From an uncultured Opitutaceae bacterium (GTDB taxonomy: Bacteria > Verrucomicrobiota > Verrucomicrobiia > Opitutales > Opitutaceae), in NCBI GenBank assembly GCA_903862935.1, contig CAIOZY010000057.1, positions 57,750-121,749 on the forward strand: a stretch of DNA of 64,000 nt, given 5' to 3'. Positions 1-64,000 of the stretch are shown in pieces. The translations under genes and the position numbers were made by a program. A model generated the notes under the pieces. The model was not told where the DNA came from, did no database searches, and was given only the letters and a program-made list of their open reading frames with translations. The number at the start of each line of letters is the position of its first letter. Positions within the stretch are counted from its first letter, which is position 1.

Positions 1-155
1 AGTTCTCCTCCGAGCCCGAGCACACGATCCGGGATGCCTTAGCCTACCTCCTGCGCCGGGGCTGGGTGCGATCCGGGGAGTGGATGGTGGTGGCGACCAA
101 CGCCCTCGCCGGGGAAAAGATCGTCGACACCGTCCAGATGAGGCCGGTGGACTAG
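1..155 (+). CDS. 3' end of a pyruvate-kinase-like gene (partial)
   Basis: The first 155 bases are an open frame that enters from the left edge and ends at TAG 153-155, giving about 50 residues. The tail reads like the C-terminal regulatory domain of pyruvate kinase: a helix followed by a strand with the pattern GEWMVVATN and then a short 'IVDTVQMR' end. Pyruvate kinase makes pyruvate and ATP from phosphoenolpyruvate and ADP in glycolysis. The identification rests on this short tail only, so another enzyme is possible. It is followed after 146 bases by the corrinoid-protein gene on the same strand. Confidence 0.45.
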   Translation, partial: FSSEPEHTIRDALAYLLRRGWVRSGEWMVVATNALAGEKIVDTVQMRPVD

Positions 156-185
156 CAGGACCGCGCCCGATTTCCCGTGAAGAGC

Positions 186-242
186 GGATCCGGAGGTTGC
201 CATTTCAAGCACGAAAGTGCTAAGTAAAGAGCACCGGAATCC
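186..242 (+). ncRNA. possible structured RNA or attenuator hairpin upstream of the corrinoid gene
   Basis: An outer stem pairs 186-193 (GGATCCGG) with 234-242 (CCGGAATCC) with a one-base bulge. Inside it a perfect 5-bp stem, 208-212 with 217-221, is closed by a GAAA tetraloop. The GAAA loop on a perfect stem is typical of folded RNA. No T-run follows, so it is not a classic intrinsic terminator. It does not contain the conserved box of known cobalamin riboswitches. It could simply be 3' structure of the pyruvate-kinase-like transcript. Confidence 0.2.
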
Positions 243-301
243 AAGCCTCTGCCGGCCCCGGCATGATAAGCTATCGATAAATCTCCCCCACAATCATCCC
301 C

Positions 302-937
302 ATGACCACGCTCGAACTCCTCTCCCAGGCCGTCGGTGCCGGGAAAAGCAAAGATGCCAAGGCCCTTACCCAACGCGCCCTCGATGAGGGCGTCGGCCCC
401 GGTGAAATCGTCAACCAGGCCCTGGTCCCCGCGATGGCTGCGGTCGGCGAAAAGTTCAAAAACAACCTGATCTTCGTGCCCGAGATGCTCGTCTCGGCCC
501 GCGCGATGAAAGAGGCGATGGTGCTCCTCGAGCCCCGGCTCGTTGCGGCCGGCATCACCCCGAAGTACACCGCGGTCATCGGCACCGTCCAGGGCGACCT
601 GCACGACATCGGCAAGAACTTGGTGGCCATCATGTGGAAGGGCGCCAACTTCAAGGTGATCGACCTGGGCACGAACGTGCCCCCGACCAAGTTCATCTCC
701 GCGATCAAGGAGCACCAGCCCCATGTCGTGGGCCTGTCGGGCCTGCTCACCACTACGATGCCGGCTATGGTCGAGACAGTTAAGGCGATACGCGCCAGCG
801 AATACAAGACGGTGAAGATCATGGTGGGCGGGGCTCCGGTGAGCCAGCAGTTCGCCGACGAGATCGGAGCCGATGGCTACGCGCCCGACGCGGGTGCCGC
901 CGTTGACCGCGCCCTTGCCCTGGTCGGGGCCGCCTGA
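302..937 (+). CDS. corrinoid (vitamin B12)-binding protein, MtbC/MttC-like
   Basis: A 211-residue cytoplasmic protein with the two parts of a corrinoid carrier used by methyltransferases: an N-terminal helical B12-binding cap (about 1-85) and a Rossmann-like cobalamin domain (about 88-210). The hallmark D-x-H-x-x-G is D99, H101, G104, where H101 would be the lower axial ligand to cobalt. S146-G-L148 and the GG at 177-178 complete the signature. Such proteins shuttle methyl groups between a substrate-specific methyltransferase and an acceptor, often tetrahydrofolate. No partner methyltransferase lies next to it, so the substrate is unknown. Confidence 0.85.
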   Translation: MTTLELLSQAVGAGKSKDAKALTQRALDEGVGPGEIVNQALVPAMAAVGEKFKNNLIFVPEMLVSARAMKEAMVLLEPRLVAAGITPKYTAVIGTVQGDLHDIGKNLVAIMWKGANFKVIDLGTNVPPTKFISAIKEHQPHVVGLSGLLTTTMPAMVETVKAIRASEYKTVKIMVGGAPVSQQFADEIGADGYAPDAGAAVDRALALVGAA

Positions 938-1209
938 ACCCAACCGCGACCCCTTCGGGGCTGCCGCCTCGGTGTTCTTCTACGTCGTGGCGAACACGGA
1001 CGCTTGGATCGCGGCCCCGCAGAATGCGCACAACCTCGCCGGATGGATCCAGGCCCAGACGGCCGTGTTCGCCCGCTTTTCGCGGTCAACGGGCCTGAGG
1101 GCCCTTCGAGACTTACCCGAGGGGCCGTAGCGGTGCAAAGCGCGGACGGCCCAAAGACGGATTGACCGCCGCCGGGCCGCTGCTGTGATGGGCGGTCCAT
1201 TTTTCCCCT

Positions 1210-2163
1210 ATGAAAATCGTTGCCCTCGACGGAGCCACCCTCAATCCCGGCGACAACCCCTGGGAGGACGTCGCCCGCCTGGGCAGCTTCGTCTGCTACG
1301 AGCGCACCGCCCCCGGCCAGCTCTTGGAGAGGGCCTCGGATGCGGAGGTGCTCCTGGTGAACAAGGTGGCGATCTCGGCCGAGTCGATCTCCCGCCTTCC
1401 GAAGCTGAGGTTCATCTCTGTCACGGCGACCGGCTACAATATGGTCGACGTCAAGGCCGCCCGGGCCCGCGGCATCACAGTTTCGAACGTTCCGATCTAC
1501 GGAACGGACACGGTGGCCGAGTACGTGTTCGCCCTGATCCTCAACTTCTACCGCCAGCCCCAGCTCCACAGCGAGCTGGTCAAGGCCGGTGAGTGGACCC
1601 GGTCGGCCGAGTGGACCTTCTGGCGGTCTCCGCTTGCCGAGCTTGCCGGCAAGACGATCGGCATCGTCGGCTTTGGCCGGATCGGCAGGCGGGTGGGGGA
1701 GCTTGCGGCGGCCTTCAAGATGAAGGTCCTCGCGAACGACACCTTTAAGGGGAACCCACCCTCCTACGGCTTTGGGTGGTGCGAGGTTCCGGAGCTTTTC
1801 GCCCAGTCCGATGTCGTGAGCCTGCACTGCAACCTGACCCCGGAGAACACCCGGATGGTGAACGCCGCCCTCCTCGGGCGGATGAAGAAGTCGGCCTACC
1901 TGATCAACGCCGCTCGAGGCCCCTTGGTGGACGAGGCCGCCTTGGTGTCGGCCCTCAAGGGGGGCGCGATCGGCGGGGCTGCCCTGGACGTTGTATCGGC
2001 CGAGCCGATCGCCGCCGACAGCCCCCTTCTCTCCGCCCCGAACCTGACCCTGACCCCCCATATCGCCTGGGCTACCCTTGAGGCCCGGCGCCGCTTGATG
2101 CGCCAGACGGCCGAGAACGTGGCCGGATTCCTGGCAGGCAATCCCATAAACATCGTCAACTGA
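1210..2163 (+). CDS. D-2-hydroxyacid dehydrogenase (glycerate dehydrogenase / hydroxypyruvate reductase type)
   Basis: A 317-residue NAD(P)H-dependent enzyme of the D-isomer 2-hydroxyacid dehydrogenase family. The Rossmann G-x-G-x-x-G is G154, G156, G159, and the catalytic set is R236 (in AARG), E265 (in SAEP) and H284 (in TPHIAW). Length and motif spacing match HprA-type glycerate dehydrogenases, which interconvert hydroxypyruvate and D-glycerate, but specificity cannot be read from sequence alone. The 272 bases upstream hold no gene that I can support. The start ATG has no strong Shine-Dalgarno. Confidence 0.85.
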   Translation: MKIVALDGATLNPGDNPWEDVARLGSFVCYERTAPGQLLERASDAEVLLVNKVAISAESISRLPKLRFISVTATGYNMVDVKAARARGITVSNVPIYGTDTVAEYVFALILNFYRQPQLHSELVKAGEWTRSAEWTFWRSPLAELAGKTIGIVGFGRIGRRVGELAAAFKMKVLANDTFKGNPPSYGFGWCEVPELFAQSDVVSLHCNLTPENTRMVNAALLGRMKKSAYLINAARGPLVDEAALVSALKGGAIGGAALDVVSAEPIAADSPLLSAPNLTLTPHIAWATLEARRRLMRQTAENVAGFLAGNPINIVN

Positions 2164-2205
2164 GGATCCTAGGGAATACAGGGGCGGGCTGGCGGGCGCG
2201 AACCG

Positions 2206-2234
2206 TTGACCGCCGGCACGCGTCTGACTAATCT
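2206..2234 (+). promoter_or_regulatory. sigma70-type promoter for the sigma/anti-sigma pair
   Basis: TTGACC at 2206-2211 and TAATCT at 2229-2234 are separated by exactly 17 bases, a good match to the housekeeping consensus. A start near 2241 would give a leader of about 60 bases before the sigma-factor ATG at 2301. Confidence 0.5.
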
Positions 2235-2300
2235 GGCGAGGATTTCGCAACTATCTTGGGAACAATTCAACAGTACAGCCATCAGAGCGGGGTAGATCGT

Positions 2301-2903
2301 ATGTCTACCAAAGCGCAGGAAGTCACCATGGACCGTATTCTGGTGGACCGTTTCAAGAACGGGGATGCTGCGGCTTTTGACGAGATGGTCGCCCGTTACT
2401 GGACCCGGATCTATTCCATGGTCAACCAGCTCCTGCGCAACCCCCAGGATGCCGAGGAGGTCACCCAGGATGCGTTCATCCGGGCACACCGCGGCCTGGA
2501 GAATTTCCGCGGAGACTCCGCCTTCTCGACCTGGCTTTACCAGATCGCTACGAACCTCGCCCGCAACCGCTACTGGTACTGGTGGCGCCGCAAGCGCGAC
2601 AAGTCCGTCTCGATCGATGCGCCCCTCGGCGGGGACGGCGATGCGACGCTTGCCGACATCATCCCGGCGGAGGTTGAGACCCCGGATGACATCGCCGTGA
2701 CCCAGGAATTCGTCGCGCGGATCGCGCGGGGTATGGAGCGGCTCGGGGCCAAGCACCGCGAGATCCTGATCCTGAGAAACGTCAAGAACCTCTCCTACGA
2801 GGAGATCGCCGACATCCTGGGCATTTCCATCGGGACGGTGAAGAGCCGCATTGCCCGCGCGCGGGAAAGCCTGCGCGCCAAGATGGGAGACGACTTTAAG
2901 TAA
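2301..2903 (+). CDS. ECF-type RNA polymerase sigma factor
   Basis: About 200 residues with sigma region 2 followed by region 4. Region 2 includes the core-binding and -10 recognition stretch ending in the aromatic-rich RNRYWYWWRR. Region 4 is a helix-turn-helix with LSYEEIADILGIS and a VKSRIARAR end, typical of SigE-like factors. It would direct RNA polymerase to a stress or envelope regulon. An in-frame ATG at 2328 has a better Shine-Dalgarno (AGGAAG, 5 bases upstream) and could be the true start; an ATG at 2256 is also open. The anti-sigma gene follows 42 bases later. Confidence 0.9.
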   Translation: MSTKAQEVTMDRILVDRFKNGDAAAFDEMVARYWTRIYSMVNQLLRNPQDAEEVTQDAFIRAHRGLENFRGDSAFSTWLYQIATNLARNRYWYWWRRKRDKSVSIDAPLGGDGDATLADIIPAEVETPDDIAVTQEFVARIARGMERLGAKHREILILRNVKNLSYEEIADILGISIGTVKSRIARARESLRAKMGDDFK

Positions 2904-2945
2904 ACCAACACCACCAAGCAAAGCGGGGACCGCCGCGACCGAGCC

Positions 2946-3635
2946 ATGAAAGAACGCGAATTCATCGAACTACTTAACCTTTACGTCGACCATGAGATCA
3001 GTGCGGAGGACGCCGCGCGACTCGAGGCGGAGGTTGCTGCCAACCCGGAGCGCCGCCGCATCTACCGGCAGTACTGTCAAATGGACCGGGCCTGCGCCCA
3101 GCTGGCCGAGAAGTTCCACGGGACCGTCCCGACCTCCAGGACCGTTGTGGCCCGCGCCCGCCCGAGGCGGAACTGGTCGACTGCAGCCTACGCCGCCGGC
3201 CTTGCGGTCGCGGCCTGCGTGGCCGCCGTCGCCATTTTGCGCACTCGCCCCAGCGGCCCGGCGCCCGCGGCCCTGGCGAAGGCGGATGCCCCGGCCGAGC
3301 AGCGTGTCATTCTCGATCAGGTTCGCGCCCAGGCAGCCCTGGCCTCCTACGATCGGCAGCTGCAGCCTGTCCTCACCGTCCACGATCTTTTCCTCGACAA
3401 CGCGGACGGAGCCGCAGCTGCGCTGCCGGTGTCGTTCATGACGGTCGCAAACCAGAACGATCCGCTGGCCTGGATCGCCCGCATGCAGGCCGCATCCGTT
3501 CCCGCGACCCCTTCGGGCCGATTCATCTTTAGCCCGTCGCCCGCCCTCTCCGCCCCGGACACCCGCTCACCCGGCCGCCAGGGCCAGGGGCTGCAGGTGC
3601 CGGCCGAAATGGCGGCCTTCCGGTTCCAGCGCTAG
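2946..3635 (+). CDS. membrane anti-sigma factor
   Basis: A 229-residue single-pass membrane protein. The N-terminal 60 residues form a helical anti-sigma module with H16, C44 and C50, resembling zinc-type anti-sigma domains although the spacing differs from the usual H-x3-C-x2-C. A hydrophobic helix at about 78-98 is followed by a Pro/Ala-rich periplasmic part without recognisable domain. Position right after the ECF sigma gene supports the role: it would hold the sigma factor inactive at the membrane until signalled. Its TAG overlaps the CTA of the convergent ruvA stop. Confidence 0.75.
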   Translation: MKEREFIELLNLYVDHEISAEDAARLEAEVAANPERRRIYRQYCQMDRACAQLAEKFHGTVPTSRTVVARARPRRNWSTAAYAAGLAVAACVAAVAILRTRPSGPAPAALAKADAPAEQRVILDQVRAQAALASYDRQLQPVLTVHDLFLDNADGAAAALPVSFMTVANQNDPLAWIARMQAASVPATPSGRFIFSPSPALSAPDTRSPGRQGQGLQVPAEMAAFRFQR

Positions 3636-4228
3636 GTTAGCGCCTTCTTGATCAGGGCCTCGGTGCTTGCGCCGGGCCCCAGGGCGAGCATCGCCCGACG
3701 AGTGGCTTGGTCGGCGTCTTGCGTCCGGTATCCCAGGGCCACCAGGGCCGCCACGGCGTCGCGCAGGGCGCCGCCTGCCGAGGGATCCCCCTCCGCGCCG
3801 CCAACGGGAGCCAGGGCCTCTCCTGCGCCCATGCGGGCCCTCAACTCGACCACCAGCCGCTCCGCGGTCTTCTTTCCGATTCCGGGGCACTTCGAGAGGG
3901 TCCCCACATCGCCGGCGCGGATCGCCCCCTCGAGTAGCGGCAGGGAAAGCCGGCTCATGATGCTCAGGGCGACCTTTGGCCCTACGCCCGTCACGTTCTC
4001 GATCATCAGGCGGAAGAAGTCCCTCTCCGCCGCGGTCGCAAACCCGTAGAGGGTCTGCGCGTCCTCGCGGTACACGACGTGCGTGTGGAGCTTCACCGGG
4101 GCCCCCAAGGGCCCGAGGCGCTCCGAGGTCGTCACCGGGACATTCACCTCGTAGCCGAAGCCGCCCACCTCGATGACGGCGCGAAGAGGCCCCGAGGAGG
4201 ACAGGATTCCCTGGATGGAGGTGATCAC
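3632..4228 (-). CDS. ruvA: Holliday junction branch migration protein RuvA
   Basis: 198 residues, the usual RuvA size. It has the N-terminal OB-fold domain, two helix-hairpin-helix motifs (TGVGPKVAL and PGIGKKTAE) and a short C-terminal domain that would contact RuvB. RuvA tetramers bind four-way DNA junctions and recruit the RuvB motor during recombination repair. I chose the GTG at 4228 because it overlaps the dapB stop as GTGA, which implies translational coupling; the frame stays open further upstream but without homology. ruvB and ruvC are not next to it. Confidence 0.93.
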   Translation of the reverse strand: MITSIQGILSSSGPLRAVIEVGGFGYEVNVPVTTSERLGPLGAPVKLHTHVVYREDAQTLYGFATAAERDFFRLMIENVTGVGPKVALSIMSRLSLPLLEGAIRAGDVGTLSKCPGIGKKTAERLVVELRARMGAGEALAPVGGAEGDPSAGGALRDAVAALVALGYRTQDADQATRRAMLALGPGASTEALIKKALT

Positions 4229-4965
4229 TTGAGGCCCAGCACGTCCTGCATGTCGTAGAGGCCCGCCGGCTTGCCCACGACCCACTGCGCAGCCCGGACG
4301 GCCCCGCGGGCAAATATCGCCCGGTCGCTCGCCTTGTGGGTGAGTTCGATCCGCTCTCCGAGCCCCGCAAACATGACCGTGTGGTCGCCGACAACGTCGC
4401 CGCCGCGCAGGGCGTGCACGCCGACCTCGCCTTTCTTGCGCTCGCCCGTCATCCCGCTGCGCCCGTGCCGCAGGGCCTGGGGCCCGAGCTTGCGCTCCTC
4501 GAGGATGATCTCCAGCAGGCGCGCCGCGGTCCCGCTCGGGGCGTCCTTCTTGAACCGGTGGTGCATTTCGACCACCTCGGCGTCGTAGTCCTCGCCGAGG
4601 ATCCGGGCCGCCTGGCGGCAGAGGGCAAAGAGCAGGTTCACTCCGACCGAGAAGTTCCCGGCCCAGACGCACGGGACGCGCGCGGCGAGCCGGCGCAGGG
4701 CCTCCCTCTCGGCCGCCGGGTGGCCGGTGGTCCCGATGACAATCGGCTTGTTGTGGGCGGCCGCGAGCTCCAGCAGGGCGCGGGTTGCCTGCGGGGAGCT
4801 AAAGTCGACGATGACGTCGCAGGAGCCGATCGCGGCGGCGGGGTCGCCGCCCAAGTCGATCGCGGCGCCGATCCGGACGCCGAGTTCCCGGGCGGCCTGG
4901 GTCACGGCCTGGCCCATGCGGCCCTTGGCGCCGGTGAGGAGAACGGACAGAGGGGTGGCGGGCAT
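4225..4965 (-). CDS. dapB: 4-hydroxy-tetrahydrodipicolinate reductase DapB
   Basis: 246 residues. The N-terminal Rossmann domain has GAKGRMG at 12-18 and the C-terminal catalytic domain has the family signature VEMHHRFKKDAPSGTA. It reduces the dapA product with NAD(P)H in the diaminopimelate/lysine pathway, so it serves peptidoglycan synthesis. The ATG at 4965 lies 16 bases after the dapA stop and begins where family homology begins. The order dapA-dapB-ruvA on one strand suggests one transcript. Confidence 0.95.
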   Translation of the reverse strand: MPATPLSVLLTGAKGRMGQAVTQAARELGVRIGAAIDLGGDPAAAIGSCDVIVDFSSPQATRALLELAAAHNKPIVIGTTGHPAAEREALRRLAARVPCVWAGNFSVGVNLLFALCRQAARILGEDYDAEVVEMHHRFKKDAPSGTAARLLEIILEERKLGPQALRHGRSGMTGERKKGEVGVHALRGGDVVGDHTVMFAGLGERIELTHKASDRAIFARGAVRAAQWVVGKPAGLYDMQDVLGLK

Positions 4966-4981
4966 CGGGGAGGGTTTCGTC

Positions 4982-5869
4982 CTAGCGCCCCAGGGCCTTG
5001 AGCGCCTGCTCAAGGACGGAGCGGTTTGCCGGGCTCATCTCGCACAGGGGCAGCCGCACCTCGGGGAGCCCGATGATGCCCTCGCGGGCGAGGGAGGCCT
5101 TGATCGGGACCGGATTCGGCTCGACGAAGATCGCCTTGAAGAAGGGGTAGAGCCGGCGGTGGATCCGGCCTGCGGCGGCGTAGTCGTTGGAGCGGGCCAG
5201 CCGGACCATGCGGGACACCTCCCGCACGAGCAGGTTCGAGGCGACGCTGATCACGCCCTCGGCCCCCGCGGCCATGAAGGGAAGGGTCAGGGAGTCGTCC
5301 CCGCTGAGCACGGTGATGTCGGAGCCCAGCGCCTGCTTCAGTTGGTCGACGCGGTCGACGTTCCCACCGGCCTCCTTGATCCAGCGCACGTGGGGGTAGC
5401 GGGCGCGCAGCCGGACGACCACCGGGACACCGATCTCGATCCCGCAGCGGCCGGGGATCGAGTAGAGCACGATCGGCCGGTCGGTTGCCTCGGCGATTGC
5501 GGAGAAGTGCCGGAACAGACCCTCGGGGCTGGGCTTGTTGTAGTAGGGGGCGACGACCAGCATCCCCTGGGCCCCGGATTCGTGCGCCAGGCGGGTCAGG
5601 GAGACGGCCTCGTCGGTTGAATTCGAGCCTGTGCCCGCGATCACGGGGACCCGGCCACGGGCCCCCTCGATCACCGCGCGGACGACGTCCATGTGCTCCT
5701 CGTGCGAGAGGGTCGGGGACTCCCCGGTCGTCCCTACCGGGACCAGGCCGTCGATTCCGCCCTTGATCTGGTGCTCAACCAGTTTGCGCAGGTCGGCGAA
5801 GTCGACCTTCCCCTTTCGGAAAGGTGTGACCAAGGCGGTGAGCGTGCCGGCGATAGAACGGGGCTTCAT
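4982..5869 (-). CDS. dapA: 4-hydroxy-tetrahydrodipicolinate synthase DapA
   Basis: 295 residues of the Schiff-base class I aldolase TIM barrel. Catalytic residues are visible: K165 (in RWIKEAGG) as Schiff-base lysine, T47/T48 and Y136, with the PYYNKP loop at 108-113 and R141. It condenses pyruvate with aspartate semialdehyde as the first committed step to diaminopimelate. The ATG at 5869 is preferred over an in-frame upstream start because the homology begins there. A second family member lies at 59979-60914 but looks like N-acetylneuraminate lyase. Confidence 0.94.
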   Translation of the reverse strand: MKPRSIAGTLTALVTPFRKGKVDFADLRKLVEHQIKGGIDGLVPVGTTGESPTLSHEEHMDVVRAVIEGARGRVPVIAGTGSNSTDEAVSLTRLAHESGAQGMLVVAPYYNKPSPEGLFRHFSAIAEATDRPIVLYSIPGRCGIEIGVPVVVRLRARYPHVRWIKEAGGNVDRVDQLKQALGSDITVLSGDDSLTLPFMAAGAEGVISVASNLLVREVSRMVRLARSNDYAAAGRIHRRLYPFFKAIFVEPNPVPIKASLAREGIIGLPEVRLPLCEMSPANRSVLEQALKALGR

Positions 5870-6025
5870 GGGCGGGGAAAAGGATAGGGGAGCGTTCCGG
5901 ACTGGCAATCCCCAAGCGAGGAGGCAGGGCTCGGTCCCGACGGTTGCGCTTCACATCTGACCGTCCCGCCTATTTCATGCTTGGATTCCCCGCTGCCGGG
6001 CGGTTGTCTAGTCGGTTTCCACATC

Positions 6026-6937
6026 ATGTCCCTAGCACTCCTATTCGCCGGGCAAGGCGCCCAGAAGGTGGGCATGGGCCGGTCGCTCCATGCCGGCTCG
6101 GCCGCCGCGCGGGCGCTCTACGAGCAGGCGGACGGCATCCTCGGCTGGAGCCTGACCCGGGTGTGTTTCGAGGGCCCCGAGGCCGAGCTCACCCAGACCC
6201 AGGTCTGCCAGCCGGCCCTTTATGTGCACGGGATGGCCCTGGCCGCAGCCCTGGCCGAGGCCAAGGGGGAGGCCTTCAAGCCGCAGATCGCCCTGGGCTT
6301 AAGCCTTGGGGAGGTCACCGCCTACGCCTTCGCCGGGGTCTTTGACTTTGCGACCGGCCTGAAGGTCGTCGCCGAGCGCGGGCGGCTGATGCAGCTGGCT
6401 TGCGAGCAGACGGTCGGGGGCATGGCGGCGATCGTCGGCGAGGAGCGCTCTGCGGTCTGCGCCCTGTGCGATGAGTTCGGGATCGAGGCGGCCAACTTTA
6501 ACGCCCCGGGGCAGATCATCGTCTCGGGCGACAAGGCCAGGGTGGAGGCCGCCGTTGCCGCGGCGAAGGCCCGCGGGATGAGGAAGGTCGTCCCGCTCAA
6601 CGTGGCCGGGGCCTACCACAGCCGCCTGATGGAGCCGGCCCGCGCGGCCTTCGGGGCCTTCCTTGCCGGGATCCCCTTCGCCCGCCCGCGCCTGGTGGTC
6701 GTCTCGAACACGACCGGGGCCGCGATCTCGGAGCCGGATGCGATCCGCGAGGCCCTCGTCAAGCAGGTCGTCTCCCCGGTCCTGTGGGAGGACTGCATGC
6801 GGGCCGCCGCCGCCGCGGGGGCGTCGGACTATCTGGAACTGGGGCCCGGGGGCGTCCTTGCGGGGCTGGCCCGCCGAACCGATAAGTCATGGGCGGTTAG
6901 GTCCATGAGCGAGTACGACGAGGTGAAGGCCGGTTGA
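6026..6937 (+). CDS. fabD: malonyl-CoA:ACP transacylase FabD
   Basis: 303 residues. GQGAQ at 10-14 region starts the fold, the nucleophile is S93 in GLSLGE, R118 should bind the malonyl carboxylate and H198 (in AGAYHS) completes the catalytic pair. It loads malonate onto acyl carrier protein for fatty acid synthesis. The start ATG at 6026 fits the family N-terminus. Its TGA overlaps the lepA ATG by one base (TGATG). Confidence 0.95.
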   Translation: MSLALLFAGQGAQKVGMGRSLHAGSAAARALYEQADGILGWSLTRVCFEGPEAELTQTQVCQPALYVHGMALAAALAEAKGEAFKPQIALGLSLGEVTAYAFAGVFDFATGLKVVAERGRLMQLACEQTVGGMAAIVGEERSAVCALCDEFGIEAANFNAPGQIIVSGDKARVEAAVAAAKARGMRKVVPLNVAGAYHSRLMEPARAAFGAFLAGIPFARPRLVVVSNTTGAAISEPDAIREALVKQVVSPVLWEDCMRAAAAAGASDYLELGPGGVLAGLARRTDKSWAVRSMSEYDEVKAG

Positions 6938-8733
6938 TGGATTCCAAACTCATACGCAATTTCTGCATCATCGCCCACGTCGATCACGGGAAGACGACGC
7001 TGTCCGATCGGCTGCTCGAGTACACCCACACGATCTCGCAGCGGGTGATGACCGCCCAGTTCCTCGACTCGATGGATCTCGAGCGGGAGCGCGGCATCAC
7101 GATCAAGTCCCACCCGGTCACGATGCAATATCCGGCCAAGGACGGCAAGATATACACCCTCAACCTGATGGACACGCCCGGCCACGTGGACTTCTCCTAT
7201 GAGGTGTCGCGGAGCCTCGCCGCCTGCGAGGGCGCGGTGCTGCTGGTCGACGCCGCCCAGGGGGTTGAGGCGCAGACGGTGGCCAACGCCCACCTGGCCT
7301 TCAACCAGAAGCTCAAGGTGATCCCGGTCATCAACAAGATCGACCTGCCGAGCGCCAATTTGGACCTGTGCCTGAAGCAGCTCGAGGACATCCTCACGAT
7401 CCCCGCCGAGGAGGCGATCCTCGCCAGCGGCAAGTCCGGGATCGGAATCGAGGAGATCCTCGAGGCCGTGGTCAGCCGGGTCCCCCCGCCGCGCTGGACC
7501 GAGTATCCCCAGACGCGGACCCTCGTCTTCGACTCCCTCTACGACTCCTACCGGGGGGTGATCGCCTACGTGCGCGTCTTCTCCGGGTCGCTCAAGGCCG
7601 GGGACATCATGATGCTGATGAACACCGGGCAGAAGTCGGAGATCAAGGAGGTCGGCGCCTTCATCCCGAAGATGGAGAAGCGGGACAGCCTGGGCGCCGG
7701 CGACGTCGGCTACGTGGTCTCCAACATCAAGGACCCCTCCGAGATCAAGACCGGCGACACGATCACGCTGGCGGCCCACCCGGCGACCGAGATGCTGCCC
7801 GGCTACAAGGCGGTCCGCCCCATGGTCTTCTGCGGCCTCTATCCGGTCGAAACCTCCGAGTACGAGAAGCTCAAGGCGGCCCTGGGTCGCCTGAGGCTCA
7901 ACGACGCCGCCTTTGTCTACCAGCAGGAGAGCTCGGTTGCGCTCGGGTTTGGCTTCCGCTGCGGCTTCCTGGGGCTGCTGCACATGGAGATCATCCAGGA
8001 GAGGATCCGCCGCGAGCACGACGTCGACATCATCTCAACCTACCCGAGCGTCGTCTACCGCGTCACCCGCCACGGCGGGCAGGTGGTCGAGGTGGACAAC
8101 CCCGTCAACCTTCCCGATCCGGGCACGATCGAGATGATCTCCGAGCCCACGATCGTCGCCTCCCTGCACATACCCAACGGCGCGATGGGCGACATCATGG
8201 CGCTCGTCATGGAGAAGCGCGGAGTGGTCGACCACACGACCACCTTGGACGCGACCCGCGTCATGATCACCTCCATCCTGCCGCTCAACGAGATTCTCGT
8301 TGATTTCAACGACCGCCTAAAGAGCATCACGCACGGCTATGGATCGATGGACTACGAACTGGGCGAATACCGCCCGGCCGACCTGGTGAAGATGGAGATC
8401 TTGGTCAACAGCGACCCGGTCGACGCCTTCGCCACGATCGTCCACCGGGACAAGGCTGAGGGCCGGGGCCGGGAGCTGTGCGAAAAGCTGGCGGAGATCA
8501 TCCCGCCCCAGATGTTCCGGATCGCGGTCCAGGCCGCGATCGGCGGAAAGATCATCGCCCGCGGCAACGTCCGGGAGATGCGCAAGGATGTGACGGCCAA
8601 GTGCTACGGCGGCGACATCAGCCGCAAGCGGAAGCTCCTCGACAAGCAAAAGGAGGGCAAAAAGAAGATGAAACAATTCGGCAAAGTCTCGATCCCATCG
8701 GATGCCTTCATCAAGGTGCTGAAGAACAACTAG
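6937..8733 (+). CDS. lepA: elongation factor 4 (LepA), ribosome-associated GTPase
   Basis: 598 residues, standard LepA length. The G domain has AHVDHGKT (13-20), DTPGH and NKIDLP, followed by domain II, the EF-G-like domains and the LepA-specific C-terminal domain with KRKLLDKQKEGKKKMK. It is a translational GTPase that acts on ribosomes during elongation/initiation stress. Start at ATG 6937 overlaps the fabD stop. lepB follows after 13 bases, a common lepA-lepB arrangement. Confidence 0.97.
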   Translation: MDSKLIRNFCIIAHVDHGKTTLSDRLLEYTHTISQRVMTAQFLDSMDLERERGITIKSHPVTMQYPAKDGKIYTLNLMDTPGHVDFSYEVSRSLAACEGAVLLVDAAQGVEAQTVANAHLAFNQKLKVIPVINKIDLPSANLDLCLKQLEDILTIPAEEAILASGKSGIGIEEILEAVVSRVPPPRWTEYPQTRTLVFDSLYDSYRGVIAYVRVFSGSLKAGDIMMLMNTGQKSEIKEVGAFIPKMEKRDSLGAGDVGYVVSNIKDPSEIKTGDTITLAAHPATEMLPGYKAVRPMVFCGLYPVETSEYEKLKAALGRLRLNDAAFVYQQESSVALGFGFRCGFLGLLHMEIIQERIRREHDVDIISTYPSVVYRVTRHGGQVVEVDNPVNLPDPGTIEMISEPTIVASLHIPNGAMGDIMALVMEKRGVVDHTTTLDATRVMITSILPLNEILVDFNDRLKSITHGYGSMDYELGEYRPADLVKMEILVNSDPVDAFATIVHRDKAEGRGRELCEKLAEIIPPQMFRIAVQAAIGGKIIARGNVREMRKDVTAKCYGGDISRKRKLLDKQKEGKKKMKQFGKVSIPSDAFIKVLKNN

Positions 8734-8746
8734 GATCCCCACCGCC

Positions 8747-10054
8747 GTGTTCGGACTCTTCGCCTCACAGGAACGCAAAATGCGGCGCACCGCCGCGAAC
8801 TGGCTCGAGCTCGCCGAGAGGGTCTGGCACTACCGGCGGGACGTCATCACGGCCTCCGAGTCGGCGGAACTCGCCCGGCTTCGCGAAGGGCTCAAGCAAT
8901 TGCTCAAGGCGAATGCGGACGCGGCGCGGCTCAAGCTTGGGATCGAGTCGCTAGAGGCCTCCCTGCGCAAGTGCGGCGGAGCGATATACCCGAAGACCGC
9001 CGTCACGGAGAACGTCGAATTCTTCCTTGTCGCGGCGATCGTGATCCTCGGGATCCGCACCTACTTCGTCCAGCCCTTCAAGATCCCCACCAACTCGATG
9101 TGGCCGACCTACTACGGCATGACCGCCGAGAACCTGCCCCCGGGTTCCGCGGCGCCGGGGCCGCTGGAGCGGGTCTTCCGGTTTGCCGCCTTTGGCGCAG
9201 AGAGAAAGGAAGCGGTGGCCCCCCACGATGGCCGGGTCTCTCTCGCCTTCTTCAACCGGTACCAGGTGGCCTACACCCTCTACAAGACGCGCACCTGGCT
9301 GATTATCCCGACTAAGGTGAAGCAGTACACCTTCTACGTTGACGGCGATTCGGTGGCGGTCCGCGTGCCGCAGGACTTTGGCGACAGTGAATTCCGATCG
9401 CTTGTCATCTCCACGTTTTTCGGCTCCGCCGCGGCATTCGACGCGTACTGGGAGGGGATGCAACGCTCTGGGGAGCTTGCCCAGGACAAGGTTATCCGTT
9501 TCGACGAGGGTTCGGAGGACTTCCGCAGGGTGGTCGAGCTGCCGCTTCCCGGCAACGCGCGGGCCGGGCAGCCTATCCTGCGCTTTGACCTGTTGACCGG
9601 CGACCAACTCTTCGTCGACCGGGTCAGCTACAATTTTGTTCGCCCGAAGGTCGGCCAGGGTTTCGTCTTCCGCACCGGCAACATCCCCGGGATCGGGCTG
9701 GACGAGTACTACATCAAGCGCCTGGTGGGCCAGCCCGGCGACCTGCTGGAGGTGCGCTCGCCTGTGCTCTACCGCAACGGAGTGCCGATCTCGGGCGCGG
9801 AGGCCTTCCGGCTGAACGCGGAGCGGGTCGCGCCCTACGGGGGCTACACCTACGGGAACACCCTCTACGACGCCCGGTTTCTGTTCAAGGGGGAGACCCT
9901 GACCGTCCCCCCTGGCGGGTTTTTCGCCATGGGCGACAACTCCGCCAACAGCTCCGACGGCCGCGTCTGGGGCTTTGTTCCGGAAAAGGACGTGGTGGGC
10001 CGGCCGCTGTGCATCTACTACCCGTTCACGCGCCGCTGGGGGCCCGCCCGGTGA
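8747..10054 (+). CDS. lepB: signal peptidase I with a large insertion
   Basis: 435 residues, long for a signal peptidase I. Residues 1-80 are a helical cytoplasmic part, and a transmembrane helix lies at about 90-107. The catalytic serine is S117 (in PTNSMWPT) and the lysine is K324 (in YYIKRLVGQPGD). The conserved GDNS box is near residue 385. Between the serine box and the next conserved box (GDQLFVDR, from about 285) lies an extra region of roughly 165 residues. It removes signal peptides from secreted proteins on the outer face of the inner membrane. The start is GTG at 8747, 13 bases after lepA. Confidence 0.92.
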   Translation: MFGLFASQERKMRRTAANWLELAERVWHYRRDVITASESAELARLREGLKQLLKANADAARLKLGIESLEASLRKCGGAIYPKTAVTENVEFFLVAAIVILGIRTYFVQPFKIPTNSMWPTYYGMTAENLPPGSAAPGPLERVFRFAAFGAERKEAVAPHDGRVSLAFFNRYQVAYTLYKTRTWLIIPTKVKQYTFYVDGDSVAVRVPQDFGDSEFRSLVISTFFGSAAAFDAYWEGMQRSGELAQDKVIRFDEGSEDFRRVVELPLPGNARAGQPILRFDLLTGDQLFVDRVSYNFVRPKVGQGFVFRTGNIPGIGLDEYYIKRLVGQPGDLLEVRSPVLYRNGVPISGAEAFRLNAERVAPYGGYTYGNTLYDARFLFKGETLTVPPGGFFAMGDNSANSSDGRVWGFVPEKDVVGRPLCIYYPFTRRWGPAR

Positions 10055-10104
10055 CAGGCCCCGGCCTTTAGCTCCCCAGCCTATTGGGGCCTCGAATCCA
10101 CTCC

Positions 10105-11337
10105 GTGTCCTCGGACCGACCAGTCATCGCCTACCTCTTCACGACGTTTCCGAAGCCGACGGAGACGTTCCTGCAGCGCGAGGTGACCGCCATGAAGGCC
10201 CGTGGCGCGAACCTGCGCCTGTACTCCATCTGGGGCGGAGGGCCCTCCTTCCGGGGGATCCCGGTCGAGCGCTTCTCGAAGTGGCGCCTGCTGGCCCTGT
10301 TCTGGCTCATTCCCTACGAATCGTGGAGGCGGCCCGAGGTCCTGCGCGAGCTCCTCCGGGGGCTGTTCACCCGCCGGGCCCCGTCCTGGCTCAACTTCTG
10401 GGAGAACATGCTCGGGGCGGGCTTTGCCTGCGTGTACGCCCGGTCGTTCCGGCGCGACCGGCCGGACTTGGTCCATGCGGCCTGGGGCGGGGCCCCGGCG
10501 ACGGCGGCCTGGATTTTGTGGCGCATCGACGGGCACCGCTACAGCGCCGCCGCGCACGCCTACGACCTGTTTGAGCACGGCGGCGACTGGTGGCTCACCG
10601 AGAAGCTCGCCGCGGCGGCCTTCGTGCACACCTCCACCGAGATGGGCCGCAGGGCCCTGGCCGAGCGGGGGATCCCCGACGAGCGGATCGTGTGCATCCG
10701 GCGCGGCCTGGGCCGCAGATCCCCGCTCAAGGCCCTGCGTTCCTCGCGCCTGCCGCTTCGCCTGATCTCGGTCGCGCGGCTGGTCGAGAAGAAAGGGCTG
10801 GACTACCAGCTCAGGATCTACGCCGCCCTGCGCGCGGCGGGGCTGCCCTTCGCCGCGCGGATCATCGGCGACGGCCCGCTGAGGGCGCGGCTCGAACTCC
10901 TGGCGGGGCGGCTGGGGGTCGCCGCCGACGTCACCTTCACAGGCCACCTCCCGCAGCACGAGGTCTGGAACGAGCTGGCGGAGGCCGACGTCTTGCTCCA
11001 CACCGGCGTCATCTCCGCAAGCGGCGACCGCGACGGCCTGCCCAACGTGATCCCCGAGGCCATGGCCGCCGGGGTCGTGGTCGTGACCTCGCCCACGGCG
11101 GCCGCCACCGAGGCCGTGACCGACGGGGTGAACGGCTTTGTCCTATCCGTCGAGGACCCGGGGGCATGGATCGAGGCGCTTCGCCGGATTTCCGAGGACG
11201 ACGCACTCGCCGAGCGGCTGCGCCTGGCCGCGCGGGCCTGGGTCGAGGAGAACTTTGACGCGGACGAAAACGCAGGCCGCCTGCTCCTGCGCTTCAACAA
11301 GGCCATGGCGGTAGGGGTTCCGGCCGATAGCCCGTGA
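10105..11337 (+). CDS. GT4 family glycosyltransferase
   Basis: 410 residues with the two Rossmann halves of a GT-B enzyme. The C-terminal half has the donor-binding pattern RLVEKKGLDY and GLPNVIPEAMAAG, where the glutamates of the E-x7-E motif would be. It resembles WcaL-type colanic-acid transferases acting on lipid-linked sugars at the inner face of the membrane. The start GTG at 10105 is preferred over a TTG at 10084. Its TGA overlaps the next GTG start (GTGA). Confidence 0.85.
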   Translation: MSSDRPVIAYLFTTFPKPTETFLQREVTAMKARGANLRLYSIWGGGPSFRGIPVERFSKWRLLALFWLIPYESWRRPEVLRELLRGLFTRRAPSWLNFWENMLGAGFACVYARSFRRDRPDLVHAAWGGAPATAAWILWRIDGHRYSAAAHAYDLFEHGGDWWLTEKLAAAAFVHTSTEMGRRALAERGIPDERIVCIRRGLGRRSPLKALRSSRLPLRLISVARLVEKKGLDYQLRIYAALRAAGLPFAARIIGDGPLRARLELLAGRLGVAADVTFTGHLPQHEVWNELAEADVLLHTGVISASGDRDGLPNVIPEAMAAGVVVVTSPTAAATEAVTDGVNGFVLSVEDPGAWIEALRRISEDDALAERLRLAARAWVEENFDADENAGRLLLRFNKAMAVGVPADSP

Positions 11338-12353
11338 TCTACTTTGATGTCACCAAGTCCGGTTCCGCCCGCCACCACTCGGGTCTGGTGCGCCTGAGCG
11401 GGAGGTTGGGCGGGGAGCTCGGCGGGGCGGCCGCCTCGGTCCGGTGGCCAGACTGGGACCGGCGCGCGGGGCCCTCCGACTGGTTCCTCACGGCGGAGCT
11501 GTTCAGCGAGGCCGAACGCCCCGGCCTGTGGGAGTTCCTCCGGAAAAGGCCCTGCCGCTGCGCCGCCGTCTTCCCCGACGCGATCCCCCTGAAATTTCCC
11601 GCGATCACCTGGCCGCGCAGCGTCGCCCGGCATCCGGAGTACATGAAGCTGCTCGCGGGGTTCGACCGGGTTTGGGCGATCTCGCAGGCCAGCCGCGACG
11701 AGCTGCTCGGCTATTGGAAGTGGCTGGGCGTTGCGGAGACTCCGGTCGACGTGCTCGGGCTCGGCGCGGACTCCGTCCCGGGCGAGCCGCGGGTCCGGGT
11801 CCGCCCCGCGCGATCCGGTGCGCGGCGCTCGCTTCTGTGCGTCGGGATCATCGAGCCGCGCAAGAACCAGGCCTTTCTCCTGGACGTATGCGAGGAGCTG
11901 TGGGGCAAGGGGGTGGACTTTGACCTGGACCTGGTCGGCCGGGTGAACCCCATCTTCGGCCAGCCTATCCTCAAGCGGATCGGCGAACTGAGCCGGAGGT
12001 TCCCGCAACTTAAGCACCACCGGTCCCTGGGCGACAAGGGGCTGGCCGAGCTGTTCTCGGGGGCCCGGGCCTGCGTCCTTCCGACGCTGGCGGAGGGATG
12101 CGGGCTGCCTCTGCTGGAGTCGCTGTGGCGGGGCGTCCCGGTGGTGGCGAGCGACCTGCCCGTTATTGCAGAGAGTGCGGCCGGGGGCGGATGCTCCCTC
12201 GCGGCGCAGGGCGACCGCGCGGCCTGGGCGGCGGCCCTCGAGAGGATACTCACCGACGACGCCTGGCACGCGGAGCTCGCCCAGCAGGCTTTGTCGCGCC
12301 CGCTGCCCACCTGGGCGGAGGCCGCGGCGACGCTGCGCCGGGCGCTGGCCTAG
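11334..12353 (+). CDS. GT4 family glycosyltransferase (mannosyltransferase-like), paralogue of 15035-16216
   Basis: 339 residues, GT-B fold. The C-terminal half has LLCVGIIEPRKNQ and the donor site LAEGCGLPLLESL. The middle holds a distinctive stretch, AAVFPDAIPLKFP followed by VARHPEY and YWKWLG, that recurs closely in the protein at 15035-16216. GTG start at 11334 overlaps the previous stop. It would add a sugar during envelope polysaccharide assembly; donor and acceptor are unknown. It converges with the aminotransferase gene, with only 19 bases between. Confidence 0.83.
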   Translation: MIYFDVTKSGSARHHSGLVRLSGRLGGELGGAAASVRWPDWDRRAGPSDWFLTAELFSEAERPGLWEFLRKRPCRCAAVFPDAIPLKFPAITWPRSVARHPEYMKLLAGFDRVWAISQASRDELLGYWKWLGVAETPVDVLGLGADSVPGEPRVRVRPARSGARRSLLCVGIIEPRKNQAFLLDVCEELWGKGVDFDLDLVGRVNPIFGQPILKRIGELSRRFPQLKHHRSLGDKGLAELFSGARACVLPTLAEGCGLPLLESLWRGVPVVASDLPVIAESAAGGGCSLAAQGDRAAWAAALERILTDDAWHAELAQQALSRPLPTWAEAAATLRRALA

Positions 12354-12372
12354 CAGTCCCAGGTCCCGGGCC

Positions 12373-13692
12373 TCAGGCCGTCAGGTGCTTTCCCTCGCGG
12401 ATGAAGCTCTGGAAGCCGTCGCGGTCGGCGGCTGCGGTGCGGATCCGCTCCAGTCCGAGCTTGAGCTCGTCCATCGCCGTCGCAATCGAGAGCCGCAGGT
12501 AGTGCTGGCCCTCGGATCCGACCTTGCCAAACGAGCGGCGGTCCATCGTGGCCACGTGGTGGCGCCACAGAAGGAACATCTGAAAGAGCGTCGCGGGACT
12601 GGACTTGGCCCGCGTCCGCGGGGGCAGCGCGGCGTGAGCCTCGATGGCGCCGAGGGCCTCGCAAGCGCCCGAGACGTTGGGGAACAGGTAGAAGGCTCCG
12701 CCCGGCTTCCGGCACGTGATCCCGGGGATGGCGTTTAGGCCCTCCACCATGACGTCCCGCCTCTGGCGGAACGCCTCGCACATCGTCGCCATCGTCGGGC
12801 CGCTCAGCGGGGAGTCTATCGCCATCGCCGCGCCGTACTGGTTGTAGGCGGGGATGCAGGAGAAATAGTTTATGTTGAGATTCTTGAAGACCTGGGCCTC
12901 CTCGGCGGTGGGAAACGCGACCCAGCCGATCCGGCCTCCGGTCCAGGCGTACGACTTCGAAGCGCCGCTGACGATCAGGGTCCGCTCGGCCATGCCGGGA
13001 ACCGACGCGATCGAGTGGTGTTGGGCCCCGTCGAAGATGATGTTCTCGTAGATCTCGTCGGAGAAGACCCGGGTGTGCGGGGGCGCCTTGCTCTTGATCA
13101 CCGAAGCGATGTCCTCCAGCTGTTCGCGGGTGGCGACCCCGCCGGTGGGATTCGACGGGAAGTTGAGGATGATCAGCTTGGTGCGGTCCGTGATCAGCGG
13201 GGCGAGGTCCTTGCCGTCGAAGCTGAAGTCGCGCTCCTCCTTCAGGTGCAGCGGCACGGGCTTTAGACCCAGGTACGCCGTGAACGACTCGTAGATCGGG
13301 AAGCCCGGGCTCGGATAGATCACCTCGTCGCCGGGGTTGCAGTAGGTCTGCTGCGCCAGGCCGATCGGGGGCTTTCCACCGGGGAAGACAACGACGCGGT
13401 CGGGCGTGATCTGCAGGCCCCGCCTCGGACCCATCGCCTTGGCGATCGCCTCCCGCAGCGGGGCGATCCCCTGCGGGTCGCAGTAGTGCGTCTGGTCGAG
13501 GTCGATCTGCCGCTTCACCTCATCGGCGATGTGCTTGGCCAGGGGAAAATCGGGCTCCCCCAGGTTGCACTTGATCACCTTGTGGCCCTGGGTCTCGATT
13601 TCACGGATCTGCGGGCCGACGCGAAACGCGTTTTCGCTGCCGAGTTTTATCGTGCGCCTCGAAAACAGGCCCTGCGGAAGCTTTGTCTTCAT
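12373..13692 (-). CDS. PLP-dependent class I aminotransferase
   Basis: 439 residues, fold type I. K246 (in SGASKSYAWTG) should form the internal aldimine; N181 (in FPSNPTGG), D212, Y215 and R254 are the usual cofactor contacts. The overall pattern is that of aspartate/aromatic aminotransferase subgroup I-gamma. The C-terminal part (about 350-405) is somewhat longer than usual. Substrate cannot be assigned. It lies between two related GT4 genes together with the AOS-family enzyme at 13790, so a role in making an amino-sugar or lipid precursor is possible but unproven. Confidence 0.85.
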   Translation of the reverse strand: MKTKLPQGLFSRRTIKLGSENAFRVGPQIREIETQGHKVIKCNLGEPDFPLAKHIADEVKRQIDLDQTHYCDPQGIAPLREAIAKAMGPRRGLQITPDRVVVFPGGKPPIGLAQQTYCNPGDEVIYPSPGFPIYESFTAYLGLKPVPLHLKEERDFSFDGKDLAPLITDRTKLIILNFPSNPTGGVATREQLEDIASVIKSKAPPHTRVFSDEIYENIIFDGAQHHSIASVPGMAERTLIVSGASKSYAWTGGRIGWVAFPTAEEAQVFKNLNINYFSCIPAYNQYGAAMAIDSPLSGPTMATMCEAFRQRRDVMVEGLNAIPGITCRKPGGAFYLFPNVSGACEALGAIEAHAALPPRTRAKSSPATLFQMFLLWRHHVATMDRRSFGKVGSEGQHYLRLSIATAMDELKLGLERIRTAAADRDGFQSFIREGKHLTA

Positions 13693-13698
13693 AGGGTG

Positions 13699-13729
13699 AT
13701 TCTACACCCGCACCCCGGGGGTCACGCAA
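13699..13729 (-). promoter_or_regulatory. possible promoter giving a leaderless aminotransferase mRNA
   Basis: On the minus strand TAGAAT (13704-13699) ends six bases before the ATG at 13692, and a TTGCGT (13729-13724) lies 19 bases further upstream. If TAGAAT is a -10 box, transcription would start at or next to the initiation codon. The -35 match and spacing are poor. Confidence 0.25.
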
Positions 13730-13789
13730 GGCGTTCCCGGGCCCGCCGATTCAATTAGGCACGGTAATCGCCCGGATAAAACGGGGGAC

Positions 13790-14986
13790 CTACAGCTTCT
13801 TTACCGCGTAGGCCATCGCGTCGGCGATCTGCGCGAGCTGCTCGTCGGTGTGCATCGCTGAGATCGCGGTGCGGATCAGGTCCTTGCCGACCGGGACGGC
13901 TGGGACGATCGACAGCACGGTGAAGACGTTCTTCTCCAGCAGGGCCTGCCAGAAGCGGTACACCCGCTCCTTGGAGCCCAGGACGATCGGCACGGCCGGC
14001 GTCTCCGTCTCCCAGGTGTCCAGTCCCAGACCCTTCAGGATGGCGATGTACTTCTTGGTATTGGACCACAGGCGCTCGAGGTGCTCGGGCTCGGTCTGCA
14101 TCACCTCCAGGGCGGCCTGCGCCGCGGCGGCCTGTCCCGGGCTCAGGGCGGCGCTGAAGATCGTCTGCTTGGAGTGCGTGCGCAAAAACTCGATCACCTC
14201 GCGCGAGGCCGCCACGAAGCCGCCCGTGCTGGCGAGCGATTTGGACAGGCTGCCGCAGATCACCTCGACTTGGTCGTTCAGCCCGAAGTGGTCCACGGTC
14301 CCCCGGCCCTGGCGGCCCAGAACCCCGAAGCCGTGCGCGTCGTCGAGCACGGTGAAGCAGCTGCTTTCCTCGGCTATCGCCGCCAGCTCCGGAAGCTTCG
14401 CGATGTGCCCCTCCATCGAGTAGACCCCCTCGATGACGAGCATCCTTGGGGCGTCCCGCCGGGACGCGGCAATGACGGTGCGCAGGTCGGCCGGGTTGTT
14501 GTGGGAGAAGCGCTCTACGGTCGCCAGGGACAGCTTGATTCCATCCAGCAGGCACGAGTGGACGTTCTTGTCGGCGAAAATCATGTCGCCCTTCTGGGCG
14601 AAGGCGGCGACCGCCGACATGCACGAGATGTAGCCGGCGGCGTGCACGTGGCAGGCCTCCCGGCCGAGGAAGGAGGCGAGTTTTTCCTCAAGCTTAAGGT
14701 GGAAGGAGCGGCTGCCGTTCGAGGGCCGGGCCCCGTTCGTGCTCGTGCCCCAGCGGCGGATCGCCTCCTGTGCGGCCTCGACCACCTTGGGGTGGAAGGC
14801 GAGCCCGAGGTAGTCGTTGCTCGACAGCATGATCATGTCCCGCCCATCGAGCCGCACGGAAGTTCCCTGCTGCGCATCCATCGCGTGGTACCAGGGCGCG
14901 TAGCGCTGGCGCATCTTTGTTGAGTAGTCCTCGTGGCAGCGCGTGAGGACGGCCTTGCGGTGGCTGGAGAAAAGCGAGAGTGGCAT
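13790..14986 (-). CDS. alpha-oxoamine synthase family enzyme (BioF/Kbl/SPT-like)
   Basis: 398 residues, PLP enzyme of the group that joins an amino acid to an acyl-CoA with loss of CO2. K249 (in SLSKSLAS) is the PLP lysine, LDDAHGFG at 214-221 gives the aspartate and histidine, and H143 is the ring-stacking histidine. Biotin genes are absent here, and the neighbours are glycosyltransferases, so 8-amino-7-oxononanoate synthase is not the obvious role. 2-amino-3-ketobutyrate ligase or a serine-palmitoyltransferase-like function is as likely. ATG 14986 is used because an upstream in-frame start lacks homology. Confidence 0.82.
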   Translation of the reverse strand: MPLSLFSSHRKAVLTRCHEDYSTKMRQRYAPWYHAMDAQQGTSVRLDGRDMIMLSSNDYLGLAFHPKVVEAAQEAIRRWGTSTNGARPSNGSRSFHLKLEEKLASFLGREACHVHAAGYISCMSAVAAFAQKGDMIFADKNVHSCLLDGIKLSLATVERFSHNNPADLRTVIAASRRDAPRMLVIEGVYSMEGHIAKLPELAAIAEESSCFTVLDDAHGFGVLGRQGRGTVDHFGLNDQVEVICGSLSKSLASTGGFVAASREVIEFLRTHSKQTIFSAALSPGQAAAAQAALEVMQTEPEHLERLWSNTKKYIAILKGLGLDTWETETPAVPIVLGSKERVYRFWQALLEKNVFTVLSIVPAVPVGKDLIRTAISAMHTDEQLAQIADAMAYAVKKL

Positions 14987-15034
14987 GGCTCGGGGCGACA
15001 AGCGTAGGAGCCGCCCGCGGCTTGGCAATGGCCT

Positions 15035-16216
15035 TTACGTCCGCCGGGGAAGCTCGCGAAGCCATTCCGACAGCTCGCGGGCGTAGTCTGCCCAGGTCCT
15101 CACCGGGCGCGCCGCCGCTGCGGCTGTCAGCCCGGCCAACTCCTCCGGGCTGCGCAGAAGCCGCCCGATCCCCTCCGCTAGGCCTGTGGGGTCCACCCGG
15201 TCAAGGGCAAGGCACCCGCCGCCGCGGGCGGTCTCGCCCAGCGCCCCCCGGCCTGAGCACACGCACACCCTCCCCCGGGACAGGCTCTCGGCGATCGGCA
15301 GGCCGAAACCCTCTGCGAGGGACGGGTAGACGGTGAAGGAGCAGTCGCGGTACGCCTCCTCGAGGACCCGGTCCTCGACCGCGCCCTCGTAGCGAAGGGG
15401 GAAGCCGGCCCGGCCCAGGGCCGAGATCCTTTCCCGGACGGCCTGACCGGTCTCGGGGTTGGTGAGGCCGATCAGGCGAAGCTCGAAGGCGAGGCCGGCC
15501 TTCCAGAGGGTCTCGCAGGCCTCAAGCAGCGCCAGGTGGTTTTTTCTTCCCTCGAGTGAACCGACGCACAGGACCGTGGGAGCTGCGCCCGGCGCGGCGC
15601 CTGAGCAGATCCCGGCCGACTCGGCGGGGCGCTGGACTCCCAGCGGGATTGCGACGACCGGGGGAGTCCCGCTTAGTCCCAGCCACCGCCAGTAGTCGAC
15701 CAGGGCATCCCGGGACTCCTCGGAGATCGCGGCGACCCCGTCGAACCTCAGGAGCTCCTGCAGATAGGCCGGATAACGCGCTACGGTTTTCGCCGGGGTG
15801 AGCTCGGGGAATTTCACGGCGACGGCGTCGGGGAAGACCGCGGCGCGCGGCCCATCCACACCGGCAAAGAGCTCAGTGAGGGCTTGGGCGACCGACGGCG
15901 AAAAGATCTCCGGGGTGAGGAAAGCCGAGCCGCTCGGGATGGCGGCGTTGCCGCGCCCGGCCGCCCGCGCGGCCCAGCCTCGGAGCCGGGCCTGTAGGGG
16001 CCACGTGGCTTTCCGGTTCGCTGCTGGCCGGGCCTGGTCTAGAGTGTCGAGCTCCCAGCGCTCGAGCGGGCGCCAGCCCCTCCGATAGGGGTCCCTGCAG
16101 ACAGGCAGGGCAAACTCGCGCCATTGGCCCCAGAGCGAGCGGGCCAGCCTCTGGATCCCGGTCCGGGCGCGGGTGTGGCTGGTGTGAGTCAGGTCGAGGA
16201 GGATCGGCGCGGACAT
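15035..16216 (-). CDS. GT4 family glycosyltransferase, paralogue of 11334-12353
   Basis: 393 residues, GT-B fold. It shares with the protein at 11334 the stretch AAVFPDAVAVKFP, VARYPAY and YWRWLGL, and the donor site LAEGFGLPIAESL. The N-terminus adds about 50 residues including a short segment, LDLTHTSHTRARTGIQR, common in GT4 enzymes that act on lipid-linked or polysaccharide acceptors. It lies 48 bases upstream of the alpha-oxoamine synthase gene and is probably in the same transcript. Confidence 0.83.
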   Translation of the reverse strand: MSAPILLDLTHTSHTRARTGIQRLARSLWGQWREFALPVCRDPYRRGWRPLERWELDTLDQARPAANRKATWPLQARLRGWAARAAGRGNAAIPSGSAFLTPEIFSPSVAQALTELFAGVDGPRAAVFPDAVAVKFPELTPAKTVARYPAYLQELLRFDGVAAISEESRDALVDYWRWLGLSGTPPVVAIPLGVQRPAESAGICSGAAPGAAPTVLCVGSLEGRKNHLALLEACETLWKAGLAFELRLIGLTNPETGQAVRERISALGRAGFPLRYEGAVEDRVLEEAYRDCSFTVYPSLAEGFGLPIAESLSRGRVCVCSGRGALGETARGGGCLALDRVDPTGLAEGIGRLLRSPEELAGLTAAAAARPVRTWADYARELSEWLRELPRRT

Positions 16217-16293
16217 GCTTCGGCGGTGTTAGGACGGTGCAGGGGCCCCATCCGACGTTGGTGCCGGGGTCGCCAAAGGCAAGGGCGCCGGGA

Positions 16294-17790
16294 TCATGGG
16301 CCGTTCCACAGCCATACCGTCACGTCGTCGACGGAGCCCACCTTGGCCCACCGGCCCGGCATGCGCTCGTTCAGGGCGACGCCGGTCTCGAAGGGGAACA
16401 AGACCGCATAGATCGGCCGGCCCGCCGAGCGCGCGGCCGATGCGATCCGGCCGAAATCCCCGGCTTCGATCTGATCCCAACGGACGAAGGTCACGGGGGT
16501 GTAGTAGAACATCGCTCCGGACACCTCCATGACCGCCAGAACGGCGTTCGCCGGCAGGTGGGCCTGCACCCAGTCGGCCGTGCGGGCGTACTTCAGCTCG
16601 CCCCGCCCGATGCTGAGGGCGTCGAGCTTGCGGGTCCAGTGGACCGCGCTGACAAGGGTGAGCGCGAGAGCCGCGGCCCAAGCGAGGCGGGGGGCGCACC
16701 GGGTCCACCGCACGGCGATTCCCCGGGCGACCTTGAGCCCGCCGACGACCAGGGCAGGGGCGGCGGGCAGGAGAAAGCGCAGGTACCACCAGGTTTCGTG
16801 CGTGTTGAAGTAGATCGCGAAGAAGGCCAGGTAGACGAACGCCCATGCCCCGAGGACCGCCGCTGCCCGGCGCTCCGTAAAGGCGATCCACGGCAGGCCG
16901 AGCGCGAGCACCGCGATCGGCGTCAGAAGGCGGGGAAGCCAGAGCGCGTAGTGGCGCAGCGTCAGCCCGGCGAGCGCGGTGTCGAACGACGAACGGGTGT
17001 CGCCGTAACCCGTGGCAAGGAAACTCCCGTACGCCGCGTGGCTATGCGCGCAGAAAAAGGCCGCCGCCGGAAGGGCGCCAGCGGCGAGCCAGAGCCACCG
17101 GCGCGGGGACAGCCCGAGCGCAAGCGCCAGGGGTGCCGCGAGCAGGACGTTGTTGGGCCGGATCAGGACCGCGATCCCCACGGCGAATCCGGCCGCCCCA
17201 GCCCAGCACGGGCGCTCTCGGGCATTCCAGGCCGCCAGGACGGCCGCCGTCGACCAGACGAGCGCCGGCACGTCGCTCATCGCCTGCAGCGACATGAACA
17301 GGTACAGGGGGCTCGTCGCGAGCACCGCCGCGGCGAGGGCAGACCAGCGGACCGACAGCCCGAATTTGCGGCCTGCGGCGTAGGTGAGCAGGACGCCCAG
17401 CACGGCGTGGATCCCGAGGGTCCAGTCGGCGGCGTGGGTCCAGCCCGCGAACGCCTGCGCAGCCAGGATAAGGAGCGGCAGCCCTGAGGCGTAGGTGGGC
17501 ACCAGGCCGTCGCCATCAGGCGCCGGCTTCATGCCCAGGGGAACGTACAGATATGACTCCTCTGGTGTGGGGATCAGTACTGCCAGCGTTCGGGCGGGAA
17601 CATGCAGGCGGGCTTCGCCGAGGAGCCTCGCATGGTTGAAATAGCCCGAGGCGTCAGACCCCCCCGCGCACGCGCCCATGTTCCAGGCCAGGACGACCGC
17701 GTACAGGGCGAGCGCCGCCGCCGCGATCAGCAAGCCGGGGAGCCCCCAAGAGGGGCGGGGGTCCTGCGGGGGTTCGGGCGTCACTTCCAT
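16294..17790 (-). CDS. polytopic inner-membrane protein, GT-C glycosyltransferase-like
   Basis: 498 residues with about ten hydrophobic helices. The first periplasmic loop carries an acidic patch, GGSDASGYF, of the kind found in GT-C (ArnT/PMT-like) transferases that use polyprenyl-phosphate sugars. The last 100 residues are soluble and predicted periplasmic. No precise family could be named. It is divergent from the membrane protein at 17834, with 43 bases between the two starts, so the two probably share a regulatory region. Confidence 0.65.
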   Translation of the reverse strand: MEVTPEPPQDPRPSWGLPGLLIAAAALALYAVVLAWNMGACAGGSDASGYFNHARLLGEARLHVPARTLAVLIPTPEESYLYVPLGMKPAPDGDGLVPTYASGLPLLILAAQAFAGWTHAADWTLGIHAVLGVLLTYAAGRKFGLSVRWSALAAAVLATSPLYLFMSLQAMSDVPALVWSTAAVLAAWNARERPCWAGAAGFAVGIAVLIRPNNVLLAAPLALALGLSPRRWLWLAAGALPAAAFFCAHSHAAYGSFLATGYGDTRSSFDTALAGLTLRHYALWLPRLLTPIAVLALGLPWIAFTERRAAAVLGAWAFVYLAFFAIYFNTHETWWYLRFLLPAAPALVVGGLKVARGIAVRWTRCAPRLAWAAALALTLVSAVHWTRKLDALSIGRGELKYARTADWVQAHLPANAVLAVMEVSGAMFYYTPVTFVRWDQIEAGDFGRIASAARSAGRPIYAVLFPFETGVALNERMPGRWAKVGSVDDVTVWLWNGP

Positions 17791-17833
17791 CTTGCGTCTC
17801 GCGGGTTAGGGGGGATTCCTTCTTCTCGTTTTT

Positions 17834-19438
17834 GTGGCGAAGCTCAATTCCTTTTTCGTTCGTTTCCGGCCATTTGCAATCGCGCTGGCCTACGCCGCCT
17901 CGGTCGCGGGCTTCCTGTGGATTTGCTCGCTGTTCTACCTTCCCGGCAAGGGCTTCACCTACCTGATCGAGTTTGGGGACCGGGACCACAGGAGCTACCT
18001 GCCGGAGCTCCAGGCGGTCAACCACTACGAGCTGCCGGACTCCTCCGGCTACGACGCCCAGCATTATGCGCAAATCGCCATGCACCCCAGCCTGGGCGAC
18101 CCGGTCCTGCGCCGGGCGGTGGACAACCTGCCATACCGGGCCCGCCGAATCCTGTTCTGCCTGACGGCCTATACCCTGGCCGGTGGCAAGGCGGTGCGCG
18201 CCCTGCACATCTACGCCCTCCAGAACATCGCCTGCTGGCTGCTTCTGGCCGCGCTTCTCCTGCGCTGGTTCCCCCCAAACCTGTGGCAGAACTGGGTGCG
18301 CTGGGCGGGGGTCCTGTTCTCTTTCGGTCTCTGCATCAGCGTGCGCGGGTCCCTGGTCGACGGGCCGAGCCTCCTGTTCATTGCGGCGGGAATGGCGCTT
18401 GCGGAGTCGGGCCGGCCCTGGCTCTCCGCGGCTGTCCTCGGCGTCGCCGGGCTGGGCCGGGAGACGAACATTCTGGCCGGCGTTGCGCTCGCCCCCGCGG
18501 AGGGATCCCGGCGCGGGTGGGCTCTGGCCTTGGGCCGCGGCGCCCTGGTCGCGCTGCCCCTGATTGCCTGGCTGGGGATCCTCTGGTGCTGGCTCGGCGA
18601 CGCGGGCGGGGCGGGGGCCCGGAACTTCGCGGTGCCGGGAGTCGGCTATGCGCGAAAATGGGTCGATATCTGGCGCCTGGCCGCGACCGGACCCGGGTCC
18701 ATGGCGTGGGGCAGCCTTTTTGTTCAGACGGCGCTTACCGCCCAGGCGCTGTTCTTCCTGCTGAGGCCCCGCTGGTCGAACCCGTGGTGGCGGGTCGGGG
18801 CGGCCTACGCGGTCCTCATGGCCCTGTTTGGGGACGCGGTCTGGGAGGGCTACCCGGGGGCGGCCTCCCGGGTTCTTCTGCCCATGACCCTGGCGTTCAA
18901 CATCCTCGTCCCGCGGGGCCGGGCGTGGTGGATTGCGCTCCTGCTGGGAAACCTCTCCGTTCTCGTGAGCCCCGACGCCCTGCCCCTGCCGGGCCGGGAG
19001 AGCTGCATCGTTGAGGGGCCGCGGTCCCTGCGTATCATCGCCGACACGGGCCGCACGGTCGAGGCGGTGTTCGACGAGCGGTGGTACCCGCCCGAGAAGT
19101 CGTGGCTCGAGTACTGGCGGTGGAACCGCGGCGAGGCGACAGTCTCGTTCCGCAACCCCCATTCCTTCGCGGTGACGGCGGACATTTCCTTCGGCCTGCG
19201 CGCGGCGGACAACCGCGGCGCGGAGATCTGGGAGGGGGGGCGGAGCCTGTGGCGGGGCGCCCTCGAGCGGGGGACGCTGCACCCCGTGACCGTGCGCGGG
19301 GTTCGCCTCGAACCCGGCGAGACCCTCTGGCGTTTCGCGACCGACCGGCCGAGCTACGTCCCGGGAAACGGCGACACCCGGCAGCTGGGCTACAGCGTGC
19401 GGGACCTCAAGGTGGATCTGACGGGTCCGGCCCCCTAG
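17834..19438 (+). CDS. polytopic membrane protein with C-terminal beta-rich extracytoplasmic domain
   Basis: 534 residues. Residues 15-400 hold roughly eight to ten membrane helices; an acidic motif with DSSGYDAQHY sits in the first periplasmic loop, as in GT-C enzymes. From about residue 414 a soluble domain begins: WYPPE, then YWRW, EIWEGG, LEPGETL and finally GDTRQLGY. The same sequence of motifs ends the membrane protein at 21216. The start is a GTG at 17834. The TAG overlaps the stop of the convergent GT4 gene. Function beyond envelope-glycan assembly is not recognisable. Confidence 0.65.
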   Translation: MAKLNSFFVRFRPFAIALAYAASVAGFLWICSLFYLPGKGFTYLIEFGDRDHRSYLPELQAVNHYELPDSSGYDAQHYAQIAMHPSLGDPVLRRAVDNLPYRARRILFCLTAYTLAGGKAVRALHIYALQNIACWLLLAALLLRWFPPNLWQNWVRWAGVLFSFGLCISVRGSLVDGPSLLFIAAGMALAESGRPWLSAAVLGVAGLGRETNILAGVALAPAEGSRRGWALALGRGALVALPLIAWLGILWCWLGDAGGAGARNFAVPGVGYARKWVDIWRLAATGPGSMAWGSLFVQTALTAQALFFLLRPRWSNPWWRVGAAYAVLMALFGDAVWEGYPGAASRVLLPMTLAFNILVPRGRAWWIALLLGNLSVLVSPDALPLPGRESCIVEGPRSLRIIADTGRTVEAVFDERWYPPEKSWLEYWRWNRGEATVSFRNPHSFAVTADISFGLRAADNRGAEIWEGGRSLWRGALERGTLHPVTVRGVRLEPGETLWRFATDRPSYVPGNGDTRQLGYSVRDLKVDLTGPAP

Positions 19439-21072
19439 AACATCGCGATCGCCTCGAGCCTGCGCCGGTACCGCGCCCCGATAGCCGCGGGCGCGAAACG
19501 CGCCTGGATCGCCGCCCGGGCCGCTGCGCCCAGGCGGGCGGCCAGCGCGGGATCCGCGGCCAGCCGGACCAGCCACTCGGCGGCGTGCGCGGGGTCGGCC
19601 TCGGCCCAGGTCGAGCCGCGGCTGTACGGGCCGAAGTTGCGCTCCAATTCCACCAGCCGGAAGCGCACCGGGCAGCCGTTGTCGGCCGTCACGTACTCGG
19701 CGGTCGCGGACCAGTCGGTGGCGATCACGGGTTTTCCGAGGTACATGCACTCGGCGACAATGAGCCCGAAGCCCTCCGAGCGATGGAGGGAGACCAGGCA
19801 GTCGCAGGCCGCCTCCAGGGCGTAGACGTCGGCGCGCGCCAGGGTCTCGGTGATGACGATCGCCCCGGGGATGGCACCCAGGGCGGCCTTGAGCGCCGCA
19901 AAGTCCGCGGCGTTTGCCTCCGCGTTGTGCACCTTCACGACCAGCGCCGCCCCCGGGGAGCCCAACCCGGACATGCGGAAGGCCTCGATTGCGGCGAGGG
20001 GGTTCTTGCGCGCGGTGTAGGAATTCAGGTCGCACATGACCAGGGCGAGAAACGCGTCTGGGGGCAGCCCGAAGCGGGCCCGCAGGGCCGCCGTGCTTTC
20101 CCCGGGCCGCGCAAACGAGATGGCGTGCGGCATGGTCGTGACCGGCAGGGGGGACTTCGCCGCGATGGCCTCGCGCGCAAAGTCGCTCGGGCACCACACC
20201 TCGTCGTAGTAGGCGAAGTTCGGCACCCACGCGTCCGGAAACTCCGGCAGTTCCCAGGCAAAGTACGCGACGTTGTGCTTGCCGGAGCGGAATCCGGCCC
20301 CGTGGTGGTGGTCGATGTCCCAGGATGCGGGCGGATCGATGTGGATGACGTTCACCGGGTGCGGATTGGCCTCCTGCAGGCGGTCCGCGTAGGTCGAGTC
20401 CCCCTGGCGGTTGCGGCAGTGCAGCTTGAGGTCGACCAGGGCGGTCGCAATCCCGGAGGCGTCGGCCGCGCGCACCATGCAGCGGGCGGATTCGCCGAGC
20501 CCGAGATCGGCGGTCAAAAATCCGGCAATGTTCATGCCGAGCTTCGCATGGAGCCGGGCGAACCGCCGGGAGTAGGGGGACTGCCGCTGGGCAAAGTCGT
20601 AGATGACCTCACCGGTGTCGGTGGCGATTGTGCGGATCCGCAGCTGGCGGTTCCTGCGCTGGGCTCGAAACCTCTGGAAGGGCCCGAGCCCCGTGACCCG
20701 CCCCAGCCAGGCCAGGGTGTTCGTCCAGGCGACCCCCGCGATCCGGACGGACAGCACCGAGGGCTCGCTCGAGGCCGCAACCCTCATCTCCCACGTCCCG
20801 GGCGCGACCGAACCGAGGGTGCCCGCTGGCGCCCCGTTGAGGAAGACCCGCAGATCCACGGGCCCGGCCTCGGCTCCGCAGGCCTCCGGGTGCGGACGAA
20901 ATTCTCCCCGGATGACGAGGGAGCGCACGCCCTCGAGCGGAGGCAGCCGCACCCATCCGCGGTCCCGGAGCCACGCGGAGTCCTCCGCAAACTCATCGAA
21001 GTAAAGCCCCGCATAATCCGGGCTGCGCCGGCGAACGGCGCACCCGAGCGGCGGTCTTCGGTGGTGGGACAT
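19435..21072 (-). CDS. GT4 family glycosyltransferase with N-terminal beta domain
   Basis: 545 residues. The first 150 residues look like a beta-sandwich (RGWVRLPPLEGVRSL, DLRVFLNG, LSVRIAG) and not part of a GT fold. From about 180 a GT-B enzyme follows, with GLGESARCM in the acceptor half and HRSEGFGLIVAECM in the donor half. The N-terminal domain has motif resemblance to the C-terminal domains of the two membrane proteins on either side. The enzyme probably works with them on the same polysaccharide. It is divergent from the membrane-protein gene at 21216. Confidence 0.82.
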   Translation of the reverse strand: MSHHRRPPLGCAVRRRSPDYAGLYFDEFAEDSAWLRDRGWVRLPPLEGVRSLVIRGEFRPHPEACGAEAGPVDLRVFLNGAPAGTLGSVAPGTWEMRVAASSEPSVLSVRIAGVAWTNTLAWLGRVTGLGPFQRFRAQRRNRQLRIRTIATDTGEVIYDFAQRQSPYSRRFARLHAKLGMNIAGFLTADLGLGESARCMVRAADASGIATALVDLKLHCRNRQGDSTYADRLQEANPHPVNVIHIDPPASWDIDHHHGAGFRSGKHNVAYFAWELPEFPDAWVPNFAYYDEVWCPSDFAREAIAAKSPLPVTTMPHAISFARPGESTAALRARFGLPPDAFLALVMCDLNSYTARKNPLAAIEAFRMSGLGSPGAALVVKVHNAEANAADFAALKAALGAIPGAIVITETLARADVYALEAACDCLVSLHRSEGFGLIVAECMYLGKPVIATDWSATAEYVTADNGCPVRFRLVELERNFGPYSRGSTWAEADPAHAAEWLVRLAADPALAARLGAAARAAIQARFAPAAIGARYRRRLEAIAMF

Positions 21073-21215
21073 GGAGGCGTTCTAGAGTTCCGGGACAGAA
21101 ATTCGAAGGCCAAAATCGCGCCGGGGCCGGTTTAGTGCGGGTTTTTCGCTGGCAATGCCCTGTCCTCTCACGAAAATCGGGTCCCGGTTTCCCTCTCGAA
21201 ACGACCGCCCCTGCC

Positions 21216-23405
21216 ATGCTGCCCTACCTCGTCGCCTTTGGCGTGCTCCTGCACGTCTTTTTCTGGGGCTCGGGCGCGGCGATCCTGGCGATGCCGCGGC
21301 CGTGGCGGCGGTTCTGGCCGGTGTTTGCCCCGGCCGCCGGGGCGGCCCTGCAGTCGGCCGCCGTCTGGGCGGGCGCCTACGCGAACCTGCGGGGCACGGA
21401 CCGCTACGCCTGGGCCTCCGAGGCGATCCCGGCGGCCCTCCTCGCGCTGGCCCTTTGGCGGCGCGGCCGGGCCGCGGCCCAGGATCTGGCCCGGCTGTGG
21501 GGGGTCTGGGCCCTGACGGCGGGGTGCCTGGTTGCGCTTGTCAGGCCGCTTGCGCGGGCGGCGTCGGGCCTGACGACCCACTCGCTCGGAAGCTGCGATG
21601 CGGCCGACTATGCCGCCGGGGCTCGCGTCCTCAAGGAGTTCGCCCATTCCGATCGCAGCGGGTTCCTCGGGCTGACGGAGGTCGTCCGCGTGATGTCCTG
21701 CGACAACTTCTTCGATTTCTGGCTCAGGCTGAACCATTTTTCGCCCTCGGCCCTGATCGCCCTCAACGGCACGATCTTCGATCGCGCCCCCTATGAGATC
21801 ACCGGCCTGCTCGGGCTGGTGCTCCTCGCCTCCGCGGTCCCGGTCGTCTTCTGGATCGCCCGCTCGGTCCTGGGGCATTCCTCGGCCTGCAGCCTGGCGG
21901 TCGCGGCCCTGTTCGGGTTCGGGCCCGTCATGGGGTATGCCGCAGCGCACGTCGCCTTGGGGCAGCTGCTCGCCGCCCCGGCCATTGCGATCCTCACCTG
22001 GGCGGGCATCTCCGTGTGGCGCACCGGGGGGCGGGGTTGGCGGTTTGCCCCCCTTCTGGCCATCGCCTACGGGCTCCTGCTGGGCTGCTACAACTTCTTC
22101 ATCATCGTCTGCTTCGTGCCGGCCGCGGGCTACGCGGCCCTCGAGGCGGTTCGCCGCGGCGAACTGCTGCGGCTTGGGCGGTGGCTGCTGGCGATGGCCC
22201 TGCCGCTTGTCCTGGCCGGAGCGGTCTTCTGGACGAGGCTCGCGAGCCTGCCCGAGCGCCTCAGGCTCTTTCGCACCTATGATTTTGGCTGGCCCATCCC
22301 GGGGATCTCGCCGGAGGGGTGGCTGGGGATGGTCGCCGGGCCGGATCTGAGCCCGTTTGCTGCGCCGCTGCGGCTGGGGCTTGCCGCGCTGGTGACGGCG
22401 GCGCTCGGGCTGGCGCTGGCGAGCGGCAGGATCGGCGGCCGCAGGCTGCGGCTTGCGGCGTGCCTTGCGGTGCCCGTGCTCGCGGGCTACGGTTATCTCC
22501 TTGCCCGGGGGGCGGTCCTGCATACCAACGCCAGCTACGATGCCTACAAGCTGTTTGCCGTCTTCTACCCGCTGCTGTTGCCGGTGTTCTTGCTCTGGCT
22601 GGGCCGGTGGCCGCGGGCTTCCTGGTGGGGACGGCCGATCTCAGCGGCCCTTGCGGCCGCAGTGGTCGCGCTCAACCTCGCCGCGGCCGTGCGGTTCAGT
22701 GCTGTCATGAGCCATCCGCCGCTCACCGTCGGCCGCGAGCTGGTCCAAGTCGGGGCAGTCGAGTCGATGCCGCAGGTGCTCTCCGTGAACGTGCAGATCC
22801 CCGACATGTGGTCCCGGCTCTGGGCGAATGCGTTTCTGCTGAGGAGGCCACAGTATTTTGCCACCCACACCTACGAGGGCCGCCGGAACACGCCCCTGAG
22901 GGGGGAGTGGGCCCTGGATGGGGGTATCGTCGAAGTTCGCCTGCCCGGCCAGGACAGTGTGCGGATCAACTCCCGCTACTTCCTGACCCGGGTCGGCAGC
23001 CCCCATTTTCTGCGGGTGAGCCTGGAGTCGGGCTGGTACGCCCCCGAGGGTCTGGCGCGTTCGCCGCTCCAGTGGCGGTGGACTTCGGGCGATGCGTCGC
23101 TTCTGCTGGATAATCCCCAGGGGCGTTCCCTGCAGCTGGCGATCCGGCTCGATGCGGCAAGCCTGGTCGACCGCGAGTTGGAGGTCTGGTCCGGGGGCTC
23201 GCACCTCGGAACCGTGAGGGTGGGGCCGGGCCGCAGGGCGGTCGAACTCCCTGGGCTCGTCGCAGCGCCGGGCCTCACGCGGTTAGAACTGCGCTCGAGC
23301 GTGCCTGCGGCGAGGCCGCGCTCCGGCGATACGCGCCTGCTGGGGTTTGCCGCCTACGGCATTGTCGTGGAGGTGCGCCCCGGCGCACCGGAGGCCCGCT
23401 TATGA
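21216..23405 (+). CDS. large polytopic membrane protein with C-terminal beta-rich domain
   Basis: 729 residues with about twelve membrane helices in the first 520 residues. The first large periplasmic loop has GSCDAADYAAG, similar in placement to the acidic loop of GT-C transferases. From about residue 603 a soluble domain repeats the motif order seen in the 17834 protein: GWYAPEG, QWRW, LDNP, EVWSGG, GDTRLLGF. ATG 21216 is chosen because the hydrophobic segment starts there. Its TGA overlaps the epimerase ATG (ATGA), the first of a row of coupled genes. Confidence 0.65.
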   Translation: MLPYLVAFGVLLHVFFWGSGAAILAMPRPWRRFWPVFAPAAGAALQSAAVWAGAYANLRGTDRYAWASEAIPAALLALALWRRGRAAAQDLARLWGVWALTAGCLVALVRPLARAASGLTTHSLGSCDAADYAAGARVLKEFAHSDRSGFLGLTEVVRVMSCDNFFDFWLRLNHFSPSALIALNGTIFDRAPYEITGLLGLVLLASAVPVVFWIARSVLGHSSACSLAVAALFGFGPVMGYAAAHVALGQLLAAPAIAILTWAGISVWRTGGRGWRFAPLLAIAYGLLLGCYNFFIIVCFVPAAGYAALEAVRRGELLRLGRWLLAMALPLVLAGAVFWTRLASLPERLRLFRTYDFGWPIPGISPEGWLGMVAGPDLSPFAAPLRLGLAALVTAALGLALASGRIGGRRLRLAACLAVPVLAGYGYLLARGAVLHTNASYDAYKLFAVFYPLLLPVFLLWLGRWPRASWWGRPISAALAAAVVALNLAAAVRFSAVMSHPPLTVGRELVQVGAVESMPQVLSVNVQIPDMWSRLWANAFLLRRPQYFATHTYEGRRNTPLRGEWALDGGIVEVRLPGQDSVRINSRYFLTRVGSPHFLRVSLESGWYAPEGLARSPLQWRWTSGDASLLLDNPQGRSLQLAIRLDAASLVDRELEVWSGGSHLGTVRVGPGRRAVELPGLVAAPGLTRLELRSSVPAARPRSGDTRLLGFAAYGIVVEVRPGAPEARL

Positions 23406-24394
23406 GATCCTGGACCCGGATCTTTCGCGGGAAAAGCGCTCTGGTGACCGGGGGGCTGGGCTTCATCGGCTCGAACCTGGCCCGAACCCTCCTCGGGGCG
23501 GGGGCCAAGGTGACGGTCGTCGACAGCCTCCAGCCCGAGTACGGGGGTCGCCGCCGCAACCTCGCGGGACTGTCGGGCCGCCTCGCCGTTCACATCGCCG
23601 ACATCCGCGACGGCCGCAGGATGGCCGGCCTGGTCAAGGGCAAGGACTACGTTTTCAATCTTGCCGGGCAGACGAGCCACTGGGACTCGATGGAGGACCC
23701 GATGACCGACCTGGACATCAACTGCCGCGCGCAGCTGTCGCTGCTGGAGGCCTGCCGCAGGCACAATCCCGAGGTGCGCATCGTCTTTGCGAGCACCCGC
23801 CAGATCTACGGCAAACCGGAGCGCCTGCCGGTCCGCGAGGGCCATCCGCTCCGCCCGGTCGATGTCAACGGGATCAACAAGCTCGCCGGGGAATCCTTCC
23901 ACCTGCTGTACGCGCGTGTCCACGGGATGCGGGCCTCGGCCCTTCGGCTCACGAACACGATTGGGCCCCGCATGCGGGTCAAGGATGGCCGCCAGACCTT
24001 TGTTGGGGTGTGGATCCGGTGCCTAGTGGAGGGCCGGCCCTTTGAGGTGTGGGGCGGGGACCAGCGCCGGGACTTCACCTACGTTGATGACGCGGTGGAG
24101 GCCTTCCTGCTTGCGGCCAGCCGGCCGGAGGCCGATGGCCAGGTCTTCAATCTGGGCGGACCTCCCCCGGTGAGCCTGATCGAACTGGCGGAGGTGCTCG
24201 TCGAGGCGAACCACGGCGGGTCCTTCGTCATCAAGGCGTACCCGGCCGACCGCAAAAAAATCGACATCGGCGACTATTACGCCGACTTTTCCCTGATCTC
24301 CAGCCGGCTGGGCTGGCGCCCGCGAACGGACCTGAGGACGGCCGTGTCCCGGACGCTTGCCTACTACCGCCGGGAGCTCCCCCACTACCTGTGA
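23402..24394 (+). CDS. NAD-dependent nucleotide-sugar epimerase/dehydratase (extended SDR)
   Basis: 330 residues. NAD-binding GGLGFIG is at 17-23 and a catalytic-type serine is S131 (in ASTRQIYG). Where most family members have Y-x-x-x-K, this protein has N156-G-I-N-K160 followed by LAGE, so the usual catalytic tyrosine is replaced by asparagine. I recall a subgroup with exactly this VNGINK pattern, so it is likely natural. RLTNTIGPRM and RDFTYVDD are normal SDR landmarks. It would act on a nucleotide sugar feeding the adjacent transferases. Both ends overlap neighbours by four bases. Confidence 0.82.
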   Translation: MRSWTRIFRGKSALVTGGLGFIGSNLARTLLGAGAKVTVVDSLQPEYGGRRRNLAGLSGRLAVHIADIRDGRRMAGLVKGKDYVFNLAGQTSHWDSMEDPMTDLDINCRAQLSLLEACRRHNPEVRIVFASTRQIYGKPERLPVREGHPLRPVDVNGINKLAGESFHLLYARVHGMRASALRLTNTIGPRMRVKDGRQTFVGVWIRCLVEGRPFEVWGGDQRRDFTYVDDAVEAFLLAASRPEADGQVFNLGGPPPVSLIELAEVLVEANHGGSFVIKAYPADRKKIDIGDYYADFSLISSRLGWRPRTDLRTAVSRTLAYYRRELPHYL

Positions 24395-25353
24395 CCTCGA
24401 AACCCGGACCGGCTTTAAGCTTCGTGATCCCGCTCTACCAGAGCGCGGATACGATAGGGCCGTTGGTCGGGGAGATCTCCGCCCTCGAAGTCCCGGGCGG
24501 ACACGAGATCGTGCTGGTCGACGACGGGAGCCGAGACCGCACGGCCGAGGTCTGCCGGGGCCTCGCCCGCACGTGCCGGGTGCCCGTCACCCTGGTGATC
24601 CACGCCCGCAACTTTGGGGAGCACAACGCGGTCCTCACCGGGTGGCGCCATGCCCGCGGAGCCCACATCGTCAACCTGGACGACGACGGCCAGAATCCCC
24701 CCACGGAGGCGGTGAGGCTCTGGGAGTACGCGCGCCAGAGCGGCCTGGAGGTCGTCTACGGGCGCTACCGCGACAAGTGCCACTCGGCGTGGCGAAACGC
24801 CGGAAGCTGGTTCACCGGGCGGGTCACCGACTGGGCGCTGGACAAGCCGAAGGGGTTCTACCTGTCGAGCTTCCGCTGCGTGTCGGCGTTCGTTGCCCGG
24901 GAGGTTGCGGGGCACCGCGGACCCTACCCGTATCTTGACGGGCTGATCCTGCAGGTCACCCAGTCGATCGGCTCGATCGAGGTCCGGCACGATCCGCGCC
25001 GGGCGGGTCGCAGCGGCTATACCCTCAAGCGGCTCGTGCGCCTGTGGCTGAGCGCCTGGATCAACTTCTCGGTCCTGCCCCTGCGGGTGGCCACCGTCTG
25101 CGGCCTAGTGCTTGCGCTGGCGGGGGTCGCCGGGTTTGCCGAGGTGATCTACCTGCGCCTGGCCAACCGCGGCCCGGCCTTCGGCTGGGGCTCCCTCATG
25201 GCCGCCCTGCTCGTGTTCTCGGGGACCCAGCTGGTGCTCCTGGGCGTCATCGGCGAGTACATTGGCCGGATGTTCCTGACCGTGAACCAGCGACCGCAGT
25301 CGGTCGTGCGCGAGGTCGTCGTTTCCCATGAAGGTTCCGGTCCTCGAGCTTAG
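24391..25353 (+). CDS. GT2 polyprenyl-phosphate glycosyltransferase, ArnC/DPM1-like
   Basis: 320 residues: a GT-A domain with VDDGSRD (44-50) and the metal/donor motif DDDGQNPP at 97-104, followed by two membrane helices near 235-255 and 270-290. This layout is that of enzymes that move a sugar from a nucleotide to undecaprenyl phosphate, producing donors for GT-C transferases. Such membrane transferases are encoded nearby (16294, 17834, 21216). GTG start at 24391 overlaps the epimerase stop, and its own end overlaps the next gene by 26 bases. Confidence 0.88.
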   Translation: MTSKPGPALSFVIPLYQSADTIGPLVGEISALEVPGGHEIVLVDDGSRDRTAEVCRGLARTCRVPVTLVIHARNFGEHNAVLTGWRHARGAHIVNLDDDGQNPPTEAVRLWEYARQSGLEVVYGRYRDKCHSAWRNAGSWFTGRVTDWALDKPKGFYLSSFRCVSAFVAREVAGHRGPYPYLDGLILQVTQSIGSIEVRHDPRRAGRSGYTLKRLVRLWLSAWINFSVLPLRVATVCGLVLALAGVAGFAEVIYLRLANRGPAFGWGSLMAALLVFSGTQLVLLGVIGEYIGRMFLTVNQRPQSVVREVVVSHEGSGPRA

Positions 25354-26434
25354 GCCCGCTTACGACGAGCTGGCCCCGGAGTTGGACGCCGCCTACCGGC
25401 GGGTCATGGCCTCCGGCCGCTACCTGCTCGGGCCGGAGTTGGAGGCCTTCGAGGCGGCCTACGCGAGGTCCTGCGGGGCGGCCCACTGCGTCGGGGTTGC
25501 CAACGGGCTCGAGGCTCTCCAGCTGGTGCTGATGGCCCTTGGGGTCCGCCCGGGCGACGAGGTCATCGTCCCGTCCAACGGCTACATCGCCACCTGGCTT
25601 GCCGTGACCCACGCCGGCGCGACGCCGGTCGCCTGCGAGCCGGACGAGGCGACCCACAACCTCGATCCCCGCCGGCTCGGGTCGGTCCTCACCCCGCGCA
25701 CGGTCGCAATTCTACCGATTCACCTGTACGGCCAGACCGCCGACATGGCGGCGATCGTCGACTTTGCGGCGCGGCACGGGCTGTTTGTCCTCGAGGATGC
25801 GGCCCAGTCCCACGGGGCCCTCTGCCACGGGCGCGCGGCCGGGAGCCTCGGCCATGCGGCCGGCGTGAGCTTCTACCCGAGCAAGAACCTGGGGGCCTTC
25901 GCCGATGCGGGCGCGGTCACCACCTCGGATGCGGGCTTGGCCGACCGGATCCGGGTCCTGAGGAACTACGGCTCCAAGGAGCGCTACGACCACCAGGTCC
26001 AGGGGTTGAACTCCCGATTGAGCGAGCTGCAGGCCGCGTTCCTGAGGGTCCGGCTCGCCCGCCTGCCGGGCTGGAACGAGCGCCGAGTCCGCCTCGCGGC
26101 CCGGTACATCCAGGCGCTTGAGGGGGTCGGGGACCTCGTCCTGCCCAGGGTCCCCGATTGGGCCGAGCCGGTCTGGCACCTTTTTGTCGTGCGAACCCGA
26201 AAGAGGGAGGCCCTCAGGAGCTATCTGGCCGACCGCGGTGTGGGCACCCAGGTCCACTACCCGGTGCCGCCGCACCTTTCCGGCGCGTACCAGGCCTGCG
26301 GGGGCAAGCGAGGGGACTTCCCGATTGCCGAGCGCCTGAGCGACGAGGTCCTGACACTGCCGATCGGGCCGCACGTGGAGCCGGCCGCCGTGGATTTTGT
26401 CTGCGCCCAGATTCGCTCGTTCTTCGCCGCCTGA
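25328..26434 (+). CDS. DegT/DnrJ/EryC1/StrS-type sugar aminotransferase
   Basis: 368 residues. PLP-dependent enzyme that aminates keto sugars on nucleotides. K186 in FYPSKNLG is the PLP lysine, D157-A-A-Q160 binds the pyridine ring, and the NYGSK region follows. It is close in pattern to FdtB/QdtB, which make dTDP-3-amino-3,6-dideoxyhexoses. RfbA and RfbB at 30639-32671 would provide a dTDP-4-keto-6-deoxyglucose precursor, but the 3,4-ketoisomerase needed for the FdtB route is not visible in the window. The substrate is therefore an open question. Confidence 0.88.
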   Translation: MKVPVLELRPAYDELAPELDAAYRRVMASGRYLLGPELEAFEAAYARSCGAAHCVGVANGLEALQLVLMALGVRPGDEVIVPSNGYIATWLAVTHAGATPVACEPDEATHNLDPRRLGSVLTPRTVAILPIHLYGQTADMAAIVDFAARHGLFVLEDAAQSHGALCHGRAAGSLGHAAGVSFYPSKNLGAFADAGAVTTSDAGLADRIRVLRNYGSKERYDHQVQGLNSRLSELQAAFLRVRLARLPGWNERRVRLAARYIQALEGVGDLVLPRVPDWAEPVWHLFVVRTRKREALRSYLADRGVGTQVHYPVPPHLSGAYQACGGKRGDFPIAERLSDEVLTLPIGPHVEPAAVDFVCAQIRSFFAA

Positions 26435-26443
26435 GCCGAGCCA

Positions 26444-27172
26444 ATGGAGGAGTCCGAATACCGGAAACTGGCGCAGGTCGAGGACCGGATGTGGTATTTC
26501 CGGGGGCTGCACGGGCTGGCGGAACGGGCCCTCGGAGGCGCCCTGGGAGCGGCGGCGCAAATTCTGGACGCCGGCTGCGGCACCGGGGGCCTCATCCGGA
26601 GGCTCGGGCCGGCGCATCCGGGATGGGCCTGGACCGGAATCGATCTGTCCCCGGTCGCCTGCGCGCTCGCCCGGGAGAGGACCACAGCCGACATCCGGCT
26701 CGGTTCGGTGACGGAACTTCCTTTCGGCGAGCGCTCCTTTGACGCGGTGGTCTCCTGCGACGTTCTCTACCACGTCGAGGACGATGGAGCCGCCCTCAGG
26801 GAGGCAGCCCGGGTCCTGCGGCCGGGCGGGCTGATCGTTGTCAATGTCCCCGCATACCGCTGGCTGTGGTCCTACCACGACCGGGCGGTGCATTCGGTGC
26901 GGCGGTACGGCCGGATGGAACTCGCGGCCAAGCTCGGCCGGGCGGGCTTCTCCCAGCTCCGCACCGGCCCCTGGAACACGATCCTGTTTCCCTGGGTCGT
27001 CCTACGCCGGAAGCTGCTCCCTGCGCCGCGCGGCGGCAGCGACGTCCGGACCTATCCGGCCGCGGTCGAGGCTGTGGCCCGCGCGGCGCTGGCCCTGGAG
27101 GGCTGCTGGACGGCCACCGGCTTGAGACTGCCCTACGGCAGCTCGATCTTTGCCACGGCCCGCAAGCCTTAG
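26444..27172 (+). CDS. class I SAM-dependent methyltransferase
   Basis: 242 residues with the SAM-binding motif LDAGCGTGG at 41-49, an acidic motif II near ID-LS (71-74), and the post-motif VSCDVLYHVEDD. The C-terminal part has the YDRAVHSVRRY pattern found in methyltransferases of polysaccharide loci. It lies nine bases after the aminotransferase gene and six before the GT8-like gene, so it may methylate a sugar or lipid intermediate of the same pathway. Confidence 0.82.
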   Translation: MEESEYRKLAQVEDRMWYFRGLHGLAERALGGALGAAAQILDAGCGTGGLIRRLGPAHPGWAWTGIDLSPVACALARERTTADIRLGSVTELPFGERSFDAVVSCDVLYHVEDDGAALREAARVLRPGGLIVVNVPAYRWLWSYHDRAVHSVRRYGRMELAAKLGRAGFSQLRTGPWNTILFPWVVLRRKLLPAPRGGSDVRTYPAAVEAVARAALALEGCWTATGLRLPYGSSIFATARKP

Positions 27173-27178
27173 CCTGCC

Positions 27179-27979
27179 ATGAAGTGCTTTTTCGACCTGC
27201 AGGAGGACGCGTTCTACTTCGAGGCGTACGCGGACATGCTCAAAGCCGCGATCACCTCCCTTCAGCGCCATACCCAGCTCGAGCCCCATGTGGTCTATGA
27301 CGGCCGGCCCAACGCCCTCACCGCATGGCTTGCCTCCCGCGGCGTGGGGCTGATCCCCCACCGGTGCCTTTTGTATCCGGAACTGGTGCGGCTGGACCGC
27401 GAGACGGGGGACCCGCTCTACCTCCGGCACGGCCCCGGGATCCTCCTGAAACTCGACCTGACGGACCTGTGCGTGGAGCGCGGGTGGGGGGAGGAGACGG
27501 TGCTCTTCTGCGACTGCGACGTTCTCTTCGAGGGGAACCCGGCCGGGGACCTGCCGGACCTGGGGACGAGCTTTTTTGCGGCGGCCCCGGAGGACGACCC
27601 GGGCGCCCCGGAGCGCCTGAACACGGGGGTCCTCCTGATCAACGTCGCCGCCCTGCACCCGTACGCCGCGGCGCTGCGGGAGTTCATGGTCCGGATCCTT
27701 CCGGAGGCCGTTAGGACAAGCTGGGACCAGGACGCCTTCCGGAGGTTCTTTCGGCACGGCGGATGGAAGACCCTTCCCCCCGAGCTGAACTGGAAGCCGT
27801 ACTGGGGCGAGAACTCCCTGGCCCGGATCGTGCACTTCCACGGGCCGAAACCCTTCCTGCGAAGCGAGATCGCGGCCGGCCGGGTCCATGCGGCGCACGC
27901 CCCGCTTCTCGGGCCGGGCTTCGACCACTACTGCGCGCGCTGGGACGAGGCCTTTGCAGAGGCCGCGCTGCCGCGGTGA
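27179..27979 (+). CDS. GT8-like glycosyltransferase
   Basis: 266 residues of a GT-A type fold. The metal-binding D-x-D is D112-C-D114 in LFCDCDVLF, followed by LNTGVLLINV and the C-terminal ELNWKPYWG and IVHFHGPKP, the same order as in family 8 galactosyl/glucosyltransferases that modify LPS. It is the last gene of the coupled plus-strand set starting at 21216. The donor is unknown. Confidence 0.75.
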   Translation: MKCFFDLQEDAFYFEAYADMLKAAITSLQRHTQLEPHVVYDGRPNALTAWLASRGVGLIPHRCLLYPELVRLDRETGDPLYLRHGPGILLKLDLTDLCVERGWGEETVLFCDCDVLFEGNPAGDLPDLGTSFFAAAPEDDPGAPERLNTGVLLINVAALHPYAAALREFMVRILPEAVRTSWDQDAFRRFFRHGGWKTLPPELNWKPYWGENSLARIVHFHGPKPFLRSEIAAGRVHAAHAPLLGPGFDHYCARWDEAFAEAALPR

Positions 27980-28034
27980 GTTTGACTCGGCTTGGCGGGG
28001 GTGATTGTGTGCCGGATTGGAGGGAATCCGAACC

Positions 28035-28853
28035 ATGACCTTGCGCCTTCTCGGAGTCTCAATTGTGCTGGCGGCGCTCCTTGCGCCGGCCCAAGCCCAG
28101 AATTCTCAGGTCACCTTCCCTGGGAACCGGGGGATCACGACTCTTGTTCTCGGGATGGACATCTCCAACGGAATCGTGGCCCCCTCGTCGGGTAGCCACG
28201 TCCGGGTACCTCCCTACGAGTGGGTCACCCTGCAGGTGCCCTCGAGCTGGACCTACCCGATCCAGTGGTGGAAGGACGGTAAGCCGATCGCCGGGGCGAC
28301 CGGGACAAGCCTTCTGCTCGCCCCCGCCGTCCAGTCCGACTCCGGCTCCTACGGCATCACCGGCGCCCCCTTCCCGCTGATCGCGACCCCGGTCGCCCTC
28401 GACGTCGTCCCGGCCGGCCACGCCGCGAACTTCTCCGCGCGGCTCCAACTCGCCCCGGGCTCCGGTTCCCAGACGATCGGCTTTGTGGTCGCGGGAAAGA
28501 CGGCGGCCTCGTACCTGTTCCGGGCCGTCGGTCCCTCGCTGGCCGCGTTCGGGATCGCCCAGCCGGCCTCTGTTCCGCATTTCCGGGTGTTCGACTCGTC
28601 GGGTAAACAGGTCTCGTTTACCCGCGTGGCTCTCGCCTGGGACTGGCCTGCGACCTTTGCCTCGGTCGGGGCCTTTCCGCTCACCGGAGGGGAGCTTCCG
28701 GGCTCGGCCTACGACGTCTACCCGATTGCCCCCGGGGCCTACACGGTCGAGGTGAGCGACGATTCGGGAAAGGGCGGCACGGTTCTCTTCGAGGCCTATG
28801 ACGGGGCGAGCCTTATCCCGCTGGGAGCGGTGGTCGTGGTCTCGGGGGGCTGA
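28035..28853 (+). CDS. secreted Ig-like protein with the verrucomicrobial 'LIRA-GP' type C-terminal module
   Basis: 272 residues with a signal peptide (about 1-22, cut after AQA). Residues 60-115 look like an Ig-like domain with QWWKDGKPI. From about 140 a beta-rich module has IGFVVAG, YLFRAVGPSLAAFG and GAYTVEVS, the same order of motifs as the two C-terminal repeats of the metalloprotease at 61636. The GGAGGG Shine-Dalgarno at 28019-28024 supports ATG 28035. It is probably exported and surface-exposed; no enzymatic residues were found. It sits after the sugar genes with its own upstream region. Confidence 0.72.
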   Translation: MTLRLLGVSIVLAALLAPAQAQNSQVTFPGNRGITTLVLGMDISNGIVAPSSGSHVRVPPYEWVTLQVPSSWTYPIQWWKDGKPIAGATGTSLLLAPAVQSDSGSYGITGAPFPLIATPVALDVVPAGHAANFSARLQLAPGSGSQTIGFVVAGKTAASYLFRAVGPSLAAFGIAQPASVPHFRVFDSSGKQVSFTRVALAWDWPATFASVGAFPLTGGELPGSAYDVYPIAPGAYTVEVSDDSGKGGTVLFEAYDGASLIPLGAVVVVSGG

Positions 28854-28857
28854 GGGC

Positions 28858-29640
28858 CTAGCCGCCGAGGTTTCCCAGGATCAGGCTGGTCCGGTAGCCC
28901 ATCCGCACCGACCCGTTCACCTGGCACCGAACAAAGAGTTCGCGCAAGGCCTCCCGCAGCGGCGCAACGCGCGGATCGCCCGGTGGCGGAGCAAACGATG
29001 AGGACATGAATCGGCCCACGATCCCCGCAAGATCCAGATCCTGGAAGTTGCCGAAGCGGTGCTCTGTCCAGGCCCCGGGGCCAAAGAACGAGTCGTAGGA
29101 ACTCGCTGCGTCTTCGACTCGCTGGCGAACCGCGCCGAAGTCGGTCCCGAACCTCTCCTTGAGCCCCTCAAAGCCCCGGGCGACATCCGAGTCGTCCGTG
29201 ATGGGCGCGTTCCACGCCAGGGCGCACCGACCCCCGGGCCGGGCAATCCGGGAGAACTCCGCCCGGGTGGGCCCCAGATCGAACCAGTGGAAGGCCTGGG
29301 CGCAGGTGATCAGGTCGACCGAGTGCGCGGCCAGGCCTGTGCGCTCGGCGGTCCCTTTGACGCTTGAAAAACCCGGCATGTCCGACAGCGCGGCCTCGGC
29401 GGCCTCCCGCATCGGGTCGTTCGGCTCTACGGCTAAGACCCCGGCGCCGGTTTCAAGGAGCAGCCGGGTGAAGATCCCGGTCCCGGAGCCGATGTCGGCC
29501 ACCGCGGCTCCGGGGCCGAGCCCGGCCTTCGCCCGCAGGAAGGCGATCAGGCCTTTCGGGTAACTCGGCCGGTACCGGACGTAGTCGTCGACGCGGTTCG
29601 AGAAGCGGCCCAGGGGGTCGAGGGATTTCTCCGATGCCAT
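28858..29640 (-). CDS. class I SAM-dependent methyltransferase (UbiE/trans-aconitate type)
   Basis: 260 residues. SAM motif I is VADIGSGTG at 48-55, and VDLITCAQAFHWFD is a typical motif for the small-molecule methyltransferase group that includes trans-aconitate 2-methyltransferase. No link to polysaccharide synthesis can be read from sequence. ATG 29640 is chosen because an upstream in-frame extension has no homology. It converges with the secreted Ig-like gene. Confidence 0.8.
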   Translation of the reverse strand: MASEKSLDPLGRFSNRVDDYVRYRPSYPKGLIAFLRAKAGLGPGAAVADIGSGTGIFTRLLLETGAGVLAVEPNDPMREAAEAALSDMPGFSSVKGTAERTGLAAHSVDLITCAQAFHWFDLGPTRAEFSRIARPGGRCALAWNAPITDDSDVARGFEGLKERFGTDFGAVRQRVEDAASSYDSFFGPGAWTEHRFGNFQDLDLAGIVGRFMSSSFAPPPGDPRVAPLREALRELFVRCQVNGSVRMGYRTSLILGNLGG

Positions 29641-29650
29641 GGTGCCTTTT

Positions 29651-30610
29651 CTAGACGGAAGAGCCCCCACCTGGGGCTCCGTCACCGAACAGGGCGCGCC
29701 AGCGCGCAAGCTCCAGGTCCAGCGCCTGCCGAATCCCCTCGCGGGCCTCCGCAGGCGGCTCCCGCCTCAGGCCCGAGAGGTAGGCGGCAAGGCCCAGGGC
29801 AAGGCGCGTTTCGGAAAAATCGCGCGGGTCCCGCATGAACTCTTCGACGTGGTGGCGGCACCAGCCGCGCAGGCCGAGCACGGCGAGGGTGTCCCGCCAG
29901 CGCAGGGTGAAGCGGTACGTGTTGGCCTCGTCATGGGTCTTGCGGCCCGGGGTCGTGCTGATGTGGTGGCGGACCCGGCTTTGCAGCGCCACCGCGTTGA
30001 GTTTCCCTGCGGCGATCGCCCGCAGGCACAGGTCCACGTCCTCGCACCCGTTCCGGTACCCCTCGTCGAACCCCCGCAGTTCGATCCAAAGCCGCCGCGA
30101 AATCAGGACGCAGGCCCCGGTCAGAAGGCTCACCTCGCGGACCGGGCAAGCCCGGCGCACCGAGGAGCGCGGGAGCACGCGGATGTGCTCGGGTTTTCCC
30201 TTGTGGTTGATGAAGATCCCGGCGTGGTCGACCTTCCCGGTCCGCGCGTCCAATTGGATGTTTCCGACGAGCCCCGCGCGGGGCCCCAGCTGCCGGTGGC
30301 CCTCGAGCATCGGCTCGAGCCAGCCGGGCCCGAGGACCAAGTCATTGTTGAGCAGGACGAGCAGCTCCCCTCGGGCGGCCGAGGAGCCCCGGTTGTTCGC
30401 CGCCGCGAAGCCAAGGTTGCGCTCGTTGAGGATCACCCGGAACGGATTCTTCAGGCCGGCAAGCCAGGCCCGGGTTCCGTCCGTGCTGCCGTCGTCGACC
30501 AAGATGATCTCGTGATCGAGCCCCTTCGGCAGGCTTGCCTGGAGGCTCCCGACCATCGCCCGGGTGAGCTCCAGGCAGTTGTACAGGGGGACGATGAACG
30601 AGACGTGCAT
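29651..30610 (-). CDS. GT2 glycosyltransferase (rhamnosyltransferase-like)
   Basis: 319 residues. The GT-A domain begins directly (VSFIVPLYNC), VDDGSTDG is at 38-45, and the donor motif NND is at 88-90 in LVLLNNDL. This NND form is common in rhamnosyl/fucosamine transferases. ATG 30610 has AAGG six bases upstream and is preferred over a GTG at 30646 that would overlap rfbA. Being next to rfbA/rfbB fits the use of a dTDP sugar. Confidence 0.85.
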   Translation of the reverse strand: MHVSFIVPLYNCLELTRAMVGSLQASLPKGLDHEIILVDDGSTDGTRAWLAGLKNPFRVILNERNLGFAAANNRGSSAARGELLVLLNNDLVLGPGWLEPMLEGHRQLGPRAGLVGNIQLDARTGKVDHAGIFINHKGKPEHIRVLPRSSVRRACPVREVSLLTGACVLISRRLWIELRGFDEGYRNGCEDVDLCLRAIAAGKLNAVALQSRVRHHISTTPGRKTHDEANTYRFTLRWRDTLAVLGLRGWCRHHVEEFMRDPRDFSETRLALGLAAYLSGLRREPPAEAREGIRQALDLELARWRALFGDGAPGGGSSV

Positions 30611-30638
30611 CCGCCTTGGGGGCAGGCCCGGGGGCCGT

Positions 30639-31517
30639 TCAGGCACTGTCGGCGAGGATACCCCTGAGATACGCGCCGTAGGCCGACTTGCCGTGCCGGG
30701 CGATGTTCGCCTCGAGACCCTTGCGATCGATCCAGCCCTGCTGCCAGGCGATCTCCTCGAGGCAGGCGATCTTGAGGCCCTGCCGGTGCTCGATCACCTG
30801 GACAAACTGGGCGGCCTCCAGAAGCGCGTCGTGGGCCCCCGTGTCGAGCCAGGCCGTCCCCCGGCCGAGCAGCTCGACGTGGAGGCGGCCCGCCTCGAGG
30901 TACAGCCGGTTCAGGTCGGTGATCTCGAGCTCCCCGCGCTTCGAGGGCTTGAGCTTGCGGGCGAGGGAGACGACCTCGGAATCGTAGAAGTAGACCCCGG
31001 GGATCGCGTAGTCGGACTTCGGTTTCTCGGGCTTCTCCTCCAGGGAGATCACCCGGCCGTCCGGCGCGAACTCGACGACCCCGTAGGCCTGCGGATTGGA
31101 GACGTGGTAGCCGAAGATCGTGGCCCCCTCCTTGCGGTCGCTGGCGCGCCGGAGGGCCTTCGTGAGCTCGTGGCCGTAGAAAAGGTTGTCGCCCAGGATG
31201 AGGGCCGAGGGCGAGTCGCCGACAAAGTCGGCGCCGATCAAGAAGGCCTGCGCGAGACCATCGGGGCTGGGTTGCTCGGCGTAGCTGAGCTTGAGCCCGA
31301 AGTGGGAGCCGTCGCCCAGGAGCCTCTTGAACAGGGGAAGGTCCTGCGGGGTCGATATGATCAGGATCTCCCGGACTCCGGAGAGCATGAGCACCGACAG
31401 CGGATAGTACACCATCGGCTTGTCGTAGACCGGCATCAGCTGCTTGCTGACCGATATCGTCAGGGGGTACAGGCGCGTCCCGGAGCCGCCCGCGAGGATG
31501 ATGCCTTTGCGCAACAT
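30639..31517 (-). CDS. rfbA: glucose-1-phosphate thymidylyltransferase
   Basis: 292 residues, normal RmlA length. The N-terminal nucleotide-binding pattern [11 protein letters not shown] and [12 protein letters not shown] are intact, and IGDN-type ILGDNLFYG is present. It joins glucose-1-phosphate and dTTP to give dTDP-glucose, the first step of dTDP-rhamnose and related deoxysugars. The gene is separated from rfbB by 89 bases that contain a possible promoter. Confidence 0.96.
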
Positions 31518-31540
31518 GGTGGGTTGGGGTTTTGCCTCCG

Positions 31541-31569
31541 ATCAAAGATCGGCCATGCCCCGCTGACAA
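31541..31569 (-). promoter_or_regulatory. possible promoter for rfbA
   Basis: On the minus strand TTGTCA (31569-31564) and TTTGAT (31546-31541) are 17 bases apart, five and four matches to the sigma70 consensus. The -10 lies in a perfect inverted repeat, CCGATC-AAA-GATCGG at 31538-31552, which could be an operator or part of an RNA hairpin. The region lies between the rfbB stop and the rfbA start. Confidence 0.35.
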
Positions 31570-31606
31570 CCGTTAACCGGCGGAAGTTTGCCGCCGGGCC
31601 GGGCGT

Positions 31607-32671
31607 CTAGGCGCTTCCGAGCCGCTCCCGGGCGTAGCGTTTCGCGGTGATCTCGGCGCACCACGCCCGGTTGGCCAGATACCAGTCGACCGTCTTCTCG
31701 ATGCCGGTGTCGAAGTTCTCCCGGGGCTTCCAGCCGAGCTCGCGGCGGATCTTGGAGGAGTCGATCGCGTAGCGACGGTCATGCCCCGGCCTGTCGGCGA
31801 CGTGTGTGATCAATTCTGCATAGGAGCGTCCGTCCGCCCGCGGGGCCTTCCGGTCGAGCAGCTCGCACACCCGTTGGACGATCTCGATGTTGGGCCGCTC
31901 GTTCAGCCCCCCGATATTGTAGGTCTGGGCGACCCTTCCCTTCCTCAGCACGAGCCAGATCGCCTCCGCGTGGTCCTCCACGTAGAGCCAGTCGCGGACC
32001 TGCTGGCCGTCGCCGTAGACCGGCAAGGGCCTCCGGTCCAGGGCGTTCAGGATCATGAGCGGGATCAATTTCTCAGGGAAATGGTACGGCCCGTAGTTGT
32101 TCGAGCAGTTGGTGGTCAGGGTCGGCAGCCCGTAGGTGTGCTGGTAGGCGCGCACCAGGTGGTCGCTTCCGGCCTTCGAGGCCGCATAGGGGGAGTTCGG
32201 CTCGTACGGCTGCTCCTCGTCCCAGGGGGCCTCGCCGGCGGCCAGGGTCCCGTAGACCTCGTCGGTGGACACGTGCAGGAAGCGGAAGAGCCCCTTCTTC
32301 GGCTCGGGCAGAGCCGACCAGTGCCGGCGCGCAGCGTTGAGGAGCCTCAGGGTCCCCAGGACGTTCGTCTTGACGAACGGCTCGGGGGAGTCGATCGAGC
32401 GGTCGACGTGGGACTCGGCCGCGAAGTTGACGATCGCGTCGAGCTGGTGCTCGGCTAGCAGGCGGGCCACCAGGGGCTCGTCGGCGATGTCGCCCTGGAC
32501 GAATCGGTAGCGGGAGTCGCCGGAGAAATCCTTCAGGTTCGCGGGGTTCCCTGCGTAGGTGAGCAGGTCCAGGTTCACGAGCCGCCCGATGTCGGCCGGC
32601 GGCCCGGAGAGCCTCTGCCGGATGAAGTTGCTGCCGATGAAGCCGCAGCCGCCGGTGACCAGGATGTTCAC
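31607..32671 (-). CDS. rfbB: dTDP-glucose 4,6-dehydratase
   Basis: 354 residues, extended SDR. GGCGFIG at 7-13 binds NAD, and the active site set T136-D137-E138 with Y162 and K166 is complete. It converts dTDP-glucose to dTDP-4-keto-6-deoxyglucose. It lies between the epimerase-reductase-like gene (10 bases upstream) and rfbA, so the three probably form one pathway. Confidence 0.96.
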   Translation of the reverse strand: MNILVTGGCGFIGSNFIRQRLSGPPADIGRLVNLDLLTYAGNPANLKDFSGDSRYRFVQGDIADEPLVARLLAEHQLDAIVNFAAESHVDRSIDSPEPFVKTNVLGTLRLLNAARRHWSALPEPKKGLFRFLHVSTDEVYGTLAAGEAPWDEEQPYEPNSPYAASKAGSDHLVRAYQHTYGLPTLTTNCSNNYGPYHFPEKLIPLMILNALDRRPLPVYGDGQQVRDWLYVEDHAEAIWLVLRKGRVAQTYNIGGLNERPNIEIVQRVCELLDRKAPRADGRSYAELITHVADRPGHDRRYAIDSSKIRRELGWKPRENFDTGIEKTVDWYLANRAWCAEITAKRYARERLGSA

Positions 32672-32681
32672 GGTTTGATCC

Positions 32682-33554
32682 TCACGTCGCCTTCTTCCAC
32701 TCGCGCAGCGCCCGGGCGACCGCCTCGTGGACCTCGGTCATGGCGATCCCGGCGCGGGCGAGCTTCGAGCCGTCCATGACGCAGTTGGACCGGGGCGTCT
32801 TCGCCGCCCTCTGCATAAACTGCGCCTCGTCCGCGAAGAACTTGAAGTCCTTGCGGCAGACTCCGCTTTTTTGGATCTGTTCGACGATCTCGTGGGTGGT
32901 CACGTGCCCGGGGTTGACGACGTTGTAGGTGCCGAACGCGACGCGCTTCTCCCAGCAGGCGAGGGTGGCCTCCACGAACTCCTGCAATTGGGAGATCGAG
33001 TTGGTGGCCTCCAGGAGCGTCTCGTAGCGCATCAGCTTCGTCAGGTAGTTGCGCGGGTTGTCCACATTGTCGAAGGGGATCCTGAGCCTCCAGACGTACA
33101 CCCGGTGCTGCCCCGCCAGGACCTCCTCGCCCAGCGCCTTGGTCCCGCTATAAAACGAGCACGGGCCCGCTCGGAAGGTGAAGTTGGGCGTGTCCTCCTC
33201 GGTGAAGCCCAGGCCGTCCGCCCGCGCCCCGTTGTAAATGCAGCCCGACGAGACGTGCCCCCAGGGAACCCCCGCCTCGGTGCAGGCCTCCGCGACGATT
33301 CCCGGAAGGACGGAGTTGCCGAGCAGGCACTCGGCCTTGTGCAGCTCGCACGCATCGACATTGGGTTTGCCGGTGTAGCCGGCCGCACAGATCAGGAATT
33401 GGGGCCTGGCGTCCCTGAGGACCTTGGCGAGCGCACCCGGGTGGGCGTAGTCGACGTCGGCTCGGGTCAGGCTCCGGAATGCCAGGCCCCGGCGCCTCAG
33501 AAGCGCCTGGTAGGCCTGCCCCACGTAGCCGGAGCCGCCGAGTAGGTAGATCAT
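32682..33554 (-). CDS. UER1/NRS-ER-like bifunctional dTDP-4-keto-rhamnose epimerase-reductase
   Basis: 290 residues, extended SDR. G6-x-x-G9-x-x-G12 binds the cofactor, Y135 and K139 (in FYSGTKALGEE) form the reductase pair. The run TGKPNVDACE, SSGCIY, TEEDTPNFTF, RIPFDNVDNPRNYLTKL and TPRSN..MDGSKL resembles the plant and viral nucleotide-rhamnose synthase/epimerase-reductase (UER1), not bacterial RmlD. C105 and K173 sit where I recall the epimerase acid/base pair of that family. If so, it performs both 3,5-epimerisation and 4-reduction, explaining why rfbC and a normal rfbD are missing here. Start ATG 33554; it precedes rfbB by 10 bases. Confidence 0.78.
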   Translation of the reverse strand: MIYLLGGSGYVGQAYQALLRRRGLAFRSLTRADVDYAHPGALAKVLRDARPQFLICAAGYTGKPNVDACELHKAECLLGNSVLPGIVAEACTEAGVPWGHVSSGCIYNGARADGLGFTEEDTPNFTFRAGPCSFYSGTKALGEEVLAGQHRVYVWRLRIPFDNVDNPRNYLTKLMRYETLLEATNSISQLQEFVEATLACWEKRVAFGTYNVVNPGHVTTHEIVEQIQKSGVCRKDFKFFADEAQFMQRAAKTPRSNCVMDGSKLARAGIAMTEVHEAVARALREWKKAT

Positions 33555-33613
33555 GGGTTTGTCTACGGTTGCCGCAGAGTCGGGGGGGGATCGAGCCAAA
33601 ATTTGGCCGCCCT

Positions 33614-34363
33614 TTAGCGCCTGCGGTAGTCTCCCCGGCTGAAGTACTTCTCCAGCCACACGTACATGCAGATGAAGAAGTAGCGGCTGCCCATCTCCTT
33701 GATCTTCAACTTGGCGACCCCGTGCTTGCGGTTCTGCCAAGTGATCGGGACCACCTTCCAGGTGTAGCCGCGGACAATCGCCTTGAGCGGCAGCTCGATC
33801 GTCAGGTTGAAGTGGGGAGACAGGAAGGGGCGGCAGCCGTCGATCACCTCGCGCCGGTACGCCTTGAAGGCGTTCGTCGTGTCGTTGAGGGGTATGTGGA
33901 AAAGCACCCGGATAAACAGGTTCGCCATCCGGTTGACGAGCAGCTTGACCCGGGGGTAGTCGACAATCCGGCTGCCCCGGATGAAGCGGCTTCCAAAGGC
34001 GCACTCGCAGCCCTCGTTCAGGAGCCGCCAGTAGGTGACCGCGTCCGAGGGCGAGTCCGAGGCGTCGGCCATCATGATGACGACCGCGTCGCCGCGGGCC
34101 CTGCCCAGGCCGCAGGCGACCGCCCGCCCGAACCCGTTTGGGCCCTCGTTGCGGACCGGGACAAGCTGCGGGATCTCGCGGGCGAGGGAGGCCAGGACCT
34201 CCCAGGTCCGGTCCCGGCTCCCGTCGTCGACTACCACGATCTCGTTGGGGATACCCGCCCCGAGGAATTCTTGGTGGATCGCCCGGACCGTGTGCGGAAG
34301 AGAGGCCTCCTCGTCCCGCGCGGGGATTACGACGGAAAATAGCGTGAGGGGTTCCTTGGCCAC
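33614..34363 (-). CDS. GT2 glycosyltransferase, dolichol-phosphate-mannose-synthase-like
   Basis: 249 residues. GT-A domain with VDDGSRDRT (45-53) and acidic motif ADAS from D100. It lacks C-terminal membrane helices, so it is a soluble DPM1/polyprenyl-phosphate type. The C-terminus has WQNRKHGVAKLKIKEM, typical of this group. It probably charges a lipid phosphate with a sugar for one of the GT-C-like membrane proteins. Stop of the next gene upstream is 11 bases away. Confidence 0.87.
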   Translation of the reverse strand: MAKEPLTLFSVVIPARDEEASLPHTVRAIHQEFLGAGIPNEIVVVDDGSRDRTWEVLASLAREIPQLVPVRNEGPNGFGRAVACGLGRARGDAVVIMMADASDSPSDAVTYWRLLNEGCECAFGSRFIRGSRIVDYPRVKLLVNRMANLFIRVLFHIPLNDTTNAFKAYRREVIDGCRPFLSPHFNLTIELPLKAIVRGYTWKVVPITWQNRKHGVAKLKIKEMGSRYFFICMYVWLEKYFSRGDYRRR

Positions 34364-34374
34364 GTGCGGGGCGC

Positions 34375-35445
34375 CTAGAGCGGTGCGGACACGTCCAGCC
34401 AGTCGGGGTGGGCCTCAGCGTGGGCGGCGATTTCGGCGAGGATCGCGTCAGTGGGGGTCTGGGCCCGCCAGGACCAGACCCGCGCGGCCTTCGAGGAATC
34501 CAGGACCATCCAGGGAATGTCGAAGCGGCGCTCTGCCGGGTCGGGCCTGACCTCCCGGCCGCCCCAGCGGGCCTCGCACCAGGCGCTCACTTGCCGCAGG
34601 GACCGGGCCGAGCCCGCGCCGCCGGAGAGGTTCACGATGCGGTCCTCCGAGGGAAGTTTCGGCGCGGAAAACTGCTTCACCAGAAGCGGCAGCAGGTCCC
34701 CGGGGTGCAGGCAGTCGCGGACTTGGTGGCCAAGGCCCCCGAACCCGATGTACTTGAGCGGCCGCCGGCGCAGCCAGCTGTTGAGCCAGAACGAGAAGAT
34801 CCCCTGGTCGGCCCTGCCGAACTGGCCGGCCCCGGCGAGGACGCCGCAGCGGTTGACGAAGACGGGCAGGGCGAAGGCCTCGCCGTACTCGAGGGCCAAG
34901 CACTCGCTGGCGAGCTTGGTCGCCCCGTACAGCGACACGGGGGGGCGGGTCGGGAACGTCTCCGAGACCCCCTCGGGCCCGAAGCCCGGGACGTTGCGGT
35001 CAAAGACCGGGCTGAAGGCCCCGGCCTTCGTCTCGAGACTGAGGGCGGCCAGGGGCTCGATCGAGTAGACCCGGCTGGTGCTCAGCAGGATGAACCCGGA
35101 GCGGTGGCTCTTGCAGTACTCGAGCAGGTTCACGGTCCCGACCAGGTTGTGCTCGACCGTCTGCCGGGAACTCATTTTCCCGTCGGCCCCGGCCAGCACA
35201 CTCGGGTTCGCCGCGGCGTCGATCACCCAGTCGCAGGCCGGAAGGGCCTCCAGGTCGCTCGCCGAACGCAGGTCCGCGTGGAACAGCCGCACCCCGAGTT
35301 TCTTCAGGTCCGGGCGGTTCGTTTCGCTCCCGGGCCGGCTGAAGTTGTCAAACCCGCACAGTTCGTCGCCGGCGCGGGCCTGCGCCAGGGCCCGCGCCAG
35401 GGCGGAGCCGGCAAACCCGCATACGCCGGAGATCAGGATTCGCAT
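34375..35445 (-). CDS. NAD-dependent nucleotide-sugar epimerase, CDP-paratose-2-epimerase-like
   Basis: 356 residues, extended SDR. The N-terminus GVCGFAG (7-13) is the cofactor loop and YGATK gives the Tyr/Lys pair. SRVYS and FVNRCGVLAGAGQFG fit the CDP-paratose/tyvelose epimerase subgroup. No CDP-glucose pathway genes are seen in the window, so a different nucleotide sugar may be the substrate. A second gene of the same subgroup lies at 36137. Confidence 0.78.
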   Translation of the reverse strand: MRILISGVCGFAGSALARALAQARAGDELCGFDNFSRPGSETNRPDLKKLGVRLFHADLRSASDLEALPACDWVIDAAANPSVLAGADGKMSSRQTVEHNLVGTVNLLEYCKSHRSGFILLSTSRVYSIEPLAALSLETKAGAFSPVFDRNVPGFGPEGVSETFPTRPPVSLYGATKLASECLALEYGEAFALPVFVNRCGVLAGAGQFGRADQGIFSFWLNSWLRRRPLKYIGFGGLGHQVRDCLHPGDLLPLLVKQFSAPKLPSEDRIVNLSGGAGSARSLRQVSAWCEARWGGREVRPDPAERRFDIPWMVLDSSKAARVWSWRAQTPTDAILAEIAAHAEAHPDWLDVSAPL

Positions 35446-35454
35446 GGGAAAAGG

Positions 35455-36069
35455 CTAGGGTTGGGGCGTGTTCGCGGGGGGGGGCTGGGAGGCCTTCTTC
35501 TGAGCCTCCTCGTAGGCCTTGCGCTGCTGCATGCTGATGTCGAGCAGGTCGCTGACAAGCATCCGGGCCTCCCGCTCCTCCTTGAGCATCTCAGCGGTTT
35601 TTCCCGGCGGCGGAGGAGGAGGCTGGATCCCCGCTAGGGGCTGCGGGGCGGCCGGGGCGGGGTTCGACGTGAAGCTGGCGCTGGGTTGTCTCGCGGACCG
35701 CACCGTCGGGGCCCCTCCGGAGGCGACGCGCGCATGCCGAAGCCCGACCTCGCGCTGGGAGCCGTCCACGCGGATCACCGCCCGCTCGGTCCTGGGATCG
35801 TAGCTGACGACCTGGATCTTGTCGGCCGTCGATCCGACCGCGATCCAGCGGCTCTTCTTGGCCTGGGTGTCGAAGACGCAAACCTGGATGCCGCCATCGG
35901 TCACGCTAGCGCCCGCCAGCTCATAGGCCTCCGGCGGCCCGCCCGCGGCCGTACCCGCGGCGCCTCCCGCACCCTGGACGAACGGGGAATCCCCGGCCCG
36001 CCCAGCCTGCGGGAGAACCGCAGCGCCGATGGCGCAGCACAGGATCACGGGCTTAATCGCCTGGAGCAT
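35455..36069 (-). CDS. secreted protein with a GspC/PilP-like domain
   Basis: 204 residues with a signal peptide (about 1-25). Residues 52-112 form a short beta domain, with SRWIAVGST and YDPRTERAVIRVDG, that resembles the periplasmic homology region of GspC or PilP, proteins which link secretion machines to secretins. The rest is Pro/Ala-rich with a charged helix near 160-195. No secretion genes are nearby, so its place inside a sugar cluster is unexplained. It has its own upstream gap of 67 bases. Confidence 0.55.
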   Translation of the reverse strand: MLQAIKPVILCCAIGAAVLPQAGRAGDSPFVQGAGGAAGTAAGGPPEAYELAGASVTDGGIQVCVFDTQAKKSRWIAVGSTADKIQVVSYDPRTERAVIRVDGSQREVGLRHARVASGGAPTVRSARQPSASFTSNPAPAAPQPLAGIQPPPPPPGKTAEMLKEEREARMLVSDLLDISMQQRKAYEEAQKKASQPPPANTPQP

Positions 36070-36136
36070 CGTAGGGTGGGACTATGGGCTTTTGCGAAAG
36101 TTTCGTCAAAGGAAAGGAGCCGCCTGCGGCAGTGGG

Positions 36137-37195
36137 CTAGGCGCCCCGCTTCCTCCAGGCCTCGACGATCTGCCGGACGGTGTCCTCAAGGGTCTGGGTG
36201 ATGTCCCAGCCGGGGTAGTGGGAGCGCATCTTGCGCAGGTCCGAGTAGTAGCAGATGTGGTCGCCCGAACGGGCCTGCTCGACGTAGGTGTGGACCTGGC
36301 GCCTTCCGCTATAGCGCTCAGCAAGCGCAAAGGCCTCCAGAATCGAGGCACTGTTCGCCTTGCCGCCCCCCAGGTTGTAGACCTCACCCACCCGCGGGGC
36401 CGCGACGAAGGCTGCGATGAACCGGGCGACGTCCAGGGCGTGGATGTTGTCGCGGACCTGCTTTCCCTTGTAGCCAAAGACGCGGTACTCGCGGCCCTCG
36501 AGGTTGCACTTGACCAGAAAGCTCAGGAATCCGTGCAGCTCGACCCCGGAGTGGTTGGGCCCGGTGAGGCACCCGCCCCTCAGGCAGCAGGTCGGCAGCC
36601 CGAAGTACCGCCCGTACTCCTGGACGAGGACGTCGGCGGCGACCTTGGAGGCACCGAACAGCGAGTGTTTGGACTGGTCGATCGTGAAGCTTTCGGGAAT
36701 CCCGGCCTCGTAGGCCGGATCGGCGTAGTCCCAGCGGGTCTCAAGCTCCTTGAGGGCGATCCGGTTGGGCGCGTCCCCGTAGACCTTATTCGTGCTCATG
36801 TGCGCGAACGGCGCCTCGGGGGCGGCCCGCCGGGCGGCCTCGAGCAGGTTCAGGGTCCCGACCGCGTTCGTGTCGAAGTCGTCGAAGGGGATGGCCGCCG
36901 CCCGGTCGTGGCTCGGCTGGGCCGCCGTGTGAACGATCGCCGAGGGCTTGACCTCGGCCACCAAGGCCAGAACGCCCTGGCGGTCGCGCATGTCCAACTC
37001 GTGGTGGCGAAACCCGGGCAGCTCGCGCTCGAGCCGCTTCTGGTTCCAGCGGGTGTCGCCGGGCGGCCCGAAGAAAACGGCCCTCTGGTTGTTGTCCAGC
37101 CCGTGGACCGACCAGCCGAGCTCGCGCGCGAAATACGCGCACACCTCCGATCCGATCAATCCCGACGAGCCGGTCACGAGGACAGTCTTGGGCAT
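36137..37195 (-). CDS. NAD-dependent epimerase, CDP-tyvelose/paratose-epimerase-like
   Basis: 352 residues, extended SDR. GSSGLIG at 9-15 binds NAD. In place of Y-x-x-x-K it has F-G-A-S-K (in [12 protein letters not shown]), so the usual tyrosine is phenylalanine. [13 protein letters not shown] and [13 protein letters not shown] are strong landmarks of a subgroup annotated as CDP-paratose 2-epimerase. ATG 37195 is chosen where homology begins. It lies upstream of the GspC-like gene and 68 bases downstream of the acyltransferase gene. Confidence 0.8.
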
Positions 37196-37263
37196 GGCTA
37201 GGAAGTCAGGTTGCGCGATTCCCCGGCCGGACTGAATCCAAATCTTGGGCCCGGGGAAGGCCC

Positions 37264-38382
37264 CTAGGTCCACCGGTCGCGCAGGCGGGTCGTGGGCCGC
37301 TCAAACCAGCGGTAGACCGCCGCGCTCACGGCCACGGTCCCGACCATGAAGGCGGCGAAGGAGGCCCAGCCCTGGAGGGGGGAGGTCTGGTTCATGGGGA
37401 AGATCCGGTCGCGCAGCAGCCGGTGGAGCGGCAGGTGGACGAGGTACATCGAGTACGACCAGCGGGCGATTGCGCCGGCCGAGGCGTTGAACCAGCGGTT
37501 CCGGGTCGCCAGCGTCCGCTGGGCCTGGGGCAGCAGCAGGGCGAACCCGAGCGAGACCAGGTTGAAGCGGATCGTCCGGTCGAACAGGCTCTGGTTCTGC
37601 GCGTCGGGCCAATACAGGGTCGCGTAGCAGGCGATGAGAAGTGCCGTCCCGGCGAGGGCAAAGGCCCGCGGCGAGCGGGCGAAGGCGAGCGGGTGGCGCC
37701 GGCACACCCACGCGGCGAGGATCCCGGTCATCAGGGCGTCGAAACGGATGAGCACGATCTCGCGGAGATCCTCGGACCAACCGTTGGCCGGGTTCAGGGC
37801 GTAGCCCAGACGGCCGAGCGTGGAGCCCAGGTACAGGCTGATCCCGACCGCCAGGAACGCGGTGCCGAATTTCCGGCCGGTGCGCAGGACAAGCCAGACC
37901 CCGAACGGAAACAGCAGGTAGAACCACTCCTCTATGCACAGACTCCACGACTCCAGGAAAAAGAAGGTCTTGCGCTGGGCGAAGGTCTGCAGAAACAGCG
38001 CGTAGCCGCCGACCCGGCCCCAGGGGACGGCCTGGGGAAAGACCCAGACGATGAGCGCGAGGTTCACCAGCAAGAACAGGTAGTAGTTGGGCAGGGTCCT
38101 GAACCAACGCCGGGCGTAGAAGCGGGCGAGCTCGCGCCCGTGCTCGAGCCGGGGCCCGATGTCGAGCAGGAGCCCGCCGATCAGGAATCCGCTTAAGACG
38201 AAGAACAGCTCGACCCCGTAGTAGCCGCTGTGGCCGAGGTGGTACAGGCCCAGCCGGATCCCGCCCAGCTCGAGCGCGGGGACGTGCGGGTACAAGAAGA
38301 CCAGGCCGTGCGACAGGACGACCCCTCCGATCGCCAGGGCCCTCAGGACGTCCAGCCCGATGATGCGGGGGCCCGAGCTCAT
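37264..38382 (-). CDS. acyltransferase family 3 membrane protein (OafA/YrhL type)
   Basis: 372 residues with about ten membrane helices. The N-terminal [16 protein letters not shown] carries the family R and H residues, and [14 protein letters not shown] and [17 protein letters not shown] are the following signature helices. These enzymes O-acetylate or otherwise acylate polysaccharides and lipid-linked sugars. The ATG at 38382 overlaps the stop of the upstream membrane-protein gene as ATGA. Confidence 0.9.
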
Positions 38383-40058
38383 GGGTTTGCCGGGTCCTCC
38401 CACCCGGCCAGGTCGCGCAGGATGAAGGCCGCCGGCACTGCAGCGCCTAGGACCAGTGCGGCCAGGGCCGCGGGATTGCCCGGGCTGCCGAAGCCCGTGG
38501 CCGGGGGCAGCCACACGAAGGCGAAGAACGCGGCCTGTGCGGCCGCGACTCCCGCGAAAGCGACTTTCCCCAATAGCCTCAGGCCCGCGGCGGCCAGGCA
38601 AAGTAGCGCGATCGGCAGGGTGTACGACCCCTGGTGGACCAGGGCCGAGCGTGCCTCAAACATCAGGGCGATCCACGCGGCGAAGGTGGCCGCCGACCAC
38701 AGGCCGACGCCCCGCACGGCCCGCAGGGATTCACGGCCCCTGCGGAGGCAGGCGGCCGCGACCAGGGCCGCCGCACCGGCGGACCAAAGGCCGGTGGCGC
38801 GCACGAGAAAGAAAAACTCGTCAGCCCGCTCCCGCCCGGGATCGGCCGCCGGGTGCCGCGGATCGGGCCAGGCCCCGTCGACCACCGTCTTCAGGTTGGC
38901 GAGCCGGTTGCCCAGGGCGCCCCGCAGTCCGACCCGGGAATAGGCCTCGCGGATCGTCTGCCAGGTGCCCCTTGAGTCCACGGCGACCTGGCCGGCCAGG
39001 TGCCATTTCACGAGCCGGTTTCCCGGAGGGGCGTAGAACCTCTGGAAAGCCGACCACGGTAGGCAGACCAGGACAAAGACCGCCGCGGCGAGGACCCAGG
39101 GTCCGGCCCTGCGACGGATCAGGGCGGAGACAGCCCACGGCGCAAGCCCCAGGAGGGCGAAAGCCACGCCCCCGTGGGCCATCCAGCCCAGCCCCGCCCA
39201 CAGGCCAGCCAGGGCGAACCGCCGCCGCTGGACCGCGGGATCGCCCGGGGGCTCGAGCAGGACAAGGCAGAAAGCGCCGCAAACTAGGGCCCCGGCCCCG
39301 AGCTTGGGCCAGACGTAGAGCGTGTTCAGGAGGAAGAATCCGGTGAAGGTGAGCGCACCGGCCGCCGCCGCGCCACCGGCGGGCCTGAGCCCGATTGTCC
39401 GCAAGAGGCCGTAGCAGGCGGCGACCCACAGCACCTGCATCCAGATTCCGGCTGCGCCCGCCGAGAGGGCCGGTTCGAGCCCCAGGGCGTCGGTGACCGG
39501 CCGGGTGATCAGGCTCCAGCCCGACTGGAGGGGCGGCCGGTCGCTTGTCAGCCAGTCCCCGAAGAGCACGCGGGAGCACGAGCCGGAGTAGACGGAGTCG
39601 GCCAGCACAAAGGGGATCGTGTTGTCGCTGGGCAGGCCCGAGATGAACCGGTTGGCTGCCCGGTCGCTGAACGCCCGGTACGCCTGGGGCGCCGGACAAA
39701 GGTACAGCGCTCCTAGGTAGAAAAGCCCCGCGCCGCAGGCAAGGAGGACCACCGGGGCCACCTCGGACCGCCCGGGCCCACCGGGTTGCGGCCGGCTTCC
39801 CCGAAGCGACCGCCAGCACAACCCCGCGCTCCCGGACACGAGGGCGACCGAGAGAAACACCCCCAAAGCAGGCGAGAGAAAATAAGCCCAGAAGACGACG
39901 AGGGCGCACCCGGCGACCCCCGAGCCCGCGGCGAGCGCGGCCCATGGGGCCGGGATCCAGGACAGGCGGCGCACCCCGATGAGAACGGCGAAAAAAATCG
40001 GGGCAAGGAGCACCCCGTTCACCGCCCAAGCCAGCACGGCCAGCGCCAGGGACATCAT
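38379..40058 (-). CDS. polytopic membrane protein, GT-C-like
   Basis: 559 residues, roughly twelve hydrophobic helices and little soluble sequence. A periplasmic loop around RLLPSDNTIPF-like SGLPSDNTIPF and GDWLTSDRPPLQ matches the style of GT-C transferases or polymerases, where acidic loop residues act on polyprenyl-linked sugars. Family is not clear. Start ATG 40058 overlaps the GT2 stop (ATGA); ATG 40055 is equally possible. Confidence 0.68.
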   Translation of the reverse strand: MMSLALAVLAWAVNGVLLAPIFFAVLIGVRRLSWIPAPWAALAAGSGVAGCALVVFWAYFLSPALGVFLSVALVSGSAGLCWRSLRGSRPQPGGPGRSEVAPVVLLACGAGLFYLGALYLCPAPQAYRAFSDRAANRFISGLPSDNTIPFVLADSVYSGSCSRVLFGDWLTSDRPPLQSGWSLITRPVTDALGLEPALSAGAAGIWMQVLWVAACYGLLRTIGLRPAGGAAAAGALTFTGFFLLNTLYVWPKLGAGALVCGAFCLVLLEPPGDPAVQRRRFALAGLWAGLGWMAHGGVAFALLGLAPWAVSALIRRRAGPWVLAAAVFVLVCLPWSAFQRFYAPPGNRLVKWHLAGQVAVDSRGTWQTIREAYSRVGLRGALGNRLANLKTVVDGAWPDPRHPAADPGRERADEFFFLVRATGLWSAGAAALVAAACLRRGRESLRAVRGVGLWSAATFAAWIALMFEARSALVHQGSYTLPIALLCLAAAGLRLLGKVAFAGVAAAQAAFFAFVWLPPATGFGSPGNPAALAALVLGAAVPAAFILRDLAGWEDPANP

Positions 40059-40780
40059 AATTTCTGGAAACGGTACTTCACCAGCGCCCTGATCCACGTG
40101 GGCGGGTCCCGCCAGATCCGGATCTTCTTTCCGGCCTGGAACGAGCGGGACCGGTAGCTGATCGGCACCTCGATCGGCCGGTAGCCCTTGCGCACGAGCT
40201 TGACCAGCAGCTCCCAGTCGAAGTCGAACCGGTTGCACTCGAACGACAGGTCCTTGATGCAGTCCCGGCGGAACACCTTGTACATCGTGAAGGGGTCCTT
40301 CAGCCGCGTGCCCAGCGCCACGTTGACCATCAGCGTGAAGGTCCAGTGGGCGAGGTTCAGGGCGAGCGCCCGCAGGGGCTCGCCCGCGAACTTCCGGATG
40401 GCCCATCCCGCCTCGCCGTGGCGCGAACCCAGGACGAAGGCTTGGCGGCCCGACAGGATGGGCGCCAGCAGGCTCTCGTAGTCGTCCAGGTCGTACTCGA
40501 GGTCCGCGTCCTGGATGAGCAGGACCTCGCCGCTGGCCTGGGCGAAGCCGGCCCGGACGGCGTGGCCCTTGCCCAGCGGGCGGTCCTCGAGGACGATCTT
40601 AACCCGGGGGTGGTCCCGGTAGGCGAGGACCTCCTCGCGGCTCCCGTCGGACGAGTTGCTCTCGATGATGATGACCTCGATCTCGGTCCCGGGGAGCTCC
40701 TTGGAGACAATGGCCTTCAGGGCCTCCTTGACAGTGGAGCCCTCATTGTAGACGGGGACGATGACGGAAAGTTTGCTCAT
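40055..40780 (-). CDS. GT2 glycosyltransferase, polyprenyl-phosphate type
   Basis: 241 residues. GT-A fold with PVYNEGSTV at 9-17, the donor/metal motif D91-A-D93-L in IQDADLEYD, and the C-terminal YRSRSFQAGKKI characteristic of dolichol-phosphate glucosyl/mannosyl synthase relatives. No membrane helices. It would load a sugar onto lipid phosphate for the membrane transferase encoded directly downstream with a four-base overlap. Start at ATG 40780 is set by the ATGA overlap with the upstream gene. Confidence 0.88.
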   Translation of the reverse strand: MSKLSVIVPVYNEGSTVKEALKAIVSKELPGTEIEVIIIESNSSDGSREEVLAYRDHPRVKIVLEDRPLGKGHAVRAGFAQASGEVLLIQDADLEYDLDDYESLLAPILSGRQAFVLGSRHGEAGWAIRKFAGEPLRALALNLAHWTFTLMVNVALGTRLKDPFTMYKVFRRDCIKDLSFECNRFDFDWELLVKLVRKGYRPIEVPISYRSRSFQAGKKIRIWRDPPTWIRALVKYRFQKL

Positions 40781-43272
40781 TTCGGGGGGGGCTGCCGCCC
40801 GGGGAACTTTTCCGAAGCCCAGAGGCTTCCCGCGATCAGCGCAAGCGCGGCCGCTGAAATCCCGAGCATCAGGTAAAATCCGCGCGGCCGGTACCGGACC
40901 ACCACCCGGTGGAGCCCCGCCGACGGGATCGGGATCCCCTGAAAGGCGTGGTTTACCCTCACCAGGCGGACAGGCTGGCCGTCGAGCTCCGCGTGCGGGT
41001 AGCCCGGCCACCACACCTCGCTTAGGACCGCCAGCCCGGGGCCGGTCGCCGCCACGGAAAATGCGGTCGAGTTGCCGGTGAGTTCATAGGCGGTCGCGGG
41101 AACGACGGACCGGCCCGCCAGGTTTGAGGGGAGCGCAGCCAGGGCGGGGCTTGAGGCGATCTCGGGAGCCTGGGCCGCGGCAAAGGGGCGCCCGTCCCCT
41201 CCCTGGATCAGACCCATCAGCTGGGGCGCGGCGGCGTAGGCGGCGAGCCGGTCGGTGAAGAAGGCCCGGGGCCAGGCGGTGCGGCTCTCGTAGACGTCCA
41301 GGTCGCCGGTCCGCACGAGCCTGAGAACGGCCCCGAGGGCCCCCTGGTCGCTTCTCAGGTCGAGGTAGTACCTCACGTTCAGAAAATCGAGGAAGGGCCG
41401 GGATGAGGCGAGGTTGTCGCGCGACAGGTACAACCTCCAGCCCCTCTCCATCCGCAGCGCCGAAAGCCCGGCCAGCTCCCGGTACCTCGGGTTGATGAGC
41501 GGCTCCGGGCCGTTGATCCCCTCCAGTCCGTAAACGGCCGACCAGCCCGCGAAGAAGTTGTTCTGGAGCCCGATCGACCGGCTGGGCTCCAGCGCCTGGG
41601 TCTTCTGGACGAGGCTCATCGCAGCCGAGCGGGCGCGGAAGTTCGCGCGCAGGGTCGGGTGCAGGACGTACGTGTCGGGCCCGATCCCCGGAGCCTGCTG
41701 CCCGTGGCGCCAGAGGAGGGCCGCCGTGCAGACCGCCAGGCCGAGGCCGAGCGCGGGAGTGACCTTTCCCCGCGCGAGGGCCCTGCGCGCCAACAGGCCC
41801 AGCCCGGCCAGCGCCGCGAGCAGCGACCCCAGGTACACCCACAGGAAGCGGCTGACCGGGATTGACTCAAGAGGACGCAAGGGGGCGAACCGCGTGTCGT
41901 CGGAAACGACGTCCCGGTGCACGACCTGAAGGAAGGCGATGTAGGAGAAAACCAGGGCGAACAGGAGCAGGCCGGCGATCACCAGGTCGCCCCGCCCGTC
42001 GCGGGTCCCGAGGCGGCGGGCTGCCGCGGCAAATCCGATCCCGGCCAGGACAACCCACAGGATGATCAGCGGGCACAGGAACGAGTCGTCCACGTGCACC
42101 ATGTTCCCGAGGAAGGGGACCCTCACGATCCACGCCGCCGGAACCAGGCCGAAGGACAGGGACAGGGGGACAAGCGCGCTTGCGGCAAGCGCCATCGCGG
42201 CCCGGTTGCCAAAGTGGCTCCTGAGGGTCGCCGCGAAGTAAACGAGGCCCGCTAGGACCAGGAAGTTCGCGGAGGGGTTGAAGACCCAGCCCTCCCGGCT
42301 CAGGGGCCGGAAGAAGGCCTCATCAAACCCCGCTAGGAGCAGGCTCGGCCGGATCTGGAAGGCGCCGGGATCGTTGTAGGCGGTGTAGGAGCCCTTGAGG
42401 GCGGCCGCGAACGAATACCAGATCGGCAGTGACAGCCCGAGGAAGAGGAGCCCCGCCCAGCAGGCCCCGGCGGTCTTTAGCAGGCGATCCCTCCAGGGAG
42501 CCGCCGAGCCCAGGAGGACCAGGACTCCCGCGAGGTTCAGGCATAAGAGCGCGGCGTAGGCCTCCTTCGCTGTCCCGGAGTTGATTAGGGCGAGGTTCGC
42601 CAAAATGAGCCCGGCCGCCCAGCGCGCGAAGGCTCGGGCCCCCGGGGCACCCGCGCAGCGGATCCAGCAGTACAGGGGCCAGGGGGCGTAGCACAGGGTG
42701 AAGATCGCCGGGTGGTTCAGCCGGTAGACGAAAAATCCCAGAAACGGGGCCGCCAGCGCCGTGATCGCGGCAGGCCCCAGCTGGGCGGTCAATTCCAGGA
42801 CGATCAGCCCGAGGCCAAAGGCGAGCAGCCACTTGGCGAGAAGGTACTTCAGATCCCAGGCCCAGGCGGCCCCGTCTGCCGCAACGGGAATCCAATGCAG
42901 CGGATCGGCGATCATGCTGAACCCCTGGGCCAGAAGCGGGGTTCCGCCGGAGTTGTAGCGGTTCCATACAGGAAGCTCGCCGTCTTTTAAGATCGAGCGG
43001 TGCTGGACCATCGAGAACGGGACGAACTGCCACATGATCGCGCCGACGTCGGCGTGGTTGGGGTCAGTCGTGCGGGTCTCGCGGTAGCCGGGCAGGGTGG
43101 GGAACTGGTCGTAAAGCAGGATCGTCCCGAAGTTCGGGGATACGTGGCTTTTGCCCATGAAGACCACAGGGTAAGTGCTCGCGATCACGGCGGCGGCCGC
43201 GACCGCGGCGAGGATTCGGGCCGGGCGGGCCGCGAAGAGCGCAGCCAAGAGTGAGCCGTTTAGCCGGGTCAT
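40777..43272 (-). CDS. YfhO-family membrane protein
   Basis: 831 residues. About twelve helices are followed by a periplasmic domain of about 250 residues and a final helix near 800-820. PVWNRYNSGGTPLLAQ is the YfhO-type signature in the first loop, and the end, HRVVVRYRPRGFYL, is the family's typical last strand and helix. YfhO relatives take part in glycosylating lipoteichoic acids or surface glycans; the exact substrate is unknown. It is coupled on both sides by four-base overlaps. Confidence 0.82.
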   Translation of the reverse strand: MTRLNGSLLAALFAARPARILAAVAAAAVIASTYPVVFMGKSHVSPNFGTILLYDQFPTLPGYRETRTTDPNHADVGAIMWQFVPFSMVQHRSILKDGELPVWNRYNSGGTPLLAQGFSMIADPLHWIPVAADGAAWAWDLKYLLAKWLLAFGLGLIVLELTAQLGPAAITALAAPFLGFFVYRLNHPAIFTLCYAPWPLYCWIRCAGAPGARAFARWAAGLILANLALINSGTAKEAYAALLCLNLAGVLVLLGSAAPWRDRLLKTAGACWAGLLFLGLSLPIWYSFAAALKGSYTAYNDPGAFQIRPSLLLAGFDEAFFRPLSREGWVFNPSANFLVLAGLVYFAATLRSHFGNRAAMALAASALVPLSLSFGLVPAAWIVRVPFLGNMVHVDDSFLCPLIILWVVLAGIGFAAAARRLGTRDGRGDLVIAGLLLFALVFSYIAFLQVVHRDVVSDDTRFAPLRPLESIPVSRFLWVYLGSLLAALAGLGLLARRALARGKVTPALGLGLAVCTAALLWRHGQQAPGIGPDTYVLHPTLRANFRARSAAMSLVQKTQALEPSRSIGLQNNFFAGWSAVYGLEGINGPEPLINPRYRELAGLSALRMERGWRLYLSRDNLASSRPFLDFLNVRYYLDLRSDQGALGAVLRLVRTGDLDVYESRTAWPRAFFTDRLAAYAAAPQLMGLIQGGDGRPFAAAQAPEIASSPALAALPSNLAGRSVVPATAYELTGNSTAFSVAATGPGLAVLSEVWWPGYPHAELDGQPVRLVRVNHAFQGIPIPSAGLHRVVVRYRPRGFYLMLGISAAALALIAGSLWASEKFPGRQPPPK

Positions 43273-45137
43273 TTCGAAGGAGAAGGTGTGGCCTCACCGG
43301 CGCCGCTCGACGAACAAAATCGTGTGAAAAGCCCCCAGGCGAGGACCAGGGCCGCCGCCAGGGCGGAGACCTCCGCGATAAGGGGCCCGTTTCTAATTGC
43401 CCTCCAGGCGCCGTAGGAAAGGGGGGCCATCTCGACCGGCTCGCTGAAGGCGATCCAGCGGGCGGGATCCGGGGCGGCGGCCCTCACGATGAACTCCCCG
43501 TCGGGGGCCCGCACGTAGGCCGACCTCCAGGTGTCGCCGGGAAGACGGCTCGGCCGCACCTGCACGATCGCCGAGCCGGTTCGCGGATCGGCCAGCTCCA
43601 GCCCGCCCGCCTCCCGTCCGGCCACCTCGAAGCGAAGCCAGCCGTGGAGCCGGGCCCTGAGGGGGGCGCTCTCCCAGCTCGCCGCCCCCCGGCCGTAGGA
43701 GCCCCAGCTCGCCCGCAGGACGAGGGGCGCCGTCGGCGGCGAGACCCCTCCCCGGTCCCCCGGAGCAAAGCCGGCGCAGGAAGCCTCGCTCAGATGCAGG
43801 GGCTCTCTGACGCTCCCCGGAAGCAGGGCCCTCAGGGCCGGGGTCCCGAGCCGCTCGGCGAGAACCTTCGGGTCGGGATAGGGGATCTCGATGTGGTTGA
43901 GGTAGGCGGTGTCGCCCGAGGCGAGATAATGGCGCACATTCTCCTCGCAGTAGAAGTTTTCCGTCCGCACGGCCGGCAGCTCGGAGCCGAAGATCCGCCG
44001 GGTCTGGCCCCATGCCCCGAGGAGAAAGACCGAGATCCACAGCGAGCCCAGGACCGAGAGGCGCGCCGACCGGGCCAGTCCGGCCTGCCGGGAGAGCCAC
44101 CCTATCGAAAGGGCGTTTACGAGCGCCCCGAAGACCAGGGTGTCGCTGTAGCGGGAGGCGGGCCAGGGCGCGCCGGCGCCGCGGGCGTAGGCGGTTGCCC
44201 CGACCTGAAGGAGGACCCAGGCGCCCAGGCCCGCGAGGATCACGCCGGCCTCCCGGCCCTCGCCGCCGCGCCGCGCTAGCCGAAGGCTCAGCCAGGCCCA
44301 GGGGGCCCAGACAACAAGCGCCGCCCACGCCCAGCGGTCCTCGCCGCTGGGCCACTGAAGGGAGCGGACGCTCGTCAGGAGAAAATCCGAGACCGTGTGC
44401 GCCCGGAGCGCCTCGTGGTAGCCGACGCTCACGCGGGTGAAAACGCCCGCGGCGACGAGCCCCGCGCACAGGCAAAGCCCCGGAAGGATAGACCGCAGCG
44501 GGCGGCTCCGGCGGAACCCCCGGGCGGCCAGGATTCCCCCGGCGACCGCCGGCGCGAACAGACCGGTTGCGAGGCTGCCCATCGCCCCGAGCGCCGCCCC
44601 GGCGCCGAGCCACCAGCGCAGGCCCCAGGGCCGGGCGTCCGGCAGGAGGGCGATCGCCGCAAGCGAGAAGGCAACCAGGAAAAGCTGCTGGGAGTGGAAC
44701 CCGTAAAGGATGTTCTGCCAGGCCAGGGGCAGCGCGTAGGCCGAGGCTAGGAGGACAAACAGGATCCCCTGCCTCCTCCGGCCCCAGGCCCGCAGGCCCA
44801 GGGCGAACAGCCCTGCGGAGATTGCCGCCGCGATGAGCGCGTTGAAAGCGCACTCCAGCCGCTGGTCCCACTGCCCGTCGGCGGCCGCCAGGGCGAGGCT
44901 CGCCAGCTTCGTCAGGACGACCCGGTGCTCGTTGTGGGGCGCAAGGAGCATCTCCGGGGTGAGCCGGTGCTCGGCCCAGGGCGCGAGCAGGTTCAGGCCC
45001 TCGGCGTCCCACTGGTCCCAGCTCGGCAGGTCGGAGCCGTAGCGGTCGAGAACCGTCCAGCGGGCCCCGATCACGATCCCCGCTAGGCAGACGAGCAGCG
45101 CGGCGAGCCGCAGGCGGGCTTTCGCTGCGGTCGGCAT
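43269..45137 (-). CDS. polytopic membrane protein with periplasmic C-terminal domain
   Basis: 622 residues. Around eleven helices in 1-370, then a soluble beta-rich part to about 590 and a final helix around 585-605. The first loop has LPSWDQWDAEG and HNEHRV, conserved-looking acidic and histidine residues. It resembles other hypothetical membrane proteins in polysaccharide loci; no named family recognised. Its stop overlaps the start of the YfhO gene (ATGA), and only two bases separate it from the multi-GT2 gene upstream. Confidence 0.65.
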   Translation of the reverse strand: MPTAAKARLRLAALLVCLAGIVIGARWTVLDRYGSDLPSWDQWDAEGLNLLAPWAEHRLTPEMLLAPHNEHRVVLTKLASLALAAADGQWDQRLECAFNALIAAAISAGLFALGLRAWGRRRQGILFVLLASAYALPLAWQNILYGFHSQQLFLVAFSLAAIALLPDARPWGLRWWLGAGAALGAMGSLATGLFAPAVAGGILAARGFRRSRPLRSILPGLCLCAGLVAAGVFTRVSVGYHEALRAHTVSDFLLTSVRSLQWPSGEDRWAWAALVVWAPWAWLSLRLARRGGEGREAGVILAGLGAWVLLQVGATAYARGAGAPWPASRYSDTLVFGALVNALSIGWLSRQAGLARSARLSVLGSLWISVFLLGAWGQTRRIFGSELPAVRTENFYCEENVRHYLASGDTAYLNHIEIPYPDPKVLAERLGTPALRALLPGSVREPLHLSEASCAGFAPGDRGGVSPPTAPLVLRASWGSYGRGAASWESAPLRARLHGWLRFEVAGREAGGLELADPRTGSAIVQVRPSRLPGDTWRSAYVRAPDGEFIVRAAAPDPARWIAFSEPVEMAPLSYGAWRAIRNGPLIAEVSALAAALVLAWGLFTRFCSSSGAGEATPSPSK

Positions 45138-45139
45138 CT

Positions 45140-48100
45140 TCAGGGAAGCGGGGGCGTCCTCGGCGGGCAGGCGAGCGCGAAGTCCTCCGAATCGAGCGAA
45201 AGGTTCGGGTTGTAGGCCGGGTCGTTAAGGAGCCGACCCGCCCAACGCGCCTGGACGGCGGCGATCTCCCCTTGGAAGCGGAGCACCTTCTCCGGGGTAT
45301 TCTCCTGGCCGCGGCTGGCCGACTCGTGGTGGATCAACTCGGCGAAGGGCGTGTAGACGTTGCGGTAGCCCCGGGCCTCGACCTTCAGGCAGAAGTCGAC
45401 GTCGTTGAAGGCGACCGGCAGGCCTTCGGCGTCAAACCCGCCCGCCTCGAAGAAGATCGACTTGCGCACGGCCAGGCAGGCCGCGGTCACCACCGACACG
45501 TTCTGGGCCAGGTGCGGCCGGAACTGGGGCGTCCCGGGGTCGTTGCGGGCAAAGCCCTTGAAGGCGTGCCCGGCCACCCCGCCGATTCCCGTGATGACAC
45601 CGGCGTGCTGCAGGCGCAGGTCCGGGTAGTAGAGCCGGGCCCCGACGGCCCCGACCTCCGGCCGCAGGGCCTGCGCCACCAGTTCGCCGAGCCAGCCCGT
45701 TCCGAGGACCTCGATGTCGTTGTTGAGCAGGCACAGGACCGAGCCCCGGGCCTGCTCTGCGGCGAAGTTGGTGATCGCCGAGTAGTTGAAGGGCCGGTCG
45801 TAGTCGAGGAGGCGGACCCCGTTCTCCCGGGCGAGCTCCGAAAACAGGGCCAGGGCCTCGGGATCGTCGGAGCGATTGTTGACCAGCAGGATCTCGTATG
45901 GGGAGTAGTCGGTCCGGGCGATGATCGAGGCGACGCACACCCGCACGAGGCCCGCCGCGTTGTGGGTCGGGATGATGATCGACACCAGCGGTGGCTGGGG
46001 GGGCAGGGGATGGGCGACCCGCCAGTGGCCTCCGACCGTCGGCAGCACCGGTGCGGGGCGCTCCACCCGCGCCAAGTGCGCGGCAACGGCCCTGCGGCCG
46101 GAGTCGGAGGCGTAAGTCTTCTCGCCCAGGCTCAGGGCGGTAGAGCCCTCGCCCGCGCGCCAGTGGTAGAGAACGCGCGGGACATGCCGGATCGCGCCCG
46201 CCGGGGCGCGCTCGCTCACGCGCAGCACCAGGTCCCAGTCCTGGCTTCCCTCCAGGCCGGGCCTGAGCCCGCCCAATTCGCGCAGGGTCGCCGTCCGGAA
46301 GACCGCCAGGTGGGACACGTAGTTTTGCCCCAGGATCAGCTCCGGGTTCCAGTCGGGCTTGAAGTGCGGGTCGAAGCGGGTGCCCTGCTCGTCGATCTTG
46401 TCCTCGTCGGTGTAGACAAGCTCGGCGTCCGGGTGCCGGGCGATCTCGCAGGCCACGCAATACAGGGCGTGGGGGGCGAGCTCGTCGTCGTGGTCAAAGA
46501 GGGCCGTGTAGTCGCCGCTCGCCAGCTGCAGGGCCGAGTTGGTGGCCCTGCAGATGTGCCCGTTTTCCGCTCGGTAGGTGACGCGGATCCTCGGCTCTTC
46601 GAGGGCCGCCCGCTCGATGACCTCGCGCACATGGGGCTTGGTGGAGGCGTCGTCGGCGATGCACAGCTCCCAGTGGGGGTAGACCTGGACCCGGACCGAG
46701 GTAATCGCGCGCTCGAGCCAGCCCTTGTCGGGGTTGAAGACCGGCATCAACACCGAGATCTTCGGCGCGGGCGATAGGACGCGGGCCGCGGCCCGCACCG
46801 ACTCCAGCTGCTCGGGGCTGAGCGTGTCGTAGGTGCGCACCCAGTGCTCGTAGGATCCGGGCTCGGCCTCCGCATCGGGGGAGCTCAGCGGCCGGTCCAG
46901 GAACGTCTGCCAGCGCCCGTCCGGTCCGAGAGCCTCGAGGACAACTGAGCGGTCCTCGGGAAGCAGCAGGACCTCGACCTTGAAGCCGCTTGTGGCGCAC
47001 TGCGGGCTGCCCGGGTGCGCGCGCAACAGGTCCGGCCTCCCCGTCCCGCACACCCCCTCATGGATGCGCCCGCCCACCCGGGCGCGGAGCCCCTGGATCG
47101 GGGCGGCGTCCTCGCGGAAGCACCAGCCGCGGATCACGACCGGCCCGCTCTGGCGGCGCCAGGAGCGCGGGGCGTCGATGTGGTGGACAAATCCGCTGCC
47201 GTGGACGGGAACCGGTGCGGCGCCCGGCGCCGGGGCCCGGTTGTTCTCGAAGGCCCGGCGCAGGGCGCGCAGGCCCGAGGTCGCCCGCCAGGAAAACGAG
47301 GCCTGCATGCGCCGCACCTTGTCAGAGCTCTTCTCGAGGGCACTCTCCAACTCGGCGGCCCGCCGACTCAGGGCCTCGATCTCGCGGGCGTCCACGCGGC
47401 GCCGCTCCGCGGCCTCGGCGCGGACGGTCGCCAGCAGGTTGTCGAGGGCCTTCTGGGAGTTCTCGAGGAGAAACAGGCTCGACCGGCGGATGCGGTCGCG
47501 CTGGGTCCAGGCCTGCGCCTCCAGCGCATGCGCGGCCCGCGCGGCGGCCAGCTGCTCATTCAGGCGCTCGACTCGGGGGTCGCGCACGAGGCCCGCCAGG
47601 TGGGGCCAGATCCGGCGCCAGGCCGGGAGGGCTCCCTCGAAGGCCGGGGCCGAGGCGGCTGCGGCGCTCGCGAGCTCCGTGTGGCGCCGGGCGTTGCTTT
47701 CCCTCGCGAGGCGGTAGTCGAAGAGGGCGGCCGGGACCGAGGCGAGCGTTCCGGCCCCGAGCGCAACGCGGAGCAGAAACTGCCAGTCCTCGCTCGCCCC
47801 GCGGTTGTCGGTGGGGAAGCCTCCCAGAAAAAGAAAGCGGTCCCGGCGGGCGATGAAGTTGGTGTCCCCGAGGACGTTCTCCACGAGCGCGAGCTCGTCG
47901 CAGGGCCCGAGGGGGATGAAGCGGTAGCCGCCCCCGCCTGCGGGCAGGTCGCCGTCGGGCTCGGCGTCGAAGCCGCAGGATACGCAGTCGGCCCCGGTGG
48001 AGGCCAGGGCCAGCGCCAGGGTTCCTATCATGTCCGGGTGGAACCGGTTGTCCGCGTCGCAGAATAGCACAGCCTCGCCGCGGGCCTCCCGCGCGGCCCG

Positions 48101-48928
48101 GTTCCGGGCGACGGCCGGCCCGGTGTTGGCCTGCCTAAGAAATCTCCAGCCGCGGGGGGAGTACTCGAGTTCGGCCCGGGAGAAAGCCGCCTTGGCCTCG
48201 GGGCTCCTCGAGCCGTCGTCGACGACGATCACCTCGAGGGCGGCCTTGTTTTGGACTGCCAGGGAGGCCAGGGCCTCCCCGAGGAAAGCGGGGTGTTCGT
48301 AGTAGGCGACGCAGACGGAGACCGATGGAAGCGAGAGGTGGCGCTGCAGGGTTCGTTGCCCGGCGGCCTGGAGTGCAGCCTGGACGGGGTCGGCCGCCTG
48401 GAGTTTCGGCTGGGCCCATCCCTTGTCCGAGAGCCAGGAGCCGACCTTCGAGTCCAGACACGAAAAAGAGTCGGCGCCGGCCAGGGCCTGGCGCTCCAAG
48501 AACTCGGTCGCGATCGCCTCCCGGCCGTCGGCGGGAAAGGTCTGATCCGCCTCACGGCGGTACTGCCCGAGCGTGTCAAAGACGATCGCAATCCCGTAGG
48601 CGTCCATCCCGCAGGCCCGCGCGGCCACGGAGGCCGAGGCGTGGGCGGGGTTCCCGATGAACACGGCCGCATCTGGCCTCAGGGTGGTGAGGGTCTCTCG
48701 AATCCGCAGGGCCAGGCGATGGGAAGGAACGGCCGGAAAAACGGCCCGGCTCCCGGCGGGCGAGACCTCGTCAAGGTGTCGGAACCCCGCATCGCCCTCG
48801 GGGCCCCCGTCCCGCCCGCCTGTCCCCAGTATGGTGACCCGGTCTCCCCGGGCGGCCAGCGCCCGGGCGAGCTCTAAGCAGGGGCCGGCTGGCGCCGGCT
48901 CATGGGAGATTAGGCAGAATGAACTCAT
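45140..48928 (-). CDS. multidomain glycosyltransferase: GT-B-like N-terminus plus three GT2 domains
   Basis: 1262 residues. Residues 1-190 resemble the acceptor half of a GT4 enzyme. GT2 domain 1 spans about 200-430 (DAD at 291-293). A coiled-coil-like stretch follows (450-560). A small GWCF domain lies at about 585-680. GT2 domain 2 spans 723-950 (DHD at 812-814, SQDWD at 895-899), and GT2 domain 3 spans 981-1235 (NND at 1069-1071). Fused GT2 arrays like this polymerise or build repeating units. ATG 48928 is chosen because homology starts here; the frame continues upstream into the IS element. Only two bases separate it from the next gene. Confidence 0.87.
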   Translation of the reverse strand: MSSFCLISHEPAPAGPCLELARALAARGDRVTILGTGGRDGGPEGDAGFRHLDEVSPAGSRAVFPAVPSHRLALRIRETLTTLRPDAAVFIGNPAHASASVAARACGMDAYGIAIVFDTLGQYRREADQTFPADGREAIATEFLERQALAGADSFSCLDSKVGSWLSDKGWAQPKLQAADPVQAALQAAGQRTLQRHLSLPSVSVCVAYYEHPAFLGEALASLAVQNKAALEVIVVDDGSRSPEAKAAFSRAELEYSPRGWRFLRQANTGPAVARNRAAREARGEAVLFCDADNRFHPDMIGTLALALASTGADCVSCGFDAEPDGDLPAGGGGYRFIPLGPCDELALVENVLGDTNFIARRDRFLFLGGFPTDNRGASEDWQFLLRVALGAGTLASVPAALFDYRLARESNARRHTELASAAAASAPAFEGALPAWRRIWPHLAGLVRDPRVERLNEQLAAARAAHALEAQAWTQRDRIRRSSLFLLENSQKALDNLLATVRAEAAERRRVDAREIEALSRRAAELESALEKSSDKVRRMQASFSWRATSGLRALRRAFENNRAPAPGAAPVPVHGSGFVHHIDAPRSWRRQSGPVVIRGWCFREDAAPIQGLRARVGGRIHEGVCGTGRPDLLRAHPGSPQCATSGFKVEVLLLPEDRSVVLEALGPDGRWQTFLDRPLSSPDAEAEPGSYEHWVRTYDTLSPEQLESVRAAARVLSPAPKISVLMPVFNPDKGWLERAITSVRVQVYPHWELCIADDASTKPHVREVIERAALEEPRIRVTYRAENGHICRATNSALQLASGDYTALFDHDDELAPHALYCVACEIARHPDAELVYTDEDKIDEQGTRFDPHFKPDWNPELILGQNYVSHLAVFRTATLRELGGLRPGLEGSQDWDLVLRVSERAPAGAIRHVPRVLYHWRAGEGSTALSLGEKTYASDSGRRAVAAHLARVERPAPVLPTVGGHWRVAHPLPPQPPLVSIIIPTHNAAGLVRVCVASIIARTDYSPYEILLVNNRSDDPEALALFSELARENGVRLLDYDRPFNYSAITNFAAEQARGSVLCLLNNDIEVLGTGWLGELVAQALRPEVGAVGARLYYPDLRLQHAGVITGIGGVAGHAFKGFARNDPGTPQFRPHLAQNVSVVTAACLAVRKSIFFEAGGFDAEGLPVAFNDVDFCLKVEARGYRNVYTPFAELIHHESASRGQENTPEKVLRFQGEIAAVQARWAGRLLNDPAYNPNLSLDSEDFALACPPRTPPLP

Positions 48929-48956
48929 TCGGGGAGGCTCCCATTTCGGGGCGGGC

Positions 48957-49463
48957 CTATTGCAGCCGGCATCTGACATAGGTTGAGCAAAGTTGAGCCT
49001 TGGTCGAGGTTGGAGTTGCCTTAGGACGATGAGCCCGTGCGCCGAGCTTGGCTGAGACGACAGTGAGGAGTCCGAGGACATCATCGGCGAGGGAGGCACC
49101 TATGGACTTTGGCGCGCCGTCCTCGAGCACGGTGACCTTGACTCCGGGCAGGGGCAAAGTTGGAAGATCAAATCGCTGCCGAAGTGCCGCAAGCGAGCGG
49201 GAAACCCCTTTCAGGGAATTGACCCCAGCCGACAGCGAGTGCCTGGGGGTGAATGCCATAAGCCAGGGAACACGACCATCCTTGCCGCCCATCTCCGACA
49301 CCTTCCCTCCGAAGTCAGCAATGACGGCGATTGACGGGCCCCGCAACTGCTCGCGCACCCGATCGGTGATGAAACCGCTCGGGCATTTGGGGACAACGAC
49401 CAAGTGGGCGATCAGGGCGTAAACTATGTTCCTTCCCCTCCGGATGTTGTCTCCAGACGGCAA
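48957..49463 (-). CDS. TnpA-like Y1 transposase lacking its catalytic residues
   Basis: 168 residues. The N-terminus RRGRNIVYALIAHLVVV and the central LSAGVNSLKGVS match the IS200/IS605 TnpA fold. The HUH motif, normally HVH in the strand before LSALVNSLKG, here reads RVP (GRVPWLMAF), and the catalytic tyrosine region shows no tyrosine (KVTVLEDGAP). The frame itself is uninterrupted. It therefore cannot be expected to cut single-stranded DNA. Start is TTG 49463, which fits the family N-terminus. It is divergent from tnpB, with about 23 bases between starts. Confidence 0.65.
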   Translation of the reverse strand: MPSGDNIRRGRNIVYALIAHLVVVPKCPSGFITDRVREQLRGPSIAVIADFGGKVSEMGGKDGRVPWLMAFTPRHSLSAGVNSLKGVSRSLAALRQRFDLPTLPLPGVKVTVLEDGAPKSIGASLADDVLGLLTVVSAKLGARAHRPKATPTSTKAQLCSTYVRCRLQ

Positions 49464-49486
49464 GGACTTGTTATTATCTTCTGATT

Positions 49487-50839
49487 ATGCCGAGCCAAAG
49501 GTCCTGTTCGACGGCCACCCCGCCTTCCTCTTGGACGGATGCCGTCATGTTGCGGGCCTGCCGCTGCCGGGTTGAGGCGGATGAGGTGACCAACCGGAAG
49601 CTCTTCGGCTTTGCCGATGGCCGGCGCTGGGTGTGGAACGCCTGCGTGGCCTGGACGGAGGAGGCAAATCTTGTGGCCCGCAGCGCCGGGGCAAGTTGGG
49701 CTCCGGGGGCCGCTTTCTCGCTGACCTTCCTCAGCCGACTGCTGAACCAGTGGACCGAGGCCAACCCCTGGTTAAAACTGGCGCCCAAACAGGTTCTGCA
49801 GCAGGTTGTGCATGACTTCATCAAGGCGCGGACCGCGTTCCTGACCGGCGCAGTTACACAGCCGCCGCGCTTCCAGAAGGAGCGGAAGGCCATACCAACG
49901 ATGCGCTTCCCTCAGCACGTCCGCCTCAACCAGGAGGCCGTCTTTCTCCCCGAGCTCGGCTGGATCAAATACCGCAACTCCTTTAACCGGGGCCGGGGCA
50001 TTCCAGCCGGCAAACTGCGCTCGGCCACGGTCAGATTCGAGGATGGGCACTGGTTTATCAGCCTGCTCATGAAAGTCGAGGCTCCGGTGGCGACGCAGAC
50101 GCCAATGGCCGCGCTCGGGATCGACTGCGGGGTGAAGAACACCGTGGCGCTGAGCTCCCGCGTCAATCTGCAGGCGCCGCTTATGACCGATGAGGAAAGC
50201 CACCGGGTGCTCTTCCTGGAGCGCCGGGTGGCCCGGTGCTCACTGGATTCCAACCGGCGGGCGCTGGCCCAGCGCCGCCTCAACCGCTTTCGTTCACGCA
50301 TCAGCCGCCGCATCCAGGATTGGCGCCACAAGACCACCACCGCTCTGGCCAAGAACCACGGTCTGATCGCGGCGGAGGATCTCGCGCTGAAGAGCATGAC
50401 GGCATCCGCCCGGGGCACGGTCGAAGCTCCCGGCAGCAACGTGGCCCGAAAGGCTGGGCTCAACCGGGCTCTCCTGGAACCCGGCTTTGGCATCATCATG
50501 CAGATGCTCGACTACAAGCAGGCGGACTGCGGGCATGCGTTCATCCCGGTGAATCCGGCTCACACCTCGCAGACCTGCCCGAAATGTGGTCATGTTTTTC
50601 CGGGCAACCGCCTGGACCGCGACCATTTCGAGTGCGTCCGCTGCGGATTTGAGGATGAGGCCGACTTTGTCGGGGCCCGCAACGTCCTGCGGCGGGCTCA
50701 GCTCCACTCTCTGGCGGGCCTCCCCGAGACCGTCTTGGCGGCCGGACCTGGCCGTGACTGCGCGCCTGCGGCGAAGGCCGCCAGAGCCCACGGGGGCTCC
50801 CAACCGCGAACCAACCCCGGTTCACCCCTCGCGGCGTGA
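49487..50839 (+). CDS. tnpB: TnpB, RNA-guided RuvC nuclease of IS605 family
   Basis: 450 residues from ATG 49487. An inner ATG at 49547 fits the family N-terminus better. The RuvC-type active site is complete: D213 (GIDCG), E297 (AAEDL) and D393 (EADFVGARN). The zinc finger has C364, C367, C383 and C386. TnpB proteins use a right-end RNA to cut DNA at sites next to a short target motif, helping the element persist. The C-terminal tail (about 405-450) overlaps the region where such RNA is usually encoded. Confidence 0.88.
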   Translation: MPSQRSCSTATPPSSWTDAVMLRACRCRVEADEVTNRKLFGFADGRRWVWNACVAWTEEANLVARSAGASWAPGAAFSLTFLSRLLNQWTEANPWLKLAPKQVLQQVVHDFIKARTAFLTGAVTQPPRFQKERKAIPTMRFPQHVRLNQEAVFLPELGWIKYRNSFNRGRGIPAGKLRSATVRFEDGHWFISLLMKVEAPVATQTPMAALGIDCGVKNTVALSSRVNLQAPLMTDEESHRVLFLERRVARCSLDSNRRALAQRRLNRFRSRISRRIQDWRHKTTTALAKNHGLIAAEDLALKSMTASARGTVEAPGSNVARKAGLNRALLEPGFGIIMQMLDYKQADCGHAFIPVNPAHTSQTCPKCGHVFPGNRLDRDHFECVRCGFEDEADFVGARNVLRRAQLHSLAGLPETVLAAGPGRDCAPAAKAARAHGGSQPRTNPGSPLAA

Positions 50840-50880
50840 GCACCGGGAATCCCGGGCCTTCGGGCCTGGGAGGATGTCAA
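50700..50880 (+). ncRNA. candidate omega RNA (reRNA) at the TnpB right end
   Basis: In this family the guide RNA scaffold is made from the 3' end of tnpB and the right end of the element. Here the element end has a strong hairpin, 50851-50858 with 50863-50870, closed by TTCG. The guide would be read from bases just past about 50880, which are antisense to the 3' end of the GT2 gene at 50877-52211. The boundaries are a guess from family knowledge. Confidence 0.35.
50851..50870 (+). terminator. hairpin with TTCG tetraloop at IS right end
   Basis: CCCGGGCC and GGCCTGGG pair over eight positions (one G-T) around TTCG. No T-run follows, so it is better read as the right-end/RNA scaffold hairpin than as an intrinsic terminator, though it could slow transcripts coming from either side. 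Confidence 0.5.
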
Positions 50881-52211
50881 AACCGCCAACCTTGGCTCAT
50901 CAGCCGGGCGACGACTGAGCTGTCGAGCTGGGCCCGCTCCATGCTGGCCACCAGCTCCTCCCTCGAGGGCGTCCGCCCGAGGCTTCGTGCCCTCAGGGCG
51001 TCCATCTCGGGGATCCCGACCTCCTCCAGGCGGGCCTGGCTCTTCTGGGCGGGGTGGAGGCGGAACAGCCCCAGAAAATACGGGAGCCGCGCAAACCGGG
51101 CCCCGGCCGCCTGGAAGCGCAGGATTAAGTCCCAGTCGACGGCGAAGTGGAACGCCGGGTCGACGCCGCCGACCCGGTCCCAGACGCGCCTGCGCCAGAA
51201 GAGGGTCTCCTGCGGGATCAGGTCCTGCATCCGCAGGTCGTCGCAGGCCATGCGGGGCGCGAGCCAGCGCCCGACCTCCCGGCCCTCTTCGTCGATCAGC
51301 ACCCGGTGCCCGTAGACGACGTCGACCTCGGGATGGCGCGCAAAGTACTCCGCCACGAACTGCGCCGCGCCCGGCATGAGCAGGTCGTCGGAGTTCAGGT
51401 AGGCCATGATGTCGTCGGGCCGGAGGTCGATCCCTTCGAAGCCGCGGCGCAGGGCGTCGGCTTGGCCCTGGTCGGGCTCGCTCGCCCAGCGCTTGAGCCG
51501 GGGGGCGTACCGCCACAGCAGTTTCTGCGTTCCGTCGGTCGATCCGCCGTCCTGGACGATGTAGTCGATTGTGACGCCTTTCTGGGAGAGGACGCTTTGG
51601 AGCGTCGCCTCGAGGAAGGCCCCGTGCTGGAAGGAGGGGGTGACCACGGTCAGGCGGGGCAGCCGCCCGGCGTGGAGCCGGGGCCTGGGAAAACGCTCGG
51701 GTTCGACCGGGCGCGGGGGGTAATGGGGGCTCAGGCGCAGCGGATGCCCGCCGTCCTCTTCAATCCGGGAGAAGACCAGCGCCTTCTCGGCGGGCTTGAG
51801 CCGGGCCAGGCTTCCCGGGCGCCCGATCAGAGACTCGAGGGCGAAGCGGGCCATCCGGAAGCGATGGGGCAGGGCGTCCAACCAGGGGCTTTCGAGCTCG
51901 AGCTCACGGAAGACGGTCCAGGACTGTTCCCCCTCGAGCCTGGCCTCGAGCCGGATCCGGCTCCGGCCGGGCCCCAGGGTAAGCCGGACGGTGAAACCCG
52001 ACCGGCCGCTCTCCGCCGGCCCATTGAAGGCGGCCTGGACGTCGGTCCGGGGCAGGCCGCAGCGCCCGGGAACCGTGCGGCCCCTCACACGGGCGCGGAC
52101 AGCCTCGATCTTCCGGCCCGTCTCCTCAAAGCACCAGCCCCGCAGGCACAACCCCGGCGATTCGACGGAGGCAGCGCTCGGTTCGTCGAGGCACGAACGC
52201 AAGCTGGGCAC
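50877..52211 (-). CDS. GT2 glycosyltransferase with N-terminal GWCF domain
   Basis: 444 residues. Residues 16-108 form the same small beta domain as in the 45140-48928 protein (GWCF at 25-28, RARV, SGFTV, W-TVF). From about 185 a GT-A domain begins with VVTPSFQHGAFLE; QDGGSTDGT and YLNSDDLL mark the donor site. The stop codon at 50877-50879 lies within the sequence that looks like the IS right end, so the original C-terminus may have been different. The start is GTG 52211. It is 17 bases downstream of the transaldolase gene. Confidence 0.85.
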   Translation of the reverse strand: MPSLRSCLDEPSAASVESPGLCLRGWCFEETGRKIEAVRARVRGRTVPGRCGLPRTDVQAAFNGPAESGRSGFTVRLTLGPGRSRIRLEARLEGEQSWTVFRELELESPWLDALPHRFRMARFALESLIGRPGSLARLKPAEKALVFSRIEEDGGHPLRLSPHYPPRPVEPERFPRPRLHAGRLPRLTVVTPSFQHGAFLEATLQSVLSQKGVTIDYIVQDGGSTDGTQKLLWRYAPRLKRWASEPDQGQADALRRGFEGIDLRPDDIMAYLNSDDLLMPGAAQFVAEYFARHPEVDVVYGHRVLIDEEGREVGRWLAPRMACDDLRMQDLIPQETLFWRRRVWDRVGGVDPAFHFAVDWDLILRFQAAGARFARLPYFLGLFRLHPAQKSQARLEEVGIPEMDALRARSLGRTPSREELVASMERAQLDSSVVARLMSQGWRF

Positions 52212-52228
52212 GGCTTTTCGGGCTCGCC

Positions 52229-52948
52229 TTAGAGCTTGAAGCCGGCCTCAGCCGCGTCCCGGGCGAACATCTTGACGGTGTCGAGCGACAGGTCCTCCAG
52301 GCCGAACCCGATCAGCTTGGCGGCCTTCGCGAGGATGTCGTGCGGCACGGTGACGATCGCACAGCCGCAGTCCTGCGCCTGGAAGATGTTGAGGACCTCG
52401 CGGGTGCTGGCCCACAGAAGCTCCGCCTTCGGGTGGGACTTGAGGATCGGGTGGCACCCGCGCAGGATCGGAACCGGATCCAGGCCTGTGTCGGCGATCC
52501 GGCCGGCGAAGATCGAGATGATGGACGGGACCTGGGGGTTGAGGACGTCGGCCACCGCCTGCACCTGGCGCTCGGTAAAGAGGGCGGTGATGTTCAGCTT
52601 GACCCCCTCCTTGGCGAGCTCCCCGATCAGCGGCACCGAGCTCTCCCCTCGGGAGTTGGTGATCGGGATCTTGGTGTAGACGTTGGAAGCCCACCGGGAG
52701 ATCTTCAGGGCCTGGCGCTTCATCTCGGGAAACTCGTCGGTGAAGACCTCGAAGGAGATCGGCTTCACGGTGACCGTCTGGAGCACCTCGTGGGCGAACG
52801 CCTCGTAGTCGCGGATCCCGGCCTTCTTCATCAGGGTCGGGTTGGTCGTCAGACCCTTGATGTAGGGCTTGGCGTTCAGTTCCAGGATGCCCGCCTTGTC
52901 GGCGCCGTCGGCGTAGAGCTTAATCGTGAGGTCGTTGAGGGATTTCAT
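52229..52948 (-). CDS. transaldolase (small, fructose-6-phosphate-aldolase-like family)
   Basis: 239 residues, TIM barrel. GLTTNPTLMKKAG at 32-44 and the Schiff-base lysine K93 in VYTKIPITN are diagnostic. A housekeeping transaldolase makes sedoheptulose-7-phosphate, which is the first substrate of the heptose genes directly upstream (gmhB-like, gmhA-like). A dedicated role in supplying heptose precursors is therefore likely by context, but the activity could equally be general. ATG 52948 is the start of homology. Confidence 0.85.
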   Translation of the reverse strand: MKSLNDLTIKLYADGADKAGILELNAKPYIKGLTTNPTLMKKAGIRDYEAFAHEVLQTVTVKPISFEVFTDEFPEMKRQALKISRWASNVYTKIPITNSRGESSVPLIGELAKEGVKLNITALFTERQVQAVADVLNPQVPSIISIFAGRIADTGLDPVPILRGCHPILKSHPKAELLWASTREVLNIFQAQDCGCAIVTVPHDILAKAAKLIGFGLEDLSLDTVKMFARDAAEAGFKL

Positions 52949-53013
52949 GAATGGGGTGATGGGAAAGCAGATGGCCGCCAGGGCCCGGGGTGCAAGGGGT
53001 TTTTTCCTTGAGA

Positions 53014-53559
53014 CTATGCGGACCGGCTTAGGATCAGCGCGGCCGCCTCCGCAAACGACTTCACCGTGAAGTCGGGCGGGCTTGGCATCGGCTCGGCATA
53101 GCCAAAGTCGATGAAGACGGTCCTCACCCCGGCCCGCTTCCCGCACTCCACGTCCCGCCAGCGGTCGCCGACCATCCAGGAGCGGGCGAGGTCGAGCCCC
53201 ATCTGCTCGGCGGCCTCCAAGAGCATCCCCGGCTCGGGCTTGCGCCGCCGCGAGGGGTTCCCCCGGCCGGGGTCGTAGCAGACCTCGACCCGGTCAATCT
53301 CGGGGATGAGCCGGAGGAGTTCGGCGTGCATCGCCTCCACGGCCGCCTGCGACTGGGTGCCCCGGCCCACATCGGGCTGGTTTGTGGCTACGACCAGCGC
53401 AAATCCGGCCTTCTTCAACTCCCTGCAGCCCTCGGCAACCCCGGGGAACAGCCGGAAGTCGCCGACCGACTGCGGGGGGAAGGGCTTCCCATCCCGGACC
53501 AGCTGGACGTTCAGCGTCCCGTCCCGGTCCAGGAATACTGCGGGCCGAGGCGGAGCCAT
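53014..53559 (-). CDS. HAD-family D-glycero-D-manno-heptose 1,7-bisphosphate phosphatase-like
   Basis: 181 residues. HAD motif I is D11-x-D13-G-T, motif II T59-N60, motif III K107 and motif IV G131-D132. The order and the RKPEPGM box identify the GmhB/HisB-N type. The zinc loop of typical GmhB (Cys-His and Cys-x-Cys around this position) is not formed here: only C94 remains in CYDPGRGNPS. It would remove the 7-phosphate before nucleotidylation by HddC. One base separates it from the gmhA-like gene. Confidence 0.82.
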   Translation of the reverse strand: MAPPRPAVFLDRDGTLNVQLVRDGKPFPPQSVGDFRLFPGVAEGCRELKKAGFALVVATNQPDVGRGTQSQAAVEAMHAELLRLIPEIDRVEVCYDPGRGNPSRRRKPEPGMLLEAAEQMGLDLARSWMVGDRWRDVECGKRAGVRTVFIDFGYAEPMPSPPDFTVKSFAEAAALILSRSA

Positions 53560-53560
53560 C

Positions 53561-54166
53561 TCACGGCTTGGCGGCGACCGACTCCCACTTGGTCTGGTTG
53601 ACCTTCAGCTCGGGGTGCGAGACGAAAAGGTGCCAGACGACGGCCTGGAAGGCCTCGGAGTGCGGCGTCACGTTGACCGGATTCACGGTGGGAACAATGA
53701 CACAGGCGTCGGCGACCTTGGCCGTGTATCCGCCGTCCTTGCCAACGATGCCGATCACGCGGGCCCCCACCTGCTTGGCGAGCTGGAGGGCGGCCACCAG
53801 GTTCGGGGAGACGTTCTTCTCGAGGTTGCCGCCCCCGACCGAGAGGATGAACAGGCAGTCCTTGGGGCCGAGGCGGCTGCCCTTCAGCCACTCGGCAAAC
53901 ACGCTCGCCCAGCCGTCGTCGTTTGTCCGCGCGGACAATTCGGATACGTTGTCGGTGGGGGCGTAGGCCTCGATCGCGGCGATCTTTCGCAGGTCGTTCA
54001 CCGCGTGCGAGGCGTTGGCGGCGCTGCCCCCGACCCCCAGAATGAAGAGCCGGCCGCCGCGCTCGCGGACAGCCTTTAATTCCGCGACGCACCGGTCGCA
54101 GTCGGCGGGGTTGATCTTGGAGACGATCTCGGAGGTCTCGTTGAGGTGCTGCTGGGAGTACGTCAT
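53561..54166 (-). CDS. SIS-domain sedoheptulose-7-phosphate isomerase-like (GmhA family)
   Basis: 201 residues, one SIS domain. GVGGSAANASHAVNDLRK near the start of the fold holds the phosphate-binding serine, and VTPHSEAFQAVVWHL gives a histidine near the position of the GmhA active site. GmhA makes D-glycero-D-manno-heptose-7-phosphate. The next steps, HddA kinase, GmhB phosphatase and HddC guanylyltransferase, are all in this window. ATG 54166 is the start of homology; the large upstream open frame is spurious. Confidence 0.78.
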   Translation of the reverse strand: MTYSQQHLNETSEIVSKINPADCDRCVAELKAVRERGGRLFILGVGGSAANASHAVNDLRKIAAIEAYAPTDNVSELSARTNDDGWASVFAEWLKGSRLGPKDCLFILSVGGGNLEKNVSPNLVAALQLAKQVGARVIGIVGKDGGYTAKVADACVIVPTVNPVNVTPHSEAFQAVVWHLFVSHPELKVNQTKWESVAAKP

Positions 54167-54241
54167 GGCGGGACGGGTGGGGTCTGAGATTAAAATTGCC
54201 GCGGCCCGCATTGCCGCGTTCGTTAGCGGGGACGCAAACCG

Positions 54242-54640
54242 ATGCTGCCCAACCGCAAGACGCAAGTCAGATTTTTCCAGTTCCTGGTCGTCGGCGGCCT
54301 CGGGGTTGTGGTGCAATTTGCAAGCCTCGCCCTCCTGAAGGAGCTGATCGCGGTCCGGGTCGCCTACACCCTGGCCTTCATCCTGTCGGTGGTCACCCAC
54401 TACTCGCTCAACCGGTTCTGGGCGCTCCGAAGCGTCCGCCAGGACACCCTGAAGCAGGGCCTGGAGTACCTCGCCACTGTGGGGGTGAGCTATGGAATCA
54501 GCTTCGGATGCTTCAACCTGTGCTACGGGCTGTTCCACCTCGGGCCCATGCTCGCGACCGCGATCGCGATCCCCCCGTCGACCGCGGTGGTCTTCCTGAT
54601 CCTCAACTACCGGGTCTTCCACCACCGGGAAGGCGACTGA
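54242..54640 (+). CDS. GtrA family membrane protein
   Basis: 132 residues with four hydrophobic helices, the size and pattern of GtrA/flippase-like proteins that carry undecaprenyl-phosphate-linked sugars across the inner membrane. FFQFLVVGGLGVVVQF opens helix 1, and THYSLNRFWAL is a family landmark. The gene is divergent from gmhA. It fits a cluster with GT2 and GT-C-like transferases, which need lipid-linked sugar donors on the outer side. Confidence 0.88.
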   Translation: MLPNRKTQVRFFQFLVVGGLGVVVQFASLALLKELIAVRVAYTLAFILSVVTHYSLNRFWALRSVRQDTLKQGLEYLATVGVSYGISFGCFNLCYGLFHLGPMLATAIAIPPSTAVVFLILNYRVFHHREGD

Positions 54641-54790
54641 CCCAAGCGGCGAGTCCATGACGGGGGTGGCTGCCGGGGACTTGCCCTAGTCGTGCCCTGG
54701 CAAGGTTCCTGGCGTTGGATACCGATACTGCTCCTGCGCGGCGTTCCCAGGCGTTTTTTATCCAGAGATTCGATCTGCGAATATGATATC

Positions 54791-54861
54791 TATAATAATT
54801 ATTTATAACGAGATACGGTCGAATTTTTGCAAACACTCGTTAAATACGGCAAAATGCCGTA
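54791..54861 (+). promoter_or_regulatory. AT-rich promoter and palindromic operator of the toxin-antitoxin pair
   Basis: TATAAT at 54791-54796 is a perfect -10 box within an AT-rich patch (about 54740-54830). No good -35 is seen. A perfect inverted repeat TACGGCA-AAA-TGCCGTA spans 54845-54861, and a related half-site TACGGTC lies at 54814-54820. Ribbon-helix-helix antitoxins usually bind such repeats to control their own operon. Confidence 0.5.
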
Positions 54862-54871
54862 CATAATGCGC

Positions 54872-55189
54872 ATGCCGACCCTCGCCCGTAAGTCCCTTGC
54901 CGCTGCACCGGTAACACGAGTGCCCTCCCCAGCCCGGCTAGAGGCTCGAATTCCGTCCGACCTGAAGGACATCATCGAGACAGCGGCGATCCTGGCCGGC
55001 CACACGTCGGTGACGGATTACCTGGTTCAGACTCTGCGGGAGAGCGCATCGCGGATCGTGGAGGACTCCAGGCGAAGCCGGCTTGAGGCGAGCGAATCGT
55101 CCGCTTTTGTCCGGGCGCTTTTGGATCCGGGTGCGCCGGCTCAGGCACTGCAAACCGCGTTTTCACTCCACCGCGAGCAGGTGCGCTGA
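54872..55189 (+). CDS. DUF1778 (TacA-type) ribbon-helix-helix antitoxin
   Basis: 105 residues from ATG 54872; ATGs at 54854 and 54866 are also in frame. ARLEARIPSDLKDIIETAA is the DUF1778 ribbon-helix-helix start and TSVTDYLVQTLRESA completes it; SSAFVRALLDP is the C-terminal toxin-binding end. It would neutralise the acetyltransferase toxin encoded next to it and repress their operon. Its TGA overlaps the toxin ATG by one base (TGATG). No Shine-Dalgarno is visible. Confidence 0.85.
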   Translation: MPTLARKSLAAAPVTRVPSPARLEARIPSDLKDIIETAAILAGHTSVTDYLVQTLRESASRIVEDSRRSRLEASESSAFVRALLDPGAPAQALQTAFSLHREQVR

Positions 55190-55701
55190 TGCCTTACCGC
55201 GTTGAGCTGCTGGACCCGGCGCGGCACGACCGGGCCGGATTCCGCTCCACCGTGCCGGCGCTAACCTCATACCTGCAGCAGTACGCGCGCAAGGATGCCG
55301 AGCGACATCTGGCGGCAACCTTCGTCATGGTCGAGGAGTCCGCCCCGGCGCGCATTGTGGGCTACTACACGCTGTCGAATTTCACCGTTGAACTGGCGGA
55401 GCTGCCGGCCGAGCAGGCACAGCGCCTGCCGCGCTATCCGCTCCTGCCGGCAACCTTGATGGGTCGCTTGGCCCGCGACGTGGGATGCCCCGGTACAGGC
55501 AAGCTCCTGCTCATGGACGCACTCCTCCGTGCCTACACGCAGACCAGAGCAAGCGGCTCGGTCGCAGTCGTGGGGGAGGCCAAGGATGAGGCGGCCCGCG
55601 CCTTCTACAGTAAGTATGGCTTCCTGCAGCCGGGCATCGAGCCAGACCGATTTTTCCTGCCCATGGGGGTCATCGGGAAATTGGGAGCCCCGTCGAGCTG
55701 A
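55189..55701 (+). CDS. GNAT acetyltransferase toxin, TacT-like
   Basis: 170 residues, GNAT fold. The acetyl-CoA loop is R96-x-x-G99...G102-T-G104, and the conserved tyrosine Y140 in FYSKYGF matches the tyrosine essential in TacT toxins. TacT enzymes acetylate the amino acid on charged tRNA and stop translation. The DUF1778 partner directly upstream makes the assignment firm. The pair sits between the two halves of the heptose gene set, flanked by AT-rich and remnant sequence, suggesting acquisition by transfer. Confidence 0.9.
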   Translation: MPYRVELLDPARHDRAGFRSTVPALTSYLQQYARKDAERHLAATFVMVEESAPARIVGYYTLSNFTVELAELPAEQAQRLPRYPLLPATLMGRLARDVGCPGTGKLLLMDALLRAYTQTRASGSVAVVGEAKDEAARAFYSKYGFLQPGIEPDRFFLPMGVIGKLGAPSS

Positions 55702-55772
55702 ATCGCGAACTTCACTTGCTTGGCTTGAAAGCCCCGATTCACGCTTTGAAAAAGCCGTTTGGAACCGCCAAG

Positions 55773-56027
55773 ATGGTGCGCATCACCCATGCTCGCTACC
55801 TTGCCTAGGAGGGGGCGTCTGACGTGGAGTTTGCAGACGGGCTCTCCTTCCTTGAGCCCCACGCCACAGTCTGGCGGGCAAACAAGATCTCCGCGCGGGC
55901 GGTGCCCGTGGAAGTGTCCCTTGAGTCGGAGACCCGGCTCGGGTTCGAGGTCCGGTATGACACGGGTGAGAAGGCCGGGGTATCCCGGGCGTTTTTGCGC
56001 GAGATCCCCCCAAGAAAATCAGGTTGA
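55773..56027 (+). pseudogene. broken DUF2442-like reading frame
   Basis: ATG 55773 opens with MVRITHARYLA, the usual start of DUF2442 proteins, but TAG at 55806-55808 stops it. The same frame then continues without stop to TGA at 56025-56027, and VEFADGLSF after the stop fits the next strand of the family. A downstream GTG at 55824 could allow a 67-residue product, but half the domain would be missing. The rest of 55702-56053 shows no other gene. Such small proteins often accompany toxin-antitoxin regions. Confidence 0.4.
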
Positions 56028-56053
56028 GACCGCCTGCCCCCGCCTCCCGGCCT

Positions 56054-56773
56054 CTATGCTCTCCCTGACGTGAGCAGCCGGTCCAGCTCCTGCAGGCCCG
56101 CCACCGACCCGATCTCGTAGAATCGGCGCTTCACCTCGTAGCCCGCGAGCTGCCCCCGGTTCACCAGGGCCTGCTGCACCTGCGCCAGGTCCACCACCGC
56201 ATCCGCCGGGAATCCGGCGAAGGCCTCCGCGCGGAACACCCCCAGCCCGTAGTCGATGTGCCGCATCTGCGGCACCTTGACCTTCTTGTCGTAGACCCGG
56301 ATCCGGCCGTCCTCGAACCAGACGTTGCTTGAGTCGTACTGCTCCCGGTTCTCGAACACGGTCATCAGACCCAGTTTGCCGCTGGCGACAAAAGCGTCCC
56401 CCACAGCCCGATAGTCGATCGGCAGGTAGCTGTCCCCGTACAGGACGTAGAAGGCCCCCCCCAGCCTAGGCAGGGCCCGGATGAGGGCCCCTCCGGTTCC
56501 GCGGAGCGCGGGGCCGTCGAAGGAGTACTCGATCGTGACCCCCCACTTTGCGCCGTTGCCGTAGCGCTCGACGATCTTCTCGCCCAGGTGGCCGACGCAC
56601 AGGACGATCCGGTTCAGGCCCGACTGCTTTAACAGCCTCAGCTGGTGGTTGAAGAACGGCTCCCCGGCAACCTCGACCAGGAGTTTCGGGACGGACTGGG
56701 TGATGGGCCCCAGGCGTTTTGCAAGGCCCCCGGCGAGGATCGCAACCGGCATGTCGGAACTGGGGGTGCTCAT
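56054..56773 (-). CDS. hddC: D-glycero-alpha-D-manno-heptose 1-phosphate guanylyltransferase-like (HddC)
   Basis: 239 residues of the sugar nucleotidyltransferase fold. AILAGGLAKRLGPITQ at 11-26 binds the nucleotide, KLLVEVAGEPF is the conserved lysine region, and YGDSYLPID the metal site. In length and pattern it fits HddC, which makes GDP-D-glycero-alpha-D-manno-heptose. The presence of hddA next door supports this over a mannose-1-phosphate enzyme. ATG 56773 overlaps the GNAT stop as ATGA. Confidence 0.82.
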   Translation of the reverse strand: MSTPSSDMPVAILAGGLAKRLGPITQSVPKLLVEVAGEPFFNHQLRLLKQSGLNRIVLCVGHLGEKIVERYGNGAKWGVTIEYSFDGPALRGTGGALIRALPRLGGAFYVLYGDSYLPIDYRAVGDAFVASGKLGLMTVFENREQYDSSNVWFEDGRIRVYDKKVKVPQMRHIDYGLGVFRAEAFAGFPADAVVDLAQVQQALVNRGQLAGYEVKRRFYEIGSVAGLQELDRLLTSGRA

Positions 56774-57345
56774 GGCTTGCCCCCCTTCGGCCCGCCGGGG
56801 CCGCACAGGTCAGACTGGAAGAGCATACGCTCGGCCCCGACCCCGGGCAGCGCAACCGTCCTGCTGAACCTGAGCCCGAGTTTTTCCAGGAGACGGATCG
56901 AGCCGGGGTTTGTCCGGGAGGTGACCCCCAGGATCCGATCCAGCCCGAGAACGGTCCGGGCTCGCCCGAGGACGGCCTTTGCCGACTCGAACGCGTACCC
57001 CCTGCCGCAGAAGCGCTCCAGGAAGGCAAAACCGATGTCGGGGTGGTCCAGCCCCTCGCGCCTGACCAGGCCGCAGATCCCCAGCGGGGTGCCGCCGTCC
57101 CTCGAGCACACGAGGTAGAGCCCGTAGCCGAAGGCGGCGTAGCTTGGCCTCATCTTTTCCTCGATGAACCGCCGGGCGCCCTCCGAACTCCTTAAGCCCC
57201 GGTCGCCGATATTCCTGATGAAGGACGGCTCATTCATCAGCTCCCGGATAAACTCCGCGTCGCCCGGTCCGATCTCCCTTAAAACCAGCCGCGGGGTCTC
57301 CAGGATCGGGTCGACGGCCGCGGGGATGACGGTTGCCTCGTTCAT
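56770..57345 (-). CDS. RimJ/RimL-type GNAT acetyltransferase
   Basis: 191 residues. GNAT fold with ETPRLVLREI at the start, GFAFLERFCGRGYAFESAKAV as the acetyl-CoA loop, and GVTSRTNPGSIRLLEKLGL at the end. This subgroup acetylates protein N-termini or small amines. Since it lies between hddA and hddC and is coupled to hddC, it may acetylate a sugar intermediate, but this is only context. ATG 57345 is preferred over a start 48 bases upstream. Confidence 0.8.
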   Translation of the reverse strand: MNEATVIPAAVDPILETPRLVLREIGPGDAEFIRELMNEPSFIRNIGDRGLRSSEGARRFIEEKMRPSYAAFGYGLYLVCSRDGGTPLGICGLVRREGLDHPDIGFAFLERFCGRGYAFESAKAVLGRARTVLGLDRILGVTSRTNPGSIRLLEKLGLRFSRTVALPGVGAERMLFQSDLCGPGGPKGGKP

Positions 57346-57397
57346 TGCTTGATTGGGGTCCGGAAGGGCTCGTGCCACCTTGGCCGGGCTCAAGGCG

Positions 57398-58381
57398 CTA
57401 GTTCTGTGCGACGACCTTCGTGCCTTCGAAGTCGAAGCGGAAGCGCACTTCCTGGAGGCCCGCCCGCCGCATCGCGTGGCGCAGCTTCTGCTTGTCGCCG
57501 GCGTAGAACATGAGGAACCCCCCGCCGCCGGCCCCGATCAGCTTCCCGCCGAGGGCTCCGTTGGCCATCGCGTGGTCGTACCACTCGTTGATGCGATCGT
57601 TGCTCATGCCGGAGCTGCGGGCCTTTTTCCTCTGCCAGTGAACGTCCATCAGCCGTGCGAACTCCTCGAGATTTCCGCCCTCGAGGGCCTCGAGCGACTT
57701 GAACCCCAGTTCCTTGGTGAAGTGGAGGTTGTCGAGCATGGCCGGGTCGGCCTTTTTCGAGCGGTCGTTCTGGTCCTTGAGGATCGAGGAGGCGCTTCGG
57801 GAGTAGCCCGTGAAGAACAAGAGCAGGTTGTCCTCCAGGTTGAACAACGTCTCCTCGGCGACGCGGCACGGCCGGTACTCGACCCGCCCGTCCCGGTTGA
57901 ACGTGAAGGCGGTGATTCCGCCGACCGCGGCGATGTACTGGTCCTGCTTTCCGATGGGCTCCTTCAGCCGGTTCAGCTCGATCTCGCAGGCCTCCTCGGC
58001 CAACTCGACCGGCGAGACGGGCTTTTTCTGGAAGGTGTGGAGCGCCTTCAAGAGCGCCGTCGTGAAGCTCCCCGACGATCCGAGTCCGGTCCCGCCGGGG
58101 ATGTCCGCCATCGAGGTCAATTCCAGGTGCGGGTCCACGACGCCGGTCAGCTTCAGGGCCTCCCGCACGATCGGGTGCTCGATGTCGGCGACTTTGGTCA
58201 CCCGCTCGAGCTTCGAGTACTTGATGATGATCTCCTCCTGGAAGGTCCGGTGCTGGGTGATGTAGACGTACTTGTCGATCGCGGCGGCGACCAGGAAGCC
58301 GCCGAACTCGCTGTAGTAGGAGGGCAGGTCGGTGCCGCCTCCGCCGAGGGAGATGCGCAACGGGGACCGGGTGATGATCAT
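57398..58381 (-). CDS. hddA: D-glycero-alpha-D-manno-heptose 7-phosphate kinase-like (HddA, GHMP kinase)
   Basis: 327 residues. GHMP kinase signature: N-terminal PLRISLGGGGTDLP, ATP loop PGGTGLGSSGSF near 95-107, and C-terminal KLIGAGGGGFLMFY. This combination is typical of HddA, which phosphorylates the anomeric position to form the 1,7-bisphosphate acted on by the GmhB-like phosphatase at 53014. Start ATG 58381 overlaps the stop of the Gfo/Idh/MocA gene (ATGA). Confidence 0.88.
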   Translation of the reverse strand: MIITRSPLRISLGGGGTDLPSYYSEFGGFLVAAAIDKYVYITQHRTFQEEIIIKYSKLERVTKVADIEHPIVREALKLTGVVDPHLELTSMADIPGGTGLGSSGSFTTALLKALHTFQKKPVSPVELAEEACEIELNRLKEPIGKQDQYIAAVGGITAFTFNRDGRVEYRPCRVAEETLFNLEDNLLLFFTGYSRSASSILKDQNDRSKKADPAMLDNLHFTKELGFKSLEALEGGNLEEFARLMDVHWQRKKARSSGMSNDRINEWYDHAMANGALGGKLIGAGGGGFLMFYAGDKQKLRHAMRRAGLQEVRFRFDFEGTKVVAQN

Positions 58382-59394
58382 GGGATAAAGCCGCTCTTGC
58401 GGTAGATGGCCTCGACCACCTCCAGGATCCGGATCCCCTCCCTTAAGCCCGGGGAGGGCTCGCGGCCGAGGCGGATGTCGTCGATAAAGGCCCCGATCTC
58501 GAGCCTCCACGAGTCGTCGCCCCGGGGGTATTCCCAGCACTGCGTCTCCGGTGGACCCATCTCGGGGAGCATCCGGTAGCAGGTGAGTTTTTCGACCCCG
58601 TAGCTGCCGCCCAGTCCGTCGATCGCAAGCTTGGCTGAGCGCCCGTAGATCTCGAAGGAGAACAGGTTTTTCCACTCCGTGCAGCTCGCGTGGAGCCAGG
58701 CCGTCTGGCCGGCTGGGGTCCGAAGGCTGAGGAACGCGTTGTCGTCGACCTTCATGTCCCAGAACAGGGTCGAGGCGTGGCCGTCCACCTCCGAGAATTC
58801 ACCCAGAAACCAGCTCGCCAGGTCGATCAGGTGCACGCCCTGGTCGATCAGCTCCCCGCCCCCCGACAGCCTCGGGTCGGCGCGCCACTCCCGGTCGTAG
58901 CCCTTGCGGCCGCCGTGGCCGTAGCGGGCCCGCACGAACAAGAGAGGCCCCACGACGCCCGCCTCGAGGAGCTCCCGGGCCTTCACGAAGGCCGGGTGGA
59001 ATCGGTGGTTGTAGCTCATCCGCACCCGGGCCCCCGTCTTGGCGGCCTCGGACTGGAGCGTCCGCAGCTCGGCGGAATTAAGAGCCCCGGGCTTTTCGAG
59101 CATCACGTGCTTGCCCGCCCGCACCGCCTCGATCGCCGCGGGGACGATCGCCCCGTTCGGCGTGGAGATGATGACGGCCCCCACCTGGGGGTCGGCGAGC
59201 GCGGCCCTGAGGTCGCCCGACGGCGCGCAGCCGCCGCAAAGCCGGGCGACCTCGCCTGCGCGGCCCGGGTCCGGGTCGACCGCGTGGAGGAGCCTCGCCG
59301 CGGGGATCGCCGCCAGGGCCGCGGCCCGCTTGCGCCCGATCTGGCCGCAGCCCACCTGGGCGAAGCCGAACGGGGTTGAGTCGCTTGTCTTCAT
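58378..59394 (-). CDS. Gfo/Idh/MocA family oxidoreductase
   Basis: 338 residues. GCGQIGRKR at 15-23 binds NAD(P), VMLEKPGALN holds the conserved E-K-P with the catalytic lysine, and GGELIDQGVHLIDL has the family histidine. These enzymes oxidise or reduce sugars or sugar derivatives. It is the first gene of the four-gene set ending in hddC, so it probably modifies a sugar of the same pathway. The substrate is unknown. Confidence 0.87.
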   Translation of the reverse strand: MKTSDSTPFGFAQVGCGQIGRKRAAALAAIPAARLLHAVDPDPGRAGEVARLCGGCAPSGDLRAALADPQVGAVIISTPNGAIVPAAIEAVRAGKHVMLEKPGALNSAELRTLQSEAAKTGARVRMSYNHRFHPAFVKARELLEAGVVGPLLFVRARYGHGGRKGYDREWRADPRLSGGGELIDQGVHLIDLASWFLGEFSEVDGHASTLFWDMKVDDNAFLSLRTPAGQTAWLHASCTEWKNLFSFEIYGRSAKLAIDGLGGSYGVEKLTCYRMLPEMGPPETQCWEYPRGDDSWRLEIGAFIDDIRLGREPSPGLREGIRILEVVEAIYRKSGFIP

Positions 59395-59546
59395 GGGGGA
59401 AGCGGGGCCATCAAACGCGCCGAGCCTGCCCCCGGCAAGGCTTTCGTTGCCGCCTGGCCGCCCCGGGGGCCGCAGGGCAGGCCCGCGCGGGCCCTGCCGT
59501 TTCCCGTTTGAACCCGGGCCGGTTTCCGGCTCATCTGGTCGGCACC

Positions 59547-59942
59547 ATGGCCGAAACCCCGCCCCCCGCTTCCCCCGTCGGCGAACTCGTGATCCGCGCG
59601 ATCGCGATGCCCGCCGACACCAACGCCAACGGTGACATCTTCGGCGGCTGGCTCATGTCCCAGATGGACCTGGGCGGGGCGATCGTCGCCCGGAACTTGG
59701 CGCGCAGCCGCGTCGTGACGGTGGCCGTGGACGGGATGAGCTTCGTCTCCCCGGTTGACGTCGGCGACACGGTCACCTGCTACGCGCAGCTGTGCCGCGT
59801 GGGGCGCACCTCGATGAAGGTCTCGATCGAGGCCTGGGCCTCCCACTTCGCCCACGACACCCCGCGGCGCGTGACGGCCGGGATCTTCACGTACGTGGCG
59901 ATCGACGCCGAGGGAAAGCCCCGGGCGGTCGGACAGAGTTGA
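59547..59942 (+). CDS. acyl-CoA thioesterase of the YciA family
   Basis: 131 residues, single hot-dog domain. ANGDIFGGWLMSQMDLGGA is the core helix signature with the catalytic aspartate, and DGMSFVSPVDVGD is the next family landmark. It hydrolyses acyl-CoA thioesters to free acids. ATG 59547 is the start of homology. It stands alone between the divergent oxidoreductase and the convergent aldolase gene. Confidence 0.9.
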   Translation: MAETPPPASPVGELVIRAIAMPADTNANGDIFGGWLMSQMDLGGAIVARNLARSRVVTVAVDGMSFVSPVDVGDTVTCYAQLCRVGRTSMKVSIEAWASHFAHDTPRRVTAGIFTYVAIDAEGKPRAVGQS

Positions 59943-59978
59943 GCTTTGGGGTGGCCTTGTTTCCGCGGCGCCGCCTTT

Positions 59979-60914
59979 TCAGGCCCGCGCCAGGTCGAAG
60001 AAGCCCAGGGGCTCGAGCTCCTTGCGGATGAGCGCGCGCTGCTCGGCCGTGCACGTGACGATCGGAAGCCGCGACGGTCCGCAGTCCTGGCCCGCAATCC
60101 CCATCGCGGCCTTGATCCCGCCCCGTCCGCCGCGGGAGACGATGACCCGGATGATCTCCCAGGACAGCGCCTGCAGTCTCTGCGCCTCGGCGAGGTCGCC
60201 CCGCTTGACCGCCGACATGATGCGAAGGTACAGCGGCGCCGCGAAGTTGTAGGTCGAGCCGACGGCGCCCTGGGCGCCCGAGGCGACGCCGCTCAAGAGC
60301 ATCTCGTCGATCCCGAAAAGGATGTCGTAGCGGCCGCCGTCGAAGCGCGTGCAGGCCTGGAACTCGTAGAGCATCGCGTCCGAGAACTTGATCCCGCGAA
60401 GGTTGGGGATCCGCGGCCCGCCCTTGGCGAGGAACTGGGCCATGTCGAAGCGCACCCCCGTGAAGTTCGGAAGGTTGTAGTAGTAGAAGGGCAGCTTGGG
60501 AGCACCCGAGGCGATCCTTGCGATGCACTCGATAAAGACCTCGAGGGTCTCGGGCTTGAAGTACGCGGCCGGTGTCGCCGAGAAGGCGTCCGCTCCGATC
60601 TTCTGGGCGTGGGCCGCGAAGCCGCGGGCCTCCTCGAGGCTGTTGTGCCCGACCTGGATGATGACCGGCACCCGTCCGGCTGCCGCCTTGACCGCGGCCT
60701 CCGCCACCTTCAGGCGCTCCTCGGTCGTCAGCGACGGGCCCTCGCCGGTGCTGCCGAGCACGTAAAGGCCGGAGGCGCCTTGGGCCAGAACCTGGTCGAT
60801 CAGAGGCTTGATCCGGGGGAGGTTCAGGGAGCCGTCCGGCTTGAACGGCGTGAACATCGCGGCGACCAGGCCGCGGAGGCGGAAATTCTCGAAGCGAGGC
60901 GAGGAGCGTTTCAT
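59979..60914 (-). CDS. N-acetylneuraminate lyase/DapA family aldolase
   Basis: 311 residues, Schiff-base aldolase TIM barrel. GSTGEG at 54-59, YYYNLP at 144-149 and K176 (in GIKFSDA) are catalytic landmarks. The GSTGEG and YYYN-P forms are those of N-acetylneuraminate lyases more than DapA, whose own gene is at 4982-5869. It could split or make sialic-acid-like sugars. No sialic acid transport or activation genes are seen, so the substrate is open. Confidence 0.82.
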   Translation of the reverse strand: MKRSSPRFENFRLRGLVAAMFTPFKPDGSLNLPRIKPLIDQVLAQGASGLYVLGSTGEGPSLTTEERLKVAEAAVKAAAGRVPVIIQVGHNSLEEARGFAAHAQKIGADAFSATPAAYFKPETLEVFIECIARIASGAPKLPFYYYNLPNFTGVRFDMAQFLAKGGPRIPNLRGIKFSDAMLYEFQACTRFDGGRYDILFGIDEMLLSGVASGAQGAVGSTYNFAAPLYLRIMSAVKRGDLAEAQRLQALSWEIIRVIVSRGGRGGIKAAMGIAGQDCGPSRLPIVTCTAEQRALIRKELEPLGFFDLARA

Positions 60915-60962
60915 TGGGCTGAGAGGATTGACGGTCGCCCCGCAAACTCAAGGAGCCTCATC

Positions 60963-61091
60963 ATGGCTAAAGTTTTGGCATCTCGGGAATCCGTCGCATC
61001 CCCAGCTGGTGAAACGCGGAAAGTTTTCCTAATTATCTCTCCAAGAGGGGATCAGACTTCTAATTCCGAAAGAAAGGGCTTTCTTATTTAG
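60963..61091 (+). CDS. possible small protein of 42 residues
   Basis: ATG 60963 has a strong Shine-Dalgarno, AAGGAG at 60950-60955, seven bases upstream, better than those of most genes here. It encodes 42 residues without recognisable family or membrane segment, and ends at TAG 61089-61091. An inverted repeat (AAGAAAG/CTTTCTT, 61070-61085) lies at its end. The region is more AT-rich than the rest of the window. It could also be the leader of the downstream protease operon. Confidence 0.3.
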   Translation: MAKVLASRESVASPAGETRKVFLIISPRGDQTSNSERKGFLI

Positions 61092-61123
61092 AGACTGCGT
61101 GTAAATTGGCTTTTGATTAGAGA

Positions 61124-61639
61124 ATGAGATACACGCTATTTATATTGTTAATGTTTTTTTCCGGGCCGCTCCCCGGCTCACCAGCTCCCTCGGCCCCGGC
61201 CGCGGATCCGGCGCTCGCAGATCTCAGTCTTAAGGCGGAACGCATTATAAGGGTGTTGGTTACGGACGTTCGGGGTCAGTGGGACACAACGCCTGACGGA
61301 CACCGGGTGATCCATTCTTATGTGACGTGCAAGGTCGCCAACGCTCTTAAGGGACCGCAGGGCGACACCCTGACCCTTCGGCTTCTCGGCGGGCGGGTGG
61401 GGCGGGCGCGGATGGAGGTTTTGGAGGTGCCCGAGTTCTCTGTGGGCGAGGAAGCGGTGCTCTTTATCGCAGGGAATGGACGGGTCTTTTGCCCGGTTGT
61501 CGGAGGCGAGGCCGGGCGCTACCGGATCGTCCGAAGCGGCGCCGGGACGTGCGCGGTACAGCGTCCGGACGGCCGCTCGGCAGGCTCGGTGAACGAATTT
61601 GAACGGCAGATCGAACTTCAACTGAAGGCAAAATCATGA
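61124..61639 (+). CDS. secreted protein co-translated with a matrixin-type protease
   Basis: 171 residues with a signal peptide (about 1-22) and a single beta-rich domain: IRVLVTDVRGQW, YVTCKVANALKG, VPEFSVGEEAVLFIAG and YRIVRS. I recall unnamed proteins with this FSVGEE-VLF pattern beside matrixin-like proteases in several phyla. Its TGA overlaps the protease ATG (ATGA), so the two are coupled. A chaperone, inhibitor or surface partner role is a guess. An AT-rich stretch upstream probably contains the promoter. Confidence 0.65.
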   Translation: MRYTLFILLMFFSGPLPGSPAPSAPAADPALADLSLKAERIIRVLVTDVRGQWDTTPDGHRVIHSYVTCKVANALKGPQGDTLTLRLLGGRVGRARMEVLEVPEFSVGEEAVLFIAGNGRVFCPVVGGEAGRYRIVRSGAGTCAVQRPDGRSAGSVNEFERQIELQLKAKS

Positions 61640-63876
61640 GACGGCTTCTCACCCTAGGTTTCGGAATCTTCGCAGCGGTTTCCCTAGCCCCCCAGGTTCT
61701 GGGATACGCCTTCCAGCCTGCGCTCGACTGGCCGGCCACGGCGCCGGTCTCAATGCAGCTGCAGCTGGGGTCCAGCGGAACCCTGATCGACGGCTCGACC
61801 TCGTGGAACCAGGTGCTCCAGACCGCCCTGGTCGACTGGAACCAGTATCTGCCCTCGGCGATGCAGTTTGTGGGGACCATGGACTCGAACGCCCAGGTCG
61901 CTGGCAACAACGGGATCAATAACGTTTTCTGGAGCACGACCGTCTTCGGGGAATCTTGGAGCACGGCCGGCGGCGACGCGGGCGCGATCACGGTGTACTG
62001 GAGCAATGGATACCAACGGACCGAGGCCGACATCATCTTCAACTCCAATCTCTCGTGGAACTCCTACCGGGGCGCCCTCCGGCACGACAATTCCGGCGGG
62101 GTGATCCACGACATTAAGCGGACGGCCCTGCACGAGCTGGGCCATGCGCTGGGCCTGGACCATCCCGACGCAGCCGGCCAGGTGGTTACCGCGATCATGA
62201 ACTCGGTCGAGAGCAGCACCGACGACCTGACGGCTGACGACATCGCCGGGATTCGCGCCCTCTACGGGACTCCGTCGGTGCCGACCGTCACGGTGCCCCC
62301 CGCTAGCCAGACCGCCAGCCTCGGCGGAACGGCGGTCTTTACGGTCTCGGCGCTGGGCTCGGCGCCGCTGTCCTACCAGTGGCTCCTAAACGGCGTGAGC
62401 CTGGGTTCGGGCGCGACCGGGCCGAACCTGTCGGTGAGCAACGTCCAGCAAAGCGCGGCCGGCAGCTACACGGTCGTCGTCACCGGCCCCGGGGGCAACG
62501 TCACCTCTGCCGCGGCAATTCTGACGGTCACCGCGGCCCCGATCATCACCGGGCAGCCCCAGAGTGTCACGGTGTCCGTGGGGCAGACCGCAGCCTTCAC
62601 GGTCGTCGCCCAGGGCACGCCGAGTTACCAGTGGTACTTTAACGGCACGGCGATCTCCGGGCAGACGGGTTCAACCCTGTCCCTGTCCAATGTCACGGCT
62701 GCATCGGCCGGCAGCTACACGGTGGTCGCCACCAACTCCCATGGCGCGGCGACAAGCAGCGCCGCGGTGCTGTCGATCTCGGCCGCCCCGTCCTTCATCG
62801 TCCAGCCCTCCTCCCAGTCGGTCGTCAGCGGGACGACGGTGGTCCTCAGCGCCGCCGCGGGCGGCTCGCCCGCCCCGACCCTGCAGTGGAAGCTGAACGG
62901 GGTGGCTGTCTTCGGGGGCACCGGGGCCCGCCTGGTGATCTCCGGGGCCACCGCGAGCAACGCGGGAACCTACACCTGCACGGCGACCAACGCATCCGGG
63001 ACAGCGGCGAGCAGCGCCGCGACCTTGTCGATCGTCTCCACGACCACCCCGGGGCGACTGGTCAACCTCTCCGTCAACACGGTCATCGACTCCTCGGGCC
63101 TCACGATGGGCTTTGTGACCGGCGGGGCCGGCACGACCGGGCCCCAGCCGCTCCTCATCCGGGCCGGCGGGCCCGCCCTGGTCCCGTACGGGGTCACCGG
63201 GGTCCTGCCCGATCCGCAGCTCACCGTCTACAACGGCTCGGCCTCGATCGCCTCTGACGCGGGCTGGGGCACTCCGGCGAGCAACCTGCAGGTCGTGAAC
63301 CAGGCTCAGGCCAACACGGGGGCCGGGCTCGTGTACAGCAACCCCTCCAGCCTCGACTCGGCCACCGTTCTTTCGCTCGTCTCGAGCCCGGGCTATACGG
63401 TCCAGGTCGCCGGCAAGTCCGGGGACTCGGGCCGGACCCTGGCCGAGGTTTACGACAACACGCCGGCGGGAACCTACACCCCGGCTACCCAGCGGCTCAT
63501 CAACCTGTCCTGCCGCATCACGGTGCCCGCAAACGGGAGCCTCACCGAAGGATTCATCCTCGGGGGGACGACCTCAAAGACCTTCCTCATCCGGGCGATC
63601 GGCCCGGGGCTGTCCCAGTACGGGATCAGCGGCGTGATGGCTGATCCCCAGCTGACCGTCTACAGCGGGTCGACCGCGATCGCCTCCAACACGGGCTGGG
63701 GCGGGGACGCGCAGCTGGCGGGCGTGATGGGTTCGGTCGGCTCGCAGCCGAACCCGCCGGCGGCCGCCGACTCGATCATCCTTATCACCCTTGCCCCCGG
63801 GTCGTACACCGCTGTCGCGACAAGCGCCGGCGGCACGGTCGGCAACGTGCTGCTCGACATCTACGAGGTTCCGTGA
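61636..63876 (+). CDS. secreted matrixin-type zinc metalloprotease with Ig-like domains
   Basis: 746 residues. Signal peptide about 1-23. The protease domain (25-212) has H166-E-L-G-H170-A-L-G-L-D-H176 and the Met-turn methionine M188, all zinc-site residues of a metzincin. Three Ig-like domains follow (about 213-298, 299-380, 381-465). Two copies of a module with LLIRAGGPALVPYG and FLIRAIGPGLSQYG follow (about 470-745). This end module recurs in the secreted protein at 28035 and may anchor or sort the protein. It would degrade extracellular or periplasmic protein. Confidence 0.88.
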   Translation: MRRLLTLGFGIFAAVSLAPQVLGYAFQPALDWPATAPVSMQLQLGSSGTLIDGSTSWNQVLQTALVDWNQYLPSAMQFVGTMDSNAQVAGNNGINNVFWSTTVFGESWSTAGGDAGAITVYWSNGYQRTEADIIFNSNLSWNSYRGALRHDNSGGVIHDIKRTALHELGHALGLDHPDAAGQVVTAIMNSVESSTDDLTADDIAGIRALYGTPSVPTVTVPPASQTASLGGTAVFTVSALGSAPLSYQWLLNGVSLGSGATGPNLSVSNVQQSAAGSYTVVVTGPGGNVTSAAAILTVTAAPIITGQPQSVTVSVGQTAAFTVVAQGTPSYQWYFNGTAISGQTGSTLSLSNVTAASAGSYTVVATNSHGAATSSAAVLSISAAPSFIVQPSSQSVVSGTTVVLSAAAGGSPAPTLQWKLNGVAVFGGTGARLVISGATASNAGTYTCTATNASGTAASSAATLSIVSTTTPGRLVNLSVNTVIDSSGLTMGFVTGGAGTTGPQPLLIRAGGPALVPYGVTGVLPDPQLTVYNGSASIASDAGWGTPASNLQVVNQAQANTGAGLVYSNPSSLDSATVLSLVSSPGYTVQVAGKSGDSGRTLAEVYDNTPAGTYTPATQRLINLSCRITVPANGSLTEGFILGGTTSKTFLIRAIGPGLSQYGISGVMADPQLTVYSGSTAIASNTGWGGDAQLAGVMGSVGSQPNPPAAADSIILITLAPGSYTAVATSAGGTVGNVLLDIYEVP

Positions 63877-63899
63877 TCTAGCTGCGCGCATACAAGCAC

Positions 63900-63943
63900 A
63901 AAAATAAAAAGCCAACCCGCGGCGTGATGAGCTGCAGGTTGGC
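63900..63943 (-). terminator. intrinsic terminator for a minus-strand gene beyond the right edge
   Basis: Read on the minus strand, a stem GCCAACC/GGTTGGC (63943-63937 with 63917-63911) is followed by an 11-base T-rich run interrupted by one A (63910-63900). This is a proper rho-independent terminator in the minus direction. The gene it serves starts outside the window. In the plus direction it lacks a T-run. Confidence 0.65.
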
Positions 63944-64000
63944 AACCGTCCAAGAGGAGGCAGAGGTTCAGGGACCGAGCTGGATTGAGTAACGCGTGCG

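Follow-up and report, generated by a model that had tools for sequence, protein, structure and literature searches.

The gene that fills the rmlC–rmlD slot of a dTDP-sugar locus in an uncultured Opitutaceae bacterium very probably encodes a single enzyme of the plant and viral NRS/ER (UER) type, predicted to carry out both 3,5-epimerization and 4-reduction and to yield dTDP-L-rhamnose. Together with the adjoining rmlA and rmlB, this gene (the ER gene) would make up a three-gene RmlA–RmlB–ER route to that sugar. Bacterial dTDP-L-rhamnose synthesis is taught as a four-enzyme pathway. In the relevant section of a 2022 review, the last two steps are likewise assigned to separate enzymes in bacteria (PMC8987622), and the passages on NRS/ER enzymes in three further papers place them in plants, fungi and giant viruses (PMC3220709, PMC6556577, PMC9614988). 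Our search of the open-access literature found neither a characterized bacterial NRS/ER enzyme nor a report of an rmlA–rmlB–ER operon or of replacement between ER and RmlC–RmlD.

Locus organization and the predicted route

The DNA studied is a 64,000-nucleotide window, the whole stretch that was analyzed, covering positions 57,750–121,749 of contig CAIOZY010000057.1 (GCA_903862935.1). It belongs to an assembly of 3.35 Mb in 62 contigs that is 95.55% complete. The genes of interest, in window coordinates, are the following:

29651..30646, minus strand: GT2a, family 2 glycosyltransferase, conserved downstream flank (PF00535; order kept in relatives)
30639..31517, minus strand: rmlA, glucose-1-phosphate thymidylyltransferase, 292 aa (TIGR01207, 486.8 bits; cut-off 360.65)
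31607..32671, minus strand: rmlB, dTDP-glucose 4,6-dehydratase, 354 aa (TIGR01181, 485.6 bits; cut-off 365.1; PDB 1bxk, 446.5 bits)
32682..33554, minus strand: ER gene, bacterial NRS/ER (UER)-type protein, 290 aa, predicted bifunctional 3,5-epimerase/4-reductase (ORF, motifs, PDB best matches 4qqr/7jid, AF2 model)
33614..34363, minus strand: GT2b, family 2 glycosyltransferase, conserved upstream flank of the slot (PF00535; order kept in relatives)
34375..35445, minus strand: SDR34378, NAD-dependent epimerase/dehydratase-family protein, conserved upstream flank (PF01370; beside both slot types)
36137..37273, minus strand: SDR36140, NAD-dependent epimerase/dehydratase-family protein, conserved further upstream (PF01370)

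The ER reading frame of 290 residues runs on the minus strand from an ATG at 33554 to a stop at 32682. GT2b, ER, rmlB, rmlA and GT2a lie closely packed on one strand, with 10 bases between the end of the ER gene and the start of rmlB and an 8-base overlap between rmlA and GT2a. A first-pass annotation of this DNA had described rfbA and rfbB as canonical, and both rmlA and rmlB indeed exceed their NCBI equivalog cut-offs. The ER observation is not a product of chance, because the profile matches greatly exceed the noise level and most of 80 named relatives share the gene order. No Rfam family reached its gathering score within the window.

In the proposed route, RmlA would produce dTDP-glucose, from which RmlB would form the dTDP-4-keto-6-deoxyglucose intermediate. 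By homology, an acid/base pair of C105 and K173 would invert C3 and C5 inside a single SDR active site, after which the C4 ketone would be reduced by Y135 and K139 with bound NAD(P)H. The resulting dTDP-L-rhamnose would presumably feed the neighboring family 2 glycosyltransferases and a surface polysaccharide cluster.

The surroundings hold several other features. SDR34378 and SDR36140 are a pair, unassigned in specificity, that travels with the rhamnose cassette; where present in the RmlC-bearing loci of the family, SDR36140 is 77–87% identical, mostly more so than RmlA or RmlB. The same cluster includes a 1319-residue protein (45140–49099, minus strand) whose single chain carries three matches to family 2 glycosyltransferases. 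Two further minus-strand frames of the window, of 622 residues (43269–45137) and 675 residues (38379–40406), have no Pfam match at E 1e-5.

Family placement and active-site residues

The likeness to plant and viral UER1-type enzymes had first been proposed from a chain of motifs (TGKPNVDACE, SSGCIY, EEDTPNFTF, PRNYLTKL and TPRSN). All five are present, at residues 61, 102, 119, 167 and 253, as are the four residues C105, Y135, K139 and K173 highlighted with them, and the nearest solved relatives are NRS/ER-type enzymes, ahead of RmlD. A PDB sequence search with the ER protein gave 131.5 bits for 4qqr (plant NRS/ER), 66.3 for 7jid (mimivirus) and 33.0 for RmlD, and profile-based scores for the ER family were 180, 109.5 and 62.1 bits, respectively. 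The best match, Arabidopsis NRS/ER (UER1; 4qqr), is, like the C-terminal domain of plant RHM, a single-domain SDR, and 91 of 268 aligned residues are identical. Its residues C115, K183, Y144 and K148 align with C105, K173, Y135 and K139 of the ER protein. We take C115 and K183 to be the epimerase acid/base residues of the Arabidopsis enzyme, and the alignment with epimerase positions that the first-pass annotation had expected of C105 and K173 was borne out. Unlike Arabidopsis NRS/ER and plant RHM, to which it is about 30–34% identical, the ER protein is bacterial, sits beside dTDP-type rmlA and rmlB and has no dehydratase fusion. The mimivirus L780 UDP-L-rhamnose synthase (UGER; 7jid) is UDP-based, is 23–24% identical and has other residues at the P64 and N65 positions of TGKPNV. 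An AF2 model of the ER protein (pLDDT 94.3) matches 7jid.

In an alignment of 50 sequences, C105 and K173 occur together in all 34 NRS/ER-type rows and in none of the 16 RmlD rows, and both are invariant across 42 aligned bacterial relatives. The tree of these 50 rows, with RmlD as the only outgroup, groups the ER protein with eukaryotic and viral NRS/ER enzymes and apart from RmlD (split 100/99); the order within the NRS/ER side is weak (bacterial group 34/29). RmlD shares with ER the fold, the catalytic Tyr and Lys, the operon neighbors and a PF04321 match, but it lacks C105 and K173, needs RmlC and lies across the 100/99 branch. The claim that the gene at 32682 is unlike RmlD also holds on the RmlD equivalog TIGR01214, for which the ER protein scores 81.1 bits, 143 short of the cut-off of 224, whereas the RmlDs of five sister genomes score 316–332 bits. 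A Pfam scan of the protein returned only PF04321 and PF01370, with no RmlC domain (PF00908).

Two known systems offer further comparisons. GDP-L-fucose synthase, whose substrate is a GDP sugar, reaches only 25 bits with the ER family profile, and the ER protein leaves NF047922 (GDPFucSynFcl) unmatched, TIGR01214 being its sole NCBIfam match at E 0.001. That synthase (GMER) is described, in the relevant passage of one paper, as one SDR that has a catalytic cysteine and performs both epimerization and reduction (PMC9614988). In Prymnesium parvum, an RmlC part is fused to an RmlD part in one polypeptide that, as summarized in its report, works on both dTDP and UDP substrates (PMC6556577), whereas the ER protein is one SDR domain for which the same two steps are predicted.

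Exclusion of and exchange with RmlC–RmlD

The absence of rfbC noted in the first-pass annotation extends to the whole assembly: no PF00908 match was found anywhere in it, whereas the same search was positive in 11 of 14 control genomes. We therefore rejected an RmlC hidden elsewhere, as far as PF00908 can detect one in 3.35 Mb at 95.55% completeness. A separate RmlD elsewhere in the assembly was likewise rejected, as no gene passes the equivalog cut-off and the best match is the ER gene itself (80 bits). The contrary outcome that had been envisaged, with ordinary RmlD as the best match and an rfbC elsewhere, was thus not what we found: NRS/ER enzymes are nearest, and the assembly yields no rmlC.

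The same pattern recurs among named relatives in the genome collection, where we took the best 80 of 109 (66–76% identity; titles mostly Opitutaceae, Opitutae, Opitutus or Verrucomicrobia). None of the 80 loci has an RmlC match (E 1e-8) or an RmlD match above 150 bits. Among the 54 loci whose sequence extends 3 kb or more in both directions, RmlB lies beside the ER gene in 51, RmlA in 53 and both in 50. GT2b (>150 bits) lies upstream in 51 of the 80. Of the 65 loci that have 3 kb upstream, 34 satisfy a stricter rule (>250 bits, within 3 kb).

The strongest evidence for the ER route is the exclusion of, and same-slot exchange with, RmlC–RmlD within the family. We surveyed 200 genomes of the window's bacterial family, counting the ER gene by eye as present at E 1e-40 or better. 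It is present in 147; in another 21 the matches reach no better than E 2.6e-14. Some PF00908 match occurs in 32 genomes; G045 and G319, which each carry an ER gene and match PF00908 only weakly (34 and 25 bits), were left out of the RmlC classes. Identity to the G099 RmlC divided the other 30 into canonical (14 genomes, 69–99%) and divergent (16 genomes, 31–45%). RmlD adjoins RmlC in each canonical genome, cut by a contig end in G160. None of the 14 canonical genomes also carries ER, whereas it is present in 12 of the 16 divergent genomes.

For 21 of these 30 loci (12 canonical, 9 divergent), wider stretches were fetched. RmlB–RmlA follows RmlC–RmlD in 10 of the 12 canonical loci, as orthologues (RmlA 73–79%, RmlB 71–78%); the contig of L182 stops inside RmlD, and L191 has no RmlB or RmlA within 6 kb downstream. 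GT2b lies upstream at 67–85% identity in nine; L174 has none within 2.2 kb before the contig end, and the sole match in each of L176 and L178 is a distant, GT2-type one of 30% that lies farther away. Both flanks are present in 7 of the 12, which is the slot that ER occupies in the window, G010 and G091. None of the nine divergent loci lies beside RmlA or a close RmlB. One genus, g2, holds both states, with ER in G010 and RmlC–RmlD in G221 and G244.

Trees of the flanks, both quick and with SH-aLRT support only, indicate repeated exchange. The tree built from the pair of upstream flank proteins (56 loci, 8 of them with RmlC–RmlD) has 7 state changes, at least 4 of them forced by well supported branches, against an average of 7.6 with shuffled labels; that of RmlB plus RmlA (81 loci, 10 with RmlC–RmlD) has 8, at least 4 forced, against 9.7. 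Because the counts are near the shuffled averages, the states are close to scattered over the flanks.

More than one ER match occurs in some genomes of the family. G010 has two ER–RmlB–RmlA cassettes (L139 and L140), whose ER proteins are 76% and 75% identical to that of the window. G168 has four ER matches, similar in score and each on its own contig, and G312 has eight, partial where listed; these may be repeated cassettes or assembly artifacts. ER matches in G199, G189, G217, G227, G240, G339 and G158 have a stop codon counted within the match or its frame and may represent broken genes, gene ends or sequencing errors.

In an even draw of 155 genomes across the phylum, the top ER score is at least 270 bits in 20 genomes and at most 41 bits in the others. 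A strong RmlC (at least 125 bits) occurs in 4 of the 20 ER-bearing genomes versus 102 of the other 135 (Fisher p 2.5e-6, kinship ignored); matches that are only weak (32–39 bits) occur in G045 among the 20 and in G013 and G066 among the 135. The four genomes with both (G042, G054, G072 and G152) form one genus, of Methylacidiphilum type judging from the protein matches of one member, and their RmlC counts against a simple exclusion between ER and RmlC. In G042, the only one whose neighbors were scanned, RmlC adjoins a glucose-1-phosphate cytidylyltransferase-like gene (280 bits, below the cut-off of 300). In G042 (L126, 6461–8624), the ER gene lies away from rmlA and rmlB and precedes a sugar aminotransferase-like gene, and its role or operon may thus differ in this genus. 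The RmlD cut-off is passed by none of the 15 ER-bearing genomes checked, four of which (G085, G140, G131 and G088) have RmlD-like matches of 113–145 bits. A Pirellula MAG was among the matches to the Methylacidiphilum-type ER sequence in a protein search, so the ER family may reach beyond one phylum.

Could the protein be an ordinary RmlD that performs only the 4-reduction, while rmlC lies in sequence absent from the assembly or an unrelated epimerase takes its place? We consider this very unlikely. At 95.55% completeness rmlC could be missing from the data, PF04321, the RmlD family, is the top Pfam match (93 bits), and public names of relatives are often "dTDP-4-dehydrorhamnose reductase", with names like 3,5-epimerase/4-reductase already existing for some bacterial members. 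However, the ER gene occurs without any RmlC match in five genomes of the family that are single contigs (G018, G088, G091, G122 and G140), RmlD has neither C105 nor K173, and the TIGR01214 gap to the sister RmlDs and the lack of ER in every canonical-RmlC genome both argue against this reading. It is also improbable that a bifunctional enzyme here makes another 6-deoxy-L-hexose (for example, dTDP-6-deoxy-L-talose) or acts mainly on a UDP-linked sugar. The stereochemistry of hydride delivery and the choice of nucleotide cannot be read from sequence, and characterized NRS/ER enzymes favor UDP, according to the relevant part of one report (PMC6556577). Yet 10 of 12 loci have RmlC–RmlD in the same slot with orthologous RmlA and RmlB, which suggests that product and nucleotide are the same, and rmlA passes the thymidylyltransferase equivalog cut-off. 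The rmlA/rmlB context thus points to dTDP over UDP, and we favor a dTDP-linked substrate and dTDP-L-rhamnose as the product because orthologous RmlA, RmlB and glycosyltransferases accompany either gene set.

The slot exchange itself might stem from chimeras in metagenome assembly or from the swapping of entire cassettes rather than from functional replacement. Many of the genomes, and by their titles most of the named loci, are metagenome-assembled, the flank trees were built quickly, and exchange of entire cassettes by recombination would scatter the states too. Nonetheless, this reading is extremely unlikely: two single-contig genomes have the slot occupied, by RmlC–RmlD in G099 (6.0 Mb) and by ER in G091, the two flanks, tested separately, each force at least four changes, and even after a cassette swap either gene set would still be alone with the same RmlA and RmlB.

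A possible source of the eukaryotic pathway and implications

Yin et al. (2011) postulated a prokaryotic donor of the UDP-rhamnose pathway (PMC3220709, as excerpted), and we tentatively suggest that the rmlA–rmlB–ER operon might be its living form. If so, the last two steps would already have been combined in one SDR in the ancestor of the plant, fungal and giant-virus pathway, which would have given rise to ER and, after fusion to the neighboring dehydratase, to RHM; in Opitutaceae, the operon would be an interchangeable module that several times displaced rmlC–rmlD in place or was displaced by it. The passages on bacteria in that paper list four homologues of the RHM C-terminal half, all from Verrucomicrobia, which are probably members of the same ER family; those passages give no operon, no loss of rmlC–rmlD and no in-place exchange (PMC3220709). 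When a two-sequence profile was used to look for relatives in eukaryotes, the best 120 of 7995 matches were mostly plants, plus mimivirus, with two longer proteins near the top, and the eukaryotic tree sample is thin for that reason.

If the ER reading is correct, our findings have several implications. How and when the first gene for the C-terminal half of plant RHM arose, called unknown in the relevant passage of Yin et al. (PMC3220709), would become testable. With both activities in one bacterial dTDP-type enzyme, the in vitro synthesis of dTDP-rhamnose would become shorter. The repeated one-for-two exchange would be a natural experiment in which a bifunctional SDR stands in for an epimerase and a reductase. 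Annotations of the form "RmlD, no RmlC" would misread a complete pathway, and a bacterial family in which 147 of 200 sampled genomes carry the ER gene would mainly use a three-enzyme route to dTDP-L-rhamnose.
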